NCBI RefSeq assembly: GCF_001921215.1
Contig: NZ_MSIF01000008.1
Span: 62,001 to 126,000 of the forward strand
Reading direction: 5' to 3'
Origin: Actinophytocola xinjiangensis
Lineage (GTDB): Bacteria; Actinomycetota; Actinomycetes; Mycobacteriales; Pseudonocardiaceae
Length of the DNA stretch: 64,000 bases
Below the pieces are notes generated by a model. That model saw nothing but the letters and a program-made list of their open reading frames with translations, did no database searches and had not been told where the DNA came from. Each line of letters begins with the position of its first letter. Position 1 is the stretch's first letter. Shown one piece after another: positions 1 through 64,000 of the stretch. Position numbers and translations under genes: made by a program.

Positions 1-732
1 CTGGACGAGGATGAGGTCGGCCCAGACCTGACGAACATTGCCTTCAGCCCGGATGACCGCTCACTGCTGATCACCGGCATACTCGACGTTGACGGCACCA
101 CGTCCACTCGGGTGTGGGATCTACGCCGTCGGACCACGACCCGCACGATCGCCGACACCGCAGGCGATGTGGTGCCGCATCCCAACGGCCAGTTGATCGT
201 CACAACACAGGGCCGGGCATACCGTTTCCCTTCCGGTAGCAGACTGCCCGCCGTCAGGGGCACCGGCAAGGCCACCGCCTTGGCGTTCAGCCCGAACGGG
301 GACTACTTGGCCGCCGGTGACGCATCCGGTCGGGTCGCGCTGTGGGACGGCCAACTCACCCAACACCTCGGTGTTCTCACCGCCCCCGACACCACCACCT
401 ACCAGTACGTCTCCGCGCTGGCCTTCTCCCCTGACGGTCAGACTCTGGCAGTTGCCGCGGACGAAGGCACCCTGCAACTGTGGGACACCACCACCCACCT
501 CCGCATCGGGTCATCGCTCCCCACACCCGGCGACACTGTCCGTGCCCTGGCATTCAGCCCCGACGGACGCACCCTCCACGCGGCCGGCGACCACACCCCA
601 CTTCAGACCTACGACATCACCCCCGACAAAGCGGCCCAGACCGTATGTCAGCGCGTCACCAACCACCTCACCTCGAACCAATGGCAGCGCCACCTACCAG
701 GCACCCCTTACCAGCAACTCTGCCCCCATTGA
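1..732 (+). CDS. WD40 beta-propeller protein, C-terminal part (5' end outside window)
   Basis: The frame is open from the first base and ends in TGA at 730-732. Four to five WD40 blades are visible from the repeating AFSPDG/AFSPNG plus LWD or VWD signatures. The tail (VCQRV..NLTS-like, W, LPGTPY, C) is typical of actinobacterial signalling proteins that carry WD40 repeats behind a kinase, caspase-like or nSTAND NTPase domain. Only the propeller end is visible, so the effector domain is unknown. The role is probably protein-protein scaffolding. The family call is firm; the function is not. Confidence 0.85.
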   Translation: MDEDEVGPDLTNIAFSPDDRSLLITGILDVDGTTSTRVWDLRRRTTTRTIADTAGDVVPHPNGQLIVTTQGRAYRFPSGSRLPAVRGTGKATALAFSPNGDYLAAGDASGRVALWDGQLTQHLGVLTAPDTTTYQYVSALAFSPDGQTLAVAADEGTLQLWDTTTHLRIGSSLPTPGDTVRALAFSPDGRTLHAAGDHTPLQTYDITPDKAAQTVCQRVTNHLTSNQWQRHLPGTPYQQLCPH

Positions 733-1057
733 GTTCGCCAACGAACCAACGACTCAGGGCACCAGGGTGGGACTGTTCCATGATCATGGGATAGACCCAC
801 GGTCGGGGCACGGCACCATGGACGCTGAGCGCGGAGGGTCCTTCCGCCACGATGGAAGGGGTTCCTGTGTCGCGGGCAACCGGGCTGTCAAGGAGATCTG
901 GCGTTGAGTGAGCCGATGCCACCCCGAGGCCGGTGACGTTGGTGAGCAGCAACAGGTTGTGTGCTTCCAGAATGCTTCGGCCGGCAGCCAACGGAAGTCA
1001 GGCCCCAGACCTGGGCGCGACACTGGCAAGTAGGTCAACCCAGCTCGCTGACGTTGG
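733..1057. other. intergenic stretch, nothing recognised
   Basis: 325 bases between the WD40 gene and the convergent SARP regulator. No ORF with plausible coding character was found. A 7-bp inverted repeat (CGCTGAC, loop GTTG, GTCAGCG; 1046-1063) overlaps the stop codon of the regulator and could be a weak terminator. Confidence 0.5.
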
Positions 1058-4000
1058 TCAGCGGGTGGGATGAGGGGCGTTGAGGTCGACGAGGAGCGTC
1101 TGGGCCTTGGTTCGGAGCAGGTGGTAGCCGCTGTGCCGCGCCGCGGCCATCGCGGTGGAGGCGAGGTAGATGGCCTGGTCGCGTTCACCGGTGCGAATGA
1201 GCGACGCGGCGAGGCCGACAAGTGCCTCGGTTTCCAGGAAGTGGTTGCCGATGCCTCTGGCGATGCGCAGTGCCTGCCGGTGCCCGTCGACCGCCGACTG
1301 GTAGCGGCCGAGTTGGTGCTGGATACTTGCCCGGGTGGTGAGCGTCCCCGCTTCGAGCCGCTTGTCTCCGGTCTCCCTTGCAAGGTCGACCGCTGTGCTC
1401 GCGAGGTCCAGTGCCTTGCCGAACTCGCGGGTGTCGCGGTGCAGCGCGGCCAGGGCGCGCAGCGTGTCGCCTTCGGTGTTGCGGTCGCCGATCTGGCGCA
1501 GCAGGGTGAGGGCGTCTGTCAGCGTGATCAGCGCCTCGTCGGGCCGATTCATCGCGAGGTGGATTTCGCCGAGGTGGGTCAGCGTGCGCGCCTCGCCGCT
1601 GCGTGAGCCCGATTCCCGGTGCAGAGCAAGCGATTCCAAGCAGTGCTTCGCGGCGTCGTGCAGTCTGCCCTGTCCGAGGCGGACCAGGCCGAGGTTGCCC
1701 AGGGCGGTTGCCTCACCAGCCTTCTGGCCCGTCTCCTGGTGGAGTTCGCGTGCTTGGGTGAACAGCTCGGCGGCCATGTCCAGTCGGCCGAGTGCCCAAT
1801 TGAGGTTGCCGAGGTTGCCAAGCGCCGCGGACCCGCCCTCCACCCAACCTACCTGGCGGGCAAGGGAAAGCGCCGTAGCGTGGTGGTCAATGGCGTCCTG
1901 GTGGCGGCCCTGCGCCCAGTGCAGGGTCGCCAGGCTGGCATGCGCGGCGGCCTGGGCCCGCTGGTCGCCTTCCGCTTCGGCAGCGGCGAGCCCGGCGTTG
2001 GCCGCCCTGCGCCAGTCCTCGGTATGCATGCGCAGGTACAGGTAACCGCGCAGGGCGTCGGCGATCCGCCAGGCCACCTCGGTGAACCCGTGCTCGATGG
2101 CGTGAGGCACGGCGGAGACCAGGTTGGGGCGCTCGTCGTCGAGCCATGCCGATGCCTGCCGATGGTCACCGAGCCAGCTGACAGGCGGTTCGGCACCCGC
2201 GGGCTCTGGCAGGCGCAACACGTGCGGGTACAACCTGCCGGCGGCGGCGATGACCCCGTGCAGGTAGTGGTCATACAGCCGAGCGAGGGCGGCCTCGCGG
2301 TCGGGTGCGGACTCGCCGGTAGTCGCCTTCCGCTCGGCATAGGCCCGCAGCAGATCGTGGAAGCTGTACCGGCCAGGCGCGTGCTCGTCGAGCAGGTGAG
2401 CCGCGACCAGACGGTCGAGCAGCGACGCCGACGTGGTGACCGGCAGGTTCGCGAGCGAAGCTGCCGCCCGCACGGTGACATGCGGCCCGGGCACCAGCCC
2501 GAGAAGCCGGAAGAGCCTTCTCGCGGCGACCGGGAGCGCACCGTAGGAATGGTCGAACGCCACCCGGACCGCGACGTCCTGGTCGCCGTCGACCTGCAGG
2601 GCGCTCAGCCGGTCCTCCTTGAGCCTTGCCACGTGGTCGGCCACCGCCGTACCGGACGCCACCACCATGTTGGCCGCCGCGATCCGCAACGCCAGAGGCA
2701 GGTATCCGCACAGCTCGGCCATGTCTGTCAGCGCAGACGGCTCTCGGTCCGCTCGCTCCGCGCCGACCAGCCGTGCCAGCAGGGTCTGTGCCGCGCCAGG
2801 AGCGAGTGAGTCGAGCGCCAGCCGCACCGCGCCGTCCTTGGCGAGCAGGCCGGCGAGGTGGTCGCGGCTGGTGACCAGCACAAGGCATCCCGGGCTGTTG
2901 GGCAGCAGCGGGCGCACCTGGTCCGGGTGGTTCGCGTTGTCCAGCAGCACGAGCATGCGCCGGTCGGCGAGCAGGCTGCGATAGGTCGCCGCTGCCTCGT
3001 CCACATCGGACGGCAAGGAGGTCGGCGGAACATTCAGTGCGGTAAGGAATCTGGCCAGCACCTCCATCGGTCGCAGCGGTGACCCCGCCGAGTAGCCCCG
3101 AAGGTCCACATGGAGCTGTCCGTCTGGGAACTGGTCGTGCACCCGGTGTGCCCAATGCACGGCAAGCGCGGTCTTGCCGACCCCGGCGGTCCCGGAGACC
3201 ACCACGACAGGTAGATGTGACGCTCCGCCGACAGGCAGCAGGTTGTCGAGCCGGGCGCAGGCGTCGTCACGGCCGGTGAACGCGGCGACGTCCGCCGGCA
3301 GCTGAGCTGGCCTGATTCGCTCGTCCCGCCTCGACGTGACCGCGCTCCTCCTGTCCGACACGACGAGTTCGTTGTCCTCGGCGAGGATCGCCGCATGCAA
3401 CTCCCGCAGTGGCAGGCTCGGCTCGAGACCGAGGTCCTCGACCAGAATGCCGCGCGCTCGTTGGTAGGCGTTCAACGCCTCCGCCCGCCGCCCGCACCGA
3501 TAGAGCGCGAGCATCAACTGGGTCCACAGTCGCTCGCGCAATGGGTTCTCGACGACAAGCCCCTGCAACTCGTCGACCACCTCGAAGTGCTCACCGAGCG
3601 CGACCCTAGCCTCGAGGTACAGCTCGATGCCGGTGAGCCTGGCTTGATCGAGTCGCTGCGCCGCGGCCGTGATTGCCGGAGTGGCCGGCACGTCGGCGAG
3701 GGCAGATCCACGCCACAGGGCAAGTCCCTCGGACAGCTGGGCGGCCGCGATCTTCGGCTTGCCGTCGACGACGCTTCGCTGTCCGGACTCGGCGAGCCGC
3801 TGGAAAACATCGGCGTCGAGGGCGTCATCGGAAAGCACCAGCTCGTAGCCGCGACCTCGGGTGACCAGAGGACAGTCCTGGGTACCGAGCAGTCGGCGAA
3901 GACGCATCACATAGCCGTGCACGGTGCCCTTCGCAGCCTGCGGCGGGTGTGCACCCCAGATCTCGTCGATCACGCGGTCGATGGGGACAACCTGCCCCGC

Positions 4001-4105
4001 TTCCAGCAGAAGCATCGCGAGGAGTGTTCGCTGTTGCGGCGCTCCGACCTGCGTCCACACCGTCCCGTCCCAGACACCCAGGGGCCCGAGAATCCGAAAC
4101 CGCAT
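1058..4105 (-). CDS. AfsR/SARP-family transcriptional regulator (wHTH-BTAD-NB-ARC-TPR)
   Basis: About 1015 aa. Order: OmpR-type winged helix (about 1-95, starting MRFRILGPL), bacterial transcriptional activation domain (about 95-245), NB-ARC ATPase with P-loop SGTAGVGKT near residue 304 and the LLLDNA Walker B-type segment, then TPR-like repeats (about 690-1000). This is the AfsR/large-SARP architecture, a DNA-binding activator commonly controlling secondary metabolism. The ATG at 4105 was chosen over an upstream in-frame TTG because the conserved MRFRILGPL begins there. It is transcribed divergently from a secreted-protein gene. No biosynthetic cluster is adjacent, so the target is unknown. 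Confidence 0.93.
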   Translation of the reverse strand: MRFRILGPLGVWDGTVWTQVGAPQQRTLLAMLLLEAGQVVPIDRVIDEIWGAHPPQAAKGTVHGYVMRLRRLLGTQDCPLVTRGRGYELVLSDDALDADVFQRLAESGQRSVVDGKPKIAAAQLSEGLALWRGSALADVPATPAITAAAQRLDQARLTGIELYLEARVALGEHFEVVDELQGLVVENPLRERLWTQLMLALYRCGRRAEALNAYQRARGILVEDLGLEPSLPLRELHAAILAEDNELVVSDRRSAVTSRRDERIRPAQLPADVAAFTGRDDACARLDNLLPVGGASHLPVVVVSGTAGVGKTALAVHWAHRVHDQFPDGQLHVDLRGYSAGSPLRPMEVLARFLTALNVPPTSLPSDVDEAAATYRSLLADRRMLVLLDNANHPDQVRPLLPNSPGCLVLVTSRDHLAGLLAKDGAVRLALDSLAPGAAQTLLARLVGAERADREPSALTDMAELCGYLPLALRIAAANMVVASGTAVADHVARLKEDRLSALQVDGDQDVAVRVAFDHSYGALPVAARRLFRLLGLVPGPHVTVRAAASLANLPVTTSASLLDRLVAAHLLDEHAPGRYSFHDLLRAYAERKATTGESAPDREAALARLYDHYLHGVIAAAGRLYPHVLRLPEPAGAEPPVSWLGDHRQASAWLDDERPNLVSAVPHAIEHGFTEVAWRIADALRGYLYLRMHTEDWRRAANAGLAAAEAEGDQRAQAAAHASLATLHWAQGRHQDAIDHHATALSLARQVGWVEGGSAALGNLGNLNWALGRLDMAAELFTQARELHQETGQKAGEATALGNLGLVRLGQGRLHDAAKHCLESLALHRESGSRSGEARTLTHLGEIHLAMNRPDEALITLTDALTLLRQIGDRNTEGDTLRALAALHRDTREFGKALDLASTAVDLARETGDKRLEAGTLTTRASIQHQLGRYQSAVDGHRQALRIARGIGNHFLETEALVGLAASLIRTGERDQAIYLASTAMAAARHSGYHLLRTKAQTLLVDLNAPHPTR

Positions 4106-4214
4106 ACGCCCTACCCGTCGCGCCAAGCGTCAACTCAGCCTCAGCTTAGCGGTCGGCACTAGCGTCCTGCGGCAGTTCCGCTCACGCCCTGTCCTCGGCT
4201 CTGGAGACAACCTG

Positions 4215-5111
4215 ATGATCAAACCAGTTGGCTGTGCCGGGCGGTTCGGCGTTGCCGTCCTGGCGGTGGCGTCCTTCGCGGCACCACTACCAGCGGCAGC
4301 GGCGATCACCCCGACCTCCGATCCGTTTGTGGTGATGAACTCGGCATCCATGCAGGCTGGACCGGTACCGCGCGGGGCGCGGCTGAGCATCGTGACCGCC
4401 GATCCGCTCACCCTCGAGGTACCTCGGGTCTTCACCCGGTGGACACAGAACACGCCAGCCGGCACGTATGTCGAGGCGACCTGCGGGGCGGACGGCAGCT
4501 TGCTGCGGCTGCCGATACTGGCCGTCGACCAAGTGGGAGAAGGCACCCGGATCGACGTGTACTACCCGAACTCGGTCGGATCGGAGCCTTTCGGCACGTG
4601 CGCGGACTCCGGTACGAGCGAGTTCAAGGTGCACCCGTACGGCGGCGCCCCGATGACCGTCGAGGTCGAGACGGTCCCCGCGCACCCGGGGATCTTCACT
4701 GTCGGTGACGCGCCGGACGGCGACCACCTTGACGACTTCGGCGGCGTCACGACACCGATCGTGTCCTGCAACGAGCGTCTTCCGGCCGAGCCAGCGGTGT
4801 GCCCGGTACGCGTGTTCGGTGAGCCAGCTGTCCTGCGGATCACCCTCACCGGCTCGGACGTCCTGGCCTGTGACCCGTGTCCGACCGGCTCGATAGTCTT
4901 CGAGCTCGCTCGGGTAACCGAAGGTGTGCCCGGCCCGTTCGTGCAGCAGATTCTGGGGAGTCTCGTCCGGGACGGTAGCGGCATCGAGCGGGCAAAGATC
5001 TACATGTACACCGACATGCTCCCCGGTGTCTACCAGTTGCGGGTCCGGAACCTGCTGCGACCGGAATTCCCGCCTGTGCTGCGTGTGGAGTTCGGTCTGC
5101 CCGTCGGCTGA
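4215..5111 (+). CDS. secreted protein of unknown function
   Basis: 298 aa. The ATG at 4215 has GGAGA upstream and opens a clear Sec signal peptide (MIKPVGCAGRFGVAVLAVAS then an APLPAAAA cleavage region). The mature part is beta-rich, with paired cysteines (C near EATCGADG, GTCADSG, VSCNER, VCPVR, ACDPCP) suggesting disulfides in an extracellular protein. One segment (HPGIFTVGD) faintly recalls Ig-like repeat proteins. I do not recognise a family. It is divergent from the SARP gene across about 110 bp and is followed directly by a strong terminator, so it is probably monocistronic. Confidence 0.8.
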   Translation: MIKPVGCAGRFGVAVLAVASFAAPLPAAAAITPTSDPFVVMNSASMQAGPVPRGARLSIVTADPLTLEVPRVFTRWTQNTPAGTYVEATCGADGSLLRLPILAVDQVGEGTRIDVYYPNSVGSEPFGTCADSGTSEFKVHPYGGAPMTVEVETVPAHPGIFTVGDAPDGDHLDDFGGVTTPIVSCNERLPAEPAVCPVRVFGEPAVLRITLTGSDVLACDPCPTGSIVFELARVTEGVPGPFVQQILGSLVRDGSGIERAKIYMYTDMLPGVYQLRVRNLLRPEFPPVLRVEFGLPVG

Positions 5112-5122
5112 TCAGCTGAAGC

Positions 5123-5152
5123 CGGGCCTCGTGTCCTTGGGCACGAGGCCCG
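5123..5152 (+). terminator. intrinsic terminator-like hairpin
   Basis: Perfect 11-bp stem (CGGGCCTCGTG / CACGAGGCCCG) with an 8-nt loop, 11 nt after the stop of the secreted-protein gene. There is no U-tract, as is usual in high-GC actinomycetes. Confidence 0.8.
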
Positions 5153-5224
5153 ACCCGTCTGGCTGACTCGGCACACCATTGCCGAACCAGCGGCCGGCCG
5201 AAGCACGCCTGACCGGGAGGGGGC

Positions 5225-5453
5225 GCCGATCTCTCCTCGGTTCGTCACCAACGCGACGTTCAACCCGAAACAGGCGGTGGCCGGCCGGGAGGACCCGAGC
5301 TCGTAGGTGCCCCGGATACCCGTCCACCGGAGTCCGTCCTGCGAAAAGGGCCTGAATGCACGTCTGGTCGAACACGTTCTGCGTGTTGCGGTATCTCTCG
5401 CCGACCACAGGGAACTCGCTGGTCCCGATCTCAGCAGTGAAGGCGGCGGAAAT
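5225..5453 (-). pseudogene. possible frameshifted remnant of an exported-protein gene
   Basis: Protein-like sequence on the minus strand runs in one frame (EIGTSEFPVVGERYRNTQN, then FDQTCIQALF) and continues after a shift near 5340 in the neighbouring frame (DGLRWTGIRGTYELGSS, then ALVTNRGEIG). Neither frame has a convincing start, and the flanks are not coding-like. The parts read as one continuous protein, which suggests a decayed gene of unrecognised family. The 491-base interval 5112-5602 otherwise holds only the terminator upstream. Low confidence. Confidence 0.35.
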
Positions 5454-5602
5454 CCTGCGACGACGGGCCCGGCGAGGCGATGGCGGCTGGCAATCAGGAG
5501 GCGGGTACCAGGGCAGGGGTAGCCACCGGGCCGTCTTGTGTTGCATGATCGCATGAGTTGTCACTCCGCTGGTGCTCCGGGTTACGACGAGAGGCGGTCC
5601 TC

Positions 5603-6427
5603 GTGTCCAACGCACTCAGCAGGCGGTCGGCGCTCCTGCTCGGCGGCGGCGTCGTTCTCGGAACGGCCGGGGCGGTGGTCTCCGCCGGCACGGCGTCCGC
5701 GGCGTCGAACTGGGTCGGGCTCACGGTGATCACGGCCAACGTCGGGCGGGGCAACCTGGCCGCGCGGGAGCCGGCGATCCGCGCGGTCCGCGGCTACTCG
5801 ACCGAGCACCCGAACTACCGGCCGCTGGTGGGCTGGCAGGAGATCAACGAGGGTGACACCGGTGAGCCGGCGATGATCGCGAGGCACTTCGCCGGGGCGT
5901 ACACCACCACGTTCCTGCGTCACGACCGGTCCTATCGCGTGCCGATCTCGGTCCCGGACCCGTGGCGGGTGGTGTCGTCGACCACGACCCGCGCGCACGG
6001 CGGCGTCGCCGACCGGAAGAGCCCGCCGCGGTGGCTCAACGAGGTCGTTCTCCGACACGCCAACCACCCGAACCTCGAGTTCGCCCTGCTCAACACCCAC
6101 TACATCGCCAACGCCTACAACGGTGACCGGCTCGACCGGCTCAAGCCCTACTGGCACCTGATGAAGGACCTCCACCGGGCCCGCGTGCTCCACCACCACA
6201 ACCAGGGCCGACTGGTCATCTGGACCGCCGACACCAACAAGGCGAACTACGTCCGGGCCACCGGCCGGGACGCCGAACGGCGGGCCTTCCTGGCCGGGGT
6301 GGACCGGATCAACTGGCTGCCGGGCAACGGCACGGTGCGAGCCGAGTTGCTGGAGACCTGGACGATCGACATGCGGGTCGACGGGCACGACGCGCGCGCG
6401 GCGCGGTTCCGTCTCCGGGTGGCCTGA
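5603..6427 (+). CDS. secreted endonuclease/exonuclease/phosphatase-fold protein
   Basis: 274 aa. GTG at 5603 with GAGAGGCGG upstream; it opens a Tat-like signal (LSRRSALLLGGGVVLG, then ASA). The mature part has the EEP-superfamily landmarks: an N-terminal TANV segment, the catalytic-glutamate segment GWQEIN, NTHYI in the middle and TADTNK (D-x-N type) near the C-terminus. EEP enzymes are Mg-dependent phosphodiesterases or phosphatases (DNase I, sphingomyelinase-like); the substrate cannot be read here. The final histidine motif is not obvious. It is 21 bp upstream of a secreted GH43-like gene on the same strand, so the two are probably co-transcribed exoenzymes. Confidence 0.75.
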   Translation: MSNALSRRSALLLGGGVVLGTAGAVVSAGTASAASNWVGLTVITANVGRGNLAAREPAIRAVRGYSTEHPNYRPLVGWQEINEGDTGEPAMIARHFAGAYTTTFLRHDRSYRVPISVPDPWRVVSSTTTRAHGGVADRKSPPRWLNEVVLRHANHPNLEFALLNTHYIANAYNGDRLDRLKPYWHLMKDLHRARVLHHHNQGRLVIWTADTNKANYVRATGRDAERRAFLAGVDRINWLPGNGTVRAELLETWTIDMRVDGHDARAARFRLRVA

Positions 6428-6448
6428 ACCGACCTGCTGGAGGAAACG

Positions 6449-7513
6449 GTGTCACTGAGCAGAAGAATCCTGGTGGGAGCGCTCGTGGCCGGAGTCGTCG
6501 CGGCGGGCGTGGCTGTCGGGGCGGCCAGTGCGTCCGGCGGCGTCACGGCCACCGCCAACGAGTCGACGTTTCCGCTGGCGGACCCGGACACCCTGCGCGC
6601 GGAGGACGGCCGCTACGTCACCTACGGCACGACGGTCGGCGCCGGCAGGGGCAAGCGGTGCGGCGGGGTCGGAAAGCTGTGGGTCCCGGTCCTGACCCAC
6701 GGCTCGGGCAACACCGTCGGCATGTCCGACTGCGCGTCGGGCGACGCGTTGCCCGGCGGACCTGGCGAGTGGGCGTCGGGGAACATCTGGGCGCCGGGGG
6801 TGGTGCGCTTCGGTGACCGGTTCTTCATGTACTACACCGCGTCCCGGAAGGGCAGCGGGCAGAAGTGCCTCGGCAGGGCGATCTCGCGCAGCGCCTACGG
6901 CCCGTTCCGGAACGCGGGCGGCTGGGCCTGCCCGCCGGGCGGCCGGTGGGCCATCGACGCGAACCCTTTCGTCGCCGGCGGCAGGATGTACGTGGCCTAC
7001 CGCGACGACGCGATCACGTCCGGGCCGGAGACCGGGATCTCCGTGGTGCGCACCGACGGCGAGGGCCGGGCGGAGTGGTCGACCCGCCGGGACGCGCTGA
7101 AGAGCACCCACCTCACGTGGGACACCAGGCGGGCTGCCGGCACCACCCACGTGATCGAGAACCCGTCGATGTTCAAGGCCGGCGACCACTGGTTCCTCGC
7201 CTACTCCGGCAACAACTGGGACAGCGCCCGCTACGCCACCGGCATCGCGAAATGCGGCACGGGGCCGATTCCCGGCACGCGGTGCACGCCGCTGCGTGAC
7301 GGCGTGGCCAGGCCGTACTTCGGCTTCACCGGCGAGGCCGGGCTCGGCCCGTACCGTGGCCTGCCGGGCAACCACCGCGGCCCGGGCGGCCTGGACGTGT
7401 TCACCGCCGCCGACGGCGGCAAACGAGTCGTCTACCACTGGTGGAACGGAACCAGCCGGTTTCCGATGACCGGCGCGTTCGGCCGGGACTCGGGAGGCTT
7501 CCGGGTCCGGTGA
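6449..7513 (+). CDS. secreted glycoside hydrolase family 43-like protein
   Basis: 354 aa. GTG start with GGAGGAAA upstream; Sec signal peptide (RRILVGALVAGVVAAGVAVG). The five-bladed propeller signatures of GH43 are visible: ADPDTLRAEDGRYVTYGT (candidate base Asp), NIWAPGVVRFGDRFFMYYTA, IDANPFVAGGRMYVAYRDD (pKa-modulating Asp) and HVIENPSMFKAGDHWFLAYSG (candidate acid Glu). GH43 enzymes are mainly arabinan/xylan exo- or endo-hydrolases. It follows the EEP-fold gene closely and no polysaccharide locus is adjacent, so the substrate is uncertain. It ends before a 290-base spacer leading to the EF-G paralog leader. Confidence 0.85.
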   Translation: MSLSRRILVGALVAGVVAAGVAVGAASASGGVTATANESTFPLADPDTLRAEDGRYVTYGTTVGAGRGKRCGGVGKLWVPVLTHGSGNTVGMSDCASGDALPGGPGEWASGNIWAPGVVRFGDRFFMYYTASRKGSGQKCLGRAISRSAYGPFRNAGGWACPPGGRWAIDANPFVAGGRMYVAYRDDAITSGPETGISVVRTDGEGRAEWSTRRDALKSTHLTWDTRRAAGTTHVIENPSMFKAGDHWFLAYSGNNWDSARYATGIAKCGTGPIPGTRCTPLRDGVARPYFGFTGEAGLGPYRGLPGNHRGPGGLDVFTAADGGKRVVYHWWNGTSRFPMTGAFGRDSGGFRVR

Positions 7514-7764
7514 CCGGCACCGGGCCGGTTCCGCGACATTGATGCCCAAGCCGCCCGGCGAAGGCGTCGCCGGCCGGTGCGGCGACAGCTCGTCGCCGGG
7601 CGTGGCTGAGCCATCGAGGCGTGGACGCAGCCATCGATCTCGGCGCGAAAGACGTCACCTCGGTGCGGCAGACGTCCAGGTTCCCGACCGACCCGATTCC
7701 GAATGGGCGGAGGGAGACCGATGACGTACTCGGAAATTCGCGACCCATTCCGTCCTGGATCCGC

Positions 7765-7770
7765 TATAGT
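7765..7770 (+). promoter_or_regulatory. candidate -10 element for the leader/EF-G transcript
   Basis: TATAGT (5 of 6 matches to TATAAT) lies 34 bases before the leader start codon. No good -35 is visible. It is the only strong -10 in the 290-base spacer 7514-7803, which otherwise shows no gene. Confidence 0.4.
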
Positions 7771-7803
7771 CCTGTCGATCCGCGACAGTTGAGAGGAGGC
7801 GCC

Positions 7804-7899
7804 GTGTTCTGTCACGCCGTTCTCCTGTCGCGGTACGAGGTGATCCTGATCTCTTCGTCCCTTCGGTGCCCGCTGCGCGGCCGGTACCGGAACCGGTGA
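7804..7899 (+). CDS. 31-codon leader peptide upstream of the EF-G paralog
   Basis: GTG at 7804 is preceded by a near-perfect SD (GAGAGGAGG), much stronger than that of the downstream gene. The peptide begins MFCHAVLLSRYEVILISS and ends in an arginine-rich stretch (RGRYRNR). Its stop is followed within 7 nt by a long GC hairpin, and the GTPase gene starts 90 nt further on. A strongly translated mini-ORF, a hairpin and a weakly accessible main start are the arrangement of ribosome-mediated attenuation known for tet(M)-, erm- and ABC-F-type resistance genes. Assignment as a regulatory leader is inference from layout. Confidence 0.6.
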   Translation: MFCHAVLLSRYEVILISSSLRCPLRGRYRNR

Positions 7900-7905
7900 A
7901 GGCGA

Positions 7906-7936
7906 GCGCGCCGTGCCCGTACGGGCCGGTGCGCGC
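7906..7936 (+). promoter_or_regulatory. hairpin between leader ORF and EF-G paralog
   Basis: GCGCGC arms at both ends enclose an inner GCCC-GTAC-GGGC stem, giving an extended imperfect hairpin 6 nt downstream of the leader stop. It could act as a terminator or pausing structure in attenuation. Confidence 0.5.
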
Positions 7937-7968
7937 GTGGTCACGTGAATCGCGCTGACCCCGGATCA

Positions 7969-7980
7969 CCTTTCGAAAGG
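7969..7980 (+). promoter_or_regulatory. SD-overlapping palindrome of the EF-G paralog
   Basis: The perfect palindrome CCTTTCGAAAGG contains the presumed SD (GAAAGG) 9 nt before the GTG at 7990. A short hairpin here would occlude ribosome binding. Confidence 0.45.
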
Positions 7981-7989
7981 CCAGTTCTC

Positions 7990-9960
7990 GTGCGATCGCT
8001 TGACGCTGTCCGCAACCTCGGCATCCTCGCCCACGTCGACGCGGGCAAGACCACCCTCACCGAACGGATCCTCTATGCGACGGGTACGACCCACAAACGC
8101 GGCGAGGTCCACGACGGCACGACCGTCACCGACTTCGACTCGCAGGAACGCGACCGCGGCATCACCATCTTCGCCGCGGCCGTGAGCTGTGCGTGGTACG
8201 ACCACTGGATCAACCTGATCGACACCCCCGGCCACGTCGACTTCTCCGACGAGGTCGAACGGTCCCTGCGGGTGCTCGACGGCGCGGTCGTGGTGTTCGA
8301 CGCGGTCGCTGGCGTCGAGCCGCAGAGCGAGTCGGTGTGGCGGCAGGCGGACCGGCACGGCGTGCCGCGGATCGCGTTCGTCAACAAGATGGACCGCGCG
8401 GGTGCCGACCTCGACGCGGCCGTCGCGTCGATCCGGCAACGGCTGCACCCCACACCGCTGGTGGTCCAGCTGCCTGTCGGCAGCGAGCACGGGTTCACCG
8501 GTGTGGTCGACCTGATCAGGATGCGCACGTTGCGGTGGGTCGACGACACCATGGTGGACGGTCCCGTGCCCGCCGAGCTGACCAACGAGGCACGGCGACG
8601 ACGACACCAGCTCGACGAGGCGGTGGCGGAACGACATCCAGCGGCGCTGGAGGAGTTCTACGCGGACTCGGCGGTGTCCGCCGCGACGTTGACCGCAGCG
8701 TTGCGGGACCTGACCCGCAGCGGTGAGGGCGTGGTCGTGCTGTGCGGCTCGGCGTACCGCAACCGCGGGGTCGAACCACTGCTGTCCGCGGTCGTCGACT
8801 ACCTGCCCGCACCGTCGGACCCCGGCGCGCCGTTCGCCGGTCTCGTGTTCAAGGTGGTCGCGACGGACACCGGGCGGCTGACGTACGCACGAATCTATTC
8901 GGGCACGATCCGAAAAGGAGAGTCCGTTGTGAACGCCGGCACCGGACGCAAGGAACGGATCGCGCGCATCCTGCGGGTGCACGCGGACCGGCACACGGAA
9001 CTGGCGGAGGCCAGCGCGGGTGACATCGTCGCCTTCGTCGGTCCGAAGACCGCCCGTGTCGGCGCCAGCCTCTGCGCACAGTCGGCACCCGTACTCCTCG
9101 AACCGCCGACGGTCACCGAACCGGTCGTGTCCGTCGCGGTCGAGACGCGACGGTCCGCCGACACCGAACGACTGGCGGCGGCGCTGGCCCAACTGGTCGA
9201 CGAGGATCCCTCGCTGACCGTGCGCAACGACACCCAGACCGGACAGACCGTGTTGTCCGGCATGGGAGAACTGCACCTGGAGGTCGCGGTGGAGAAGATC
9301 CGGCGCAGCCGTGGTCTGGAGATCAACGTCGGTAGGCCGGAGGTGGCCTACCGGGAGACGGTCGTGTCCGGGGTGTCCGGGCTGGTGTACCGGCACGTCA
9401 AGCAGGACGGCGGCGCGGGCCAGTTCGCCCACGTCGTGCTCGACCTGGCGCCCTGCGACGACGACTTCGTGTTCCGGTCGGCCGTCGTCGGCGGCCGGGT
9501 GCCGCGGGAGTACATCCGTGCCGTGGAGACGGGGTGCCGCGACGCCCTGTCCGAGGGGCCGCTCGGCGGCCACCCCGTGACCGGACTGCGAGTCACCCTC
9601 ACCGACGGCGCCACCCATCCGAAGGACTCGTCGGAAATGGCGTTCCGGACCGCGGGCAAACTCGGGCTGCGGGAGGCGCTGCGCGCATCGGTGATCGCGC
9701 TGCTCGAACCGGTGTCCGAGATCGCGGTCACCGTTCCCGAGGACGCCATGGGCGGCGTACTCGGCGACCTGGCCGGACGCCGCGGCCGGGTCACGGCCTC
9801 GACCACACGCACCGGCACGGTGACGATCACCGCCATCGTGCCGCTGGCCGAGCTGTTCGGTTACGCGGACCGCCTGCGCAGCCGGACCCACGGCCGGGGC
9901 ACGTTCACCGCCCGGCCCGCCGGGTACGCCCCGGCGCCGACCCGGACCGTGACCGGCTGA
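7990..9960 (+). CDS. EF-G paralog / ribosomal-protection-type translational GTPase
   Basis: 656 aa, somewhat shorter than canonical EF-G (about 700). GTPase motifs: AHVDAGKT (14-21), RGIT switch I (56-59), DTPGH (78-82) and NKMD (132-135). Domains II to V follow, ending without the usual EF-G tail. The G domain ([22 protein letters not shown]) looks like EF-G rather than Tet(M)/OtrA, which normally carry NKID. The GTG at 7990 starts the conserved [14 protein letters not shown]; an upstream in-frame GTG at 7945 is possible but lacks homology. EF-G paralogs can serve in fusidic-acid or other ribosome-drug resistance, or split translocation and recycling. The leader ORF and hairpins suggest drug- or stress-induced expression. 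A strong terminator follows. Confidence 0.85.
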
Positions 9961-9965
9961 CCGAA

Positions 9966-9999
9966 GGGATGGCCCCGCCCGCACGGGCGGGGCCATCCC
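9966..9999 (+). terminator. strong intrinsic terminator
   Basis: Perfect 15-bp stem (GGGATGGCCCCGCCC and its complement) with GCAC loop, 5 nt after the EF-G paralog stop. Confidence 0.9.
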
Positions 10000-10045
10000 C
10001 GCGTCCGAACGTCAAACCAGGCCGCCGACGGATGTCCTCGCGCGC

Positions 10046-11995
10046 TCAGTTGGTTTGGGTGTTGCGCAAGTGTTTTCCGATGTAACCGACATAGATCCGG
10101 CCGGTCCCACGAATGTCGTTGTGGTAGTGCAGCCTCGGGCTGATCATGCCGCTCTGGGCGATCTTGAAGTGCGCACCCATGAAGATCGTCCCGCTCGGGT
10201 CGACCTCGGTCGGCACCGGCAGGGTTCGCAACGAGGCCAGTTTGGAGCTGTTCCGTACCTGCGGACTCTCGTCGTTGGCGTGCCGGGTGGCGGAGAAGGT
10301 ACGCAGACCGGCGGGGGTGTCACTCAGGTAATTGTGCACGTTGCCGTCGAACGTCCTGTTGAGGACAGCCTGCGCATAGTCCTCGAGCGCGCCGAAGGCG
10401 TCCCAGATCTTTCCGGCCCAGCCGCCGGCCTGGTCGTGCTGGTCGAGGTCGAGGAGTTCGTCGACCTCACCGGTGAAGGTGATGTGGTGCCAGGTGTCGA
10501 GCTTGCTCGCGAGGTCCTCGCAGTCCTGGGGCCGTTGCTTGAGCGACAGTTCGGTGGCCTCGTCGGGGATCCAGACCTGGGCGGCCTGGTCGGAGTTGAC
10601 GAGCAGCTTCCGCAGGCGTCGTACCTCGGCCGCGGCACGGGCGTGCTCATCCTCGGCGACGGCGATCTCGAGCTGGCTGTCCTGCAGCCGTCGGCGCAGT
10701 TCGCCCCGTTCGGCCTCCAGCATCGTCACGCGCGTTTCGTAGGCATCCAGATGGGAGGCGATCGCTTCCCTGTTGGATGCGATTCGGCGGCCGCGCTCAG
10801 CGAACGTGCCCCACTCGATGACACGCTCGACAGTCAGGGGTCCATCACCGAGCACTCGCTCGAGCGCCTGCCACACGGTGGGGGCCCCCTCAGGTAACAC
10901 CGGGTCCGTGTGGGTTGGCGCACCGGTGGTCACGTCAGGAGGCCCTGACTCGACAAGCGGGTCACCGTCAGGGGTGCGGCCGGACTCGTCGGCCCTGTCC
11001 CCCTGATGCTCGTCAACCGCGTCGGGGAGCATGCCACCGGGAAGGGTGACGGTGGTGACCGTCTCGGGCCGAGTGACCGCCAGCTGGAGCCGGTCGGTGG
11101 GCACCGCGTCGTCCGTGGTCCCGAGCGAGGCGACGAGATCGGCGTTGATCCGTTCGGCGAAGGCGCGGTCGACCCGGGTCGCGATCGGCGGCAACGGCGT
11201 GTCCAGCGCGGCTTCTCGCGCCCGCCGGCCGAGGAAGTAGGCAAGGCGGCTGGTGGAGTCGGCGACTATCCGCTCGTGACTGAGAATCTTGTGCCGGCGT
11301 CCGTCCTCGTCGTCATCCGGCTCAACGCCCGACCGGAACGTGCGGAGCGTCCACGGATTGACCGCGTGCACAGGGCCGATCGCGTTGTTGAACTCGGCGG
11401 TGGCGGCAGGAGTGAGCACGTAGCCGCCGGCCAGGCCCACGGTGTCCCGCAGCAGTGTCCGCACATGCCTGGTCCAGGCGGGCATCGGCAGTCGCGGGTC
11501 CGAGCCCGCGACGAAGATCAGCGTGCGGCGGGCGGGGTCGCAGACAGCTTCGACAAGGTCGCGGACCTCATCGACATCCTGCACGAGTTGTGCCTGGCCC
11601 TGTCGGACGCTGCCGGTGGTCGCGTTGAACACGCCCAACAGATCACGGGACAAACGCGGCGGCTTGCCCTGAACGCGATCAGGACCGGTGAGATCAAGCC
11701 ACAGCCACGGCTTCGTGCGTCCGTTGACAGGAGTGTGCACGGTGAGCCGAGTTGTCCAGGTCCCCGTGTTCCTGCCCTCCCGGATCACCGCCCGCAGGAA
11801 CCGGTCCCCACTGCCGTAGGCGACCTCCGCGAGCGACCCCGTCGCGGCCGGCCCCAATGACACCTCGCGTCCCACGGTGAGAGCGTCCGCGTCCAGGCGA
11901 TTCGACCGCACCCATGAGTGCAGTTGCTCGCTGGCACGTTTCTCCACCTCCCCCGGGGGATCATTCACCTCCACGAACAACCGGTAGTGCAGCAC
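10046..11995 (-). CDS. unrecognised 649-aa protein with coiled coil and conserved-looking C-terminal domain
   Basis: GTG start. Visible parts: an N-terminal alpha/beta-looking half (1-330) that includes RTLIFVAGSDPRLPMP, a proline/acid-rich linker (about 335-395), a coiled coil (about 415-475; heptad-rich, Glu/Arg/Leu), and a C-terminal domain (about 480-649) ending SPRLHYHND then GRIYVGYIGKHLRNTQTN. The last segment vaguely resembles the R-x-Y/D-x-x-x-G/IG-H end of RelE-fold proteins, but that is only impression. No signal peptide or transmembrane segment. It shares strand with the HTH-like membrane gene 138 bp upstream; the two may be one module. I do not assign a function. Confidence 0.7.
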   Translation of the reverse strand: MLHYRLFVEVNDPPGEVEKRASEQLHSWVRSNRLDADALTVGREVSLGPAATGSLAEVAYGSGDRFLRAVIREGRNTGTWTTRLTVHTPVNGRTKPWLWLDLTGPDRVQGKPPRLSRDLLGVFNATTGSVRQGQAQLVQDVDEVRDLVEAVCDPARRTLIFVAGSDPRLPMPAWTRHVRTLLRDTVGLAGGYVLTPAATAEFNNAIGPVHAVNPWTLRTFRSGVEPDDDEDGRRHKILSHERIVADSTSRLAYFLGRRAREAALDTPLPPIATRVDRAFAERINADLVASLGTTDDAVPTDRLQLAVTRPETVTTVTLPGGMLPDAVDEHQGDRADESGRTPDGDPLVESGPPDVTTGAPTHTDPVLPEGAPTVWQALERVLGDGPLTVERVIEWGTFAERGRRIASNREAIASHLDAYETRVTMLEAERGELRRRLQDSQLEIAVAEDEHARAAAEVRRLRKLLVNSDQAAQVWIPDEATELSLKQRPQDCEDLASKLDTWHHITFTGEVDELLDLDQHDQAGGWAGKIWDAFGALEDYAQAVLNRTFDGNVHNYLSDTPAGLRTFSATRHANDESPQVRNSSKLASLRTLPVPTEVDPSGTIFMGAHFKIAQSGMISPRLHYHNDIRGTGRIYVGYIGKHLRNTQTN

Positions 11996-12133
11996 CCAGG
12001 ACCTCCAGCCGGTTGGACACCGACGGTCACGTACCTCCGCCGTGACTGTCTGTTACCAGCTTAACGGGGTACCGACACCCGACCGGAGCGTGGACGCCGC
12101 ACCGAACGGGGCCGGGCATCGCGGCGGATCCGG

Positions 12134-13129
12134 TCAGGAGGTGCGTGGCCGGGTCCAGTTGGTGCAGAACGTTCCGGAGCGGTCGGGGGCGCGGTCCTCG
12201 GCCGGGACCTGCCCACAGGCTCGGAACCAGCGGGGACGACCGGACTCGTCGGTGACGAGAACGCCGGGTGTGCCGCGTCCCTCGCTCACGGGCTGTGCAC
12301 CGCACCGGCGGAAGTTGGCCTGCTCGTCACCAGGGTCCTCGAGATAGCTCCAGTCGAGCCAGAGACGGTCGAGGTGTGACGGACCGCGCGCCAGGTAGGC
12401 CCACGTGATCCAGTCGCGGTCCGGGTGTTTCTGGACGCGGAGTTCGATGAGTCGGTCCTGGACCGGTGTGCCGTGCGGACCTGTGTCAGCGAGCAGGGCG
12501 ATGTGGCCAACCCGGTTCGACGGCCCGATGGCCTCCGCGCAGATTCCGTAGGCCAGCGACGGGTCGGGGCCCGGGGACGCACGCCACCACTCACTGGTCA
12601 CCGCGAGGCCGGCACCGAAGCCGACGGCGGCGCCGACCGTGATGACCATGATCGTGCGGAGTCGGCGGCGGGGCTGCGCGGGGACCGGTGAATCGGCCTC
12701 CTGGGTGGCGTCCACCTGGTCGGTACCGACCACGGCCTCCAGGTCCACCGTGTCAGCGGTCGTGGGCGGATTCCGTGTGACGTGTCGGTTTTCCTCCTGG
12801 GCGGCGCCGGTGTCGGACCTGTTCCGGGCGGAGGCCAGGGTGGTCCACCAGTCGGCCCAGGTCTCGAGTTGTTCGGGGACGGCGCGTGGCGGGGTGCCAT
12901 GGTGCAGCAGGCACGCGGCCACGTAGGAACGCACGAACCCCCACCTGGGCAGGCTGTGCGCACGGGCGTCACTGAAGAACTCCGACAGGGTGGCGCGGGC
13001 GAGCCGGTCCACGTCGAAGGTGGCAATGACCTGACGCATCTGGGCCTGCGTCGGGTTGCCGCAGTCCGACCGCAGCCGCCGCATCCGCTGCCGGAATTCG
13101 GCTGTGTTGGCTGGCTGGTCGTCGCCCAT
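12134..13129 (-). CDS. membrane-anchored protein with N-terminal HTH-like domain
   Basis: 331 aa. ATG at 13129 was chosen because MGDDQPANTAEFRQRMRRLRS starts the folded part; the longer reading frame upstream is Arg-rich and unlikely. Residues about 8-75 resemble the N-terminal HTH-like domain found in many actinobacterial signalling proteins (EFRQRMRRLR, PTQAQM). A disordered linker follows, then one transmembrane segment (about 180-203, IMVITVGAAVGFGAGLAV). A roughly 125-aa C-terminal domain, presumably extracytoplasmic, carries cysteines (YGICAEAIG, FRRCGAQ, FRACGQ, TFCTNW). It could sense an external signal and pass it inward. The 649-aa gene lies downstream on the same strand. Confidence 0.7.
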   Translation of the reverse strand: MGDDQPANTAEFRQRMRRLRSDCGNPTQAQMRQVIATFDVDRLARATLSEFFSDARAHSLPRWGFVRSYVAACLLHHGTPPRAVPEQLETWADWWTTLASARNRSDTGAAQEENRHVTRNPPTTADTVDLEAVVGTDQVDATQEADSPVPAQPRRRLRTIMVITVGAAVGFGAGLAVTSEWWRASPGPDPSLAYGICAEAIGPSNRVGHIALLADTGPHGTPVQDRLIELRVQKHPDRDWITWAYLARGPSHLDRLWLDWSYLEDPGDEQANFRRCGAQPVSEGRGTPGVLVTDESGRPRWFRACGQVPAEDRAPDRSGTFCTNWTRPRTS

Positions 13130-13321
13130 GGTGCTGGCCCCTCTCCGCGTTCGCGCCCGTTCGCCCGCGCGACCCCCATACCCCGTGACCTGCGTTCGGA
13201 GGGCGAACGACATGAACATACCGAACTTTCTTCCACCCGAACATGGTGTGTGTTCGGATAACGCGGCGAAGGCGACAGAAAAGGTCCGTGCGATTTTCGA
13301 ACTGAAAGGTGATATTCTCTG

Positions 13322-13747
13322 ATGGGACTGAGACGATCTGTAGTTGGCGGCCTGATCGCGTCAATGCTCGCGGTGATGGCGATATTCACGGCCCCCGCGG
13401 TTGGTCAGGCGAGTGCGAGCACGCCGGCCGCCTATCCGGTCACACCGTACACCCTGAAATATGGCGAGAGCGTCCTCACCGGCTCCATCACGTGGTACAA
13501 CCGCAGCGTCTACATCTCGGGCTCGGTCAAGGCGCGGTCCACGGGAAAACAGGCTCGGTTCCGTGGCGAGTCCGCCTACTGCTATTCACCACTGGAAACA
13601 CGAACGGCGTCGGTCAACACGACTCGCCCGTTCGGATTCTCCCTGAACTGCGACTATCCGGGTGGCTACACCTACGTCTACGTGGCCCTGTGGGACGTCA
13701 ACGGTAACTTCCTGCTCGGCACCACCTGCACCAGACAGGGCTGCTGA
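13322..13747 (+). CDS. small secreted protein
   Basis: 141 aa. ATG at 13322 with GAAAGGTG about 10 nt upstream. Sec signal (VVGGLIASMLAVMAIF..VGQASA) and a compact beta-rich mature domain of about 105 aa with four cysteines (AYCYS, LNCDY, TTCTRQGC). The size and disulfide potential recall small extracellular binding or inhibitor proteins, but no family is recognised. Divergent from the HTH-like membrane gene; terminated by a hairpin shared with the convergent exoprotein operon. Confidence 0.75.
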   Translation: MGLRRSVVGGLIASMLAVMAIFTAPAVGQASASTPAAYPVTPYTLKYGESVLTGSITWYNRSVYISGSVKARSTGKQARFRGESAYCYSPLETRTASVNTTRPFGFSLNCDYPGGYTYVYVALWDVNGNFLLGTTCTRQGC

Positions 13748-13863
13748 ACCGCAGCAGGCGTCCGGCACCGGTTACGGCCAAGCACCCGACAACGGCTTCG
13801 ACCATGGACTCGACACGATCCTCGACGGGATCGAACTCCGCCGCGGTCGACTGTGAACAGGAG

Positions 13864-13895
13864 CCGTGCCGGTCTGGATGACCAGACCGGCACGG
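13864..13895. terminator. bidirectional terminator hairpin
   Basis: Perfect 14-bp stem (CCGTGCCGGTCTGG and complement), ATGA loop, placed between the convergent ends of the small secreted protein gene and the PA-domain exoprotein gene. Confidence 0.85.
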
Positions 13896-13913
13896 GTTCG
13901 TCTCCTCCTGGTG

Positions 13914-16772
13914 TCAGCGCAGGGCGTAGGCGTGGGTGCGGAGTTGGGTGGTGCTGTTGCCGGCTTCGTCGGTGGCGGTGGTGCGGAGCGTGACGTGGCC
14001 GTCGGTGTCGGCGAGGGCCGGCACGGTGAAGATCGCCGATCGGGTGCCGTCCCGGTGTGACCGCATCCTGGCGTCGGCCCAGGTGGTGCCGCCGTCGAAG
14101 CTGACCTGGGTGGCCACCTCACGGATCGCCGGGCCGTCGGCGGCCTGGTGGTACGGGGTGACGGTGACCGTGTGCCGGGTTCCCGCGGCGGCGGTGTTCC
14201 CGGCGTCGACGGGGGCGGCGTACCGCAGGTAGATCAACGGCTGCGGCGCCCCGCAGTCCCGACCGGAGTAGTCCTCCAGGCACATGGTGCCGGGCGGCAG
14301 CTGGTTGCCTGCGACATGTCCCGACGTGAACCGCCACTGGAACCAGTGACCGCCGGGCATCGTGCTCTCCAGCGTGTACCGCTGCTCCTCGGCGGCGAGC
14401 TGGTAGACCGGCAGGCGGGGGTCGTCGGTGTTCAGGGGTACCGGCTGGCCGTTGCCGTCGGTGAGCACGGTGTCGGGCAAGTATCCCATCGAGCTCTCGT
14501 GGTTGGGCTCGGGATGGTTGATGTAGGTCACCGGCGACAGGGCGTCACCGTTGCGGCAGAAGCTGCAGTAGACCCAGTCGGGCCAGGAACCGAGGTCGTC
14601 CGGAACGGCCACCGGTCCGACGGACTGCGACGGGTTGAACCACCTCTCGGTTCGGGTCTCGGGCGTCCGGACGATCTCCATGGACCTCTCCCAGAACTGG
14701 GCGACACCCGTGTCGTACCTGGTCCACATTCGGTGCCAGCGCACGTCCGGTGACGTCGACACATACTCGGTCACGGATCGTCCTGGCGTCTGGCTGGGGG
14801 CCAGTTCCATCGCCCAGTTGACCGACAGGTTGAAGCCCGGGCTGAAGGCGTGCAGCCCCAGGACGTTCCCCTTCCCGGCCGGGCCGTGCAGGGACGTGTT
14901 CCGGGTCGCCAACCGACGCTCGGAGACCGTCTGGTCGATGGACGCCGGAATGCCCCCGCTGAAGTGCTGGCCGAGCTCGTACATGTAGCTCATGCCCGCG
15001 CGCCCGGGGCTGTCGACGCGGACCGTGACCTGCCGCTCGGTGAGCTGCTCGCGAAGCTGTCGTACCTCGTCGGGCATGACGGAGATCAGCGGCAGGTCCG
15101 AGTCGACCGGTTGTCCGTCCTCCAGGATGGGCATCGACCAGTAGATGTTGCACGCGTCGACCAAGGTTCTGTCGCTACGAGGGTCGACGAGGACGGCAAC
15201 CGCCCCGGCGGCGCTCGCCCGGTCCATCACCTGCTTCTCCACGCCACACGCGATCTGCTGGTCCGGGTCGAAACCGAGGACCGCGAGCTTGCCGTTGACG
15301 TCGACGTCCGCGAAGTCGGCCGGGGTACCGGTTCCGACGTCGACCACCTCGAGGTCGGTGTTGCGGAGACTGAGCTCGGGACGATAGTCCGCCACCCCCA
15401 GGACGTGCCGGCGGTTCGGGTAGGCCGCGCGCAGGTTCAGGCCGCGGTCGGTCGTGAGCGTGACGTAGGGCTCGTGCCACTCGCTCGTGAGCTGCATGTT
15501 GAACGCCCCGGTGCGCGCCGGCTGCTTCGTGGGCGCGAGGTAGTGACCGGAGCTGCTGTTGTCCTCGTTGGCCGTCGAGATGTTGTAGATGCGCAGGCCG
15601 TTCGGAAGGGTCCGCATCGAGTCGATCCCGTAACCCATGGGATCGCTCGGCCGGGGAGTGCGCGGGTCGATCCACATGCCGTCGTCCATGTGGAGGTCGA
15701 TCACGCGGTCGCTGTTCACCGCCAGCTCGGGCTCGTGGAAGTAGGTGGTGTGGGCCGTCGTGTCGCGATAGTCGAGGAAGTGCCCGTTCAGGTAGTAGAC
15801 ACCGACCGGGACCGCGTAGGTCATGACCACGGTGGCGCACTGGGGCCTGTCCCCGAGACAGGTGATGCTGGGGTTGGTCAGGGTGCCGGCTTTGGGGCCG
15901 GTCACCCCGATGAGCGGGGCCGCCGTCCCGGTGAAGAAGACACCGAGTTGTTCACCATGCACCCACCGGCCCGGGTCCGCGCTGGCGTGCAGCCGCACGG
16001 TGAGGGTGTAGGTGGGGACGGTGCTGGTCGGCGCGACCGCCAGCGGTGAGCCGTCGAGGGTCAGGCCGGCCAGGCCCTCGGCCAGGTCCCGAGGGGCACC
16101 GTCGCGGTTGTGCGCCCACGCCTGGCCTTCCGGGGTGGCCGGGTCGAACGTCCGGGGCGTGGTGACGGCGTCCCAGAAGGACTCGCTCTCGCCGACCGGA
16201 ACGGACACGGTGGCCCGGCCGGAGGTGGCGGTGCCGGAAACGTAGCTGGAGGCCGGCAACGCCTCGGCCAACCGCTGCGAGTCGGCCGCGGTCGCCACGC
16301 CGGCGAAGTGCACGGTGACCGGGGTGCTCGTGACGCCGAACCCGCTGGTGGCGAGGGCGTTGAGGTCGAACAACCGGCGGTCGACCACGCCGGAGTCCAC
16401 CAACGCGGTCGCCGACGGCGGCACCGCGCTGAGCACCATGGGCCTGCCCGGCGCCTCGATTCCCGTGACCTGAAGATCGGACGCGCCCGCCGGGCCGTCG
16501 GCCGAGAGCGGGTCCACGGTCGGGCCGCCGAGCGCGGTCACCGACAGGCGGCCACTCGGGTCGCCGCTCACGGTCATCCGCTCCCCGGTGAGCAGGGTGA
16601 CCGTGCGGTCGCCCATCAGGACAGCGGCGTTCGGCTCGTCGAGGGTCAGCGCGCCCGAGGGTTGTTCGGCAGCGGCGGCGGTGACGGTGCCGGTCGCGGC
16701 GAGGCCGAGGATGGCCGCGGCCACGAGGATCCGGCGACCGGCGCCAGGTCTGGGTGGTGGTGTGTGTCGCAT
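13914..16772 (-). CDS. large secreted protein with PA-type domain, translationally coupled to a subtilisin
   Basis: 952 aa. ATG at 16772 follows the subtilisin TGA by one nucleotide, indicating coupling. Signal peptide at about 15-36. The N-terminal segment (AVLMGDRTVTLLTGERMTV) matches the opening of many actinobacterial S8 peptidases, but no Asp/His/Ser catalytic blocks follow. A protease-associated (PA)-like segment appears around 490-580 (GKLAVLGFDPDQQIACG, AGAVAVLVDP, LPLISV). The C-terminal about 120 residues look like an Ig/FN-type beta domain (VSFDGGTTWADA, TATDEAGNST). It reads as a non-catalytic relative of the long S8 exoproteases, possibly a substrate-binding partner or inhibitor of the neighbouring protease. 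Confidence 0.75.
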   Translation of the reverse strand: MRHTPPPRPGAGRRILVAAAILGLAATGTVTAAAAEQPSGALTLDEPNAAVLMGDRTVTLLTGERMTVSGDPSGRLSVTALGGPTVDPLSADGPAGASDLQVTGIEAPGRPMVLSAVPPSATALVDSGVVDRRLFDLNALATSGFGVTSTPVTVHFAGVATAADSQRLAEALPASSYVSGTATSGRATVSVPVGESESFWDAVTTPRTFDPATPEGQAWAHNRDGAPRDLAEGLAGLTLDGSPLAVAPTSTVPTYTLTVRLHASADPGRWVHGEQLGVFFTGTAAPLIGVTGPKAGTLTNPSITCLGDRPQCATVVMTYAVPVGVYYLNGHFLDYRDTTAHTTYFHEPELAVNSDRVIDLHMDDGMWIDPRTPRPSDPMGYGIDSMRTLPNGLRIYNISTANEDNSSSGHYLAPTKQPARTGAFNMQLTSEWHEPYVTLTTDRGLNLRAAYPNRRHVLGVADYRPELSLRNTDLEVVDVGTGTPADFADVDVNGKLAVLGFDPDQQIACGVEKQVMDRASAAGAVAVLVDPRSDRTLVDACNIYWSMPILEDGQPVDSDLPLISVMPDEVRQLREQLTERQVTVRVDSPGRAGMSYMYELGQHFSGGIPASIDQTVSERRLATRNTSLHGPAGKGNVLGLHAFSPGFNLSVNWAMELAPSQTPGRSVTEYVSTSPDVRWHRMWTRYDTGVAQFWERSMEIVRTPETRTERWFNPSQSVGPVAVPDDLGSWPDWVYCSFCRNGDALSPVTYINHPEPNHESSMGYLPDTVLTDGNGQPVPLNTDDPRLPVYQLAAEEQRYTLESTMPGGHWFQWRFTSGHVAGNQLPPGTMCLEDYSGRDCGAPQPLIYLRYAAPVDAGNTAAAGTRHTVTVTPYHQAADGPAIREVATQVSFDGGTTWADARMRSHRDGTRSAIFTVPALADTDGHVTLRTTATDEAGNSTTQLRTHAYALR

Positions 16773-16773
16773 G

Positions 16774-19530
16774 TCAGGCCTCCGGGTGGAGCTGGAAGTC
16801 GTGGATGGTGACCCCGTCACGGGTGACCGTCACGTCGTCGGTCACCGGGGTGTGGCCGTCGCGGGTGGCGGTGACCCGGGTGGACCCCGCCGGCACGAAC
16901 AGGCGGTAGCGGGCGGTGTCCGGCGAGCTCGCGTCGTCCGGGAACTCCCGGCTGACGACGTGGATCTCGGACCTGTCGGCGACCCCGATCTCCGCGCCCG
17001 GCACCGGCTTCCCGGACTCGTCGGTCACCTCACCGACCAGCAGCCCGCCCGCGTGCGGCACGCAGGTACGGGTGCCGACGAACAGGTTGTCGACCGCCCA
17101 GTAGCCGCCGCCACGCCCGGTGAAGGTCAGCCGGATCCGCACCCGCTCGGCCTGCGCCAGGGACACCGACTGCGCCCCGTAGACCGATCCGGACCCGCCG
17201 GTCCACAGGGGACTCCAGCGGCGGCCGTCCGTCGAGTACTCCACCGCCGCCTGCTGGCGCGCGGCCCCCAGGTACCGGGTGTCGAAGCTCAGCACGGGAT
17301 CGGTCTGTCCACTGAGGTCCACGGGTTCGGAGGTCAGCGTCGTGGACATCGACCGGGTGTCCTCGGCGGCGGGGTCGGCGATCGCGAACCGGTTGTCCAG
17401 CCCCGGCTGGGGTCGGTGCGCGGGGTTGTCGAAGCGCCACGTTCCGCCCTTGCCGGACAGCTGCCAGCCGTCCAGCGCGGTGGCGCCGTCCCAGTGGGTG
17501 AACCTGGTTTCCGCGCCGTTCCACCCGTAGCCCGGCGCGGTGCACGTCTCGGGATCGACGATCACCCGCTGGTCGAACCGGGTGTCCGAGCCGTCCGTGC
17601 GCAGCAGGCTCGTGCTCGTCGGGTAGCCGTCGTCGACCGGGTCGACGGTGACCTCGTACTCGGTCGCGGGCAGCCGAAGGCTGTAGTCGCCGGTCGCCGG
17701 GTCGGTGTACACGGGGTTGTGGGGGTACCCGGGGAACGTCAGCGCCGCGTGCACCGGCCAGCCGTGCCCGGACCCGTCGCTGACCCGGCCGGAGACGGTG
17801 ACCATCGGCGCCGCGGTGAGCGCGAAGTCCCGCACCGTCGTGGTGTCCTGTGTGATGGTCACGCTCCCCTGGTCGCCGACGAAGCCGTAGGCGGTGACCG
17901 TGGCGTTGTACTCACCGATCGGCAGGCCGAGCTGGTAGGTGCCGTCCGCGCCGGTCTCGGCGGTGCGCTGGATGGGCGCCTCGGGGGTTCCGCCCGTCAG
18001 CTCGATCCGCGCCCCCGCGATCGGTGCGCCGGACGAGTCGGTCACGGTGCCGGCCGCGGTGCCGATCTTGGTGTTGGTCAGCAGGGCCTGGGCGTCGAGC
18101 CGGCCCTCGCCGAAGACGTTGTTGTTCTGCGCGGTGCCACCACACTGCAGGTCCTCGGTGTCCCGGGCGGACAGGTCGAGCAGGTTGCGGGTGAACGGCA
18201 GGGCACCGATCAGGCTCGGCGTGGCCGACCACAGCAGGGCGATCGCCCCGGTGACGTGCGGAGCGGCCATCGAAGTGCCGTTGGCGAACGCGTATTCTCC
18301 GCTGACGCCCGGCACGGCGGAGCGGATGTTCACCCCGGGTGCCGCGATGTTCGGCTTGATGGCGCCGTTCTCGCCCGCACCACGCGAGGAGAAGCCCGCG
18401 ATCTGGTTGTTCACGTCGTAGGCGCCGACCGAGTAGCGCTCGGTGAGTGAGCCCGGCGCGCCGGAGGTGATACAGCCGGGGCCGTTGTTGCCGTTGGCCC
18501 AGACCGAGAAGATGCCCGAGGCGTCCCACGCGCCGGCGACGTCGTCGTACCAACGGTCGAACGACGGTTGCGTCGAGCCCCACGAGTTGTTGATGATGTG
18601 CGGCCGTTGCGACGGATCTGCCTCGGTGCCGTCGATCCGGGTGGGGGCCAGCATCCACTGGCCGGCGGCCAGGAGGTTCTGGACCGTGCAGGGGTCGCAG
18701 CCGTTGGCGGCGATCCACTTGGCACCGGGCGCGACCCCGATCTGGTTGCCGGCGCCGTCGTCACCGACCATCGTGCCGGTGGTGTGCGTGCCGTGGCCGT
18801 GGTTGTCGCACGGGCCGTACTTGCAGAGGCCGGCGGCGTCGAACCAGTTGTAGTCGTGGGACAACTTGCCGTCGGCGCCGCGGCCGCGGTACTGGTGGCT
18901 CAGCGTCGGATGCCTGTCGTCGACGCCGGTGTCGAGGCTCCCGATGACGATGCCGTTGCCGTCGATGCCCGACGCCCAGACGTCGTCGGCGTTGATGTTG
19001 GCGATCCCCCACTCCACGCCCTGGGGCGCGGGGCTGGCCGGTGTCTGCTCGACCGGGGCTGGGATGTCGTAGGTCATCGGCGCCACCAGTCGCATGACCT
19101 CCGAGCGCGCGGCCAGTGCGGTGGCGACGTCCCGGGTGCCCTCGCGCACCAGCACGGCGTTGGAGATCCAGTAGGACTCGAAGTCGACGCCTCGGGCGCG
19201 CAGCATGGACGTCACCCCGGACTGGCTGGTCTCAGCCGTCCGTCTCAGCGCCGTGACGACGGCCTGCCCGCGTTCGTCCCAGTCGGCGATTCGGCCGGCG
19301 GCGGCCAGGTCCGCCTTCTCCTGGAAGGAGACCAGGAAGTCCTGCGGCTTACCCGGCGCGTTGGCGAACCTCCGCTCCAGCGTGTCCTCGACCTTCGCCA
19401 ACGCGGCCACTTCCGGATCCGCTGGTGGTGGTGCGGCGGTGGCCGTCGGTGTCGTGGCGAGGACGCTGCCCAGCACGAGCACGGACGCGACCACCGCCGT
19501 CCACAACCGAGATATCGGTGACGCTCTCAT
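16774..19530 (-). CDS. secreted subtilisin-like serine protease (S8) with carboxypeptidase-regulatory-like domains
   Basis: 918 aa. Signal peptide 1-32; I9-like propeptide region about 60-155; S8 catalytic domain about 170-440 with Asp200 (GSLDTGVDD), His246 (HGHGTHTTG), the oxyanion Asn in WANGNNGPG and Ser420 (ANGTSMAAPH), bacillopeptidase-F-like. C-terminal to it come two carboxypeptidase-regulatory-like (CnaB-type) repeats, a MAM/jelly-roll-like region (LSFDTRYLGAARQQA, AVDNLFVG) and another Cna-like repeat. It degrades extracellular protein and is coupled to the PA-domain gene downstream. A small ORF and an LAL regulator lie upstream on the same strand. Confidence 0.93.
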   Translation of the reverse strand: MRASPISRLWTAVVASVLVLGSVLATTPTATAAPPPADPEVAALAKVEDTLERRFANAPGKPQDFLVSFQEKADLAAAGRIADWDERGQAVVTALRRTAETSQSGVTSMLRARGVDFESYWISNAVLVREGTRDVATALAARSEVMRLVAPMTYDIPAPVEQTPASPAPQGVEWGIANINADDVWASGIDGNGIVIGSLDTGVDDRHPTLSHQYRGRGADGKLSHDYNWFDAAGLCKYGPCDNHGHGTHTTGTMVGDDGAGNQIGVAPGAKWIAANGCDPCTVQNLLAAGQWMLAPTRIDGTEADPSQRPHIINNSWGSTQPSFDRWYDDVAGAWDASGIFSVWANGNNGPGCITSGAPGSLTERYSVGAYDVNNQIAGFSSRGAGENGAIKPNIAAPGVNIRSAVPGVSGEYAFANGTSMAAPHVTGAIALLWSATPSLIGALPFTRNLLDLSARDTEDLQCGGTAQNNNVFGEGRLDAQALLTNTKIGTAAGTVTDSSGAPIAGARIELTGGTPEAPIQRTAETGADGTYQLGLPIGEYNATVTAYGFVGDQGSVTITQDTTTVRDFALTAAPMVTVSGRVSDGSGHGWPVHAALTFPGYPHNPVYTDPATGDYSLRLPATEYEVTVDPVDDGYPTSTSLLRTDGSDTRFDQRVIVDPETCTAPGYGWNGAETRFTHWDGATALDGWQLSGKGGTWRFDNPAHRPQPGLDNRFAIADPAAEDTRSMSTTLTSEPVDLSGQTDPVLSFDTRYLGAARQQAAVEYSTDGRRWSPLWTGGSGSVYGAQSVSLAQAERVRIRLTFTGRGGGYWAVDNLFVGTRTCVPHAGGLLVGEVTDESGKPVPGAEIGVADRSEIHVVSREFPDDASSPDTARYRLFVPAGSTRVTATRDGHTPVTDDVTVTRDGVTIHDFQLHPEA

Positions 19531-19582
19531 GGAGAACTCTCACTTTCGCTCTGAACCGGTGGGTACTGAAGGGGTTTCCGGC

Positions 19583-19756
19583 TCACACCGGGAACCAGCC
19601 GTCACGCCTGCGGTGTTCGGCGGTCCGGTCGTCGGCGCGCGCCGGGTCGGCCGTTCCCGGTGTCGCATCGGGACGGCTGTCGGCGTTGTCGACGGCATCC
19701 GGTGACAGGAGCGGCTCGCCGGGCTCCTCGTCCCCCTCGGATGGGTGGTGGACCAT
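19583..19756 (-). CDS. possible small acidic protein upstream of the subtilisin
   Basis: 57 aa from the ATG at 19756; begins MVHHPSEGDEEPGEPLLSPD and ends RRRDGWFPV. Acidic, disordered-looking N-terminal two thirds and a basic/aromatic tail. SD is weak. It sits 52 bp upstream of the protease on the same strand. It may be a chance ORF or a small substrate/precursor peptide of the protease pair; nothing here proves translation. Confidence 0.3.
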   Translation of the reverse strand: MVHHPSEGDEEPGEPLLSPDAVDNADSRPDATPGTADPARADDRTAEHRRRDGWFPV

Positions 19757-19817
19757 GCTCACGAGGCTAGGAACCGGACACCTGGCCCACCATGGGCCAC
19801 ACCGGCCCAAAAAACCG

Positions 19818-22691
19818 TCAGCCGGTGCCGGCGAGGTGCCGCGCGAGCTGACGGCGTGAGTCGAGCCCGAGCTTGTGCAGCGCGGCGGCCACCTGTTTGC
19901 GCACCGTGTGGACCGACACGTACAGCCGTTGGGCGATCTCGTCGTTGGTCAGCCCCTGGGCGGCCAGTTCGGCGACCTCGCGCTCCCGTGGCGACAGCTC
20001 TCCGCCGTAGGCGGGCCGGCCGACCCGAGCCGGGCCGGGCACGGTCCATCCCCTGCTCCGCGCCGCCTGGCGCGCCCGGTCCAGGTCCCAGGTGGCACCC
20101 AGTTCGCGGAAGGTACGCAGGGCCCGGACCAGCAGCTGTTCGGCACGCGGGTCGGTGTCGGGCAGGACCCGGGCGGTCAGCTCCCACGCCCGCGCCGCCT
20201 CGTAGGTCATCGGGATCTCGCCGTAGTGGCCGGCCGCCGCGCCGAGGAGTTCACCGGCCCGCGTGCTCCGAGGGTCGTCGGCCAGGTCGAGCAAGCCACG
20301 GGCGTGGCTGACCGACGCCGGCGCCAACGGTGCGTGGATGCGCTCGGCCTCGTCGGCGAACGCGGCCACCGTCCGTCGTGCACGGTCGACGTCGCCACGG
20401 GCGAGCAGTAGTGCGGTCACCTCAGGCAGCGCCTGGTACAGACACGGGATGATCGCGTGGTCGGGCACCGCCGCGAGGAACCGGTCCACACCGGGCAGGT
20501 CCGCGGTCTCCCCGGTGGCCAGTGCCGCGCGGATGCGGGGGGTGAGCGCCAGGACCAGCGCGTCGTGCAGGCTGCCCTGGCCCGCGATCGCCAGTACCCG
20601 GTCGAGTTCCTCGACGGTCTCGGCGGTGGGGCCCTTCACGGCGAGGGTCAGTGCCGCCGAGCACGCGTCCTCGGTGAGCCGGAGGCTGGCGGTGGTGCTC
20701 AGGGACGGCCGCACGTCGCCGTTCTCCCGTACCAGGTCGGCCCAGTGTCCCCGGAGGAAGTCGATCTGCTGCCGGAACGTGGCGGTCCGTCTGCTGCGCA
20801 CCGACGGTGCGATGACCGGGTCGTCGACGGCGTCGCACAGGTCCAGCAGCCGAGTGGCGAAGGCGAGGTCGCCGCTGGTCGCCGCGATCTCGATCAGGCT
20901 CATGTGCCCGATGAACATGTTGCGGTCCGTCGGCGGCACGTAGGCGCGCCGGGTGTCCAACCGGTGCGGGTCCGTGCGACCGGTGAACAGGCGCACCTCG
21001 TCGACCATCATGCGCAGCTGCCGACGCCGGTCGTCGTCGAGGTCCGCGGCCCGGCACCGCGCCTCGAGGTCGGCGGTGGCGTCCTCGACCTCCGCGGTCG
21101 ACCGGCCGGGCAGCCACCGGGTGAGCACGATGGCCTCGGTCGCGAGCCTCGCCCAGTCCGACACGCCCTCGGCGGTCACCAACGCGTGCAGGTCGGTCCT
21201 CAGGGTGGCGTCGCAGAGCTGGAAGTGCACCGCCTGGCTCAGGTTGACGGCGACCCGCACCCGGTTGTCGGCGCTCAGGCAACCGTCCTCCCGCGCCACT
21301 TCCGACTCGAACACCCCCAGCAGTCCGACCCCGCGCGTCGATTCGATCGACGCCCTGGCCGCCATCACCAACGCGCGGGCGCGTTGTGCCGCCGGTACCG
21401 ACGGCTCCAGCAGCAGCGGTTCGAGCGCGGCGATCGTCGACTCGTCGTCACCCGCGCCGAAGGCCTGCTTCGCCGCCGCCTCCGCGGTGTCCGGCCAGGT
21501 CGCGTCCCGCGCCTCCCGCTCGTGGTGAGCGATCTGCGACAGCGGGCACGGCGTCACCGATCTCAGGGCGGCGGCGGCCCGCCGGTGAAGGATCTCCCGA
21601 CGCACGGTGGAGAGCACACCGTAGACGGCTTCGGCGGCCAGCACGTGCGACACCTCGTAGACGCCCTCGTGCTCGACCAGCAGGCCGGACTCCTCCGCGG
21701 CCAGCAGGCCCCGGGTCAGTCGCGCGCCCCGGAGCCGGGCGACGGCGGCCAGGGTGGCGCGGTCGGCCGGCCGTTGCAGTACCGCTCCCGCCTCGACGAG
21801 CGCCCGGGCGTCCTGGGCCAGCCGGGAGACCCGCTCAAGTACCGGATCACGCAGGCCGGCCGGGACCTCCAGCTCGTCGAGACCGCGGCGCATCATCTCG
21901 CCGTCGTGCATGGCGACGGTGCCCCGCTCGACGAGCAGGCGGACCAGTTCCCGGATCGCCAGCGGCAGGCCGGAGGCGCGCTGCCACAGGTGCTCGGCGA
22001 ACTCCGGGCTCACCCGCTCGATGCCGAGGATCGCGGCGGCGAGCTGGCCGGTGTCCGCGACGTCCCAGCGGGACAGGGTGATCCGGGAGACGGGCACCGA
22101 CTCGCCGGCGCGGGCGGCCAGGGCCGGCACGGCGGGATCGACCTCGCTGTCGCGGAAGGTCACCACCACCGACAGCCCGGGAACGGGGTCGCTGACGAGG
22201 AAGTCGAGCAGTTCCAGGGTCTGCTCGTCGATCCAGTGCGCGTCCTCGATCACGAGCACGACCGGGCCCGCCGCGCGCAGGGCGGCCTCGATGCCCCGGA
22301 ACATGAGGTGGGGCAGCACTCTCGGGTCCTGGGCGCCGGCGGGCAGCGGCGGCAGGCAGGCCGCGAGCTCCGGCACGAGCAGCCGCAGCGCGCCCGCCGA
22401 CGCGGGAAGGTCGCGCAGCGCGCCCTCGGGCAGGGCCCGCAGGACGTGCACGATGGGGCCGAGCGGGAACGGGTCCCGCAGCCGGTAGCACCGGCCGACC
22501 AGCGAGGGGCACACCGCCCGCAGCTCGGCCACCAGGCGCGACTTGCCGGCTCCCGCCTCGCCGGACACCAGGACGACCGACGGTTCGCTGACGGCGGCGA
22601 CCAGTGACGCGAGGGTCCCGTGACGGTCGACGAATGGGGGACGCTCGGCCTGCGTCGGTGCGTCGCGGTGCGGCTCGGTTCGTCGGCCCAC
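19818..22691 (-). CDS. LuxR-family LAL (large ATP-binding) transcriptional regulator
   Basis: 957 aa. GTG start preceded by GAGGAGG. N-terminal AAA/STAND ATPase with Walker A GEAGAGKS (about 44-51) and Walker B VVLVIEDAHW (about 142-151), a helical TPR-like middle, and a C-terminal LuxR HTH (SPREREVAELAAQGLTNDEI...VSVHTVRKQVAAALHKLG, last about 65 aa). LAL proteins are ATP-dependent activators, often of carbohydrate or secondary-metabolite genes. Its position directly upstream of the exoprotease operon on the same strand suggests control of it, but this is inference from proximity. Confidence 0.93.
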   Translation of the reverse strand: MGRRTEPHRDAPTQAERPPFVDRHGTLASLVAAVSEPSVVLVSGEAGAGKSRLVAELRAVCPSLVGRCYRLRDPFPLGPIVHVLRALPEGALRDLPASAGALRLLVPELAACLPPLPAGAQDPRVLPHLMFRGIEAALRAAGPVVLVIEDAHWIDEQTLELLDFLVSDPVPGLSVVVTFRDSEVDPAVPALAARAGESVPVSRITLSRWDVADTGQLAAAILGIERVSPEFAEHLWQRASGLPLAIRELVRLLVERGTVAMHDGEMMRRGLDELEVPAGLRDPVLERVSRLAQDARALVEAGAVLQRPADRATLAAVARLRGARLTRGLLAAEESGLLVEHEGVYEVSHVLAAEAVYGVLSTVRREILHRRAAAALRSVTPCPLSQIAHHEREARDATWPDTAEAAAKQAFGAGDDESTIAALEPLLLEPSVPAAQRARALVMAARASIESTRGVGLLGVFESEVAREDGCLSADNRVRVAVNLSQAVHFQLCDATLRTDLHALVTAEGVSDWARLATEAIVLTRWLPGRSTAEVEDATADLEARCRAADLDDDRRRQLRMMVDEVRLFTGRTDPHRLDTRRAYVPPTDRNMFIGHMSLIEIAATSGDLAFATRLLDLCDAVDDPVIAPSVRSRRTATFRQQIDFLRGHWADLVRENGDVRPSLSTTASLRLTEDACSAALTLAVKGPTAETVEELDRVLAIAGQGSLHDALVLALTPRIRAALATGETADLPGVDRFLAAVPDHAIIPCLYQALPEVTALLLARGDVDRARRTVAAFADEAERIHAPLAPASVSHARGLLDLADDPRSTRAGELLGAAAGHYGEIPMTYEAARAWELTARVLPDTDPRAEQLLVRALRTFRELGATWDLDRARQAARSRGWTVPGPARVGRPAYGGELSPREREVAELAAQGLTNDEIAQRLYVSVHTVRKQVAAALHKLGLDSRRQLARHLAGTG

Positions 22692-22783
22692 TCGAACGCC
22701 TCCTCGCGTCCGCGCCCGACGCGCCGACGACCCAACTCCCTGCCACTACAACAAACGCAGGTCAGGGGTGTCAAGAAGCCCGC

Positions 22784-23449
22784 TCAGGCGCGTGGCAGGA
22801 CGCCCAGCAGCGACGAGCGCAGGGAGATCCGCAGGGCGTCGTGAAGATCCAGCTGGAGCTCGCCGAGCGCGGGCTCCTGTGCGTAGGCGGCGAGGAGGCT
22901 GGGCGGAGGTGGGACGTAGGCGGACAGGGCGCCGGCCGAGACCAGGCTCATCAGGCAGAACAGCTGCGCGCCGTCGCCGAGTTCCGGCACGTGACGGCGC
23001 ACGAGGTCGGTCATGGTCGCGAGTTTCGCGAGGGAGGACCGTTTGTGCCGCTTGACCACCTCGACGGAGACGTTGTGTTCGAGGACGCCACCCTGCGCGC
23101 CGAACAGGTCGCACAGCACCGTCCGGTCCGACAGCGACCGGCTGAGGATGTCGGCGAGCTGGCCGGCCCGCGCCTCCGGCGTCGCGGTCGCCTCGATGCC
23201 GGCCGCCAGCTCGCGGTCCAGTTCGGCGAGCCAGCTCTCCAGGAAGACGTCCAGCAGTTCGAGCAGTACCGCCTCGCGCGACTCGAAGTAGCGCAGGACG
23301 TTCGACTTGGCCAGGCCGACCCGCCGGCTGAGCTCGTTGAGGCTCACCTCGGCCACGGGCATCTCGCCGAGCATCGCCGCCGCCGTGTCCAGGATGGCCC
23401 GGCGGCGGATCTCCCGCTGCTCCTCGCTTCGCGCCCGCTGAAACGTCAC
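22784..23449 (-). CDS. TetR-family transcriptional regulator
   Basis: 221 aa; GTG start. N-terminal HTH (RRRAILDTAAAMLGEMPVAE, LNELSRRVGLAKSNVLRYFESREAVLLELL, about 12-62) followed by an all-helical ligand domain of TetR_C type. It is divergent from the SDR gene with 100 bp between them, and that interval contains three copies of a palindromic motif. It is most likely an autorepressor that also represses the SDR gene, released by an unknown small molecule. Confidence 0.92.
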   Translation of the reverse strand: MTFQRARSEEQREIRRRAILDTAAAMLGEMPVAEVSLNELSRRVGLAKSNVLRYFESREAVLLELLDVFLESWLAELDRELAAGIEATATPEARAGQLADILSRSLSDRTVLCDLFGAQGGVLEHNVSVEVVKRHKRSSLAKLATMTDLVRRHVPELGDGAQLFCLMSLVSAGALSAYVPPPPSLLAAYAQEPALGELQLDLHDALRISLRSSLLGVLPRA

Positions 23450-23467
23450 GGCCTCAGCCTAGCTTAC

Positions 23468-23480
23468 AGACCGCCGGTCC
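23468..23480. promoter_or_regulatory. operator copy 1 (AGACCG-C-CGGTCC)
   Basis: One mismatch from the perfect palindrome in copy 2, just upstream of the -35 of the SDR promoter. Candidate TetR-regulator binding site. Confidence 0.65.
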
Positions 23481-23481
23481 C

Positions 23482-23510
23482 TTGACAGAAGACCGCCGGT
23501 CTCTTACTGT
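23482..23510 (+). promoter_or_regulatory. promoter of the SDR gene
   Basis: Perfect -35 TTGACA (23482-23487), 17-bp spacer and -10-like TACTGT (23505-23510). Operator copy 2 sits inside the spacer, so binding there would block RNA polymerase. Confidence 0.6.
23490..23502. promoter_or_regulatory. operator copy 2 (AGACCG-C-CGGTCT, perfect palindrome)
   Basis: Perfect 13-bp palindrome within the -35/-10 spacer of the SDR promoter; the strongest candidate operator of the divergent TetR regulator. Confidence 0.75.
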
Positions 23511-23522
23511 CGTCCCTATAAG

Positions 23523-23536
23523 AGACCGATGGTTCT
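23523..23536. promoter_or_regulatory. operator copy 3 (AGACCGATGGTTCT, degenerate)
   Basis: Imperfect palindrome related to copies 1 and 2, located between promoter and SD of the SDR gene. Confidence 0.5.
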
Positions 23537-23549
23537 TTAGGAGGGTGTC

Positions 23550-24494
23550 GTGAGCGGGAACTGGACCGAACAGCACATCCCCGACCAGCGCGGCCGGGTG
23601 GCGATCGTGACCGGCGCCAACACCGGGCTGGGCTTCGAGACCGCGCGGATGCTCGCCGCACACGGAGCGACCGTGGTCCTGGCCGTGCGCGACGTCGAGA
23701 AGGGCAGGCGGGCAGCCGCCCGCATGACCGGTGACGTCACCGTCCAGGCCCTCGACCTGACCTCGCTGGCCTCGATCCGGTCCGCGGCGGCCGACCTGCG
23801 TGCCGCCCACCCGCGCCTCGACCTCCTGATCAACAACGCCGGCGTGATGTACACCCCGAAACGGGCCACCGCCGACGGCTTCGAACTGCAGTTCGGCACC
23901 AACCACCTCGGCCACTTCGCCCTCACCGGCCTGCTGCTCGACCGGCTCCTGCCCGTCTCCGGCTCCCGCGTCGTGACGGTCAGCAGCACCGGCCACCGCC
24001 TCCGGGCCGCCATCCACTTCGACGACCTCCAGTGGGAGCGCTCCTACAGCCGCGTCGGCGCCTACGGCCAGTCCAAGCTCGCCAACCTGATGTTCACCTA
24101 CGAACTCCAGCGCCGGCTCGCCCGGCACGGCACCACGATCGCGGTGGCCGCGCACCCCGGCGTGTCCAACACCGAACTCGTCCGCAACGCGCCCGCCCCG
24201 GTCCGCCTGCCCGTCACCTGGCTCGCGCCGCTGCTCACCCAGAAGCCCGCGATGGGCGCCCTGCCCACCCTGCGCGCCGCCACCGACCCGACCGTCACCG
24301 GCGGCCAGTACTACGGCCCCGGCGGACTCGGCGAGACCCGCGGCCACCCGACGATCGTCTCCTCCAGCCGCGACTCCCACGACCAGGCCACCCAGCGACG
24401 CCTGTGGACCGTCTCCGAGCAACTCACCGGGGTGACGTTCCCCGCGCCGGTGACGACACCGTCGGCTATTTCAGGGCGGGAACGGGAAGGGTGA
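23550..24494 (+). CDS. short-chain dehydrogenase/reductase (retinol-dehydrogenase-like SDR)
   Basis: 314 aa. GTG with AGGAGGG upstream. Rossmann NAD(P) motif TGANTGLG (about 18-25), NNAG (about 95-98), catalytic Ser in VSSTGH and YxxxK (YGQSKLAN, about 172-177). The length and the WxxLQW-type segment fit the SDR group annotated as retinol/WWOX-like dehydrogenases. The substrate is likely a hydrophobic or xenobiotic carbonyl or alcohol and is induced through the divergent TetR regulator. Its 3' end overlaps the convergent DUF2515-like gene by 29 bp. Confidence 0.92.
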   Translation: MSGNWTEQHIPDQRGRVAIVTGANTGLGFETARMLAAHGATVVLAVRDVEKGRRAAARMTGDVTVQALDLTSLASIRSAAADLRAAHPRLDLLINNAGVMYTPKRATADGFELQFGTNHLGHFALTGLLLDRLLPVSGSRVVTVSSTGHRLRAAIHFDDLQWERSYSRVGAYGQSKLANLMFTYELQRRLARHGTTIAVAAHPGVSNTELVRNAPAPVRLPVTWLAPLLTQKPAMGALPTLRAATDPTVTGGQYYGPGGLGETRGHPTIVSSSRDSHDQATQRRLWTVSEQLTGVTFPAPVTTPSAISGREREG

Positions 24495-25737
24495 GACGCT
24501 CCGAGATCCTGAACCTGTCCGACGCGTCCGTGATGGACCGTCCGATGAGTTCCTTGGCCTCGCCGGGACGACTGGCCAGGAACTGCTCGTACTTCGGCAA
24601 CATGTCGCCCTGGATCCAGGACCACCGGTCGTCGAACACCGCGACGTTGCCCCCTCGGGAGCCGTCGAGAAGGCCGGCGCCACCGGGAATCGGTGACTGG
24701 GTGGTCGCACTGATGACCTGGGTGAAGATCTGGCCCGTGGAATCCTTCACGATCTCGTCGTAGAACGGCTGGAGAACCTGTTTCTGTTCGCGCAGCAGCA
24801 ACAGCCTGTTGCCCTCCGCGACCGTCGCCGGCTCGGACGAGTCGATCATCCGCCACACGTCGACCAGTTCCCGAGGCAGGTCACCGTTGTTCGCGAGCCG
24901 CTCGATGCCGCCGACGCCCTCCCGGCGGTACGCCTCGTGCTGGAAGGCCAGATCGAGGAAGACCGCCTGGTGCATCTCCAGGAACTTGTTCTCGAAATGG
25001 GCGATCTGCTGGTCGGTGAGCTGGGCGAACGCCTCGGCGACCCGCCTGGTGATCGGCCAGCTCTCCGGGACGGCCGTGGACGTGTCGCGCAGCAGGTCGC
25101 GCACCATTCGCATGTCCTCGAAACCCGCGTAGACGACGGTGCCGGCCAGCTTCGCCATGCCCGCCCAGTGCAACTGGGGCCTGTCGGCGAACAGACCGGC
25201 ATAGTACTCGTAACCGGCGCGGACGAACGGCTCGTTGTGGGTGAAACCCCTGCGGGGATCCCAGTCCTCCCAGCGTTTGCCGGCCAGTTCGGGAACGGTG
25301 CGCGAGATCAGGCCGAACACCTCCCGCGCCCTGGCCTCCCGCCTGGCCGGGTCGAGCGGGGCCAGCAGGCCTGGGGGGACGTCGACCGTGACGTGCGGCC
25401 ACGACGGTGGCGCCGGCTCGGTCGTGGCGAGTTGGGCGGACCGGGTCAGGACGGGCTCACCCACACCGTCCACGCCGCCGGCACTGGCCCGGCGCTGTTC
25501 GTCGATGTCCTGGCCCAGGCGACGAACGATCTCGTCCACCGCGCCGGCGGAGTTGCCCAGGCGCACGCGCAGGGCGTTCACGTCCTCGCGCAGCTCGTCT
25601 CCGGCCGGACCGTGCACCTGCCACGCGCGGACCAGTCCGGTCGTGTACTCGGCGGCGTCGCGAGCGGTCCGCCGCGCGTCGACGAACCTGGACCGCAACA
25701 CCGTCAGGTCCTCGATCGCGGCGCCCTGAAAAGACAT
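24466..25737 (-). CDS. WXG100-like N-terminus fused to a DUF2515-like domain
   Basis: 423 aa; ATG with AAGGGTGG upstream. Residues 1-90 are helical and resemble ESX/WXG-type N-terminal domains of actinobacterial effector proteins (LTVLRSRFVDARRTARDAA...LREDVNALRVRLG). The rest (about 130-420) has features recalling DUF2515/YppC (ISRT, YEYY, LHWAGMAKLA, FLDLAFQHEAY). No signal peptide. The divergent partner is a WXG100 protein, so secretion through a type VII system is plausible. The enzymatic function of the domain is not known to me; a toxin or phospholipid-related role would be speculation. Confidence 0.65.
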   Translation of the reverse strand: MSFQGAAIEDLTVLRSRFVDARRTARDAAEYTTGLVRAWQVHGPAGDELREDVNALRVRLGNSAGAVDEIVRRLGQDIDEQRRASAGGVDGVGEPVLTRSAQLATTEPAPPSWPHVTVDVPPGLLAPLDPARREARAREVFGLISRTVPELAGKRWEDWDPRRGFTHNEPFVRAGYEYYAGLFADRPQLHWAGMAKLAGTVVYAGFEDMRMVRDLLRDTSTAVPESWPITRRVAEAFAQLTDQQIAHFENKFLEMHQAVFLDLAFQHEAYRREGVGGIERLANNGDLPRELVDVWRMIDSSEPATVAEGNRLLLLREQKQVLQPFYDEIVKDSTGQIFTQVISATTQSPIPGGAGLLDGSRGGNVAVFDDRWSWIQGDMLPKYEQFLASRPGEAKELIGRSITDASDRFRISERLTLPVPALK

Positions 25738-25912
25738 TTCTCTGCCACCCTTGTGGTTCGCGACGTTCGTGATTCCAGCGAGGAGATTAGGGCCGTGCCG
25801 GCCGAGCGTCCACGCCGTCAGGAGCGGAAGGTTCCGGCATGATCTCGCTGGTCACAAGGCACGAAACGAAAGATCGTGACCTAGTCTGTCGAGAACCGAA
25901 AGGAGATCCGGT

Positions 25913-26212
25913 ATGGCCGAGTGGCGGGGTATCGAAAGCCGGGACGGCGAGGACCTGGTGAAGTCCGTCGTTTCCGACGCGAACACGCTCACCGACTACG
26001 GCGACGGGCTCACCCTCATCATTCGCCACATCGACACGGCGATCGGAACAATGGTGTGGCACGGCGCCGATCGGATCGCGTTCGAGAACGACTGGACGGC
26101 CCGGGTGAAACCCGAACTCGACCAGATGGTGACGCTGCTGCGCGACAGCGCCCATCGGCTGACCTCACTGGCCGTCGCCCAGGCCAGGGTCAGCGGGGTG
26201 GCCCACGGCTGA
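25913..26212 (+). CDS. WXG100/ESAT-6-like small protein
   Basis: 99 aa; ATG with AAAGGAG upstream. Two helices separated by a W-H-G turn (MVWHGADRIAFENDW), the variant of the WXG motif common in actinomycetes, and the usual length near 100 aa. Such proteins dimerise and travel with partners through ESX/type VII secretion. Divergent from the DUF2515-like gene across 175 bp; no ESX core genes are in the window. Confidence 0.75.
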   Translation: MAEWRGIESRDGEDLVKSVVSDANTLTDYGDGLTLIIRHIDTAIGTMVWHGADRIAFENDWTARVKPELDQMVTLLRDSAHRLTSLAVAQARVSGVAHG

Positions 26213-26252
26213 GTCCGGCGCCCCGACCCGGGTGGCGGGTGGGGCGCCGGAC
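26213..26252. terminator. bidirectional terminator hairpin
   Basis: Perfect 12-bp stem (GTCCGGCGCCCC / GGGGCGCCGGAC) with a 16-nt loop, directly after the WXG100 stop and 10 bp before the convergent GH62 gene end. Confidence 0.8.
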
Positions 26253-26262
26253 GAGTGGGCCG

Positions 26263-27768
26263 TCAGCGTTGCAGGGTCAACACGCCCGGCCGGTAGGGCA
26301 GCAGACCGTAGTCGCCGCCGGAGTTGGGGCTGCGGCCCTGGTAGAGGAGCTGGAGGTTGCAGGGGTCGATGGTCTTGGTCTGGTCGGCGTTGGAGCGGAT
26401 CAGGTCGCCGTGGCTGATGTCGTTGGTCCAGGTCGCGCCGCTGTTGGCCTTGCCGGCGAACGGGTTGGACTCGGTGGCGGCCTGCGGGGCCCACGTTCCG
26501 TTGAGGCTGGAGGAGGTGAAGGAGCGGAAGTACCGGCCGTTGCTGCCGATCGCCTCGACGATCATCAGGTACTGGTTCTGGTCCTTGACCTTGTAGACCT
26601 CGACCGCCTCGAACAGGTTGTTCGTCGAGTCGGTCATGATCGTGGTGTAGGACGACCCGAAGCTGGCGGGGAAGTTGCCCAGCGGCATGGTCTGACGGTA
26701 GATCCTGCCGTTGTCACCGGCGAAGAACAGGTACATGTTCGTGCCGTCGCCGATGAGCGTCTGGTCGATCGGCCCGGTGCCGGAGCCGGAGATGCTCGCG
26801 GTGGACAGTGTCTGCGGGGCCGACCAGCCGTTCGGGTTGGTCGGGTCGCTCGAGGTCCGGTAGCTGAACGCCGGCCCACCCCACTGGTAGGCGAGCACCC
26901 AGACGTTCTTCGGCGCGAAGTACAACAACGTGGGCGCGACCGTGCCGGAGTTCATCGCGTTCTGGCTGGCCGACGCCATGTCCGACCAGTTCGAGAAGGT
27001 GCTGAAGTTCATCGAACCCCAGCTCGTGCCCGTGTCGTGCGTCGTCCCGTAGACCAGATGCCGGCCGTTGTAGGGCACGTAGGTGAAGTCCTTGAGCGAC
27101 ACCCACCCCTGCCTCGGGTTCGCGAGCACCCCCGACGACGACCACCGGTAGGTCGACGGCAGCGAGCACGTGCCAGGGTCGCCGCCGCCGAGGCGGACGA
27201 GCTGCCACTGCTGGTTGGACCCGTTCCAGTCGCTGTACTGGACGACGGCCGCCCCGTCCGAGGTCGACGCGCCCTGGACCTCCACCACCTTGCCGCTGTT
27301 GCGGTTGACCAGCCGGACGTAACCGCCGTCGGAGTCGGCGAGGCGGAACTGCTGGTTGGCCCCGTTGAGGTCCGGCCACTGCTGGAGCCGCGCGCCGTCG
27401 GCGGTCGACCAGTTGGTGACGTCGAGGACCTTGCCGGAGTTCTTGGACTTCAACCGGTAGTAGCCGCCGCCGGAGTCGACGAACTGCCACTGCTGGTTCG
27501 CGCCGTCGTGGCGCGCCCACTGGTGGATCACCGCGCCGTCCGCGCTGGACGTGTTGGACACGTCCAGCGCCTTGCCGCTGTTACGGTTGACCAGCACGTA
27601 CCAGGCGCTCGTGTCGACGGTCGCCGCCGACGCCGCGCCGGGGTTGAGCGCGACCGCGGAACCGGCCGCGAGGACGGTCGTGAGCAGGGTGGTCAGCAGG
27701 CGTGCCCCACGCCGTCGCCGGACGCGCCCCGCCCGGGGCGACGCGGGGGCCTGGCCCATCGAGTTCAT
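26263..27768 (-). CDS. GH62 alpha-L-arabinofuranosidase with N-terminal ricin/CBM13 lectin domain
   Basis: 501 aa. ATG at 27768 with AAGGAGA upstream; signal peptide about 20-48. Residues about 50-190 form a ricin-type trefoil (three repeats ending in NQQW, NQQF and NQQW). The GH62 propeller follows (about 200-501: [57 protein letters not shown]), with Asp/Asp/Glu candidate catalytic residues in those blocks. GH62 removes arabinofuranosyl side chains from arabinoxylan. It is second gene of an operon behind GH43 (41-bp gap). Confidence 0.93.
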
Positions 27769-27809
27769 GCTGGTTCTCCTTACGGTGTCGGGGCCACGCG
27801 AGGGAGATG

Positions 27810-29870
27810 TCACGGCGTGGTGAGGTCGAAGCGGCGTACGGTCACCGCGCCGCCGAGCGCCTGCGTGGCGTGGTTGAAGATCCCGTAGCGGTAGCCCATG
27901 AAGAACTGCCACGTGTTGTTCAGCGTCAACGCGTTGCCCAGTGGGGTGAACGTGGTCCCGTCGGTGCTGTAGGAGAAGTGGGCCTGCCGGCCGGAGCCGG
28001 GCCGGATGTCGGCGTTGACCCGCAGCCAGATCCTGCTGCCGTTGATCGCCGCGCTCGCCACCTCGGTGCCGGTGCTCGTGGTGTTCCAGCTGCCGTCCAT
28101 GGCCAGACCGTTGGTCATCACCACCCGGCTGGTGCCGTTGTCCCGCTTGACACCGATCCAGGCCGAGGACTGCCGGAGCATCGCCAGCCCGGCCCGGTCG
28201 CCGTCGCGCATCGCGCCGTGGTCCAGTTCGATGGTCGCCGTGGAGGTGGGGCCCTGGATGCGGTGGGTGAGGGTGTTGCGGGCCGCGTACAGGTCACCGG
28301 TGACGGTGGCCGTCCGCAGGGTCAGGCCGTTGTTCACCGTGTACCGGCTGGTGTCGGGGTCGTGGTTCCACTCCCACTGCGGGCGCAGGGCGGTGCCGGT
28401 GAAGGTGTCCGTGCCGATGAGCGGTGTCACCGGCCGGGTCGGCAGCGGCGACGGGTAGTTCACGCCCCACCGGCCGTTGACGGTCTGCAGCACCGGCCAG
28501 CCGTCGGAGGTCCAGGTGATCGGCGCCAGCGCGGGCACCCGACCCCCGGGGTAGGCGTCGACGAACGCCATGTAGTACCAGGAACCGTTGGGCAGTTGCA
28601 CGAGGCTGCCCTGGTGCGGCACTCCCCCGCCGCTGATCGGGCCGGGCAGGTCGAGCAGGACCTGGCGCACGGTGTACGGGCCGAACGGGCCGTTGTCCGA
28701 CTTGAGGACGTACTGCCCGTTGGCTGGGCGGGTCAGCCAGATGTAGTAGCTGCCGCCCCGTTTGTAGAACCGGGCGCCTTCGAGCGTGCCGATGTTCTGC
28801 GGGGTCTGGAAGACCTGTTGCGCGCGGACCTGGCTACGGCCGTCCGCCGACAGCTGCGCGACGCTGATGGTGGTGTTGCCGTAGGCGACGTACATGGTGT
28901 CGTCGTCGTCGATCAACATGCCGGCGTCGTAGTAGCAGTTGTCGATCTGGGCATGGCGGTTCCACGGTCCCTCCACACTGGACGCGGTGTAGACGAACGT
29001 GTCGTTGAACTCGATGCAGCCCGCCCAGTAGTAGGTCCGGTTGCTCGGCCGGTAGGCCAGGGTGGACGCCCAGATGCCCTTGACGTACGCGCGCTGGCCG
29101 CCGGTCAGGTCGTACTTCGTGCCGAAGTCCAGCGACGGCACGGAGTGCCCGGCGAACTCCCAGTTGACCAGGTCGTAGGACCGCAGGATCGGCGCGCCCG
29201 GCGAGTAGTGCATGGTGGAGGCGGTCAGGTAGTAGACCTCGCCGACCCGGATGACCTCGACGTCGGCGAAGTCCTGCCACACCACGGGGTTGGTGAACTG
29301 GTCGGCGGGCTGCCCGCCACCGTCGACCTGGACCAGGCGCCACTGCTGGTTCGCGCCGCCCCAGTCGGTGTACTGGACGACGTTGGCGCCGTCGGCGGTG
29401 GCGGCGTTCTGGACCTCGACGGCCTTGCCGCTGTTGCGGTTGAGCAGCCGGACGTGGCCGCTGTCGGAGTCGGCGAGGCGGAACTGCTGGTTGGTCCCGT
29501 TCCCGTCGGCCCACTGCACGATCGCGGCGCCGTCGGCGGTGGAGAAGTTGTGGACGTCGAGGACCTTGCCGGAGTGGCGGGACCTCAGCCGGTAGTAGCC
29601 GCCGCCGGAGTCGACGAACTGCCACTGCTGGTTCGCGCCGTCGTTGCGGGCCCACTGGGTGATCCGCGCACCGTCGTTCGTGGCGAGGTCGTAGACGTCC
29701 AGTGCCTTGCCGCTGTTGCGGTTCACCAGGACGTACCACGCGCTGGTGTCCACGGTGGCCGCCGCGCTCGGCGTGGGGTTGACGACCATCGCGGCGGCGC
29801 TCAGCAGTGCGACCACCAGCAGGGTCGCCAGGGCGGTCGGGCGGCCGGGCCCGCGTCTCGTGAAGATCAT
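27810..29870 (-). CDS. GH43 exo-acting arabinofuranosidase/xylosidase with ricin/CBM13 domain and C-terminal beta-sandwich
   Basis: 686 aa. ATG at 29870; signal peptide about 12-38. N-terminal ricin trefoil (about 40-180), then GH43 propeller starting [19 protein letters not shown] with [21 protein letters not shown], the GH43_12-like signature, then a concanavalin-like sandwich (about 500-686: [43 protein letters not shown]). It likely releases arabinose or xylose from arabinoxylan oligomers. First gene of the GH43-GH62 operon, with a palindromic operator upstream. The lectin domain is closely similar to that of the GH62 neighbour. Confidence 0.92.
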
Positions 29871-29902
29871 GTAGAGCGCTCCCACGTTCGGATGACGAGA
29901 GG

Positions 29903-29918
29903 GTGTTAGCGCAAACAC
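29903..29918. promoter_or_regulatory. LacI-type operator upstream of the GH43-GH62 operon
   Basis: GTGTTAGC-GCAAACAC, a 16-bp inverted repeat with one mismatched pair, 33 bp upstream of the GH43 ATG. The central GCGC and GTTA/TAAC-type arms are typical of LacI-family sugar regulators. Related copies occur at 30024 and 39034. Confidence 0.65.
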
Positions 29919-30023
29919 AAGCGAGGGGTACATGCCCGAGCACATCCAGAGGCTCAGGACATCAACTCATCGTTGACATGAAAGCACCGAGCACACAGCC
30001 GGGTCAACAGTTGGAGAAAAGGA

Positions 30024-30037
30024 TGTTAACGCTAACT
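30024..30037. promoter_or_regulatory. second operator copy between GH43 and the GntR gene
   Basis: TGTTAACGCTAACT, one substitution from a GTTAGCGCTAAC palindrome. It lies 12 bp past the GntR gene end, 154 bp upstream of GH43; the pair could support looping with the copy at 29903. Confidence 0.55.
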
Positions 30038-30048
30038 CGATGCGCCTC

Positions 30049-30804
30049 TCAGCCGAAGAGTCGACGCTGGATCTCGCGGCGGTAGTCCTCAAGGGTGTTG
30101 TCCAGGTGCCGGGCGGCGGCCGCCCCCGCCTCGTCCGGTTTCCCGTCGCGGATCGCGCGGTGGATGGCGGCGTGTTCCTCGACCGCCTCCGCCGCGTGCC
30201 CACCGAGAGAGCCACGCAGGCCGATGGTGCTGGACTGGCGCTGGAGTCGGCGCGCCTCGCGCACCGCCACGACCAGGAACTGGTTGTGCGACGCGACGGC
30301 GACGGCGAGGTGGAAGTCGTCATCGCCGCGCTCGAACATCGCCGCCTCCCCGGTCTCGTGGCCCTCCTTGCAGACCTCGACCGCCGCCTCGATCGCGCGC
30401 AGCTCGGCCGGGGTCGCGTTGGTGGCGGCGAGCCTGCTGGCGGCGACCTCCTGGACGCGGCGGAACTCGAACAGCATGTACACGTGGTCAAGGTCGGTCG
30501 GCAGGAAGAACCCTCCCCAGCGCGCGGAACCCAGCATTCCTTCGTCGTCGGCGACATGCAGGCCACGGCCCCGGTGGGCCCGGACCCGGCCGATCGCCGA
30601 GAGGATCTTCACCGCCTCGCGGACCATGCCACGGCTGGTTTCCAGCCGTGTGGCCAGGTCCTTCTCGGTCGGCATCCGGTCCCCCGGCGCCAGTTCCAGG
30701 TCGGCGATGAGCTGGAGAATCCGCTCCGCGACGACCTCGTAGCCTGGCCGGTACGACGAGTGCGACTCGACCTCCCCCATGCGAGCGGATGCTACCGAAC
30801 GCAT
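30049..30804 (-). CDS. GntR-family (FadR subfamily) transcriptional regulator
   Basis: 251 aa. N-terminal GntR wHTH (YEVVAERILQLIADLELAPGDRMPTEKDLATRLETSRGMVREAVKIL, about 20-75) and a C-terminal FCD all-helical domain (VQEVAASRLAATNAT, DDDFHLAVAVASHNQFLV, AAARHLDNTL). Start at 30804 is tentative; ATG at 30780 is the alternative and removes 8 residues. FadR-type regulators respond to carboxylates, commonly sugar acids. Its position inside the hemicellulase locus suggests control by a uronate or related catabolite. Divergent from the DJ-1/PfpI gene. Confidence 0.9.
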   Translation of the reverse strand: MRSVASARMGEVESHSSYRPGYEVVAERILQLIADLELAPGDRMPTEKDLATRLETSRGMVREAVKILSAIGRVRAHRGRGLHVADDEGMLGSARWGGFFLPTDLDHVYMLFEFRRVQEVAASRLAATNATPAELRAIEAAVEVCKEGHETGEAAMFERGDDDFHLAVAVASHNQFLVVAVREARRLQRQSSTIGLRGSLGGHAAEAVEEHAAIHRAIRDGKPDEAGAAAARHLDNTLEDYRREIQRRLFG

Positions 30805-30842
30805 GATCATCACCGATGAGTCGTACTGATCCCGGGCGGCTC

Positions 30843-30873
30843 TTGACTCCGCCCACCGCGGTCCGGCTATGGT
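30843..30873 (+). promoter_or_regulatory. candidate promoter of the DJ-1/PfpI gene
   Basis: TTGACT (30843-30848), 19-bp spacer and TATGGT (30868-30873), followed about 65 bp later by a CebR/CelR-type palindrome. Confidence 0.45.
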
Positions 30874-30939
30874 GTGATCCGGGCAACACCTGTCGCGGCC
30901 CTTCCCTCCCGAATACCGGCCCGGGCGACGGTCGCGCCC

Positions 30940-30953
30940 TGGGAGCGCTCCCA
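30940..30953. promoter_or_regulatory. CebR/CelR-type operator TGGGAGCGCTCCCA
   Basis: Exact copy of the 14-bp palindrome bound by CelR of Thermobifida fusca and CebR of streptomycetes (cello-oligosaccharide-responsive LacI repressors). Located 27 bp before the DJ-1/PfpI start, downstream of its promoter. Confidence 0.8.
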
Positions 30954-30979
30954 CTACGTCGACCACGAAGGGGAACGGC

Positions 30980-31543
30980 ATGGCCCGCGTGCTGATACTG
31001 ACCGGCGACGCCGCCGAGGAACTGGACTCGATGTACCCGGTGTTCCGCCTGCGGGAAGGCGGTCACGAGGCCGTCGTCACCGCCCCGACGACCCGACCGG
31101 TGAAGCTGGTGGTGCACGACTTCGAGCCGGACTGCGACGCCTACACCGAGAAACCCGGCCACCTGCTGCCCGTGGACGTGGCCTTGGCCGACGTGGTCCC
31201 CGAGGACTACGACGCACTGGTCATCCCCGGTGGGCGCGCGCCGGAGTACCTGCGGACGAACCCGGACGTGGCCCGGATCGTGCGCCACTTCTTCGACCGG
31301 GGGCTCCCGGTCGGCACGATCTGCCACGGCCCCCAGGTGCCCGCCGCGCTGGGGCTGCTGAACGGACGCACCACCGCGGCCTTCCCGCCGCTGAGGACGG
31401 ACCTGGAACAGGCCGGCGCGGTCGTGGTCGACGCACCGGACGTCGTGGACGGCACCATGGTGTCCTGCCGGGGCTGGCCCGACCTGCCGGAGTGGTCGCG
31501 CGCGTTCATGGCGGTGCTGGACAAGGCCACCGTCCAGGAGTGA
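30980..31543 (+). CDS. DJ-1/PfpI family protein
   Basis: 187 aa; ATG with AAGGGGAA upstream. Class I glutamine-amidotransferase-like fold with the nucleophile elbow ICHGPQ (Cys near residue 115), conserved Glu in the N-terminal DAAEELDSMYP and PGGRAPEYLR. Relatives (PfpI, YhbO) are deglycase/hydratase or peptidase-like stress proteins. Its placement with a CebR-type operator in a hemicellulase locus suggests induction during plant polysaccharide use, perhaps to handle reactive sugar breakdown products. That role is inference. Confidence 0.9.
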   Translation: MARVLILTGDAAEELDSMYPVFRLREGGHEAVVTAPTTRPVKLVVHDFEPDCDAYTEKPGHLLPVDVALADVVPEDYDALVIPGGRAPEYLRTNPDVARIVRHFFDRGLPVGTICHGPQVPAALGLLNGRTTAAFPPLRTDLEQAGAVVVDAPDVVDGTMVSCRGWPDLPEWSRAFMAVLDKATVQE

Positions 31544-31549
31544 GCCGGC

Positions 31550-31581
31550 ACCGCTCGGCCCGTCCGGACGAGCCGAGCGGT
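31550..31581. terminator. bidirectional terminator hairpin
   Basis: 10-bp stem (ACCGCTCGGC / GCCGAGCGGT) with the palindrome GTCCGGAC in the loop region, between convergent DJ-1/PfpI and feruloyl-esterase genes. Confidence 0.75.
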
Positions 31582-31591
31582 ACTCCACGGG

Positions 31592-32854
31592 TCAGCCGAC
31601 CGTGCAAGACGCGCCGTTGAGCGCGAACGAGACCGGACCGCTCGCGTCGCCGGAGTGGCTGGCCTGGAAGCCGATGCCGACCGACGCCCCCGGGGCGATG
31701 TTCGGGTTGTACGCGACGTTGCTGGCCGTCACCTGGCCGGAGGTGGGTGAGTAGTTCGCGTTCCACCCGGAGGTGATCGTCTGGCCAGCCGGGAGGGTGA
31801 AGACCAGCGACCAGCCGTTCACCGGGGTGGTGCCGGTGTTGGTGATCGTGATCTCCGCGGTGAGGCCACCGTTCCAGGAGTTGACCGTGTCACTGACCCG
31901 GCAGGCACCCGGTTCGGGATCCGGGTCGGGATCCGGGTCGGGATCCGGGTCGGTGCTCTGGAACTGGGTGATGAACCGCCACGCCTCGGCCGAGGTCCAC
32001 GTCTGCCAGCCGTCGCAGCCGCACCCGTCGATCGGGCCGGGGGTGTGCCCGCCGTCGAACGCCGCCCACACGACCGGGTAGCCGGACCGGCAGCCCGAGT
32101 AGGTGGTGACGACGTGCCCCCGGCTGCCCGGTGCCGGTTCCGGCGGGTTCTGCGCGGTGCAGCCGTTGTTGCGCACGAACGTGTCCCGTAGACCCCGGCC
32201 CAGGGAGATGCCCAGGACGTTGTCGGTGAGGCCGTGGATGCCCAGGTAGGCGATCGGCTGGCTGCCGCCGGCGCACCCGCTCAGCTGCGCACCCGAGTAG
32301 ACGACCACCGCGCGGAACACGTCCGCTCTCGAACAGGCCAGCGCGTAGCTCATCCCGCCGCCGTAGCTGAACCCGCCGGCGAAGGTCTGCGTGGTGTCGA
32401 CGCACAGCCCCGCCCGCAGTTCCCGGAGCATGTCGTCGACGAACGTCACGTCCTGGCCACCCGAGTTGGCCCAGCCGTTGTTGAAGCCCTGGGGCGCCAC
32501 GAAGATCGTCGCGTTGTTCGTGCTGTCCGCCAGCCGCCGCAGCCCGTAGTAGGACCAGTTGTACCCGTCGGTACCGCCCGAGTCGACGTCGTTGGCGGTG
32601 CCGCCCAGCCAGTGGAACCCGAAGAACAGCCGGTACTGGTGGTTCTGGTCGTAGTTCGCCGGGACCCGCAGGATGTAGGTGCGGTTCTGGCCCCCGCTCT
32701 GGATCGTGTGGGTGCCGCTGGTCAACGTGGGCGCCGATCCGCAGCCGGCGGTGCCGACGTCGTCCTCCGGCGCCGCCTGCGCGGTGACCGCGCCGCCTCC
32801 GGTCAGCAGGAGCAGTGCCGTGACCGCTCCCAGAAAGTACCCTCGCCTGACCAT
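31592..32854 (-). CDS. secreted feruloyl esterase / PHB-depolymerase-type esterase with CBM2
   Basis: 420 aa; ATG with GGAGGAG upstream. Signal peptide 1-28. Alpha/beta-hydrolase with nucleophile Ser163 (AGGFSYGGGMSY), Asp211 (HGLTDNV) and His270 (FDGGHTPG). This is the esterase group shared by FaeC-type feruloyl esterases and PHB depolymerase-like enzymes. A (Asp-Pro)6 linker joins a C-terminal CBM2 (about 318-420; SWNGGLTAEITITNTG, GWNANYS). It probably cleaves feruloyl or acetyl esters from arabinoxylan on cellulose-bound material. Last gene of the GH27-GH10-GH95-esterase run. Confidence 0.88.
   Translation of the reverse strand: MVRRGYFLGAVTALLLLTGGGAVTAQAAPEDDVGTAGCGSAPTLTSGTHTIQSGGQNRTYILRVPANYDQNHQYRLFFGFHWLGGTANDVDSGGTDGYNWSYYGLRRLADSTNNATIFVAPQGFNNGWANSGGQDVTFVDDMLRELRAGLCVDTTQTFAGGFSYGGGMSYALACSRADVFRAVVVYSGAQLSGCAGGSQPIAYLGIHGLTDNVLGISLGRGLRDTFVRNNGCTAQNPPEPAPGSRGHVVTTYSGCRSGYPVVWAAFDGGHTPGPIDGCGCDGWQTWTSAEAWRFITQFQSTDPDPDPDPDPDPEPGACRVSDTVNSWNGGLTAEITITNTGTTPVNGWSLVFTLPAGQTITSGWNANYSPTSGQVTASNVAYNPNIAPGASVGIGFQASHSGDASGPVSFALNGASCTVG
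31915..31953. repeat. short tandem repeat encoding the Asp-Pro linker
   Basis: Three copies of the 12-bp unit CGGGATCCGGGT in tandem; on the coding strand they give alternating Asp-Pro between catalytic domain and CBM2. Prone to copy-number change. Confidence 0.8.
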
Positions 32855-32900
32855 CACAACTCCTCCGGTGGTTGATCCGATCCCGCCGCTGGTGGGGTGT

Positions 32901-35750
32901 CTACGCGCGTTGTGGTTGGAAGCGTTGGTTGGCGGCCCCGGTGACCGTCCACTGCGAGATGCGGGTGCCGTCGGTGGTCGCCGCCGACCACACGTCCATC
33001 GCCAGCCCGCTGTGCCGGTTGACGAGCGCGACCACGCCACCGCCCTGGTCCACCACCTGCCACTGCTGGCTCGTGGCGCCGGTGTCGGCCTGCTGGGTGA
33101 TGTCGGCGCCGGTGTTCGCGCCGGCGACCTGGAGCACGAGGCCGCTGTGCCGCGCCCGGATCCGGTAGTAGCCGCCGCCGGAGTCGAGGAAGTCGAACTG
33201 CTGGTTGGCCCCGCCGGTGGCCGACCACTGGTGCAGCAGCGCGCCGGCCGAGGTGGACGCCCCGCTGATGTCGGCGAACTTCCCGCTGTGCTGGGCAAGC
33301 AGCCGGTAGTACACCCCGGGCTCCACCACCGACCCGGGTTGGCCGGTCGCCTGGTAGGTGTGCCCGGCCTGGGCGGTGAACTCGACCAGGTCGGTCTCGG
33401 GTGTCCCCGGCGTGACCACGGTGTCGGCCGTCGTGTCGCGCAGGGTGTAGGTGCCGGTGAACAGGCGGCTGCGGATCCGCACGGTGCCGGCCCGGTCCGG
33501 TGTGACGGTCAGCCCGGTGATCCGGCCGGCCGTCCACGTCGCGCCGACCGTGTGGCCGCCGCGGCCGCGCAGGCCGGTGACGTTCCCGGTCGGCCACGCC
33601 GGGGGCAGCGCGGGCAGCACGTGCAGTTCGCCGTTGTGGCTGTGCAGCAGCATCTCCGCGATGCCCGACGTCGCACCGAAGTTGCCGTCGATCTGGAACG
33701 GCGGGTGCAGGTCGAACATGTTGGGCGCGAGCCGGTCGGTGGTGACCAGGTCGCGGACCAGTGTGTGCGCCCGGCCGCCGTCCTCCAGCCGCGCCCAGAA
33801 GTTGATCTTCCAGGCCAGTGACCAGCCGGTGCCCGCGTCGCCGCGCAGCTCCAGCGTGCGCCGGGCCGCCCCGAACAGCTCCGGCGTGCCGCGCCGGGTG
33901 ATCTGGTTGCTCGGGTGCAACCCGTACAGGTGGGAGACGTGCCGGTGGTTCGGCTCGGTCTCCACCCAGTCGTGGAGCCATTCCTGGACGTTGCCGCGTG
34001 ACCCGATCGTCATCGGCGTCAGCCGCTGGCGGGCCGACCGGACCTCGGCGCGGAACGTGGCGTCCACCCCGAGCACCTCGCTCGCGCCGGCACACCCGTC
34101 GAACAGGTCGCGCAGGATCTGGGTGTCCATCGTGGGGCCCGCACACACGCTGACCCCCGGGTGATGGGTCAGTTCCGGCGAGTTCGACGGGTTGGTGACC
34201 AGCGTCCCCAGGGTGGGCTCGGTCACCAGCGTGTCGAGGAAGAACCGTGCGGCGCCCTTCACCGCCGCGTAGTTCGCGCGCAGGAACTCGACGTCGCCGG
34301 TGAACCGGTAGTGGTCCCAGACGAGGGTAGCCAGCCACGCGCCGCCGGTGTGCCACATGCCCCAGACCGCGCCGTCGACCACCGAGGTCCCCCGCCACGC
34401 GTCGGTGTTGTGGTGGGTGACCCAGCCCGACGCGCCGTACTGGGCCTGCGCGGTGCGGGCCCCGGTGACGGCCAGGTCGCCGAGCATCCGGAAGACCGGT
34501 TGCAGGCACTCGCCGAGGTTGGTGGTGTCGGCCGGCCAGTAGTTCATCGGCAGGTTGGCGTTGATCGTGTACTTCGAGTCCCACGGCGGGCTCATCTGGT
34601 CGTTCCAGATGCCCTGCAGGTTCGCCGGCTGGCTGCCCGGCCGGGACGAGGAGATCAGCAGGTAGCGGCCGTACTGGAACAGCAGCGCGGAGAACTGCGG
34701 ATCGTTGACCGAGGCGTGCTGGGCGATCCGGACGTCGGTGGGCTGGTCGGCCGCCGGCGTGCGGCCGAGGTCGATCGTCACCCGGTTGAACAGCGCCTGG
34801 TGGTCGGCGACGTGCCGGGCGCGCAGCGTGTCGTACGCGCTGGTCTGGGCGGCGTCCAACCGGGACCGCGCGAGGCCCTGGTAGTCGCCGTTCACCGTCC
34901 GGTAGTCGACGTAGCTGGTGCCGATCGACACCAGCAGGGTCACCGCGGTGGCGCCGGAGACCCGCAGGGTGCCGCCGGAACTGCTGGTGCTCCCACCCTC
35001 GGTGACGACCCTGGCCAACGCGAGGAACCTGACCGAACCCGCGATGCCGCGCGCGTCGCCGGAGACGCCGTCCAACGCCACGGTCGCGCTGTCCGGGCTC
35101 GACGCGGTCGCCCGCTGCGGCGTGCCGAACGCGGCCGAGAACGAGATCGACCCGGCTGTCTGCGCGGTCAGTCGCACCACGATCACCTGGTCCGGCGCGC
35201 TCGCGAAGACCTCGCGCCGGTGCCGCACCCCGTTCGCGACATAGGTGACGACCGACGTCGCCGTGGCGAGGTCGAGCCAGCGCTCGTACCCGGACACGCC
35301 GCCCCCGCTCGGCAGGGTCAGCCGGAGGTCGCCGACGGGCTGGTAGGGCAGTTGGGCCGCCGGGCTGCCCAGCATCGCCTGGTCGATCAGGCTCTGGGCC
35401 TGGCTCCACTGGTTGGCGAACACCAACTGGCGGATCTGCCCGATGGCGCCGGCCCCGCGCGGGTTGTCGTAGTTGTGGGGACCGCCGGCCCACACCGTGT
35501 CCTCGTTGAGCTGCAACCGTTCGACGTCGGTGTTGCCGAACACCATGGCACCGAGGCGGCCGTTGCCGACCGGCAGCGCGCGCAGCCAGTCCGACCCGGC
35601 CGCCTCGTCGTACCACAGCGCGAGATCACCGGCCGCCCGCACGTCGGCGGGGGCGGCGGAGCCGGCGCGGGCGGTCGCCGTCCACCCGGCTCCCGTCAGC
35701 ACACCGACCGCGCCGATCCGCATCGCCTGCCGGCGGGTCAGGTCCGGCAT
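32901..35750 (-). CDS. GH95 alpha-L-fucosidase/galactosidase-type enzyme with C-terminal ricin/CBM13
   Basis: 949 aa. ATG at 35750 starts a Tat-type signal ([18 protein letters not shown]). The GH95 signature opens the mature part ([39 protein letters not shown]), followed by an (alpha/alpha)6 barrel ([42 protein letters not shown]). The C-terminal about 125 residues are a ricin trefoil. GH95 enzymes remove alpha-L-fucose or alpha-L-galactose from xyloglucan or complex xylan side chains. It is 28 bp downstream of GH10 in the same operon. Confidence 0.93.
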
Positions 35751-35778
35751 CAGGCCGCCCCACTCCGGTCGTGCCAGG

Positions 35779-38962
<3,184 letters not shown>

Positions 38963-39033
38963 GAGAAACCCCATCATCGTTGACGGCGGAGGCACGGCTC
39001 ACCGCGCCGTGTCCGAACAGGTTCCTAATACGT

Positions 39034-39047
39034 TGTGAACGCTAACA
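39034..39047. promoter_or_regulatory. LacI-type operator at the GH27 operon promoter
   Basis: TGTGAACGCTAACA, 12 of 14 to TGTTAGCGCTAACA, lying immediately upstream (minus-strand sense) of the -10 TATTAG, so binding would block RNA polymerase. Same motif family as at 29903 and 30024. Confidence 0.6.
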
Positions 39048-39177
39048 GGTCATCGTCGAACAACACAAGTCGTTGACGACAAGCACATCCATCGAAAGTT
39101 TCACAAGATCATCCAATGGTGAGTGATCGCGAACAATCGTTCGGAAAAAAGCGGAATGAAACGTTTCGATCGGATAT

Positions 39178-39191
39178 TTGGAGCGCTCCCA
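39178..39191. promoter_or_regulatory. CebR/CelR-like palindrome TTGGAGCGCTCCCA
   Basis: 13 of 14 positions match TGGGAGCGCTCCCA; about 215 bp upstream of the GH27 start. Confidence 0.6.
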
Positions 39192-39283
39192 TGGCAGCCT
39201 GACCGGCCGTTCCGCCAACGACGTGTCGCGGGAACGGCCACGGGGAACGACGCCCTGCCACGCGGCGGCGGGACCCATCCGAC

Positions 39284-39301
39284 GATGAGTCCGACCCATC
39301 A
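39284..39301. repeat. 18-bp direct repeat, copy 1
   Basis: GATGAGTCCGACCCATCA, identical to the copy at 39392-39409, 108 bp apart. Function unknown; may mark a small duplication. Confidence 0.7.
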
Positions 39302-39391
39302 CGCGCGGGCTGCCCTCGGCTCACACCTTACCGCCGCCCGGCGCGGTGCCGTCAAGGACAACCGGTCGAGCGAGCGAACACCGGCCACCAG

Positions 39392-39409
39392 ATGAGTCCG
39401 ACCCATCAA
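39392..39409. repeat. 18-bp direct repeat, copy 2
   Basis: Identical to 39284-39301; lies about 50 bp beyond the ispH stop codon. Confidence 0.7.
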
Positions 39410-39460
39410 CGACGCGACCGAGGGCTGAGCGCCCGCGGCGTGGTCACCGGCTCCAGGAGG

Positions 39461-40387
39461 TCATCGCGGTCGAACGTCCAGGGGCAGCGTGAACTGGACG
39501 GTCTCCCGGGTCGTCTCCCGGACCCGCACCTCGCGCGCGTCCAACGCCGCGATCACGTCGTCGAGCAGATGGGTCGGTGCGGACGCCCCCGCTGTCAGGC
39601 CCACCGTTTCCTTGCCGACCAACCATTCCGGACGGATGTCGGTCACGTCGTCGATGAGGTGGGCTGGTTTTCCCCGCCGGCGGACCAGCTCCACCAGCCG
39701 CACCGAGTTCGACGAGTTCTCCGAGCCGACGACCAGCACGACGTCGGCCTCGTCGGCCACCGCGCGCACCGCGTCCTGCCGGTTGGTCGTGGCGTAGCAG
39801 ATGTCGGCCGAGGCCGGGCCCTTGAGCGCGGGGAACCGGCCACGCAGGGCCGCCACGATCTCGGCGGTCTCGTCGACCGCCAGCGTGGTCTGGGTGAGGT
39901 AGGAGACCCTGGTCGGGTCGTCGACCTCCACCGTGGCGACGTCGTCGAGGGTCTGCACCAGCACGGTCCGCTCCGGCGCCTCGCCGAGCGTGCCCTCGAC
40001 CTCCTCGTGGTCGGCGTGCCCGATGAGCACCACCGTGTCGCCACGGCCGGCGAACCGGCGCGCCTCGGTGTGCACCTTGGTCACCAGCGGGCAGGTCGCG
40101 TCCACGACCTCCATCCCGCGCCGCTCGGCCTCCGCGCGCACGGCGGGCGAGACCCCGTGCGCGGAGAAGACGACCGTCGCGCCGTCGGCGACCTCGGCCA
40201 GTTCGTCGACGAACACCGCGCCGCGCGCCTCGAGGTCGGCCACCACGTGGGTGTTGTGCACGATCTGTTTGCGCACGTGGATCGGGCCGCCACGCTGCGC
40301 CAGCAACCGCTCGACGATCTCGACCGCCCGTTCCACCCCGGCGCAGAACGACCGTGGCGACGCGAGCACAACGACGGGACCTGGCAT
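39461..40387 (-). CDS. ispH: 4-hydroxy-3-methylbut-2-enyl diphosphate reductase
   Basis: 308 aa. ATG at 40387 with GAGAGG upstream; the longer open frame upstream belongs to a decayed neighbour. The three Fe-S cysteines are present: SFCAGVERA (Cys15), DATCPLV and ICYATTNRQ, along with HNTHVV, SAHGVSP and TQTTL. IspH performs the last MEP-pathway step, giving IPP and DMAPP. Actinomycetes often carry a second ispH beside terpenoid genes, and the adjacent polyprenyl-synthase relic fits that picture. Confidence 0.96.
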
Positions 40388-40397
40388 GGTCGACCTC

Positions 40398-40741
40398 TCA
40401 GTGGTCGCGGCGGGTGGCGAGGCAGGCCAGGGCGTCGAGCTCGCGGGCCGCCCGCTCGCGCGGGTCGACCGCGCGCAGGTGGTGGCGGGCCTGGTCGAGC
40501 AGCTCGTCGGCCTGGCCTGGCCCCAGACGCGCGCCCCGCACCGCTCGATCAGCTCCGCCGCGTGGCCGAGGTCGAGCGGGTCGTCCCCGTGGTACAGCGA
40601 GACCAGCGTCGCACCGGCCGGGGTGTCGGCGTTCAGCGCGGCGACCACCGGCAGTGTCTTCTTGCGACTGTCCAGGTCGGAGTGCACCGGCTTGCCGGTC
40701 ACCGTCGCGTCGCCCCACACCCCGAGCAGGTCGTCTCGAAC
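40398..40741 (-). pseudogene. truncated, frameshifted polyprenyl (GGPP-type) diphosphate synthase relic
   Basis: One frame encodes the C-terminal part of an isoprenyl diphosphate synthase: the second Asp-rich motif region DDLLGVWGD, then [20 protein letters not shown] and [23 protein letters not shown]. After a shift near 40500 the tail continues in another frame ([17 protein letters not shown]...[13 protein letters not shown]) to a TGA at 40398. The first Asp-rich motif and the N-terminal two thirds are absent upstream. The stop is 10 nt from the ispH ATG, as in an intact idsA-ispH operon. Confidence 0.85.
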
Positions 40742-40981
40742 ACGTTCCTCGACCCAGTTGCTGACCCCGAAGTCGGCGCGGACCGCCCGGCTCCCCGCCG
40801 GCCCGACCGGTTTCGGCACGACCGGTCTTCGCCTGCCGAGGTTGACCACGACGAGGAGCTGAGCCGGCTGGGGATCCCCGGGCCTGGTGCGGCTGACCGG
40901 GTCGACGTCACACCGGCGTCGGCCATCGACACGGCGAGCTGGTGTCGTTCGAGGAGCGGAGATCTGTCAGGATGGGGGGTG

Positions 40982-41749
40982 ATGAGAACCTGGCATTCCC
41001 CCACCTCGGAGGCTTCGCTGAGTGAGTCCGGAGCGTCGGTCGGCGTCGAGGACGTTCGATTCCTTCGCGAGCAGCTGGTTGACTTCATGCTGGGCTACAA
41101 GTTCGCGATCGACGAGATCATCACCAAGATCAATATCTTGCGCGAGGACTTCAATCACACGAACGAGTACAATCCGATCGAGCACATCAATTCTCGGCTC
41201 AAGTCGCCGGAGAGTGTGTTGGAGAAGTGTCGACGCAAGAACTACCGGATGGATCTGGCCAGCATTCGGGACAATGTGCTCGACATCGCCGGGGTTCGGG
41301 TGGTCTGCAGTTTCATCTCCGACATCGCCAAGATCCGGGACATGCTGGTCGGCCAGCAGGACATCACTCTGCTCGCCGAGCGGGACTACATCACCAACCG
41401 CAAGCCCAACGGGTATCAGAGTCTTCATCTGATCGTGTCGATTCCGGTGTTCCGTTCGAACCGCACCGACAACGTGCCGGTGGAGATCCAGATCCGCACC
41501 ATCGCGATGGACTTCTGGGCCAGCCTGGAGCACAAGATCTACTACAAGTACCGCGGCGCGGTGCCACCGAACCTCCTGAGCGAACTCACCAACGCCGCCG
41601 AGGCGGCCACCCACCTCGACGAGAAGATGGAAGCGCTGCACCGACTGGTCGACCACACCAGCGACCCGGGAAGCCGACCGGGACCGACCACCTCGCTGGA
41701 TCTCAGCGCGCTGTACGGGAACAAGGGCACCGACGACGCCTCGCGGTGA
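40982..41749 (+). CDS. small alarmone synthetase (RelA/SpoT-domain GTP pyrophosphokinase, RelP/RelQ type)
   Basis: 255 aa. ATG with GGATGGGGGG upstream. Single RelA_SpoT synthetase domain with IRDNVLDIAGVRVVC, the G-loop-region KPNGYQSLHLIV and VEIQIRTIAMDFWASLEHKIYYKY. No HD hydrolase, TGS or ACT domain, as in SAS enzymes. It makes (p)ppGpp/pGpp from GTP or GDP and ATP under stress, independent of the ribosome. The long upstream open frame is antisense to ispH and was discarded. Confidence 0.93.
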   Translation: MRTWHSPTSEASLSESGASVGVEDVRFLREQLVDFMLGYKFAIDEIITKINILREDFNHTNEYNPIEHINSRLKSPESVLEKCRRKNYRMDLASIRDNVLDIAGVRVVCSFISDIAKIRDMLVGQQDITLLAERDYITNRKPNGYQSLHLIVSIPVFRSNRTDNVPVEIQIRTIAMDFWASLEHKIYYKYRGAVPPNLLSELTNAAEAATHLDEKMEALHRLVDHTSDPGSRPGPTTSLDLSALYGNKGTDDASR

Positions 41750-41849
41750 CCGGCCGCCGGGCCGACCCGGTGACCGGAACGCACGACCGGCGCGAGATTG
41801 ACCCGTTCGGCGGTCCGCCAACGACCGGTGATCGGTTTCCCTGTAGTAC

Positions 41850-42530
41850 ATGCGCCTTGTGAAACGTTTTCAGTCCGTGGTGGCTGTCGTCGCGGCCGGG
41901 ATGGGGCTGCTGCTGGCGGCTCCGGCGACCGCCCAGGCCCACGAGGTCCCCGACGCCCTGACCGTCTACCCGCCGATCCAGGGCGCGTCCACCTGGGACC
42001 GGTTCGGCCTGTCCGGCCCCGCCGGTCACCACCGGGTGTTCTCGAACTGGGGCTACCTCAACGACTGGTCGGTGGACATCTACCGCAACCCGGGCGCGAC
42101 GGTCGTCTCACCGTTCGGGTCGCGGACCGCGGCCGGGCACGCCGTGACGGTCCGCGTGGTCACCGTCCGCCCCGGCTGCGCCACCGGCCAACTCGCCGAC
42201 GGCGGCTACCGGATCGGCCTGGAGGCGACCGACAACGTCACCGGCGCGGTGATCGCCCGCGCGGACGTGATGCACGTCGACCGCAAACCGGCCGCCATCG
42301 CCGTCGGCGCCACCGTCGGACCGTGGACCAAGCTCGGCGAGACCGGACGGTTCCGCTACTCCAGCTGCTACCAGGTCAACGGCGACACCGGCGCGCACAT
42401 CCACCTGGAAGTCATCAACCACCACCGGTACTCCTGCTACCTCCCCCGCGCCGCCAACACCGAACTGGGCGACGAGACCGCCATCGGCCGCGCCGGACTG
42501 CACTACGGCGGCCCCCGCGCCGCCTGCTGA
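41850..42530 (+). CDS. secreted M23-like protein, zinc site apparently altered
   Basis: 226 aa. Signal peptide 1-31 (VVAVVAAGMGLLLAAPATAQA). The later part resembles the LytM/M23 fold: NDWSVDIYRNPGATVVSPF where the HxxxD motif is expected, and GAHIHLEV corresponding to HxH. The first histidine appears replaced by Asp/Asn, so peptidase activity is doubtful. Cysteines (RPGCATG, SSCYQ, SCYLP, RAAC) suggest disulfides. Possibly a cell-wall binding protein. Downstream of the alarmone synthetase by 100 bp. Confidence 0.65.
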   Translation: MRLVKRFQSVVAVVAAGMGLLLAAPATAQAHEVPDALTVYPPIQGASTWDRFGLSGPAGHHRVFSNWGYLNDWSVDIYRNPGATVVSPFGSRTAAGHAVTVRVVTVRPGCATGQLADGGYRIGLEATDNVTGAVIARADVMHVDRKPAAIAVGATVGPWTKLGETGRFRYSSCYQVNGDTGAHIHLEVINHHRYSCYLPRAANTELGDETAIGRAGLHYGGPRAAC

Positions 42531-42582
42531 CCGGACCCACTGGCCCACGTCGGCGGTCAGGAGGCCCGCACCCTCGTCGTCC

Positions 42583-43680
42583 TCAGCCCGCGCCGCCGCG
42601 ACCAGCGAGCTGTTCGGCCGGCCAGCGCCGGCGGAGTCTCAGGCTGACGTAGACCAGTGCGACGAGGACCGGTACCTCGATGAGTGGGCCGACGACGCCG
42701 GCGAGGGCCTGGCCGGAGGTGACGCCGAAGACGCCGATGGCGACGGCGATCGCGAGTTCGAAGTTGTTGCCGGCGGCGGTGAAGGCGAGGGTCGTGGTGC
42801 GGGCGTAGCCGAGGCCGGCGGCCTTGCCGAGCAGGTACGCCCCGGCCCACATGACTGCGAAGTAGACCAGCAGCGGCAGGGCGATCCGGGCGACGTCGAG
42901 CGGGCGGGCGGTGATGGTCCCGCCTTGGAGGGCGAACAGCACGACGATCGTGAACAGCAGGCCGTACAGGGCGATCGGGCCCACGCGGGGCAGGAACGTG
43001 CCCTCGTACCAGTCCCGGCCGCGGGTGCGCTCCCCGACGCGGCGGGTCAGGTAGCCGGCGGCGAGCGGGAGGCCGAGGAAGATCACGACGGACAGTGCGA
43101 TCTCCCAGGGGGAGAACGTCACGGTCTCGGTGTCCAGGCCGAGCCAGCCGGGGAGCAGGTCGAGGTAGAACCAGCCGAGGACGCCGAACATGACGACCTG
43201 GAACACGGAGTTGAGGGCGACGAGCACGGTGGCGGCCTCACGGTCACCGCAGGCGAGGTCGTTCCAGATGATGACCATGGCGATGCAGCGGGCGAGGCCG
43301 ACGATGATCAGGCCGGTGCGGTACTCGGGCAGGTCGGGCAGCATGAGCCAGGCCAGCGCGAACATCAGCGCGGGGCCGGCGACCCAGTTGAGGACCAGGG
43401 ACAGGGCCATGGTGCGGCGGTCGCGGGTGACGGTGTCGAGCTTGTCGTAGCGGACCTTCGCCAGCACCGGGTACATCATCAGCAGCAGGCCGAGCGCGAT
43501 CGGCAGGGACACCTGGCCGATCGTGACCGCGTCCAGGGCGCCCTGCAGACCGGGGACGGCCGCGCCGAGGCCGAGACCGGCGGCCATGGCGGCGATGATC
43601 CACACGGGCAGGTAACGGTCCAGGAAGGACAGTCGGTGCAGTACGTCCTGTTCCGGGGGTGAGGTGACGCTCTGGCTCAC
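42583..43680 (-). CDS. acr3: ACR3-family arsenite efflux transporter
   Basis: 365 aa with about 10 transmembrane helices. ACR3 signatures: LDRYLPVWIIAAMAAGLGLG, the conserved Cys-containing GLARCIAMVIIWNDLACGD, and LAFTAAGNNFELAIAVAIGVFG. Exports As(III) using the proton motive force. GTG start overlaps the arsC stop (GTGA), the last gene in the ars operon. Confidence 0.96.
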   Translation of the reverse strand: MSQSVTSPPEQDVLHRLSFLDRYLPVWIIAAMAAGLGLGAAVPGLQGALDAVTIGQVSLPIALGLLLMMYPVLAKVRYDKLDTVTRDRRTMALSLVLNWVAGPALMFALAWLMLPDLPEYRTGLIIVGLARCIAMVIIWNDLACGDREAATVLVALNSVFQVVMFGVLGWFYLDLLPGWLGLDTETVTFSPWEIALSVVIFLGLPLAAGYLTRRVGERTRGRDWYEGTFLPRVGPIALYGLLFTIVVLFALQGGTITARPLDVARIALPLLVYFAVMWAGAYLLGKAAGLGYARTTTLAFTAAGNNFELAIAVAIGVFGVTSGQALAGVVGPLIEVPVLVALVYVSLRLRRRWPAEQLAGRGGAG

Positions 43681-44348
43681 GGGCGGTGGTCTCCTGGGGT
43701 CGGGTCGCGGTGCGCGACACCGAGGTCGTCGAGCAGGGCGCGGACGCGGCGTTCGATCTCGTCGCGGACGGGGCGGACGTCAGCGACGGTCTTGCCGGCG
43801 GGGTCGTCGAGGGTCCAGTCGAGGTAGCGCTTGCCGGGGAACACGGGGCAGATGTCGCCGCAGCCCATGGTGACGACCACGTCGGCGGCCTGGACGATCT
43901 CGTCGGTCCAGGGCTTGGGGAACTCGCGGGAGATGTCGATGCCACGTTCGGCCATGGCGTCGACGGCGGACGGGTTGACCGTGTGGCCAGGTTCGGAACC
44001 GCCGGACCAGGCCACCGCTCGGTCGCCGACGAGGTGGTGGAAGAACCCGAGCGCCATCTGGGAGCGGCCGGCGTTGTGGACGCACAGGAACAGCACGGTC
44101 GGCTTTCCGGCTGTGCGGCCTTCCACCGTGGCCAGCGCGCGCAGACGTTGGCGGGCGAACCGCTCCGCGAGCAGCGGCAGGAAGGTGGGCACGGTGCTGC
44201 GGGCGGCGAACTGGTCGTAGCTGGAGCGCAGGAACCGCTCGATGGTCTCGGCGCTGAAGGTGCCGTCGAACTCGGTGTGCAGCTGGGTGGCGGCGGTGGC
44301 CAGCGCGTGCTGGAGGTCGACGCTCAGGTCATGGCGTTGGTCGGTCAT
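43677..44348 (-). CDS. arsC: arsenate reductase, LMW-phosphatase type with N-terminal helical domain
   Basis: 223 aa. Residues 1-85 form the three-helix N-terminal domain seen in mycothiol/mycoredoxin-linked actinobacterial ArsC enzymes (LRSSYDQFAARSTV, LPLLAERFARQRL). Residues 88-223 are the LMW-PTP fold with the CX5R loop FLCVHNAGRSQMA and the catalytic-loop region GSEPGHTVNPSAVDAM. Reduces As(V) to As(III) for export by the next gene. ATGA overlap with the ArsR-phosphatase fusion upstream. Confidence 0.95.
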   Translation of the reverse strand: MTDQRHDLSVDLQHALATAATQLHTEFDGTFSAETIERFLRSSYDQFAARSTVPTFLPLLAERFARQRLRALATVEGRTAGKPTVLFLCVHNAGRSQMALGFFHHLVGDRAVAWSGGSEPGHTVNPSAVDAMAERGIDISREFPKPWTDEIVQAADVVVTMGCGDICPVFPGKRYLDWTLDDPAGKTVADVRPVRDEIERRVRALLDDLGVAHRDPTPGDHRP

Positions 44349-45034
44349 CGTTGCGCTCCGCGTGCGTGGACGGCGGGCACCAGCCGGTCGACCCGGTTGG
44401 CGAGGTCGGTGAACGCGCGGTCGAACGCGTCGTCGGTGGCGGCCACGGCCGGGTCCGGGACCGACCAGTGCAGGCGGTCCAACGGTCCGGTGAGCTGCTC
44501 GTGGGCGTTGTCGCAGACCGCGACGACCAGGTCGTCCGGCCGAAGGACCTCGTCGACCCGAGCGGTCCGCGCGTGGGCGAGGGACAGGCCGTGGTTGTCG
44601 GCCACGGCGATGGCCAGGGGGTGGATTCGCTGGGCCGGTTGGGTGCCGGCCGATGCGGCGGGGACCGTGCTGCGCTCGGTCCACAGCGCGGCGGCCAGCT
44701 GGGACCTGGCGGAATTGTGCGTGCACACGAACACCACCCGTGGCGCGTGCACCGACCCCTCCGGCACGAGCCCGGCCAGCGCCTCGGGGCACAGCCGCAG
44801 GTAGGTGCGGCGGTGGTCGCCCTCGGAGCGGGACCGCTGGACGACCCCGGCCTGTTCGAGCTGCTTGACATGGTGGGCCAGCAGGTTGCTGGACATCCCC
44901 AGCTCACGCCCGAGCTCAACCGGCGCGGCATCGCCCAGCACGAGCCGGTCGACGATCGCGAGCCGCGCGGGCTCGCCCAGCACGGCGTGCAGCCGTGCCC
45001 GCACCACCACCGAGGAAGACCACTCAACGTCCAT
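44345..45034 (-). CDS. ArsR repressor fused to a LMW-phosphatase/arsenate-reductase-like domain
   Basis: 229 aa. N-terminal ArsR wHTH (LGEPARLAIVDRLVLGDAAPVELGRELGMSSNLLAHHVKQLEQAGVVQRSR, about 20-70), C-terminal LMW-PTP domain (about 95-229; VFVCTHNSARSQLAAALW, AGTQPAQRIHPLA). Such fusions are frequent in actinobacterial ars operons; whether the phosphatase half is an active reductase or a sensor is unknown. An inverted repeat lies 4 bp upstream of the start. Overlaps arsC by ATGA. Confidence 0.93.
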   Translation of the reverse strand: MDVEWSSSVVVRARLHAVLGEPARLAIVDRLVLGDAAPVELGRELGMSSNLLAHHVKQLEQAGVVQRSRSEGDHRRTYLRLCPEALAGLVPEGSVHAPRVVFVCTHNSARSQLAAALWTERSTVPAASAGTQPAQRIHPLAIAVADNHGLSLAHARTARVDEVLRPDDLVVAVCDNAHEQLTGPLDRLHWSVPDPAVAATDDAFDRAFTDLANRVDRLVPAVHARGAQR

Positions 45035-45037
45035 TGA

Positions 45038-45053
45038 CTCAATGATGATTGAG
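45038..45053. promoter_or_regulatory. ArsR-type operator
   Basis: CTCAAT-GATG-ATTGAG, perfect 6-bp arms, within the 32 bp between the flavoprotein stop and arsR start. Suggests an internal autoregulated promoter. Confidence 0.65.
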
Positions 45054-45066
45054 CAATCAGTCCGGG

Positions 45067-46092
45067 TCAAGGGGCCGGTCGACGAAGTAGCCGGCGCACG
45101 ACGTGGCGGGCGTCGCGGCCGACGCCGCGGAGGGTGGCGGAGGCGAAGCTGCGTTGCCATTCCAGGCCCACGAACCCCAGCCCTGGAGACGTGGTGGAGA
45201 TTCCCTTGCGGTGACCGCGATCCGCTGGGTCCAGGTAGGACAGTGCGGGTCGGTAGCCGGTGGCGAGCAGGATCGTGTCGACGTGTTCGCGGGTGCCGTC
45301 GGGCCAGGTGACGGTGTCGCCGTCGACGGTGGTGAACACCCGACGCTGGTCGGGGCTGCCCGCCGCGAGTGCGCGGCGGTAGCGGCCGTCGTCGTTGACC
45401 GGCATGTGGGGTGCGGTGCGCAGCAGGTGTCCGATCGGCAGGTGGTCGAACCCGCTTGCCACCGACCAGAAGTGCACGTCTCGGCCCAGCGGGCGCTGCG
45501 GCGCGAACGTCACCGGTTTGCGCGTGGCGAGCGTGACCGTGGCGACCCTGGCGAGTTCGTGCGCGACCTGCACGGCGGTGTTCGCGGCCCCGACGACGAC
45601 CACGCGCTGCCCGATGAACGGGCTCGGCTCGCGGTAGTCGGCGGAGTGCAGAACCGCGCCGGTGAAGGACTCCAGTCCTGGCAGCGCCGGGCGGTGCGGC
45701 TGCCCGAACGCGCCGGACGCGGCGATCACGACCCTGGCGGTCAGCTCGGTACCGTCCTCGACCCGAACGGTGAACTGGCCGTCGTCTCGGCGAACGGCGA
45801 CCACGCGCTGGCCGGTGCGGAGGTCGACGGCGAGGTTCTTGGCGTAACGGCGCAGGTAGTCGACCACCTCGTCGCGGTGCGGGTAGTGGTCCGGGTCGCC
45901 GGGGAAGGGCAGGCCGGGCAGGGAGCTGTACCGGGCCGGGGAGAACAGGGTCAGGCTGTCGTAGTAGGAGGGCCAGGAGCCGACCGGTTCGGGCCCTGCT
46001 TCGAGCACGACCGGTGCGAGACCCTCGTGACGAAGTGCGTGAGCGGCGGCCAGGCCGGACTGCCCGGCGCCGATGACAACGGCGTCGATCAT
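45067..46092 (-). CDS. ArsO-like flavin-dependent monooxygenase
   Basis: 341 aa. FAD motif VIGAGQSGLAAA (about 6-17), NADPH motif VVVGAANTAVQVAHELA (about 172-188, second Gly replaced by Ala) and ATGYRPALSYLD near the C-terminus. Matches the ArsO/CzcO class found in ars operons; ArsO is linked to oxidation of arsenicals, though the exact reaction is debated. Co-directional with and 32 bp upstream of arsR. Confidence 0.87.
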   Translation of the reverse strand: MIDAVVIGAGQSGLAAAHALRHEGLAPVVLEAGPEPVGSWPSYYDSLTLFSPARYSSLPGLPFPGDPDHYPHRDEVVDYLRRYAKNLAVDLRTGQRVVAVRRDDGQFTVRVEDGTELTARVVIAASGAFGQPHRPALPGLESFTGAVLHSADYREPSPFIGQRVVVVGAANTAVQVAHELARVATVTLATRKPVTFAPQRPLGRDVHFWSVASGFDHLPIGHLLRTAPHMPVNDDGRYRRALAAGSPDQRRVFTTVDGDTVTWPDGTREHVDTILLATGYRPALSYLDPADRGHRKGISTTSPGLGFVGLEWQRSFASATLRGVGRDARHVVRRLLRRPAP

Positions 46093-46198
46093 GGGAAGGT
46101 GCCCCCAACTGGTGATCGGGGTCGCGCACGGGGCAGCGAGGACGATCCGCCGCCCCGTGTGCGACTCCTGCTCGGCTCGGCGGTCGCGGGTGCGCCGC

Positions 46199-47515
46199 TC
46201 ACCGGTCCCGTGGCGCGGACAGGGTCAGCAGCCGCGGTTCGGCGGGCTCGCCGCAGCAACCGCCGCCCGGTGGGGTGGGCTCGTCGAAGACGCCGGAGCC
46301 GCCGCACACCCCGGTCTCGGGCAGGACCAGCTCGACGCGTTCGGCGGACTCGCGGTCGCCGGCGATCGCGGCGGCGATGGAGCGGACCTGTTCGTAGCCG
46401 GTCATCGCGAGGAACGTCGGTGCGCGGCCGTAGCTCTTCATCCCGGCGAGGTAGACATCCGGTTCGGGATGGGTCAGTTCCTTCACGCCGTGGGGGTAGA
46501 CCGTGCCGCAGGAGTGGGCGTTCGGGTCGATCAGGGGCGCGAGCGCGACCGGCGCCTGCAAGGTGGCGTCCAGGTCCAGGCGCAGCTCCGAGAGCCACGT
46601 CAGGTCGGGCCGGAAGCCGGTCAGGACCACGATCTCGTCGACGTCGGGCACCGTGTGGCCACTGTCGGACACCACCGTCAGCCCGGTGTCGTGCCGTTGG
46701 ACCGTCTCGGTGCGAAAGCCCGTCACGACAGCGATGCGCCCGGCCTCGACGGCGGCCTTCGCGCCCAGGCCGAGCGCGCCGCGCGCCGGGAGCTGGTCGG
46801 CGTCGCCACCGCCGAACGTCGAGCCAACGGCGCCGCGCCGCAGCAGCCAGGTGATCCGCCCCGCGACGTCGGCGAACGCGACGAGCGCGGTCAACGCCGA
46901 GTGCCCACTGCCCGCGATGAGCACGTGCCGTCCGGCGTAGCGGGCCCGTACGGCGTCGTCGGTGAGGTCGGGGACACGGTAGGTGATCCGGTCCGCTGCC
47001 GCGTGCTCGCCGATGGCCGGCAGGCCGTCGCCGCCCAGCGGGTTGGGGTCGCCCCAGGTGCCGGACGCGTCGACCACCGCGCGGGCGGTGATCCGCTCCT
47101 CGCGACCGTCGGCGTGGCGAACGTGCACGGTCAGCGGTTCGGTGTCCCGGCCGGCGTCGACCACCCGGTCCCGTCCCCGACGGGCGACCCCGACGACCTC
47201 GGCCCCGAACACGACCTGGTCGCCCAGTGTCTCGGCCAGCGGGCGCAGGTAGCGGGACACCCACTCCCGGCCCGTGGGGTAGGTGGCGTCGTCGGGGCGC
47301 TGCCAGGGCGTGCCCGCGAGCAGCCGTCCGGCGGCCGGGGCAACCAGCTCCGACCACGGGGAGAAGAGCCGGACGTGGTGCCACCCGGCCACCGCCGCGC
47401 CGGCCTGACCGGCCTTGTCCAGCACCAACGGCCGCTGGCCACGTTCCACCAGTTCGGCCGCGGCCGCCAGCCCCACCGGGCCGGCACCGACCACCACCAC
47501 GGGCAGCTCCGACAT
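46199..47515 (-). CDS. FAD/NAD(P)-binding oxidoreductase of the ars operon with Cys-rich tail
   Basis: 438 aa. VVVGAGPVGLAAAAEL (FAD) and VLIAGSGHSALTALVAF (NADPH) Rossmann motifs; TGFRPDLTWLSE and LAGMKSYGRAPTFLAMTGYEQVRS in the distal part. The C-terminus carries Cys in GVCGGSGVF and GGGCCGEP, plausible arsenite ligands. This flavoprotein recurs in actinobacterial ars clusters. First gene of the five-gene operon, divergent from ArsR-ArsN. Confidence 0.85.
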   Translation of the reverse strand: MSELPVVVVGAGPVGLAAAAELVERGQRPLVLDKAGQAGAAVAGWHHVRLFSPWSELVAPAAGRLLAGTPWQRPDDATYPTGREWVSRYLRPLAETLGDQVVFGAEVVGVARRGRDRVVDAGRDTEPLTVHVRHADGREERITARAVVDASGTWGDPNPLGGDGLPAIGEHAAADRITYRVPDLTDDAVRARYAGRHVLIAGSGHSALTALVAFADVAGRITWLLRRGAVGSTFGGGDADQLPARGALGLGAKAAVEAGRIAVVTGFRTETVQRHDTGLTVVSDSGHTVPDVDEIVVLTGFRPDLTWLSELRLDLDATLQAPVALAPLIDPNAHSCGTVYPHGVKELTHPEPDVYLAGMKSYGRAPTFLAMTGYEQVRSIAAAIAGDRESAERVELVLPETGVCGGSGVFDEPTPPGGGCCGEPAEPRLLTLSAPRDR

Positions 47516-47562
47516 CGTCCCACTCCGTTCATCGACAGCGCTCGATCACTTGCGGCGAGAGT

Positions 47563-47578
47563 ATCGATCCGGATCGAT
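47563..47578. promoter_or_regulatory. ArsR operator, perfect 16-bp palindrome
   Basis: ATCGATCC-GGATCGAT in the 140-bp divergent region between the flavoprotein operon and arsR-arsN, closest to the operon start. Confidence 0.75.
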
Positions 47579-47587
47579 GAAATCAAC

Positions 47588-47599
47588 CATCGATCGATG
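47588..47599. promoter_or_regulatory. 12-bp palindrome CATCGATCGATG
   Basis: Perfect palindrome between the two ATCGATCC-type repeats; it may be part of the same operator array. Confidence 0.5.
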
Positions 47600-47629
47600 T
47601 CGATGATCGACGGTGTCGTTTGACGCATC

Positions 47630-47645
47630 ATCGATCCACGTCGAT
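47630..47645. promoter_or_regulatory. ArsR operator, second copy
   Basis: ATCGATCC-ACGTCGAT, imperfect version of the palindrome at 47563, 10 bp upstream of the arsR-arsN start. Confidence 0.65.
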
Positions 47646-47655
47646 ACTCGGCGCC

Positions 47656-48498
47656 ATGACCGCCCCGGTGCTGCCCGAGCAGGAAGCCGCGACCTACGCC
47701 GAATGGTTCGCCGTCCTCGCCGAACCCACCCGCGTCCGCCTGCTGCACACCGTCGCCACCTCGCCCGGCGGCGTCACGGTCGGCCGGCTCACCGAACTGC
47801 TCGGCATCAGCCAGTCCACCTGCTCCCACCACGTCCGCAAACTCGCCGACGTCGGCTTCCTCACCCTCCACAAGGAAGGCACCAGCACCCGCGTGGTCGT
47901 CAACGAGGCCTGCTGCGCCGGCCTCCCGCACGCCGCCGACGCCGTCATGGGCCTGCTCGCGCCACGCCCCTGCTGCCCGCCCGACGTACGTGACGACGTC
48001 ACCGTCCGCGCCCTGCACCCCGCCGACTGGCCGGCCGTGCGCGACATCTACGGCCAGGGCATCGCCACCGGCATCGCCACCTTCGACACCACCGTGCCCA
48101 GCCGCGCGTCCCTCGACGCGAGATGGCTGCCCGGTCACCGCTGGGTCGCCGAACTCGACGGCGAGGTCGTCGGCTGGACCGCCCTGTCCCCCACCTCCCC
48201 CCGCGACTGCTACTCCGGCGTCGCCGAGAGCGCCATCTACGTCGCCGGCGGTCACCGCGGCACGGGCATCGGCAAGGCCCTCGTCCGCCGGCAGGTCACC
48301 GCCGCCGACGACGACACCGGCCTGTGGACCCTGCAGACCGCCGTCCTCACCGAGAACCGCGCCAGCATCGCCCTGCACCACCAGGCCGGCTACCGCACCG
48401 TCGGCATCCGCGAACGCATCGCCCGACTCCACGGCACCTGGCACGACACCGTCCTGCTCGAACGCCGTGCCGGCACCACCACTGGGCCCGGCTGCTGA
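47656..48498 (+). CDS. ArsR repressor fused to an ArsN-type GNAT acetyltransferase
   Basis: 280 aa. ATG at 47656 starts MTAPVLPEQE. ArsR wHTH about 15-90 (LAEPTRVRLLHTVA, GISQSTCSHHVRKLADVGFL) with Cys pairs (EACCAG, PRPCCPP) as likely As(III) ligands. GNAT domain about 110-280 of the PAT/ArsN type (IYGQGIATGIATFDTTVPS, GWTALSPTS, SAIYVAGGHRGTGIGKAL, ENRASIALHHQAGYRTVG). ArsN1 enzymes acetylate arsinothricin, the arsenical antibiotic, and PAT relatives acetylate phosphinothricin. The fusion makes sensor and detoxifier one protein; divergent from the ars operon with shared operators. Confidence 0.92.
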   Translation: MTAPVLPEQEAATYAEWFAVLAEPTRVRLLHTVATSPGGVTVGRLTELLGISQSTCSHHVRKLADVGFLTLHKEGTSTRVVVNEACCAGLPHAADAVMGLLAPRPCCPPDVRDDVTVRALHPADWPAVRDIYGQGIATGIATFDTTVPSRASLDARWLPGHRWVAELDGEVVGWTALSPTSPRDCYSGVAESAIYVAGGHRGTGIGKALVRRQVTAADDDTGLWTLQTAVLTENRASIALHHQAGYRTVGIRERIARLHGTWHDTVLLERRAGTTTGPGC

Positions 48499-48499
48499 G

Positions 48500-48516
48500 C
48501 CGACCGCGACGGTCGG
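48500..48516. terminator. small bidirectional hairpin
   Basis: CCGACC-GCGAC-GGTCGG between the convergent arsR-arsN and PLP-enzyme genes, which are only 22 bp apart. Confidence 0.5.
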
Positions 48517-48520
48517 ACCC

Positions 48521-49219
48521 TCAGGCGTTCGGGGCCGGGGCGCGGGCCCAGTCCATGCGCGACCACGGGTGGGCCAGGTCGTCCACGGTGGACACCGGGG
48601 TCGGTGCGAGGGTGTCGATCGGCGGGGCGTCCCGGTGGCGGGCGAACACCGTGTCGGCGTAGCGGTGGCCGGTGTCGGCGACCAGGTAGGTGGCGAGCGC
48701 TCCGGTGGAGGCGCCGGAGCCCACCCCGCCGACGAGCGTGAGCGGGCCGTTGCCGAGTTCGCCGGCGATCCGGTCGGCGACGGCGCGGTAGCCGAGACAG
48801 TGGATGTCGTCGTGGTACTGGCGCATCCAGTGGTGGCCGGGGTTGTCGCGCAGGATCTCGTGGATGCGTGCGACCCGGCGGTTCTGGTCGAGCGTGAGGC
48901 TCGCCGAGGACGGCATCTGTTCGAGGTGCGCGCCGAGCACCGCGAGTTGGGCGCGCAGGGTGTCGTCGACGGTGGTGGAGCCGACGATGTGGCAGCGCAG
49001 GCCGTACCGGTGGCAGGCGAGCGCGAGCGCGTGGGCGTAGATGCCGCTGGAGGAGTCGAGCAGCGTGTCCCCGGGACGAACCCGGCCGGTGTCGAGCAGG
49101 TGCCGGACGGCGGCGAGCGCGGAGACGACCTTCATCGACTCAAACCGCAGGCAGACGAGCCCGTCGTCGAGGCGGACGAGGTCCGGTCTGCCGAGCGCGT
49201 CGGTGATGTGGGCGTCCAT
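48521..49219 (-). CDS. short PLP-dependent enzyme of the cysteine-synthase fold
   Basis: 232 aa, against about 300 for cysteine synthase or SbnA. Features: candidate PLP lysine in LRFESMKVVSA, a TSGNTG-like loop replaced by DSSSGIYAHALALA, and the glycine phosphate-binding loop LVGGVGSGASTGALATYL. The normal N-terminal strand and C-terminal cap are shortened. Enzymes of this fold join O-acetyl- or O-phosphoserine to nucleophiles; SbnA-type members make diaminopropionate precursors of metallophores. Overlaps the GHMP kinase gene by 80 bp and belongs to an operon divergent from an exporter with a Zur-like box. Confidence 0.75.
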   Translation of the reverse strand: MDAHITDALGRPDLVRLDDGLVCLRFESMKVVSALAAVRHLLDTGRVRPGDTLLDSSSGIYAHALALACHRYGLRCHIVGSTTVDDTLRAQLAVLGAHLEQMPSSASLTLDQNRRVARIHEILRDNPGHHWMRQYHDDIHCLGYRAVADRIAGELGNGPLTLVGGVGSGASTGALATYLVADTGHRYADTVFARHRDAPPIDTLAPTPVSTVDDLAHPWSRMDWARAPAPNA

Positions 49220-50114
49220 GCCTGCCTTCCGGTCCGCTGGTGGTGAAGATCCGGGTGACGGGGATACCGCGGTCGCCGAGGGCGGCCACGCACCGCCGGA
49301 GGCGCCGGTCCAGATCCGGGGTCGCCGGGTCGAACAGCAGACCGGCGACGTTGCCGCTGTGCGCGACCTGCACCCCGGCCGACCCGGTCCGCCGGGCGAT
49401 GGCCTCCAGCGTGGCGAGTTCCTCCTTGGGCAGCACGCGCTGGTTGTGCCGCGCGCTCGCGGTGCTGACCTGGCCCAGCAGCGCGAGGTCGGTCTCGGCG
49501 ATCGCGCGGCGCAGCAGGGCCCGCAGGCGTTCGAACTCGGCCACGTCGTCGTGGCCGGGCAGGCTCAGGGTGTTCACCGGGGCACCGCCGCCGGTCAGGC
49601 AGCCGACGACGACCGCGGGCGGCAGCGCGTCACCCAGTTCCTCCAGGACCCGGCCTTCCCTGTGGGCGAACAGCACGGGCCGGTCGGAGAGCATCAGCGG
49701 GTCGCTCGCCTGTTCGGCCGCGACGGCGAGGCGGGCGATCACCTCGCCGGACAGGCCGGCACCGAAACTCGCCGCGACCGCGCGGATGGTGGCGATGACG
49801 TCGCCGGTGGACGAGCCCATGCCCAGCCCGAGCGGAATGTCGCCGTCGATCCGCAGATCCCCGCCACGGCGCGGCCTTCCGGTCAGCCGCGCGCACTCGG
49901 CGATCGCGAGCGACGCGGCCCGGGCGGCCTTCACCCGGTCCGCCGGGCGCACCACGACCTCGCCGCCGGGTCGCGGGGTGAACTCGGCGCGGACCCCCGG
50001 GCCGGTCAGCGGCAACGTGACCAGCCCCCGGCACGGCCGTCCCGACGCGTCGAGGAAGACGCCCTGGAGGATCTCGCCGTGGTGGCAGGACGCGTGCCCG
50101 GTGCCCGCGATCAT
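49140..50114 (-). CDS. GHMP-family kinase (PduX/L-threonine-kinase-like)
   Basis: 324 aa. N-terminal GHASCHHGEILQGVF, the GHMP ATP motif GDIPLGLGMGSSTGDVIA (PxxxGLGSS-type, about 108-124) and a C-terminal SAGVQVAHSGNVAGLLFDP region. The opening resembles PduX-type kinases that phosphorylate threonine, so an amino-acid hydroxyl (Ser or Thr) is a reasonable substrate. The last about 35 residues are Arg-rich and lie inside the overlap with the PLP gene; the true functional end may be earlier. ATGA overlap with the upstream gene indicates coupling. Confidence 0.85.
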   Translation of the reverse strand: MIAGTGHASCHHGEILQGVFLDASGRPCRGLVTLPLTGPGVRAEFTPRPGGEVVVRPADRVKAARAASLAIAECARLTGRPRRGGDLRIDGDIPLGLGMGSSTGDVIATIRAVAASFGAGLSGEVIARLAVAAEQASDPLMLSDRPVLFAHREGRVLEELGDALPPAVVVGCLTGGGAPVNTLSLPGHDDVAEFERLRALLRRAIAETDLALLGQVSTASARHNQRVLPKEELATLEAIARRTGSAGVQVAHSGNVAGLLFDPATPDLDRRLRRCVAALGDRGIPVTRIFTTSGPEGRHGRPHHRRARQTGPRPPRRRARLPAV

Positions 50115-50518
50115 GCCCGCTTCGCCGCGCGGTAGCGGTGCAGCACGGTGGGGTCGGCGCTGAACTGGGAGAACGGGAAGGGTTCCGCCGACAGCGCGGT
50201 GACGCCGGCGCCGAGGAACTCCCGCGCGACCGCGCTGCCGCTCTGCGCGTAGACGACCAGCGGCACGTCCCGTTCCCGGCAGCGGCGGACGATCTCGTCG
50301 AAGGTGCCGTTGCCCAGGGTCATGCCGGTGGCCTCGAACGCGCAGGCACCGAAGGACGATCCACAGCGGACAAGCAGGTACTGGTTGCGGTACGTGGTGT
50401 TCCCGCCGGCCAGCCGGGTGCCGTGGTGCAGCCAGAACACGCTCGTGGCGACCAGTTCCGCCGGCGGGGTCCCGAGTTCGCCCTGACGTACGCGTAGGGC
50501 GATTTCGTCGACGGTCAC
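50111..50518 (-). CDS. unrecognised 135-aa protein, first gene of the kinase/PLP operon
   Basis: GTG start. Soluble alpha/beta protein; begins MTVDEIALRVRQGELG, with an internal VFWLHHGTRLAGGNTTYRNQYLLVRCG and a GACAFEATGMTLG segment, ending in FSADPTVLHRYRAAKRA. No family recognised, no signal or membrane segment. Its position (first in the operon, ATGA-coupled to the kinase, divergent from an exporter) suggests a biosynthetic or sensing role in the same pathway. Confidence 0.7.
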   Translation of the reverse strand: MTVDEIALRVRQGELGTPPAELVATSVFWLHHGTRLAGGNTTYRNQYLLVRCGSSFGACAFEATGMTLGNGTFDEIVRRCRERDVPLVVYAQSGSAVAREFLGAGVTALSAEPFPFSQFSADPTVLHRYRAAKRA

Positions 50519-50616
50519 ACCGCACCGTCACGGTGGCGCCGGAACGGCCGGGCGACGTCGAACAAGTCCACAGTGGATCCTTCCCGGGGGACGACGTACG
50601 ACCGCAATACTACAAA

Positions 50617-50631
50617 TGAAAACCATTATCG
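50617..50631. promoter_or_regulatory. Zur-like box
   Basis: TGAAAACCATTATCG matches the actinobacterial Zur consensus TGAAAATCATTTTCA at 12 of 15 positions. It directly precedes the -10 of the MFS gene and lies about 100 bp upstream of the divergent operon, so it could repress both when zinc is sufficient. Confidence 0.7.
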
Positions 50632-50633
50632 TC

Positions 50634-50639
50634 TAGAGT
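50634..50639 (+). promoter_or_regulatory. -10 element of a leaderless promoter for the MFS gene
   Basis: TAGAGT ends 6 nt before the GTG at 50646, so transcription would begin at or next to the start codon. Confidence 0.55.
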
Positions 50640-50645
50640 GTGGGC

Positions 50646-51869
50646 GTGACGACCACGGACCACCTCAGGCGATCGGTACTGCGCGAACCGACGTTCGTCC
50701 GGCTGTGGCTGGGCACCACCGCCTCCGGCCTCGCGACCTGGGCGTTGCCGTTCGTCCTGGGACTCGCGGTCCTCACCCGCGAACTGGGCGCGGCGGGACT
50801 CGGCGTGGTGCTCGCCGCCCGAACGGTCGGGTTCCTGCTGGCGGTGCCGGTCAGCGGAGTGCTCGCCGACCGCCACTCGCGCCGCGGCGTCGTGCTGTGG
50901 TCCGGGCTGGCGGCGGCCGTTGGCGCACCCGTGATGGCACTCGGGCTCGACCGGTCGGTGCCGCTCATGGCGGCCGCCGCGGTGGTGGTCGGCGCGGGGC
51001 AGGGCGCGTGCCGCCCGGCGTTCCAGGCGCTCGTGGCCGAGACAGTCGAACCGGAGCGCAGGCAGACCGCCAACGCGGCGATGGCGCTGTCGGTCCGGGT
51101 CGTCACGCTCAGCGCCCCCGCGCTGACCGCGCTGCTGGCGACGGTGTTCAGCACGGCCGCGCTCCTGGTCGGCACCGGCCTGGTCTGGCTGTTCGCCGCC
51201 CTCGCGCCCCCGGCCGGCCGGCACGTCGCCGAGGCCACGCCCACCCACCGGGTCTCGTTCGTCCACGAGTTCACCGAGGGCGTGTGGGAGGCCCGGCGAC
51301 ACCCGTGGTTCCTCGCCGGGCTCGGCGCGCTGACCGCGGTGATCGCCACCGGCTACTCGGCCACCGGCGTCGTGCTGCCCCTGGTCAGCCGGGACGCCTT
51401 CGGCACCGAGGCGGTACTCGCCGCGGCGCTGACCGCGTACACGGTCGGCGGCCTGCTCGGCGCCCTGGTGGTCGCCCGCTGGCGCCCCTCGGCACCGGGC
51501 TGGGCCGCGCTCGTCGCGCTGGCCTGCTACGGGTTCGCACCGCTGGCGCTGCTGTTCCCCGTGCACTGGGCACTGGTCGTGGCCGCGTACCTCGTCGCCG
51601 GGCTCGGCATCGAACTGTTCAACGTGCCGTGGTTCACGGCCACCCAGCGGGAGGTCGCGCCGGACAAGCTCGCCCGGGTGTCCTCATTGGACTTCCTGCT
51701 GTCGTACGGGCTCGCGCCGGTGGGACTCGCGCTCATCGCACCCGCCATCAACGCCTTCGGGGTCACCGCCGTGCTCGGCGTGTGCGCGGCCGTGTGCTTC
51801 GCGGTCCCGACCGCCGTGATGTTCGCGCCGACGACTCGGGACTTCGGCCGGGCGCGCTCACGTCCGTGA
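50646..51869 (+). CDS. MFS transporter, EntS/macrolide-efflux type, putative metallophore exporter
   Basis: 407 aa with 12 predicted helices and the MFS loop motif GVLADRHSRRGVVL. Similar in layout to EntS-like exporters of small acidic chelators (FVRLWLGTTASGLATWALPF, NVPWFTATQREVAPDKLARVSSLD). The GTG at 50646 was chosen from the leaderless promoter spacing; a GTG 6 nt upstream is also in frame. Divergent from the kinase/PLP operon across a Zur-like box, so export of the product of that operon under zinc limitation is the simplest reading. Confidence 0.82.
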   Translation: MTTTDHLRRSVLREPTFVRLWLGTTASGLATWALPFVLGLAVLTRELGAAGLGVVLAARTVGFLLAVPVSGVLADRHSRRGVVLWSGLAAAVGAPVMALGLDRSVPLMAAAAVVVGAGQGACRPAFQALVAETVEPERRQTANAAMALSVRVVTLSAPALTALLATVFSTAALLVGTGLVWLFAALAPPAGRHVAEATPTHRVSFVHEFTEGVWEARRHPWFLAGLGALTAVIATGYSATGVVLPLVSRDAFGTEAVLAAALTAYTVGGLLGALVVARWRPSAPGWAALVALACYGFAPLALLFPVHWALVVAAYLVAGLGIELFNVPWFTATQREVAPDKLARVSSLDFLLSYGLAPVGLALIAPAINAFGVTAVLGVCAAVCFAVPTAVMFAPTTRDFGRARSRP

Positions 51870-51870
51870 C

Positions 51871-51904
51871 GTCGTGCCTGGGGCGCCACCGCCCCGGGCG
51901 CGAC
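51871..51904. terminator. bidirectional imperfect hairpin
   Basis: GTCG-GCC-GGGGCG and CGCCCC-GGC-CGAC arms with single mismatches around a CCAC loop, between convergent MFS and toroid-protein genes. Confidence 0.65.
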
Positions 51905-51913
51905 GCCACGGTG

Positions 51914-52948
51914 CTACGGGCAGACCAGTTCGGGCGCCTGCGGAACCGAACCGGACGACGTGAGCATCGCCAGGCCCGGGCCGCCGAGTCCGAGGACGGC
52001 CTGGGCGGTCGCGCGCACGCTCGTCGCCGGGTCGTGGCCGGTCCCGTCGTAGGCGATCGCGCCCCGCAGGGACGCGTCGGCGTCGCAGCCGGCCTGGAGG
52101 CCCAGGACGAAGGTCCTCGCCTGGTGGGCGGCCCACGACCGGCCACCGGCCAGGAAGGCCTGGCCGGCCAGGCCGGTGGTGTTCGCGTTGGGCGCGACGG
52201 TCGACGATCCGTCCCCGTAGGACAGTCCGCCGTTGGTCTGTTGCCTGCCCGCCAACCAGGTCAGGCCCTGTTGGGCCGTGGCGTGCCGGCCGGTCGCGAG
52301 CAGCGCCTGGACGACCATCGCCGTGGCGTCGGTGTCGCTCGCGCACACGGAGGCACCGAAGGTGAGCGGGAAACCACCGTCGGGGCACTGCGTGTCGACG
52401 GCGAACGCCACCGACGATGCCGGTGCTCCGCCGGCCGTGCGGCTCAGGGTGATGATCGCCAGCGACTGGGAGAACGCGTTGCTGTAGTCACCGAACTCCG
52501 AGCGGTCGGCGAACCGGCCGGACGGGGCGAGCAGCCCGCGCAGCCGCGCCGGCAGGTCCACACCGCCGACGTTCGCCGGGTCCAGCCCACGCACCTGCGC
52601 GGCCAGCGACGCCTTGGCCGTGGCACCGGCGTAGGCCTCGGTGACCCCGTCGCCGACGTACCCGGTCAGGTTCGCCGGCCGCGCCAGCCAGGCGATCGCC
52701 GCCGCCCCGTGGCTGTCCGCCGCCTTCGCCGACGCGAACGCGAGAACGCCGTCGATGGTCAACCCCGCGTCCGGGTAGCCGACCCCACCGAAGTCGACCT
52801 CGAAGTGATCGCCGTCGACCATCTGCCGGGCGAGCCACCCGGCCGCGGCATCGGCCTTCCGTGCCGCCCCCGGCCCGGCGGCGCCAGCCGTTCCTGGGCT
52901 GACGAGCACGACACACGCGACGACCACCGCGGCAATGCGAAATCTCAT
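51914..52948 (-). CDS. secreted prenyltransferase/terpene-cyclase-like alpha/alpha-toroid protein under a cobalamin riboswitch
   Basis: 344 aa. ATG at 52948 with SD GGAAAGG; signal peptide 1-23. The rest consists of helical-hairpin repeats of the squalene/prenyltransferase toroid type (AAGWLARQMVDGDHFEVDF, CPDGGFPLTFGASVCASDTDATAMVVQALLA, WLAGRQQTNGGLSYGDG, NANTTGLAGQAF), lacking the DxDD motif of real cyclases. The toroid matches the alpha6/alpha6 domain of animal transcobalamin. With a B12 riboswitch upstream, an extracellular cobalamin (or corrinoid) binding role is likely; no attached DUF4430 domain or sorting signal is seen. Confidence 0.85.
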   Translation of the reverse strand: MRFRIAAVVVACVVLVSPGTAGAAGPGAARKADAAAGWLARQMVDGDHFEVDFGGVGYPDAGLTIDGVLAFASAKAADSHGAAAIAWLARPANLTGYVGDGVTEAYAGATAKASLAAQVRGLDPANVGGVDLPARLRGLLAPSGRFADRSEFGDYSNAFSQSLAIITLSRTAGGAPASSVAFAVDTQCPDGGFPLTFGASVCASDTDATAMVVQALLATGRHATAQQGLTWLAGRQQTNGGLSYGDGSSTVAPNANTTGLAGQAFLAGGRSWAAHQARTFVLGLQAGCDADASLRGAIAYDGTGHDPATSVRATAQAVLGLGGPGLAMLTSSGSVPQAPELVCP

Positions 52949-52953
52949 GTGAA

Positions 52954-52982
52954 GCCTTTCCGGAACACAGGCCCGGAAAGGC
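52954..52982 (-). promoter_or_regulatory. SD-sequestering stem, riboswitch expression platform
   Basis: Perfect 10-bp stem (GCCTTTCCGG / CCGGAAAGGC) with a 9-nt loop. The 3' arm on the transcript contains the SD GGAAAGG of the toroid gene, so folding blocks translation. Confidence 0.8.
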
Positions 52983-53039
52983 GGGCACACCTCGACCCGG
53001 CCTCGGCTCCGGCCCCGCGAACCACGACGAGGTAGGGAG

Positions 53040-53148
53040 AAAACTCCGTCCACGGCGGGCATCAGGGCTCACGACCTCGTTGGGCCGCACACCTTTGCGG
53101 GTCAGCGCCGGTCTCTCACCGGACTTCCCCCGCCGGGGACGTCTTCAG
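53040..53148 (-). ncRNA. cobalamin riboswitch aptamer
   Basis: On the minus strand the conserved cobalamin elements occur in order: GGGGGAAGTCCGGTGAGAGA, then CCGGCGCTGACCCGCAAAGG (the CCGGTG-ACCGGC-CTG-CCCGC-A core), and downstream GAGCCCTGATGCCCGCCGTG (the GAGCC-GA-ACC-GCC analogue). About 60 nt separate it from the SD-sequestering stem. Expected to lower translation of the toroid protein when B12 is plentiful. Confidence 0.88.
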
Positions 53149-53190
53149 TTGAAAACGACCAATTCTGCGCAGCCGTCAGGCCTGCCGTCA

Positions 53191-53208
53191 ATCGACTGAA
53201 CAGTCGAT
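53191..53208. promoter_or_regulatory. palindrome upstream of enoyl-CoA hydratase
   Basis: ATCGACTG-AA-CAGTCGAT, perfect 8-bp arms, about 45 bp before the GTG start. The form is typical of a TetR-family operator controlling acyl-CoA metabolism; no cognate regulator is adjacent. Confidence 0.6.
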
Positions 53209-53250
53209 CGCCGGTACCGTGCCCTTCCACCCGGGAACAGGAGACACGGC

Positions 53251-54000
53251 GTGACGGTCGACCACGAAACGCTGGACAACGGCACCGCCCTCATCCACCT
53301 CAACCGCCCCGAGCGGCTCAACGCGGTCACCGCCGGACTCACCGAGCACCTGCTGTCCGCGCTGCACCGCGCCCATGACGCCGCCGCCCCGGTGATCGTG
53401 CTCGCCGGCAGGGGCCGGTCCTTCTGCGCCGGCCACGACCTCAAGGAAACCCTTCCGGCCGAGTCCGAACTCGACACCCGCCGCCGCGTGCAACGGCTTC
53501 AGGACCTCACCCGCGCGCTGCGGGACTTCCCCGGTATCGCGATCGCCGCGGTCCACGGGCACGCGCTCGGTGCCGGCGTCGAACTCGCGCTCGCCTGTGA
53601 CCTCGTCGTCGCCGATCAGGATGCCCGGCTCGGGTTTCCGGAGGTGGGGGTCGGGCTGTCGGTCACCGGCGGTGTTTCCGCGCTGCTGCCCAGGATCGTC
53701 GGGCCGCACCGCGCGAAGGAACTCCTCGTACTCGGTGAGCCGCTCACCGCCGGCCGCGCCGCCGAGCTCGGGCTGGTCAACACCGTCACGCCACCGGGCC
53801 GGCACCTGGACACGGCGCTCGAACTCGCCGCGCGGATCGCCGCCCGGCCTCCGGTCGCGACCAGCATCGCCAAGCGGGCGGTCGACCTGGGGTTGGCCGC
53901 CACGCTCGACCAGGCCCTGGCCACCGAGGTCGACCACGCCGTGCTCACCGGGCGCAGCGGCGAGAACGACGGCGCCCGCGAACGCTTCACCCCACGATGA
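53251..54000 (+). CDS. enoyl-CoA hydratase/isomerase family protein
   Basis: 249 aa; GTG with AGGAG upstream. Crotonase fold with oxyanion-hole segments RSFCAGHDLKE (about 55-66) and HGHALGAGVELALACDLVVA (about 100-120), and FPEVGVGLSVTGGVSALLPRIVG. The usual catalytic Glu pair is partly changed (GVGLSVTGG region), so hydration, isomerisation or another crotonase reaction cannot be told apart. Stands alone between the riboswitch gene and sodF. Confidence 0.9.
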   Translation: MTVDHETLDNGTALIHLNRPERLNAVTAGLTEHLLSALHRAHDAAAPVIVLAGRGRSFCAGHDLKETLPAESELDTRRRVQRLQDLTRALRDFPGIAIAAVHGHALGAGVELALACDLVVADQDARLGFPEVGVGLSVTGGVSALLPRIVGPHRAKELLVLGEPLTAGRAAELGLVNTVTPPGRHLDTALELAARIAARPPVATSIAKRAVDLGLAATLDQALATEVDHAVLTGRSGENDGARERFTPR

Positions 54001-54017
54001 TCGCCTCGAACTTGCTG

Positions 54018-54034
54018 TTGCACATTACTTGCAA
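54018..54034. promoter_or_regulatory. Nur box (nickel-responsive Fur-family operator)
   Basis: TTGCAC-ATTAC-TTGCAA fits the Streptomyces Nur consensus tTGCaa-N5-ttGCAA with one deviation. It sits in the -35/-10 spacer of the SOD promoter, as expected for repression by nickel-loaded Nur. Confidence 0.82.
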
Positions 54035-54035
54035 T

Positions 54036-54041
54036 TAGAGT
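54036..54041 (+). promoter_or_regulatory. -10 element of a leaderless SOD promoter
   Basis: TAGAGT ends 6 nt before the ATG at 54048; a -35-like TTGCTG lies 18 bp upstream (54012-54017). Confidence 0.6.
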
Positions 54042-54047
54042 CACCGC

Positions 54048-54665
54048 ATGACCCGGTACGTTCTGCCCGACATGCCCTACGACTACGGCGCGCTGGAACC
54101 CGCCATCACCGGCGAGATCCTGGAACTGCACCACAGCAAGCACCACGCCGCGTACGTCAAGGGCGCCAACGACACCCTGGAACGGCTCGCCGAGACCCGT
54201 GCGGCCGACGACTTCTCCGGGCTGGTCGGGCTGGAGAAGACCTTCGCGTTCAACCTGTCCGGCCACGTGCTGCACACGATCTTCTGGGAGAACCTCTCCC
54301 CCGACGGCGGCGACCGCCCCGACGGCGAACTCGCCGCCGCCATCGCCGAGCACTTCGGCTCCTTCGAGGCCTTCGGCAAGCAGCTCTCCACCGCCACCGC
54401 GACCGTCCAGGGCTCCGGGTGGGGTGTGCTCGCCTGGGAACCACTGTCCCAGCGGCTGGTCGTCGAACAGATCTACGACCACCACGGCAACGTCGGCCTG
54501 AACACCACCCCGCTGCTGGTCTTCGACGCGTGGGAGCACGCCTACTACCTGCAGTACCGCAACGTCCGGCCGGACTACGTCCAGAAACTGTGGTCGCTGG
54601 TCAACTGGGCCGACGTGACCCGCCGCTTCGAGGCGGCCAGGGCCGCCCACCGACAGGCAGGTTGA
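54048..54665 (+). CDS. sodF: Fe/Mn-family superoxide dismutase, Nur-regulated SodF type
   Basis: 205 aa, normal length. Metal ligands: His28 (ELHHSKHH), His76 (LHTIFW), and the Asp and His of [13 protein letters not shown] near the C-terminus. Removes superoxide in the cytoplasm. The Nur box predicts expression when nickel is scarce and NiSOD cannot be used, as in streptomycetes. No SD; the spacing of -10 to ATG indicates a leaderless transcript. Confidence 0.93.
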
Positions 54666-54694
54666 CGCTCCGACAAAGCCCAACCTGCCCCGAG

Positions 54695-54724
54695 GGGGAA
54701 GGTGCCACCCGTGGCACCTTCCCC
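54695..54724 (+). terminator. intrinsic terminator after sodF
   Basis: Perfect 13-bp stem (GGGGAAGGTGCCA and complement) with a 4-nt loop, about 30 bp after the SOD stop. Confidence 0.85.
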
Positions 54725-54778
54725 TCACCTGGCGGCGGACGAGACGGGTGAGGGCACAGCGCCCGAGGCCACGGGGCG

Positions 54779-55855
54779 TCAGGCCAGCGCGTCGACGGCG
54801 GCCACCACCCGCGTCCGGATCCGCTCCGGCAGCGGGCTGTAGCCGAGCCTGGACGCGGCCCGCTGGCCGTCCTCCCCCGCCGCGTACCGCAGGAACGCCT
54901 TCACCAGATCGAGCGACTCCGATCGGGTACCCCGCTCACACACCACCTCGTAGGTCACCAGCACGATCGGATACACCCCCGCTGCCTCGCTGGTGTAGGC
55001 GATCCGCAGCCGCAGGTCGTTGCCCGTGCCCGCGACGTCGGCGTCGGCCACGGCCAGCGCGCCCGCCTCGGCGCTCAGCTCGACGAACTCACCGGCCTGG
55101 TTGCCGATCCGCGCGGTCCGCAGATTGAGTGCCTGGGCGTAGGACCCCTCCAGGTAGCCGATCGAGCCGTTCGTCTCGGCGACGGCCGCCGCCACCCCGC
55201 CGTTGCCCTTCTCCGCCGTGCCACCGGGCGCCGGCCAGGCCGTCCCGCTCCCGAACGGCCAGTCCCCCGCCGCGGTCGCCGTGAGGTACCGGGTGAAGCT
55301 GTCGGTGGTGCCCGAACCGTCAGCGCGGTGGATCGTGCGGATCGCCGTCGGGGGCAGCGCCGCGTCCGGGTTGTCCCCGGCGATCGCCGGGTCGTTCCAC
55401 CGGGTCACCCGGCCGGAGAAGATCCCGGCGATCGTCGGCGGCGAGAGCCGCAGGTCCTCGACCCCCGCGACGGTGTAGGCCAGCGCGATCGGGCCGACGA
55501 CCATCGGCAGGTGGATCGCGGGGCCGGTGGCGCAGCGGGCGTCGGCCGCCGGCTGGTCGGCCGCCGCCAGTTCCGCGTCCGAGCCGGCGAAGTCACTGGT
55601 GCCGGCGATGAACGCCCGCAGCCCGGCGCCCGACCCGCTGCTGCGGTACTCGACCGTCGCGTCGGGGCAGGCGGCCTGGAACGTCGTGATCCACGTGTTG
55701 ATCGCGTTGGCCTGCGCGGTGGAACCCTCCGCGGTGACCGACCCGCTCGCGCACCGGACAGGCGAGTCGGCCCCGCCCCCGACCGGCGCCGGAGCCGCGC
55801 CGCACCCGGCGAGCACCGCCGCCGAGAGCACCGCCGGCAACACGCGCAACCTCAC
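54779..55855 (-). CDS. pstS: phosphate ABC transporter substrate-binding lipoprotein
   Basis: 358 aa. Lipoprotein signal with lipobox LAGC (Cys18). PstS-type periplasmic-binding fold: VTAEGSTAQANAINTWITTF, phosphate-binding YRSSGSGAGLRAF, FAGSDAEL, HRADGSGTTDSFTRYL. Binds phosphate for PstCAB, but no pstCAB genes follow here, so this is probably an accessory copy. It lies 18 bp behind a membrane protein gene and is likely co-transcribed with it. Confidence 0.93.
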   Translation of the reverse strand: MRLRVLPAVLSAAVLAGCGAAPAPVGGGADSPVRCASGSVTAEGSTAQANAINTWITTFQAACPDATVEYRSSGSGAGLRAFIAGTSDFAGSDAELAAADQPAADARCATGPAIHLPMVVGPIALAYTVAGVEDLRLSPPTIAGIFSGRVTRWNDPAIAGDNPDAALPPTAIRTIHRADGSGTTDSFTRYLTATAAGDWPFGSGTAWPAPGGTAEKGNGGVAAAVAETNGSIGYLEGSYAQALNLRTARIGNQAGEFVELSAEAGALAVADADVAGTGNDLRLRIAYTSEAAGVYPIVLVTYEVVCERGTRSESLDLVKAFLRYAAGEDGQRAASRLGYSPLPERIRTRVVAAVDALA

Positions 55856-55873
55856 CTGTGGTCTCCCGTCCCG

Positions 55874-57229
55874 TCAGCGGTACTCGGACAGGCGTGGCCA
55901 CACGCCGAGGGGAACGAGTACCAGCACGATGCCCATCAGCACGACCGGCACGACCGTCCAGCCCGCCAGCAGTCCCCGCACGTTCACGAACGCCGCGTCC
56001 GAGGACTGTCTGCGGTCCTCGGCGATCCGGCTGATGGCGGTGTCGTAGTAGTGGAAGTCGAAGGCGGCGTCACCCCGGCTGATGCCGGTGAGCGCGTCGA
56101 TCGCCTCGACGGGCCGCCCGGAGTCGGCCAGATCCAGGACGCGTTCGTGGGTGCTGACGTAGCCCTCCCACCGGCTGGCCACCTGCTCGGCGTCGGCCGG
56201 CGCCACGCCAGGGCCCCCGGCCAGGGTCGCCAGCCCGCCGGCGAGCTGGTCGCCGTCCGGTCCGCACGCGCCACCGCCCAGCAGACAGTCCGACTTGCGG
56301 GTGAAGTCCTGGCGGTAGGACGGCAGCCGCTCGCTGAGCAGGTAGCGGCTGGTGTCGGCCGCCGCGTCGTAGCTGATCGCCTGCGCCTTCGACAGGGCGA
56401 GGTACGGGCCGAGGCTGTCGCGTTGGACCGCGGTGAGCCGGCTCGTCCCGACGGCGAACACGGCGGCGGCCGAGGCGACCAGCCCGATCGTGAGGACCGC
56501 GCTGGCGAGCAGGGCCGGGTTGAGCCGCCGGCGGAACAGCCGTGTGAGCCAGACCTGCGTCACGATCAGGAACACCGCGAGGACACCGCCGAGCACGCTG
56601 ACCGCGACGATCCCCCACACCCCGGTCGTTCGCTGGGCGGCGTAGGCGCGTTCGAGGTTGGCCTGACTGGCGTCACGCAGCCGTTGCGCGCCGGGCAACA
56701 GGTCGTGGTGCACGACGTTGGTCGCCTGTGAGTAGTAGCCCAGCGCCGTCGGCGGGGGCGCGTGCGCCGGCCCGTCGGAGGTCTGCCAGACGATCGTCAT
56801 CGCCTGCCACGTCCACTGCCGGTACACGGCCAGGTCGTTGAGCAGCCCGGTGACGACCTCGCGGTCCCGCGCGGTGGCGCCCTCGGTGGTCAGCAGGCGC
56901 TCCAGGTCGGCGTCGATCTGCCGGCTGCGTCGGCCGTAGGTGGTGAGCGCGTCGATCCGGTTGCCCGCCTGCGTTTCGGCGTTGCCGATGAGGATCAGCC
57001 GGGCCACCTGCGCGTCCAGGTCACTGAGCGCGAAGTACAGGTCCGACGCGATGGCCGCGCGCGGCGCCGCCGACTCGCCGATGGTGCGCACCTGGTCCTG
57101 CACCCGGGCCATCAACAGGCTGGTGAGGGCGGCAACCGCGGCCGCAGCGACCAGGCCGACCGCCAGGGACAGGCGTAACCGCGTCGGCGTGGACGACCAC
57201 CTGCCCGGTTCCTCGGCGACGGTGCTCAC
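55874..57229 (-). CDS. membrane protein with duplicated sensor-like extracytoplasmic helices
   Basis: 451 aa. Four transmembrane segments (about 18-40, 205-230, 238-262, 425-446) delimit two extracytoplasmic helical regions. Each resembles four-helix-bundle sensor domains of chemoreceptors and kinases (IGESAAPRAAIASDLYFALSD; RDSLGPYLALSKAQAISYDA). No kinase, HAMP or GGDEF output domain is present. Upstream of and co-directional with pstS, so it may help phosphate sensing or pair with another signalling protein. Function not recognised. Confidence 0.75.
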   Translation of the reverse strand: MSTVAEEPGRWSSTPTRLRLSLAVGLVAAAAVAALTSLLMARVQDQVRTIGESAAPRAAIASDLYFALSDLDAQVARLILIGNAETQAGNRIDALTTYGRRSRQIDADLERLLTTEGATARDREVVTGLLNDLAVYRQWTWQAMTIVWQTSDGPAHAPPPTALGYYSQATNVVHHDLLPGAQRLRDASQANLERAYAAQRTTGVWGIVAVSVLGGVLAVFLIVTQVWLTRLFRRRLNPALLASAVLTIGLVASAAAVFAVGTSRLTAVQRDSLGPYLALSKAQAISYDAAADTSRYLLSERLPSYRQDFTRKSDCLLGGGACGPDGDQLAGGLATLAGGPGVAPADAEQVASRWEGYVSTHERVLDLADSGRPVEAIDALTGISRGDAAFDFHYYDTAISRIAEDRRQSSDAAFVNVRGLLAGWTVVPVVLMGIVLVLVPLGVWPRLSEYR

Positions 57230-57310
57230 GCCGCACAGGCTAGGGACCCTGGGAGAACAACAGATGACGCGACGACCAACGAAAAGTGATCATGAACCGG
57301 CGGCGGGCCG

Positions 57311-58363
57311 TCAGGTGTCGTCGGGGTCGAGGAAGTGGTGCAGCAGGCCGGGGTCGGGGGCGCCGATCGCCTTGGTCCACCGGTGTCCGTCCCACCCGAA
57401 CACGACGTTGACCGGATCGAACCGGTCGTCGGTCGTGAAGGCACCGGGATGGCGGGTGTGCAGCAGGTCGCCCCACCACTTGGGAACCCCGGCGAGCAGG
57501 TCGGTCTCGTCGTCGCCGCCGAACATGGCCATCCCCGCGGCGAAGAAGGTCTCGGTGTCCTCGACGTCGCACCCGACCAGCAGCGCGCGATCCGCGTCGA
57601 GGCGGTGCAGCTGGAACCAGTCACCGCCGCCCGTGACGTAGCGCCCGTGGTGTTCGTCGAGCATGTCCGCGCCGGCGAGTCGGGCGGCCAGTTCGTCGGG
57701 CGGCGGCAGGTGCACCACCGGACGCCCGTCGGCCAGCGGCAGCGCAGCGCCGACCGGCGCCAGCAGGTAGCCACGGACGACCGTGGCGGCCGGCGGCACC
57801 AGGCGCGGGGGCAGGCTGAGCCCGAACAGCCACCGCCGCGCCTGCGTCAGGTACTCCAACCTCGGGAACTCCGCGTCGGCCGGCCCGTCCAGGAACGGCG
57901 ACTCGAACTCCAGCGGCTCACCCCGGGCGGATCCCAGCACGGCGCCGCGTGTGGCGCCGACGGCGACCTCGACGAACCGCCGCGTCCCGGCGACCTGGTC
58001 GACGTGGCGCAGCGTCGCCAGCATGTCCACCACCAGTTCGACCCGCACCGGCCGGTCCTCCCCGACCCGCCGGTCCCTCCGCTGGTTCTCCGCGTTGGAC
58101 GGCACCATGCACATCACCGTGTCGCCGAACTCCCCGACCCACACCTCCGGCGACGCCAGATGCGACTTCTCGAACAGCGGACACGCGCACGTGTGGTCGT
58201 AGACCCGCCCGGGGAACAGCCGCTCGGCGATCGCCCAGCCGGACCGGGTCCGCGCCGCCGACGCCGCCGCCGCGTCAGCGGGGTCGTCGGGGCGGGGCCG
58301 TGGATAGACCTCGCGCATCGCCTCGGTCGCGCGGCGTGATCCGAAACTGTGGTAGGCCACCAT
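57311..58363 (-). CDS. unrecognised 350-aa cytoplasmic protein
   Basis: ATG start. No signal or membrane segment. A Cys pair (YDHTCACPLFEKS), several aromatic/acidic segments (LEYLTQARRWLFGLSLPP, GGDWFQLHRLDADRALLVG, KWWGDLLHTRHPG) and a WDGHRWTKAIG close. Coding character is normal for the region. No family recognised. Divergent from the DAHP synthase leader. Confidence 0.75.
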   Translation of the reverse strand: MVAYHSFGSRRATEAMREVYPRPRPDDPADAAAASAARTRSGWAIAERLFPGRVYDHTCACPLFEKSHLASPEVWVGEFGDTVMCMVPSNAENQRRDRRVGEDRPVRVELVVDMLATLRHVDQVAGTRRFVEVAVGATRGAVLGSARGEPLEFESPFLDGPADAEFPRLEYLTQARRWLFGLSLPPRLVPPAATVVRGYLLAPVGAALPLADGRPVVHLPPPDELAARLAGADMLDEHHGRYVTGGGDWFQLHRLDADRALLVGCDVEDTETFFAAGMAMFGGDDETDLLAGVPKWWGDLLHTRHPGAFTTDDRFDPVNVVFGWDGHRWTKAIGAPDPGLLHHFLDPDDT

Positions 58364-58401
58364 GACCGAGGATCATGCCCGAGCCGCTGTCCGGCATGGG
58401 C

Positions 58402-58407
58402 TATTCT
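58402..58407 (+). promoter_or_regulatory. -10 element of the DAHP synthase transcript
   Basis: TATTCT ends 7 nt before the leader-peptide ATG, so the leader ORF would be translated from a leaderless mRNA. Confidence 0.55.
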
Positions 58408-58414
58408 GGTCCAC

Positions 58415-58474
58415 ATGACGATCACGTATCGATGGTTTGAGTGGCCGGCCGCGAGCCGGCGACACGCCATCTGA
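58415..58474 (+). CDS. aromatic-rich leader peptide of DAHP synthase
   Basis: 19-codon ORF encoding MTITYRWFEWPAASRRHAI, with Tyr, Trp, Phe and Trp within six consecutive codons. It ends 104 nt before the DAHP synthase start. Codons for all three end products of the pathway in a short ORF before the first pathway gene is the hallmark of ribosome-mediated attenuation. Not a homology call; it rests on codon content, position and downstream pairing potential. Confidence 0.75.
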   Translation: MTITYRWFEWPAASRRHAI

Positions 58475-58578
58475 CGCTGTCGTCATTCTCCCGAGCCGGC
58501 ATTTCGATCCGAAACCGCCGGCCGGGCCCAGGAAACCGGCTCTCCCCATGCTCGTGCCGGCAGAAACCTGGAGTTCCC
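58443..58578 (+). promoter_or_regulatory. attenuator region with alternative GCCGGC stems
   Basis: Six (G/A)CCGGC-type blocks (near 58444, 58455, 58494, 58523, 58544 and 58567) can pair in mutually exclusive ways, for example GAGCCGG (58492) with CCGGCTC (58543) or GCCGGC (58494) with GCCGGC (58523). A TTTCG-ATC-CGAAA hairpin lies between. Fits a terminator/antiterminator or start-occlusion switch. Confidence 0.5.
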
Positions 58579-59652
58579 GTGATCCTCACCGCGTCGGCGG
58601 CGACCCTCGACAACCAGCGCATCGACCACCTGGTGCCGCTGGTCACCCCCGCTCTGCTGCACCACGAACTACCGCTGTCCGAACCAGCCGCCGACACCGT
58701 TCGACGAGGTCGTGAGGCGGTCGCGCGGGTGCTCGACGGCACCGACGACCGCCTCATCGTCATCGTCGGCCCGTGTTCGATCCACGACCCCGACGCCGCC
58801 CTCGACTACGCCGGCCGGCTCGCCGACACCGCTCAGGAACTCGCCGACGACCTGCTGGTCGTCATGCGCGTGTACTTCGAGAAACCCCGCACCACGGCCG
58901 GCTGGAAAGGCCTGATCAACGACCCTCACCTGAACGACACCGGCGACGTCAACCACGGCCTGCGCACCGCCAGGAAACTCCTGATCGCCCTCGCCGAACG
59001 CCGCCTTCCCACCGCGGTCGAATGGCTGGACACCACCATTCCCGCCTACCTCGCCGACACTGTTTCCTGGGGTGCGATCGGCGCCCGAACCGTGGAATCC
59101 CAGACCCACCGCATGCTCGCCAGCGGCCTGTCCATGCCCGTCGGCTTCAAGAACCGCCGCGACGGCAACGTCACCGTCGCCGTCGAGGCCGTCCGCGCGG
59201 CGGCGGCCCGGCACGTCGTGCCCGGCGTGGACCCCGGCGGCCTGCCCGCCATCCTGCACACCACCGGAAACCCCGACTGCCACGTCGTTCTGCGCGGCGG
59301 CGACACCGCCCCCAACCACGACGCCCGGTCGGTCGGCACGACGCTGGACCTGCTCACCGGCGCCGGCCTGCGTCCCCGCGTCGTCATCGACGCCAGCCAC
59401 GACAACAGCCGCAAGGACCACGTCCGGCAGGCCGTCGTCGCCGGGGAGATCGCCGAGCAGGTCGCCACCGGCGCGCACGGTGTCGCCGGCGTGATGCTCG
59501 AATCCAACCTGGTCGCCGGCCGCCAGGACCTCCACCCCGGCACGCCGCTGGTCTACGGCCAGTCCATCACCGACGCCTGCCTGAGCTGGGACACCACCGC
59601 CGACGTCCTGCACACCCTGGCCGCCGCGACCGCTCGCCGTCGGACATCCTGA
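58579..59652 (+). CDS. 3-deoxy-7-phosphoheptulonate (DAHP) synthase, type I (AroG/AroF-like)
   Basis: 357 aa; GTG with TGGAG upstream, chosen because the AroG-like N-terminus starts there. Motifs: IVIVGPCSIHDP, RVYFEKPRTTAGWKGLINDP, GARTVESQTHRMLASGLSMPVGFKN, DASHDNSRKDH and GVMLESNL. It condenses PEP and erythrose-4-phosphate, the first shikimate step. Most actinomycetes use the plant-like type II enzyme as housekeeping, so this AroG-type copy is probably an extra, specially regulated one. The upstream aromatic leader peptide suggests control by Tyr/Trp/Phe-tRNA charging. Confidence 0.95.
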   Translation: MILTASAATLDNQRIDHLVPLVTPALLHHELPLSEPAADTVRRGREAVARVLDGTDDRLIVIVGPCSIHDPDAALDYAGRLADTAQELADDLLVVMRVYFEKPRTTAGWKGLINDPHLNDTGDVNHGLRTARKLLIALAERRLPTAVEWLDTTIPAYLADTVSWGAIGARTVESQTHRMLASGLSMPVGFKNRRDGNVTVAVEAVRAAAARHVVPGVDPGGLPAILHTTGNPDCHVVLRGGDTAPNHDARSVGTTLDLLTGAGLRPRVVIDASHDNSRKDHVRQAVVAGEIAEQVATGAHGVAGVMLESNLVAGRQDLHPGTPLVYGQSITDACLSWDTTADVLHTLAAATARRRTS

Positions 59653-59658
59653 GATCGT

Positions 59659-59696
59659 CCCGACGTGGCCGTGCGTAACCGCACGGCCACGTCGGG
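59659..59696 (+). terminator. strong intrinsic terminator
   Basis: Perfect 17-bp stem (CCCGACGTGGCCGTGCG and complement) with TAAC loop, 6 nt after the DAHP synthase stop. Confidence 0.92.
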
Positions 59697-59726
59697 CCGT
59701 TTCCGGCCTTCTGGGACAATAGGGAC

Positions 59727-60098
59727 GTGAAGACGATCCTCAACATCATCTGGCTGGTACTCAGCGGTTTCTGGATGGCGGTGGGCTACGCCATCGCGGG
59801 GATCATCTGCTGTGTCCTGGTGATCACGATCCCGTTCGGCGTCGCGTCGTTCCGGATGGCGAACTACGCGTTCTGGCCGTTCGGCCGCACGCTGGTGAAC
59901 CGTTCCGACGCCGGGGTGGCGTCGTTCCTCGGCAACGTCATCTGGATCATCGTCGCCGGGTGGTGGCTGGCGATCGGGCACCTGGTCACCGGTCTGCTGC
60001 TGTGCATCACCATCATCGGGATCCCGCTGGGCGTCGCGAACTTCAAGCTGATCCCGGTGTCGCTCGTGCCGCTGGGCAAGGAGATCGTGCCTTCCTAG
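59727..60098 (+). CDS. YccF-domain inner-membrane protein
   Basis: 123 aa. Two YccF repeats with the paired pattern GFWMAVGYAIAGIICCVLVITIPFG and WWLAIGHLVTGLLLCITIIGIPLG, about four membrane segments. Function of YccF proteins is unknown. GTG start with a -10-like GACAAT ending 6 nt upstream and no SD, again suggesting a leaderless mRNA. Confidence 0.9.
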   Translation: MKTILNIIWLVLSGFWMAVGYAIAGIICCVLVITIPFGVASFRMANYAFWPFGRTLVNRSDAGVASFLGNVIWIIVAGWWLAIGHLVTGLLLCITIIGIPLGVANFKLIPVSLVPLGKEIVPS

Positions 60099-60574
60099 CA
60101 GCGTCACCGGCGGGGCAGGTAGGCGGCTACCTCGGCGATCGCGTCAAGGGAGTCGTCGTCGGTACAGAACTCCGTCACGTCCGCCCCTCTGGACCCAAGC
60201 GGGCACGTAAGTTGGCAACGGAGACGACGGCCAATGTCGTGATTCGCGGACGATCACCCGATCGTGTCTGACCGACGCGTGCCGTGTGCGCGCTTCCCTG
60301 GACCACCCAGTACGTCGACGGCACCGAACCGGTCACCGTGGTCAGCCAGTCGCATCCCGGGTATCGCGTGTGACCCGGAATTCCTCGGAATTCGCTATCG
60401 AGAATTTCTGATCCATGTGCCGTCGCGCGGACACCATTCCCCGAATCAGTACTTTGTGGACGGTGCGCGGAGCGTCCCGAACCAGATTACCAGTATTGCC
60501 AGTGTTCCTGACTTCGTCTGACGACCGGACGAATGCGCGTGCGACGGTTGGGCCAATCAACACGGCGGGTATTA

Positions 60575-60590
60575 TGTGATCTCCCTCACA
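60575..60590. promoter_or_regulatory. Crp/GlxR-type site TGTGA-N6-TCACA
   Basis: Perfect match to the cAMP-receptor-protein consensus shared by actinobacterial Crp/GlxR regulators, in an AT-richer setting 230 bp upstream of the megasynthase start. Confidence 0.7.
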
Positions 60591-60766
60591 AGATTTGCTG
60601 ACGGGATCGCCTTTTTGGTGTCGTTCTGACGGCGTGCGTGTTGTGGACAGATGACAAACCGGAAAACGCCCTGCTCGGCGCGCCACGAAGATTCACCGAC
60701 AAAGGCGGACGCGCGGAATCCCCCGGATGGCGGCGACCCGATCGAATGGTTGACCGTGCCGCCTCG

Positions 60767-60787
60767 CGGTCAGTTGAGTACTGACCG
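60767..60787. promoter_or_regulatory. inverted repeat near the megasynthase start
   Basis: CGGTCAGT-TGAGT-ACTGACCG, perfect 8-bp arms, 33 bp before the ATG; a candidate operator (TetR/GntR type) covering the promoter region. Confidence 0.55.
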
Positions 60788-60820
60788 TCATATTCGCCAT
60801 CGTGTCTGTCGGGAGTGTTG

Positions 60821-63800
60821 ATGCGGCACCCGAACAACGGCCTCACTTCCGCACGCGGGCTTGTCATCGTGGTCAACCCAGTGCACCACCCCTCCCCCCG
60901 GCTCACCGCGGCCGCCGGCGCCGCCGGTGCGCTCGGGGTCCTCGAACTGCCCACCGCCGACGCCCGGCGCGCGGCCGAACTCGCCGAACGCACCGCCGCC
61001 TGGTCACCGCACCCGTTCGGGGTGCGGCTACGGCCCGGGGTCGACGTCGACCCCCAACGCCTGCCGGACGCGGTCCGCGTCGTGCTGCTCGCCGACCCCG
61101 GCCGCGACCCCGCCGAGTTCCCCGGACGCACCGTCCTGGTGGAGGCCGGGTCGGTCACCACCGCCCGGGACGCCGTCGCCCGGGGCGCCCGCGGTGTGCT
61201 CGCCCGGGGCTCCGAGTGCGGCGGCGCGGCCGGTGAGCTGAGCACGTTCGTCCTGCTCCAACACCTGCTCGACGACCTGGGAACCACCGTGCCGGTGTGG
61301 GCGTGGGGCGGCATCGGGCCGGACACCGGCGCCGCGGCGATCGTCGGCGGGGCCGCCGGGGTCGTCCTGGACACCCAGTTCGCGCTCTACGACGACGCCG
61401 GACTGCCGACCGCCACCACCGCCGCCCTCGACGGACTCGACGGGTCGGAAACCGTGCTGTGGCAGGGAATCCGCGTACTGCGGCGCCGGGGCCCGCGCGC
61501 CGGCGACCCGCCGGCCGACCTCGCCGGGCGGCTCGGGCCCGACCCGCGCACCCAGTACCTGCCCGTCGGCCAGGACGTCGGGCTGGCCACGTCCTTCGCC
61601 CGGCGCTGGCCGGGGGTCGGCGCCGCCGTGCGCGGCCTGCGGGCGGCGCTGGCCGCCGCCGTGGCCGACGACGTGCCGGCGGACGCGCTCAGTCCCGGGT
61701 CGCCGGCCGCCGCCGCGATCGGCGCCCCGCTGCCGGTGGCGCAGGGGCCGATGACCCGGGTCAGTGACCAGCCCGAGTTCGCCGCCGCCGTCGCCGGGGC
61801 GGGTGGGCTGCCGTTCCTGGCGCTGGCCCTGTCCACCGCCGACCAGACCCGCACCATGCTGACCCGCACCCGCGACGCGCTCGGCGACGCGCCGTGGGGT
61901 GTGGGCATCCTCGGCTTCGCCGACGAGTCGGTCCGGGGCGCGCAGCTGGACGTGGTGCGCGAGCTGCGGCCGACCCACGCGATCATCGCGGGCGGGCGGC
62001 CCTCGCAGGCCGCCGCGCTGGAGGCCGAGGGCATCGCCACCTACCTGCACGTGCCGTCGCCCGGGCTGCTGGGCCAGTTCCTCGCCGCCGGCGCCCGCCG
62101 GTTCGTCTTCGAGGGCGCCGAGTGCGGCGGGCACGTCGGCCCGCGCACCAGCTTCCCGTTGTGGCAGAGCCAGATCGACGTGCTGCTCGACCACCTCGAC
62201 AGGGGCGGGACACCGCCGACGGTGCTGTTCGCCGGCGGCGCCCACGACGAGCGTTCCGTCGCGATGATCGCCGCCCTCGCGGCACCGCTGACCAGGGCGG
62301 GGGTCGCGGTCGGCGTGCTCATGGGCACCGCGTACCTGTTCACCGAGGAGGCCGTCGCGGCCGGGGCGATCCAGCCGCTGTTCCAGCGGCAGGTGGTCGC
62401 CGCGACGCGGACCGACCTGCTGGAGACCGCGCCGGGGCACGCCACCCGCTGCGTGCACAGCGGGTTCACCGCCGACTTCGCCCGCACCCGCGCCGAGCTG
62501 CTGGCCGAGGGGGTGCCGGACCGCGAGCGCTGGGAACGGCTCGAACGGCTCAACATCGGCCGCCTTCGCCTGGCCAGCAAGGGGATCGAGCGGGTCGGCG
62601 ACGAGCTGCGCGCGGTCGGGGCCGACCGGCAGGCCGCCGAGGGCATGTTCATGGCCGGCGAGGTCGCGGTGCTGCGCGACCGGGTGACGACGGTCGCCGC
62701 GCTGCACGAGTCGGTCACCGTCGGCGCGGCGGCGTGGTTGCGCCGAAGCGGGGCTCGGCTGCGCGACGAGCCGGCCGCCGAGCCGGCGCCCGCGCCGCTG
62801 CGGGTCGCGATCGTCGGCATGGCGGCGATGTTCCCCGACGCGCCGGACCTCGCGACGTACTGGGCGAACGTGGTGTCCGGCAAGGATTCCGTGACCGAGG
62901 TGCCGGTGTCGCGCTGGGACCCGGAGATCTACCACGGCGGCGACGACAGTCACGGCGACGCTGGCGGTGACCGCACCCCGTCACGCTGGGGCGGGTTCCT
63001 GCCCCGGATCCCGTTCGACCCGCTGCGCCACGGCATCCCACCCGCCTCGCTCGCGCACATCGAGCCGGTGCAGCTGCTGGCGCTGGAGGCGGCGCACCGG
63101 GCGCTGACCGACGCCGGGTACGCGGGGCCGGAGACCTCGCACAAGCGGACGTCGGTGGTGTTCGGCGCCGAGTCGGGCAGCGACCTGTCGAACGCGACGA
63201 CGCTGCGCACCGTCCTGCCCAGCTACCTCGGCGAGCTCCCGCCCGGGTTCGCCGAGCAGCTGCCGGAGCTGACCGAGGACTCGTTCCCCGGCATGCTCGC
63301 CAACGTCATCGCCGGCCGCATCGCGAACCGGCTGGACCTGGGCGGCGCGAACTACACGGTCGACGCCGCGTGCGCGTCCTCGCTGACCGCGGTGGACGTG
63401 GCGTGCAAGGAACTGGTCGCCGGCACCAGCGACCTGGTCCTGTGCGGCGGCGCGGACCTGCACAACGGCATCAACGACTATCTGCTGTTCTCCTCGGTGC
63501 ACGCGCTCTCGCCCACCGGCCGGTCGGCGACGTTCGACGAGGCGGCCGACGGGATCGCCCTCGGCGAGGGCGTGGCGTGTGTGGTGCTCAAGCGGCTGGC
63601 CGACGCCGAACGCGACGGCGACCGGATCTACGCGGTGATCGACGGCGTCGGCAGTGCGAGCGACGGCCGGGCGCTCGGCCTGACCGCGCCGCGCGCCGAG
63701 GGCCAACGCGCCGCGCTGACCCGCGCGTACCGCAACGCGGGCGTCTCCCCCGGCCAGGTCGGGCTGGTCGAGGCGCACGGCACCGGGACGGTGGTCGGCG

Positions 63801-64000
63801 ACCGCACCGAGCTGACCGCGTTGACCGAGGTGTTCACCGAGGCGGGCGCGGCGCCGGGGGCGTGCGCGCTCGGCTCGGTCAAGTCGCAGATCGGGCACAC
63901 GAAGTGCGCGGCCGGGCTCGCCGGGCTGATCAAGGCGGCCCTCGCGGTGCACCACGGGGTGCGGCCACCGACGCTGCACCTCGACGCGCCGAACGCCGCG
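60821..64000 (+). CDS. type I lipid/polyketide synthase: two NPD-like domains then ketosynthase (3' end outside window)
   Basis: 1060 codons to the window edge with no stop. ATG with GGGAG upstream. Residues about 10-240: a TIM-barrel-like region similar to 2-nitropropane dioxygenase/FMN-ER proteins (ARGSECGGAAGE, VWAWGGIGPDTGAAAIVGGAAGVVLDTQ). Residues about 285-610: a second, fuller NPD domain (PVAQGPMTRVSDQPEFA, FEGAECGGHVGPRTS, GVLMGTAYLFTEEA). KS from about 658 with Cys851 (DAACASS), His986 (EAHGTGT) and His1026 (GHTKCAAG). An NPD pair fused to KS is typical of PUFA-synthase-like secondary lipid synthases rather than classical modular PKS. AT, ACP and reductive domains are expected downstream. 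Confidence 0.92.
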   Translation, partial: MRHPNNGLTSARGLVIVVNPVHHPSPRLTAAAGAAGALGVLELPTADARRAAELAERTAAWSPHPFGVRLRPGVDVDPQRLPDAVRVVLLADPGRDPAEFPGRTVLVEAGSVTTARDAVARGARGVLARGSECGGAAGELSTFVLLQHLLDDLGTTVPVWAWGGIGPDTGAAAIVGGAAGVVLDTQFALYDDAGLPTATTAALDGLDGSETVLWQGIRVLRRRGPRAGDPPADLAGRLGPDPRTQYLPVGQDVGLATSFARRWPGVGAAVRGLRAALAAAVADDVPADALSPGSPAAAAIGAPLPVAQGPMTRVSDQPEFAAAVAGAGGLPFLALALSTADQTRTMLTRTRDALGDAPWGVGILGFADESVRGAQLDVVRELRPTHAIIAGGRPSQAAALEAEGIATYLHVPSPGLLGQFLAAGARRFVFEGAECGGHVGPRTSFPLWQSQIDVLLDHLDRGGTPPTVLFAGGAHDERSVAMIAALAAPLTRAGVAVGVLMGTAYLFTEEAVAAGAIQPLFQRQVVAATRTDLLETAPGHATRCVHSGFTADFARTRAELLAEGVPDRERWERLERLNIGRLRLASKGIERVGDELRAVGADRQAAEGMFMAGEVAVLRDRVTTVAALHESVTVGAAAWLRRSGARLRDEPAAEPAPAPLRVAIVGMAAMFPDAPDLATYWANVVSGKDSVTEVPVSRWDPEIYHGGDDSHGDAGGDRTPSRWGGFLPRIPFDPLRHGIPPASLAHIEPVQLLALEAAHRALTDAGYAGPETSHKRTSVVFGAESGSDLSNATTLRTVLPSYLGELPPGFAEQLPELTEDSFPGMLANVIAGRIANRLDLGGANYTVDAACASSLTAVDVACKELVAGTSDLVLCGGADLHNGINDYLLFSSVHALSPTGRSATFDEAADGIALGEGVACVVLKRLADAERDGDRIYAVIDGVGSASDGRALGLTAPRAEGQRAALTRAYRNAGVSPGQVGLVEAHGTGTVVGDRTELTALTEVFTEAGAAPGACALGSVKSQIGHTKCAAGLAGLIKAALAVHHGVRPPTLHLDAPNAA

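Follow-up and report, generated by a model that had tools for sequence, protein, structure and literature searches.

Two Zur-controlled metallophores of actinomycetes, coelibactin and EDDS, are named in the available part of a review on Zur. The excerpts consulted describe the coelibactin genes of Streptomyces coelicolor as a Zur-repressed zincophore cluster (PMC6103462, PMC5472717) and report that the EDDS genes of Amycolatopsis japonicum were found via Zur-binding motifs (PMC4993170, PMC6103462). EDHA, which is described in its source as iron-responsive, is encoded by an operon of four genes, AesA-D (PMC10702961). For S. coelicolor, the passages available list SCO0472 as a predicted substrate-binding lipoprotein (PMC6593405), SCO0475 as Zur-regulated (PMC4726154) and SCO0476 as carrying a putative Zur site (PMC10320115). 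The DUF364 proteins Dhaf4260 and PH1506 have a heavy-metal role predicted from gene context, and the context given in the sections available ties the family to iron, tungstate, vanadium and molybdate, not to zinc (PMC2954201).

Here we analysed a locus of Actinophytocola xinjiangensis that lies in a window of 64,000 nt (the whole stretch of DNA under study). We consider it probable, though well short of certain, that this locus is the biosynthetic operon of a metallophore system under Zur control, that it was inactivated recently, and that the strain keeps the exporter and the importer. The locus looks small and new because of gene loss and because the importer genes lie on another contig.

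Gene content of the locus

An MFS exporter, a GHMP kinase and a PLP enzyme in a tightly packed operon had been reported in an earlier note on this DNA, and we found the same families and layout. The features of the system in this genome are:

48521-49219, minus strand: shortened SbnA/CysK-like PLP enzyme of 232 aa, missing ~99 internal codons in frame after residue 179 (PF00291, 75.4 bits)
49140-50114, minus strand: GHMP kinase, 324 aa, apparently intact (PF00288, 47 bits, cut-off 22.3; GLGMGSST motif kept)
50111-50518, minus strand: shortened DUF364 (PF04016) protein of 135 aa, missing 129-133 internal codons in frame after residue 62
50617-50631, plus strand: Zur-like box TGAAAACCATTATCG in the divergent promoter region, agreeing with TGAAAATCATTTTCA at 12 of 15 positions
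50640-51869, plus strand: MFS exporter, 409 aa, apparently intact (PF07690, 117.8 bits; PF05977, 32.8 bits; both above cut-off)
C19:5985-8766, another contig of the same genome: importer (SBP lipoprotein, ATPase, FecCD) with its own Zur-like box

The exporter is 71% identical to the MFS protein of an intact relative (locus L033), and its dN/dS values to the two congeners are 0.19 and 0.21. Its description as EntS-like is borne out by the score against PF05977 (curated cut-off 27), which we take to be the family that includes EntS. Both the PF00288 score and the GLGMGSS motif place the kinase among the GHMP kinases. The final 80 nt of its gene overlap the PLP gene, and a comparable overlap occurs in L033. 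There was no PduX model among the NCBIfam matches of the window proteins, and the PduX-like character given to the kinase in the earlier note is putative.

Internal losses in the DUF364 and PLP genes

The 135-aa protein had been listed as unknown in the earlier note. It aligns to its relatives as two separated blocks flanking a lost stretch, which excludes a small novel protein at this position and identifies it as a shortened DUF364 protein. The full-length protein of A. algeriensis has 263 aa, and the window copy lacks about half. It reached 12.9 bits against PF04016, below the cut-off of 23, vs 40.9 bits for the intact L033 protein. Likewise, the presumed short PLP enzyme is a longer one (332 aa in A. 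algeriensis) that has lost part of its sequence. It keeps the invariant SMK/TMK lysine, presumably the PLP lysine; ~99 residues including GLSSGA are gone, and in the alignment the remnant lacks the GIGSSIPF and FAGLS(S/T)GA motifs, two nearly invariant blocks of its relatives. AlphaFold predicted this protein with low confidence at residues 163-207 and 215-232, and the values of the last 70 residues are mostly below 50. The lengths deleted in the assembly are 387-399 nt for the DUF364 gene and ~297 nt for the PLP gene, both in frame.

Neither loss was present in the 19 other orthologous loci of an order-wide sample (298 genomes) or in the two congeners, with alignments covering 15 of these 21 loci. 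This sample was found using the shortened protein and involved no selection for completeness. The named relatives, by contrast, were selected for completeness, because they are the best 80 of 282 DUF364 homologues; in these loci the lost part was spanned by all 77 PLP homologues and all 80 DUF364 homologues, and the remaining three loci, which gave no PLP match, are all short contig pieces. We therefore rejected the idea that the PLP enzyme is naturally short. No second DUF364 gene was detected in the genome at E 0.001, and a hidden second copy was rejected as well. The same holds for a methyltransferase elsewhere in the genome, where just one weak match (28%) was found.

The two remnants carry no stop and no frameshift and show no clear rise in dN/dS. 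The values for DUF364 and PLP are 0.23 and 0.30 to A. algeriensis and 0.24 and 0.24 to A. xanthii, and the congeners compared with each other gave 0.24 and 0.20. The loss could not be dated by dN/dS. If deletion lengths were random, two in-frame deletions would be expected by chance in 1 of 9 cases. Because the deletions are in frame and signs of decay are lacking, it is conceivable that the shortened proteins keep some altered function or that the assembly is at fault.

The earlier note had read the locus as a working minimal pathway of three genes with naturally small enzymes. The kept reading frames, the dN/dS values and the conserved kinase and box would fit such a pathway. We nevertheless regard it as very unlikely, as large internal stretches are missing from two of its three biosynthetic genes, a shortening seen in none of the 21 orthologous loci examined, which leaves a PLP enzyme without two nearly invariant blocks and with a poorly predicted C-terminal part, and a DUF364 protein reduced by about half.

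Alternatively, the losses could be an artefact of assembly or sequencing, in which case the DUF364 and PLP genes would both be whole in the strain and the system complete, its importer lying on another contig. Two in-frame losses in adjacent genes that otherwise show no decay, in a draft assembly of 72 contigs, are what such an artefact could look like. However, the locus lies well inside a contig of 342.7 kb, the importer genes on C19 are as long as their homologues, and, judged from the congeners, the first junction shares ~4 bp and the second shows no clear repeat; the words usually used in assembly are much longer than this. We thus consider an artefact unlikely and favour a recent inactivation of the operon.

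The Zur-like box and the importer

The Zur-like box reported at the divergent promoter was confirmed. Within the window, TGAAAACCATTATCG is the sole site with at most three mismatches to TGAAAATCATTTTCA. Of 100 shuffled versions of the window, 5 contained a site of this quality (mean 0.05), so the box alone is modest evidence. It agrees at 9 of 11 specified positions with the ChIP-derived Zur motif of S. coelicolor (PMC5472717); the sites at the genome's own zur/znu cluster agree at 9 or 10 of 11. A search of the 9.5-Mb genome with the pattern TGAWAAYSRTTWTCA, allowing one mismatch, returned two sites only, the window box and one ~4 kb from znuA. The box has the same sequence in A. algeriensis and falls inside a conservation island common to the window strain and the two congeners.

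The genome gave four FUR-family matches. On contig C56, a FUR-family gene immediately precedes a ZnuA-family gene (PF01297, 229.7 bits) and is the candidate Zur gene. This cluster also contains an ABC-3 permease and an L28 paralogue and carries Zur-like boxes. The importer on C19 had no place in the earlier note. Its proteins are 80% (SBP), 71% (ATPase) and 80% (FecCD) identical to those of A. algeriensis, and its box, with two mismatches, begins 5 nt before the called start.

The intact system in relatives

Co-occurrence of the genes in other genomes, proposed earlier as a check, was found. In its intact form the system combines DUF364 and an SbnA/CysK-like PLP enzyme with a FecCD/ATPase/lipoprotein importer and an MFS exporter; most loci add a GHMP kinase, and some a methyltransferase. 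In the 19 loci of the order-wide sample, DUF364, PLP, FecCD, ATPase and MFS genes are always present, together with SBP (18), kinase (17) and methyltransferase (6) genes. All 80 named loci loaded (best 80 of 282) contain the system in whole or in part. Gene content and boxes were counted in the 66 of these with at least 18 kb: DUF364 66, PLP 66, ATPase 64, FecCD 63, SBP 62, MFS 61, kinase 57 and methyltransferase 29. The system is widespread in actinobacteria and apparently undescribed; our literature search found no paper describing a DUF364/PLP/importer/MFS system, and three public plasmid records label its genes by generic names only, the permease as an iron ABC permease.

On one Mesorhizobium plasmid a kinase gene is paired with a PLP gene, and the gene table, which is incomplete, shows no transporter nearby. 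The importer search also revealed a different operon in genus g4, G235 and G204 (8 of 8 fetched), composed of methyltransferase, FecCD, ATPase, lipoprotein, PLP and ATP-grasp genes. It has no Zur-like boxes and no adjoining DUF364 gene; its domains were assigned by Pfam in L211 only.

Zur-like boxes were found in the promoter regions of 60 of the 66 named loci (absent in 6) and were missing from 3 of the 19 order-sample loci. The reversed pattern gave sites in 0 of 66 loci and 40 shuffled patterns in at most 2 of 66. Promoter regions, which make up 160,005 of 1,239,201 bases, contained 71 sites vs 16 elsewhere. Iron-box-like sites occurred in just 3 of the 66 loci, a count for which no null was run, and regulation by iron was rejected.

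Another possibility is that the chelator serves iron, nickel, cobalt or copper and that a different Fur-family protein reads the boxes. Against this, the boxes match the ChIP-derived Zur motif and recur at the genome's zur/ZnuA/L28 cluster, and iron-box-like sites are confined to the 3 loci mentioned. The four FUR-family matches, the naming of the permease in public records and the published gene context of DUF364 would suit such a metallophore, to which we give very little credence. It is also rather improbable that the system, though under Zur control, serves to produce or alter a metabolite used inside the cell during zinc shortage, with the transporters moving something else. Flavin or pterin derivatives were proposed in the available part of the DUF364 crystal paper (PMC2954201), and the Mesorhizobium pair would fit as well; however, nearly all loci have the importer and the MFS protein, and eight sampled genomes keep the importer and have neither a DUF364 match nor a PLP gene next to it. 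The latter fits a ligand that can be obtained from outside.

Proposed function

The conserved Zur sites, the importer and the exporter lead us to propose that the system probably makes a small zinc-scavenging molecule in many actinobacteria. In intact relatives, zinc-bound Zur would occupy the promoter boxes and let go under zinc shortage. The GHMP kinase would phosphorylate serine (or threonine), and the PLP enzyme could eliminate the phosphate and add an amine nucleophile to give an N-linked amino-carboxylate. Together with the methyltransferase in some loci, the DUF364 enzyme may finish the chelator, which would be exported by the MFS protein and taken back as metal complex by the importer. 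The earlier suggestion of a zinc metallophore made via the kinase and the SbnA-like enzyme and exported by the MFS protein is well supported for the intact relatives by gene content, boxes and the linked FecCD-type importer, but not for the window as a working pathway. Here the DUF364 protein has lost its middle and the PLP enzyme a part of its sequence through two in-frame deletions, and synthesis is therefore probably dead; exporter, kinase and importer remain, and uptake may continue.

More tentatively, and with slightly less than even confidence, DUF364 and the SbnA-like PLP enzyme may form the core of an undescribed actinobacterial class of Zur-controlled zincophores made without NRPS or NIS. 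This class would have at least two layouts: type 1 would comprise the GHMP kinase and FecCD importer, and type 2 an L-amino-acid ligase, an enolase-like enzyme and a Dpp/Nik-type importer; the window strain and the eight importer-only genomes would be natural non-producers living on the zincophore of neighbours. If the proposed function is true, DUF364, with a crystal structure since 2010, gains a role. The window copy is a natural case of gene loss, and because synthesis is apparently broken with export and uptake kept, metallophore sharing becomes testable in this strain.

Comparison with known systems

The intact DUF364 protein of a congener was predicted with a mean pLDDT of 91.9, and the best fold matches of the predicted structure are Dhaf4260 (3l5o, E 8.6e-9) and PH1506 (3npg, E 7.1e-8), albeit at just 14-16% identity. 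To our knowledge, no reaction has been assigned to either protein or to the family.

Coelibactin is an NRPS product, whereas the eight genes of L033 contain no NRPS domain by Pfam. Pfam also detected no NIS synthetase (IucA/IucC), no opine dehydrogenase and no nicotianamine-synthase-like protein in these genes, which sets L033 apart from NRPS/NIS metallophores and opine-like zincophores. The latter (staphylopine, pseudopaline) have few genes, are zinc-linked and have dedicated export, and the system proposed here would resemble them in these respects. With SbnA/SbnB of staphyloferrin B it shares an SbnA-like PLP enzyme and, as proposed here, a phosphoserine supply; the shortened window PLP protein, however, reached 62.9 bits against TIGR03945 (SbnA), far below the cut-off of 349.95. 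EDHA differs by its response to iron as described (PMC10702961). Compared by description, [S,S]-EDDS and EDHA (aesA-D) share with the proposed product that they are small metallophores made without NRPS or NIS.

Apparent internal losses in the DUF364 and PLP genes

The locus comprises four genes:

48521-49219, minus strand: PLP enzyme (SbnA/CysK-like)
49140-50114, minus strand: GHMP kinase
50111-50518, minus strand: 135-aa protein, an internal-deletion form of the DUF364 (PF04016) protein
50640-51869, plus strand: MFS protein

With the 135-aa protein as query, 32 of 298 genomes from the order gave a match, A. xinjiangensis among them. Close orthologues were found in 19 type-1 genomes, where the match falls into two blocks apart from each other and the called genes encode 265-313 aa (DUF364) and 328-373 aa (PLP enzyme). 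An alignment of 16 DUF364 sequences (13 of the 19 type-1 genomes, the two congeners A. algeriensis and A. xanthii, and the window) showed that the window protein retains residues 1-62 and the last 73 residues, with everything between them absent. In an alignment of the same choice of rows, the window PLP enzyme lacks about 99 residues, and the nearly invariant GIGSSIPF and FAGLS(S/T)GA blocks both lie within the missing stretch. Enzymes with the cysteine-synthase fold use the serine of the FAGLS(S/T)GA-type motif to contact the PLP ring nitrogen. At the DNA level, the DUF364 gene has lost 387 and 399 nt compared with the two congeners and the PLP gene about 297 nt, all in frame; about 4 bp are shared at the first junction. 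Among the six genomes of the genus, the PLP enzyme was matched in A. xinjiangensis, A. algeriensis (G298), A. xanthii (G302) and, only distantly, G300, with no match in G299 and G301.

The AlphaFold model of the window PLP enzyme, which is not a stability test and was built on an alignment including intact relatives, had a mean pLDDT of 67.1, with residues 163-207 and 215-232 below 50. The model of an intact congener DUF364 protein reached 91.9, with 3l5o and 3npg as best structure matches.

An earlier note, made from the sequence alone, had read this locus as a minimal three-gene zinc-metallophore pathway. The kind of system was guessed correctly and the signal is real; the minimal pathway is not supported, since the 135-aa protein and the short PLP enzyme both align as internal-deletion forms of longer orthologues. 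Judged from these alignments, the locus is probably a damaged copy that had been mistaken for a minimal one.

Over the retained codons, dN/dS between the window and A. algeriensis was 0.23 (DUF364), 0.30 (PLP), 0.33 (kinase) and 0.19 (MFS). The respective values were 0.24, 0.24, 0.35 and 0.21 against A. xanthii, and 0.24, 0.20, 0.27 and 0.18 between the two congeners. No frameshifts or stops have accumulated in the remaining parts of the window genes. On this sequence record, either the loss would be recent or there would be no loss at all.

Neighbouring features of the window

An arsenic-type neighbourhood with two flavoproteins occupies 43677-48498. It includes a fusion of HTH and low-molecular-weight phosphatase (44345-45070) and a fusion of ArsR-like and ArsN1-like acetyltransferase parts (47620-48498; 125 bits for ArsN1 family A against a cut-off of 170). 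ARAGORN called a tRNA-Asp at 44563-44659 within a coding frame, which is probably false because Rfam at gathering score lists no tRNA in the window. A cobalamin riboswitch (53037-53152, minus strand; 35.3 bits, cut-off 31.5) precedes an SCO2321-family-like gene at 51914-53062 (89.5 bits, cut-off 300).

The intact system in relatives

All 19 type-1 loci of the order sample encode DUF364, the PLP enzyme, the FecCD permease and its ATPase; the substrate-binding lipoprotein (SBP) is found in 18, the kinase in 17 and a methyltransferase in 6. An MFS gene is present in each, 16 of the window's kind and three of another. Named genomes yielded 282 DUF364 relatives, of which the best 80 were loaded; these are mostly from Streptomyces, with Kitasatospora, Amycolatopsis, Prauserella, Thermocrispum, Lentzea, Umezawaea, Saccharothrix, Pseudonocardia and others. 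Gene content was counted in the 66 of these 80 loci with at least 18 kb as matches anywhere in the locus: DUF364 66, PLP 66, kinase 57 and methyltransferase 29, and, with distant paralogues possibly included, ATPase 64, FecCD 63, SBP 62 and MFS 61. The genes do not keep a fixed order. The co-occurrence of the three biosynthetic genes with the exporter in other genomes, on which the earlier note depended, was borne out among these type-1 and named loci.

Fifteen more distant loci (L051-L065) form a second layout. DUF364 and PLP are the core common to both layouts because these loci carry both too. According to Pfam, one of them (L056) also has an L-amino-acid ligase, an enolase-superfamily enzyme, an MFS, a methyltransferase and a Dpp/Nik-type importer. 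A Zur-like site was found in 8 of the 15.

Zur-like boxes

The Zur-like box at 50617-50631 matches, as the earlier note had it, at 12/15 positions and is the sole site with up to three mismatches in the 64 kb; such a site was present in 5 of 100 shuffles of the window. Across the whole genome, TGAWAAYSRTTWTCA with up to two mismatches gave 19 sites versus 2 for the reversed control, and with up to one mismatch two sites, the window box and one on contig C56. There, a FUR-family gene lies immediately 5' of a ZnuA gene (PF01297, 229.7 bits), followed downstream by an ABC ATPase, an ABC-3 permease and an L28 ribosomal-protein gene. The boxes on C56 have 1 to 3 mismatches, one of them 34 nt 5' of the L28 gene, and this gene group is the classical Zur regulon. 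PMC5472717 gives the Zur ChIP motif as tGaNNatSatNNtCa; at its 11 specified positions the window box matches 9, and the boxes on C56 and contig C19 match 9 or 10. In a comparison with both congeners, the promoter region has diverged except at the conspicuous island TACAAATGA.AACCATT..CGTCTAGA.

In the 66 named loci (among the best 80 of 282), we allowed up to two mismatches and let promoter regions run from 300 nt upstream of the projected start of any system gene to 60 nt past it. Boxes fell within promoter regions in 60 of 66 loci, with 71 sites there versus 16 in the rest; the reversed pattern gave none and one, respectively, and 40 shuffled patterns a mean of 0.10 and at most 2 loci. Of all 80 loaded loci, 69 have a box at any position, against one for the reversed control. 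Because the pattern was loosened after the first loci had been inspected, the weight rests on the shuffled controls and not on the fit itself. In the order sample, a count made without control found a site somewhere in 16 kb for 16 of 19 type-1 loci; L036, L043 and L048 had none within 16 kb.

The importer

The FecCD-ATPase-SBP genes of A. xinjiangensis lie on C19 (5985-8766) and are 80% (SBP), 71% (ATPase) and 80% (FecCD) identical to those of A. algeriensis, which adjoin the intact biosynthetic genes of that genome. Upstream of FecCD on C19, a Zur-like box with two mismatches begins 5 nt from the called start. Searches across the A. xinjiangensis genome revealed no second DUF364 and, for the methyltransferase, a 28% match only.

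SBP matches were found in 32 of 298 genomes at E <= 1e-100 (43 at 1e-50). Of the 32, 14 have an intact type-1 DUF364, one is A. xinjiangensis, 9 are without type-1 DUF364 (G204 and G235 have a more distant one elsewhere), and 8 have neither a DUF364 match nor an adjacent PLP gene. An operon of PLP and ATP-grasp type was present in all 8 genomes fetched of the 9 (G168 was left out). In these loci (L211-L215, L224-L226) a related importer shares the operon with a methyltransferase, a PLP enzyme and an ATP-grasp ligase; no DUF364 beside the operon and no Zur-like box were found.

Zur-like sites accompany the importer or its MFS in five of the 8 importer-only loci (L216, L218, L219, L220, L223), the L218 site and one L220 site lying inside the called start of FecCD. 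None was found in L217 and L221, and in L222 the box lies just 5' of a CobW-family gene instead. The MFS exporter gene of L220 (11410-12662) is apparently split over two frames. In L219, from a genome without DUF364 match, an MFS and a Dpp/Nik-like importer (10917-15491) adjoin the FecCD importer; judged by eye, the first residues of this second importer resemble those of the second layout.

Proposed pathway

The kinase would make phosphoserine or phosphothreonine, the PLP enzyme would put an amine in place of the phosphate, and DUF364, in some loci with the methyltransferase, would complete a chelator. Going by the gene content, the MFS would export the chelator and the importer would recover it. 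The kinase is absent from 9 of the 66 named loci (among the best 80 of 282) and 2 of the 19 type-1 loci. Phosphoserine is also supplied by primary metabolism, and the kinase-less loci agree with a substrate of this sort. Outside the system, one plasmid (Mesorhizobium japonicum pMLb, L227) carries a kinase-PLP pair at 6953-8958 adjoining transketolase and threonine synthase genes, with no transporter listed nearby.

Among the literature matches listed, from a collection with few subscription papers and without preprints, no paper tied DUF364, the kinase or the PLP enzyme to Zur or a zincophore. Three public plasmid records annotate the genes as 'DUF364 domain-containing protein', 'GHMP kinase' (in one 'hypothetical protein'), 'pyridoxal-phosphate dependent enzyme' and 'iron ABC transporter permease'. 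The window locus is modest by itself; the system to which it points is worth testing.
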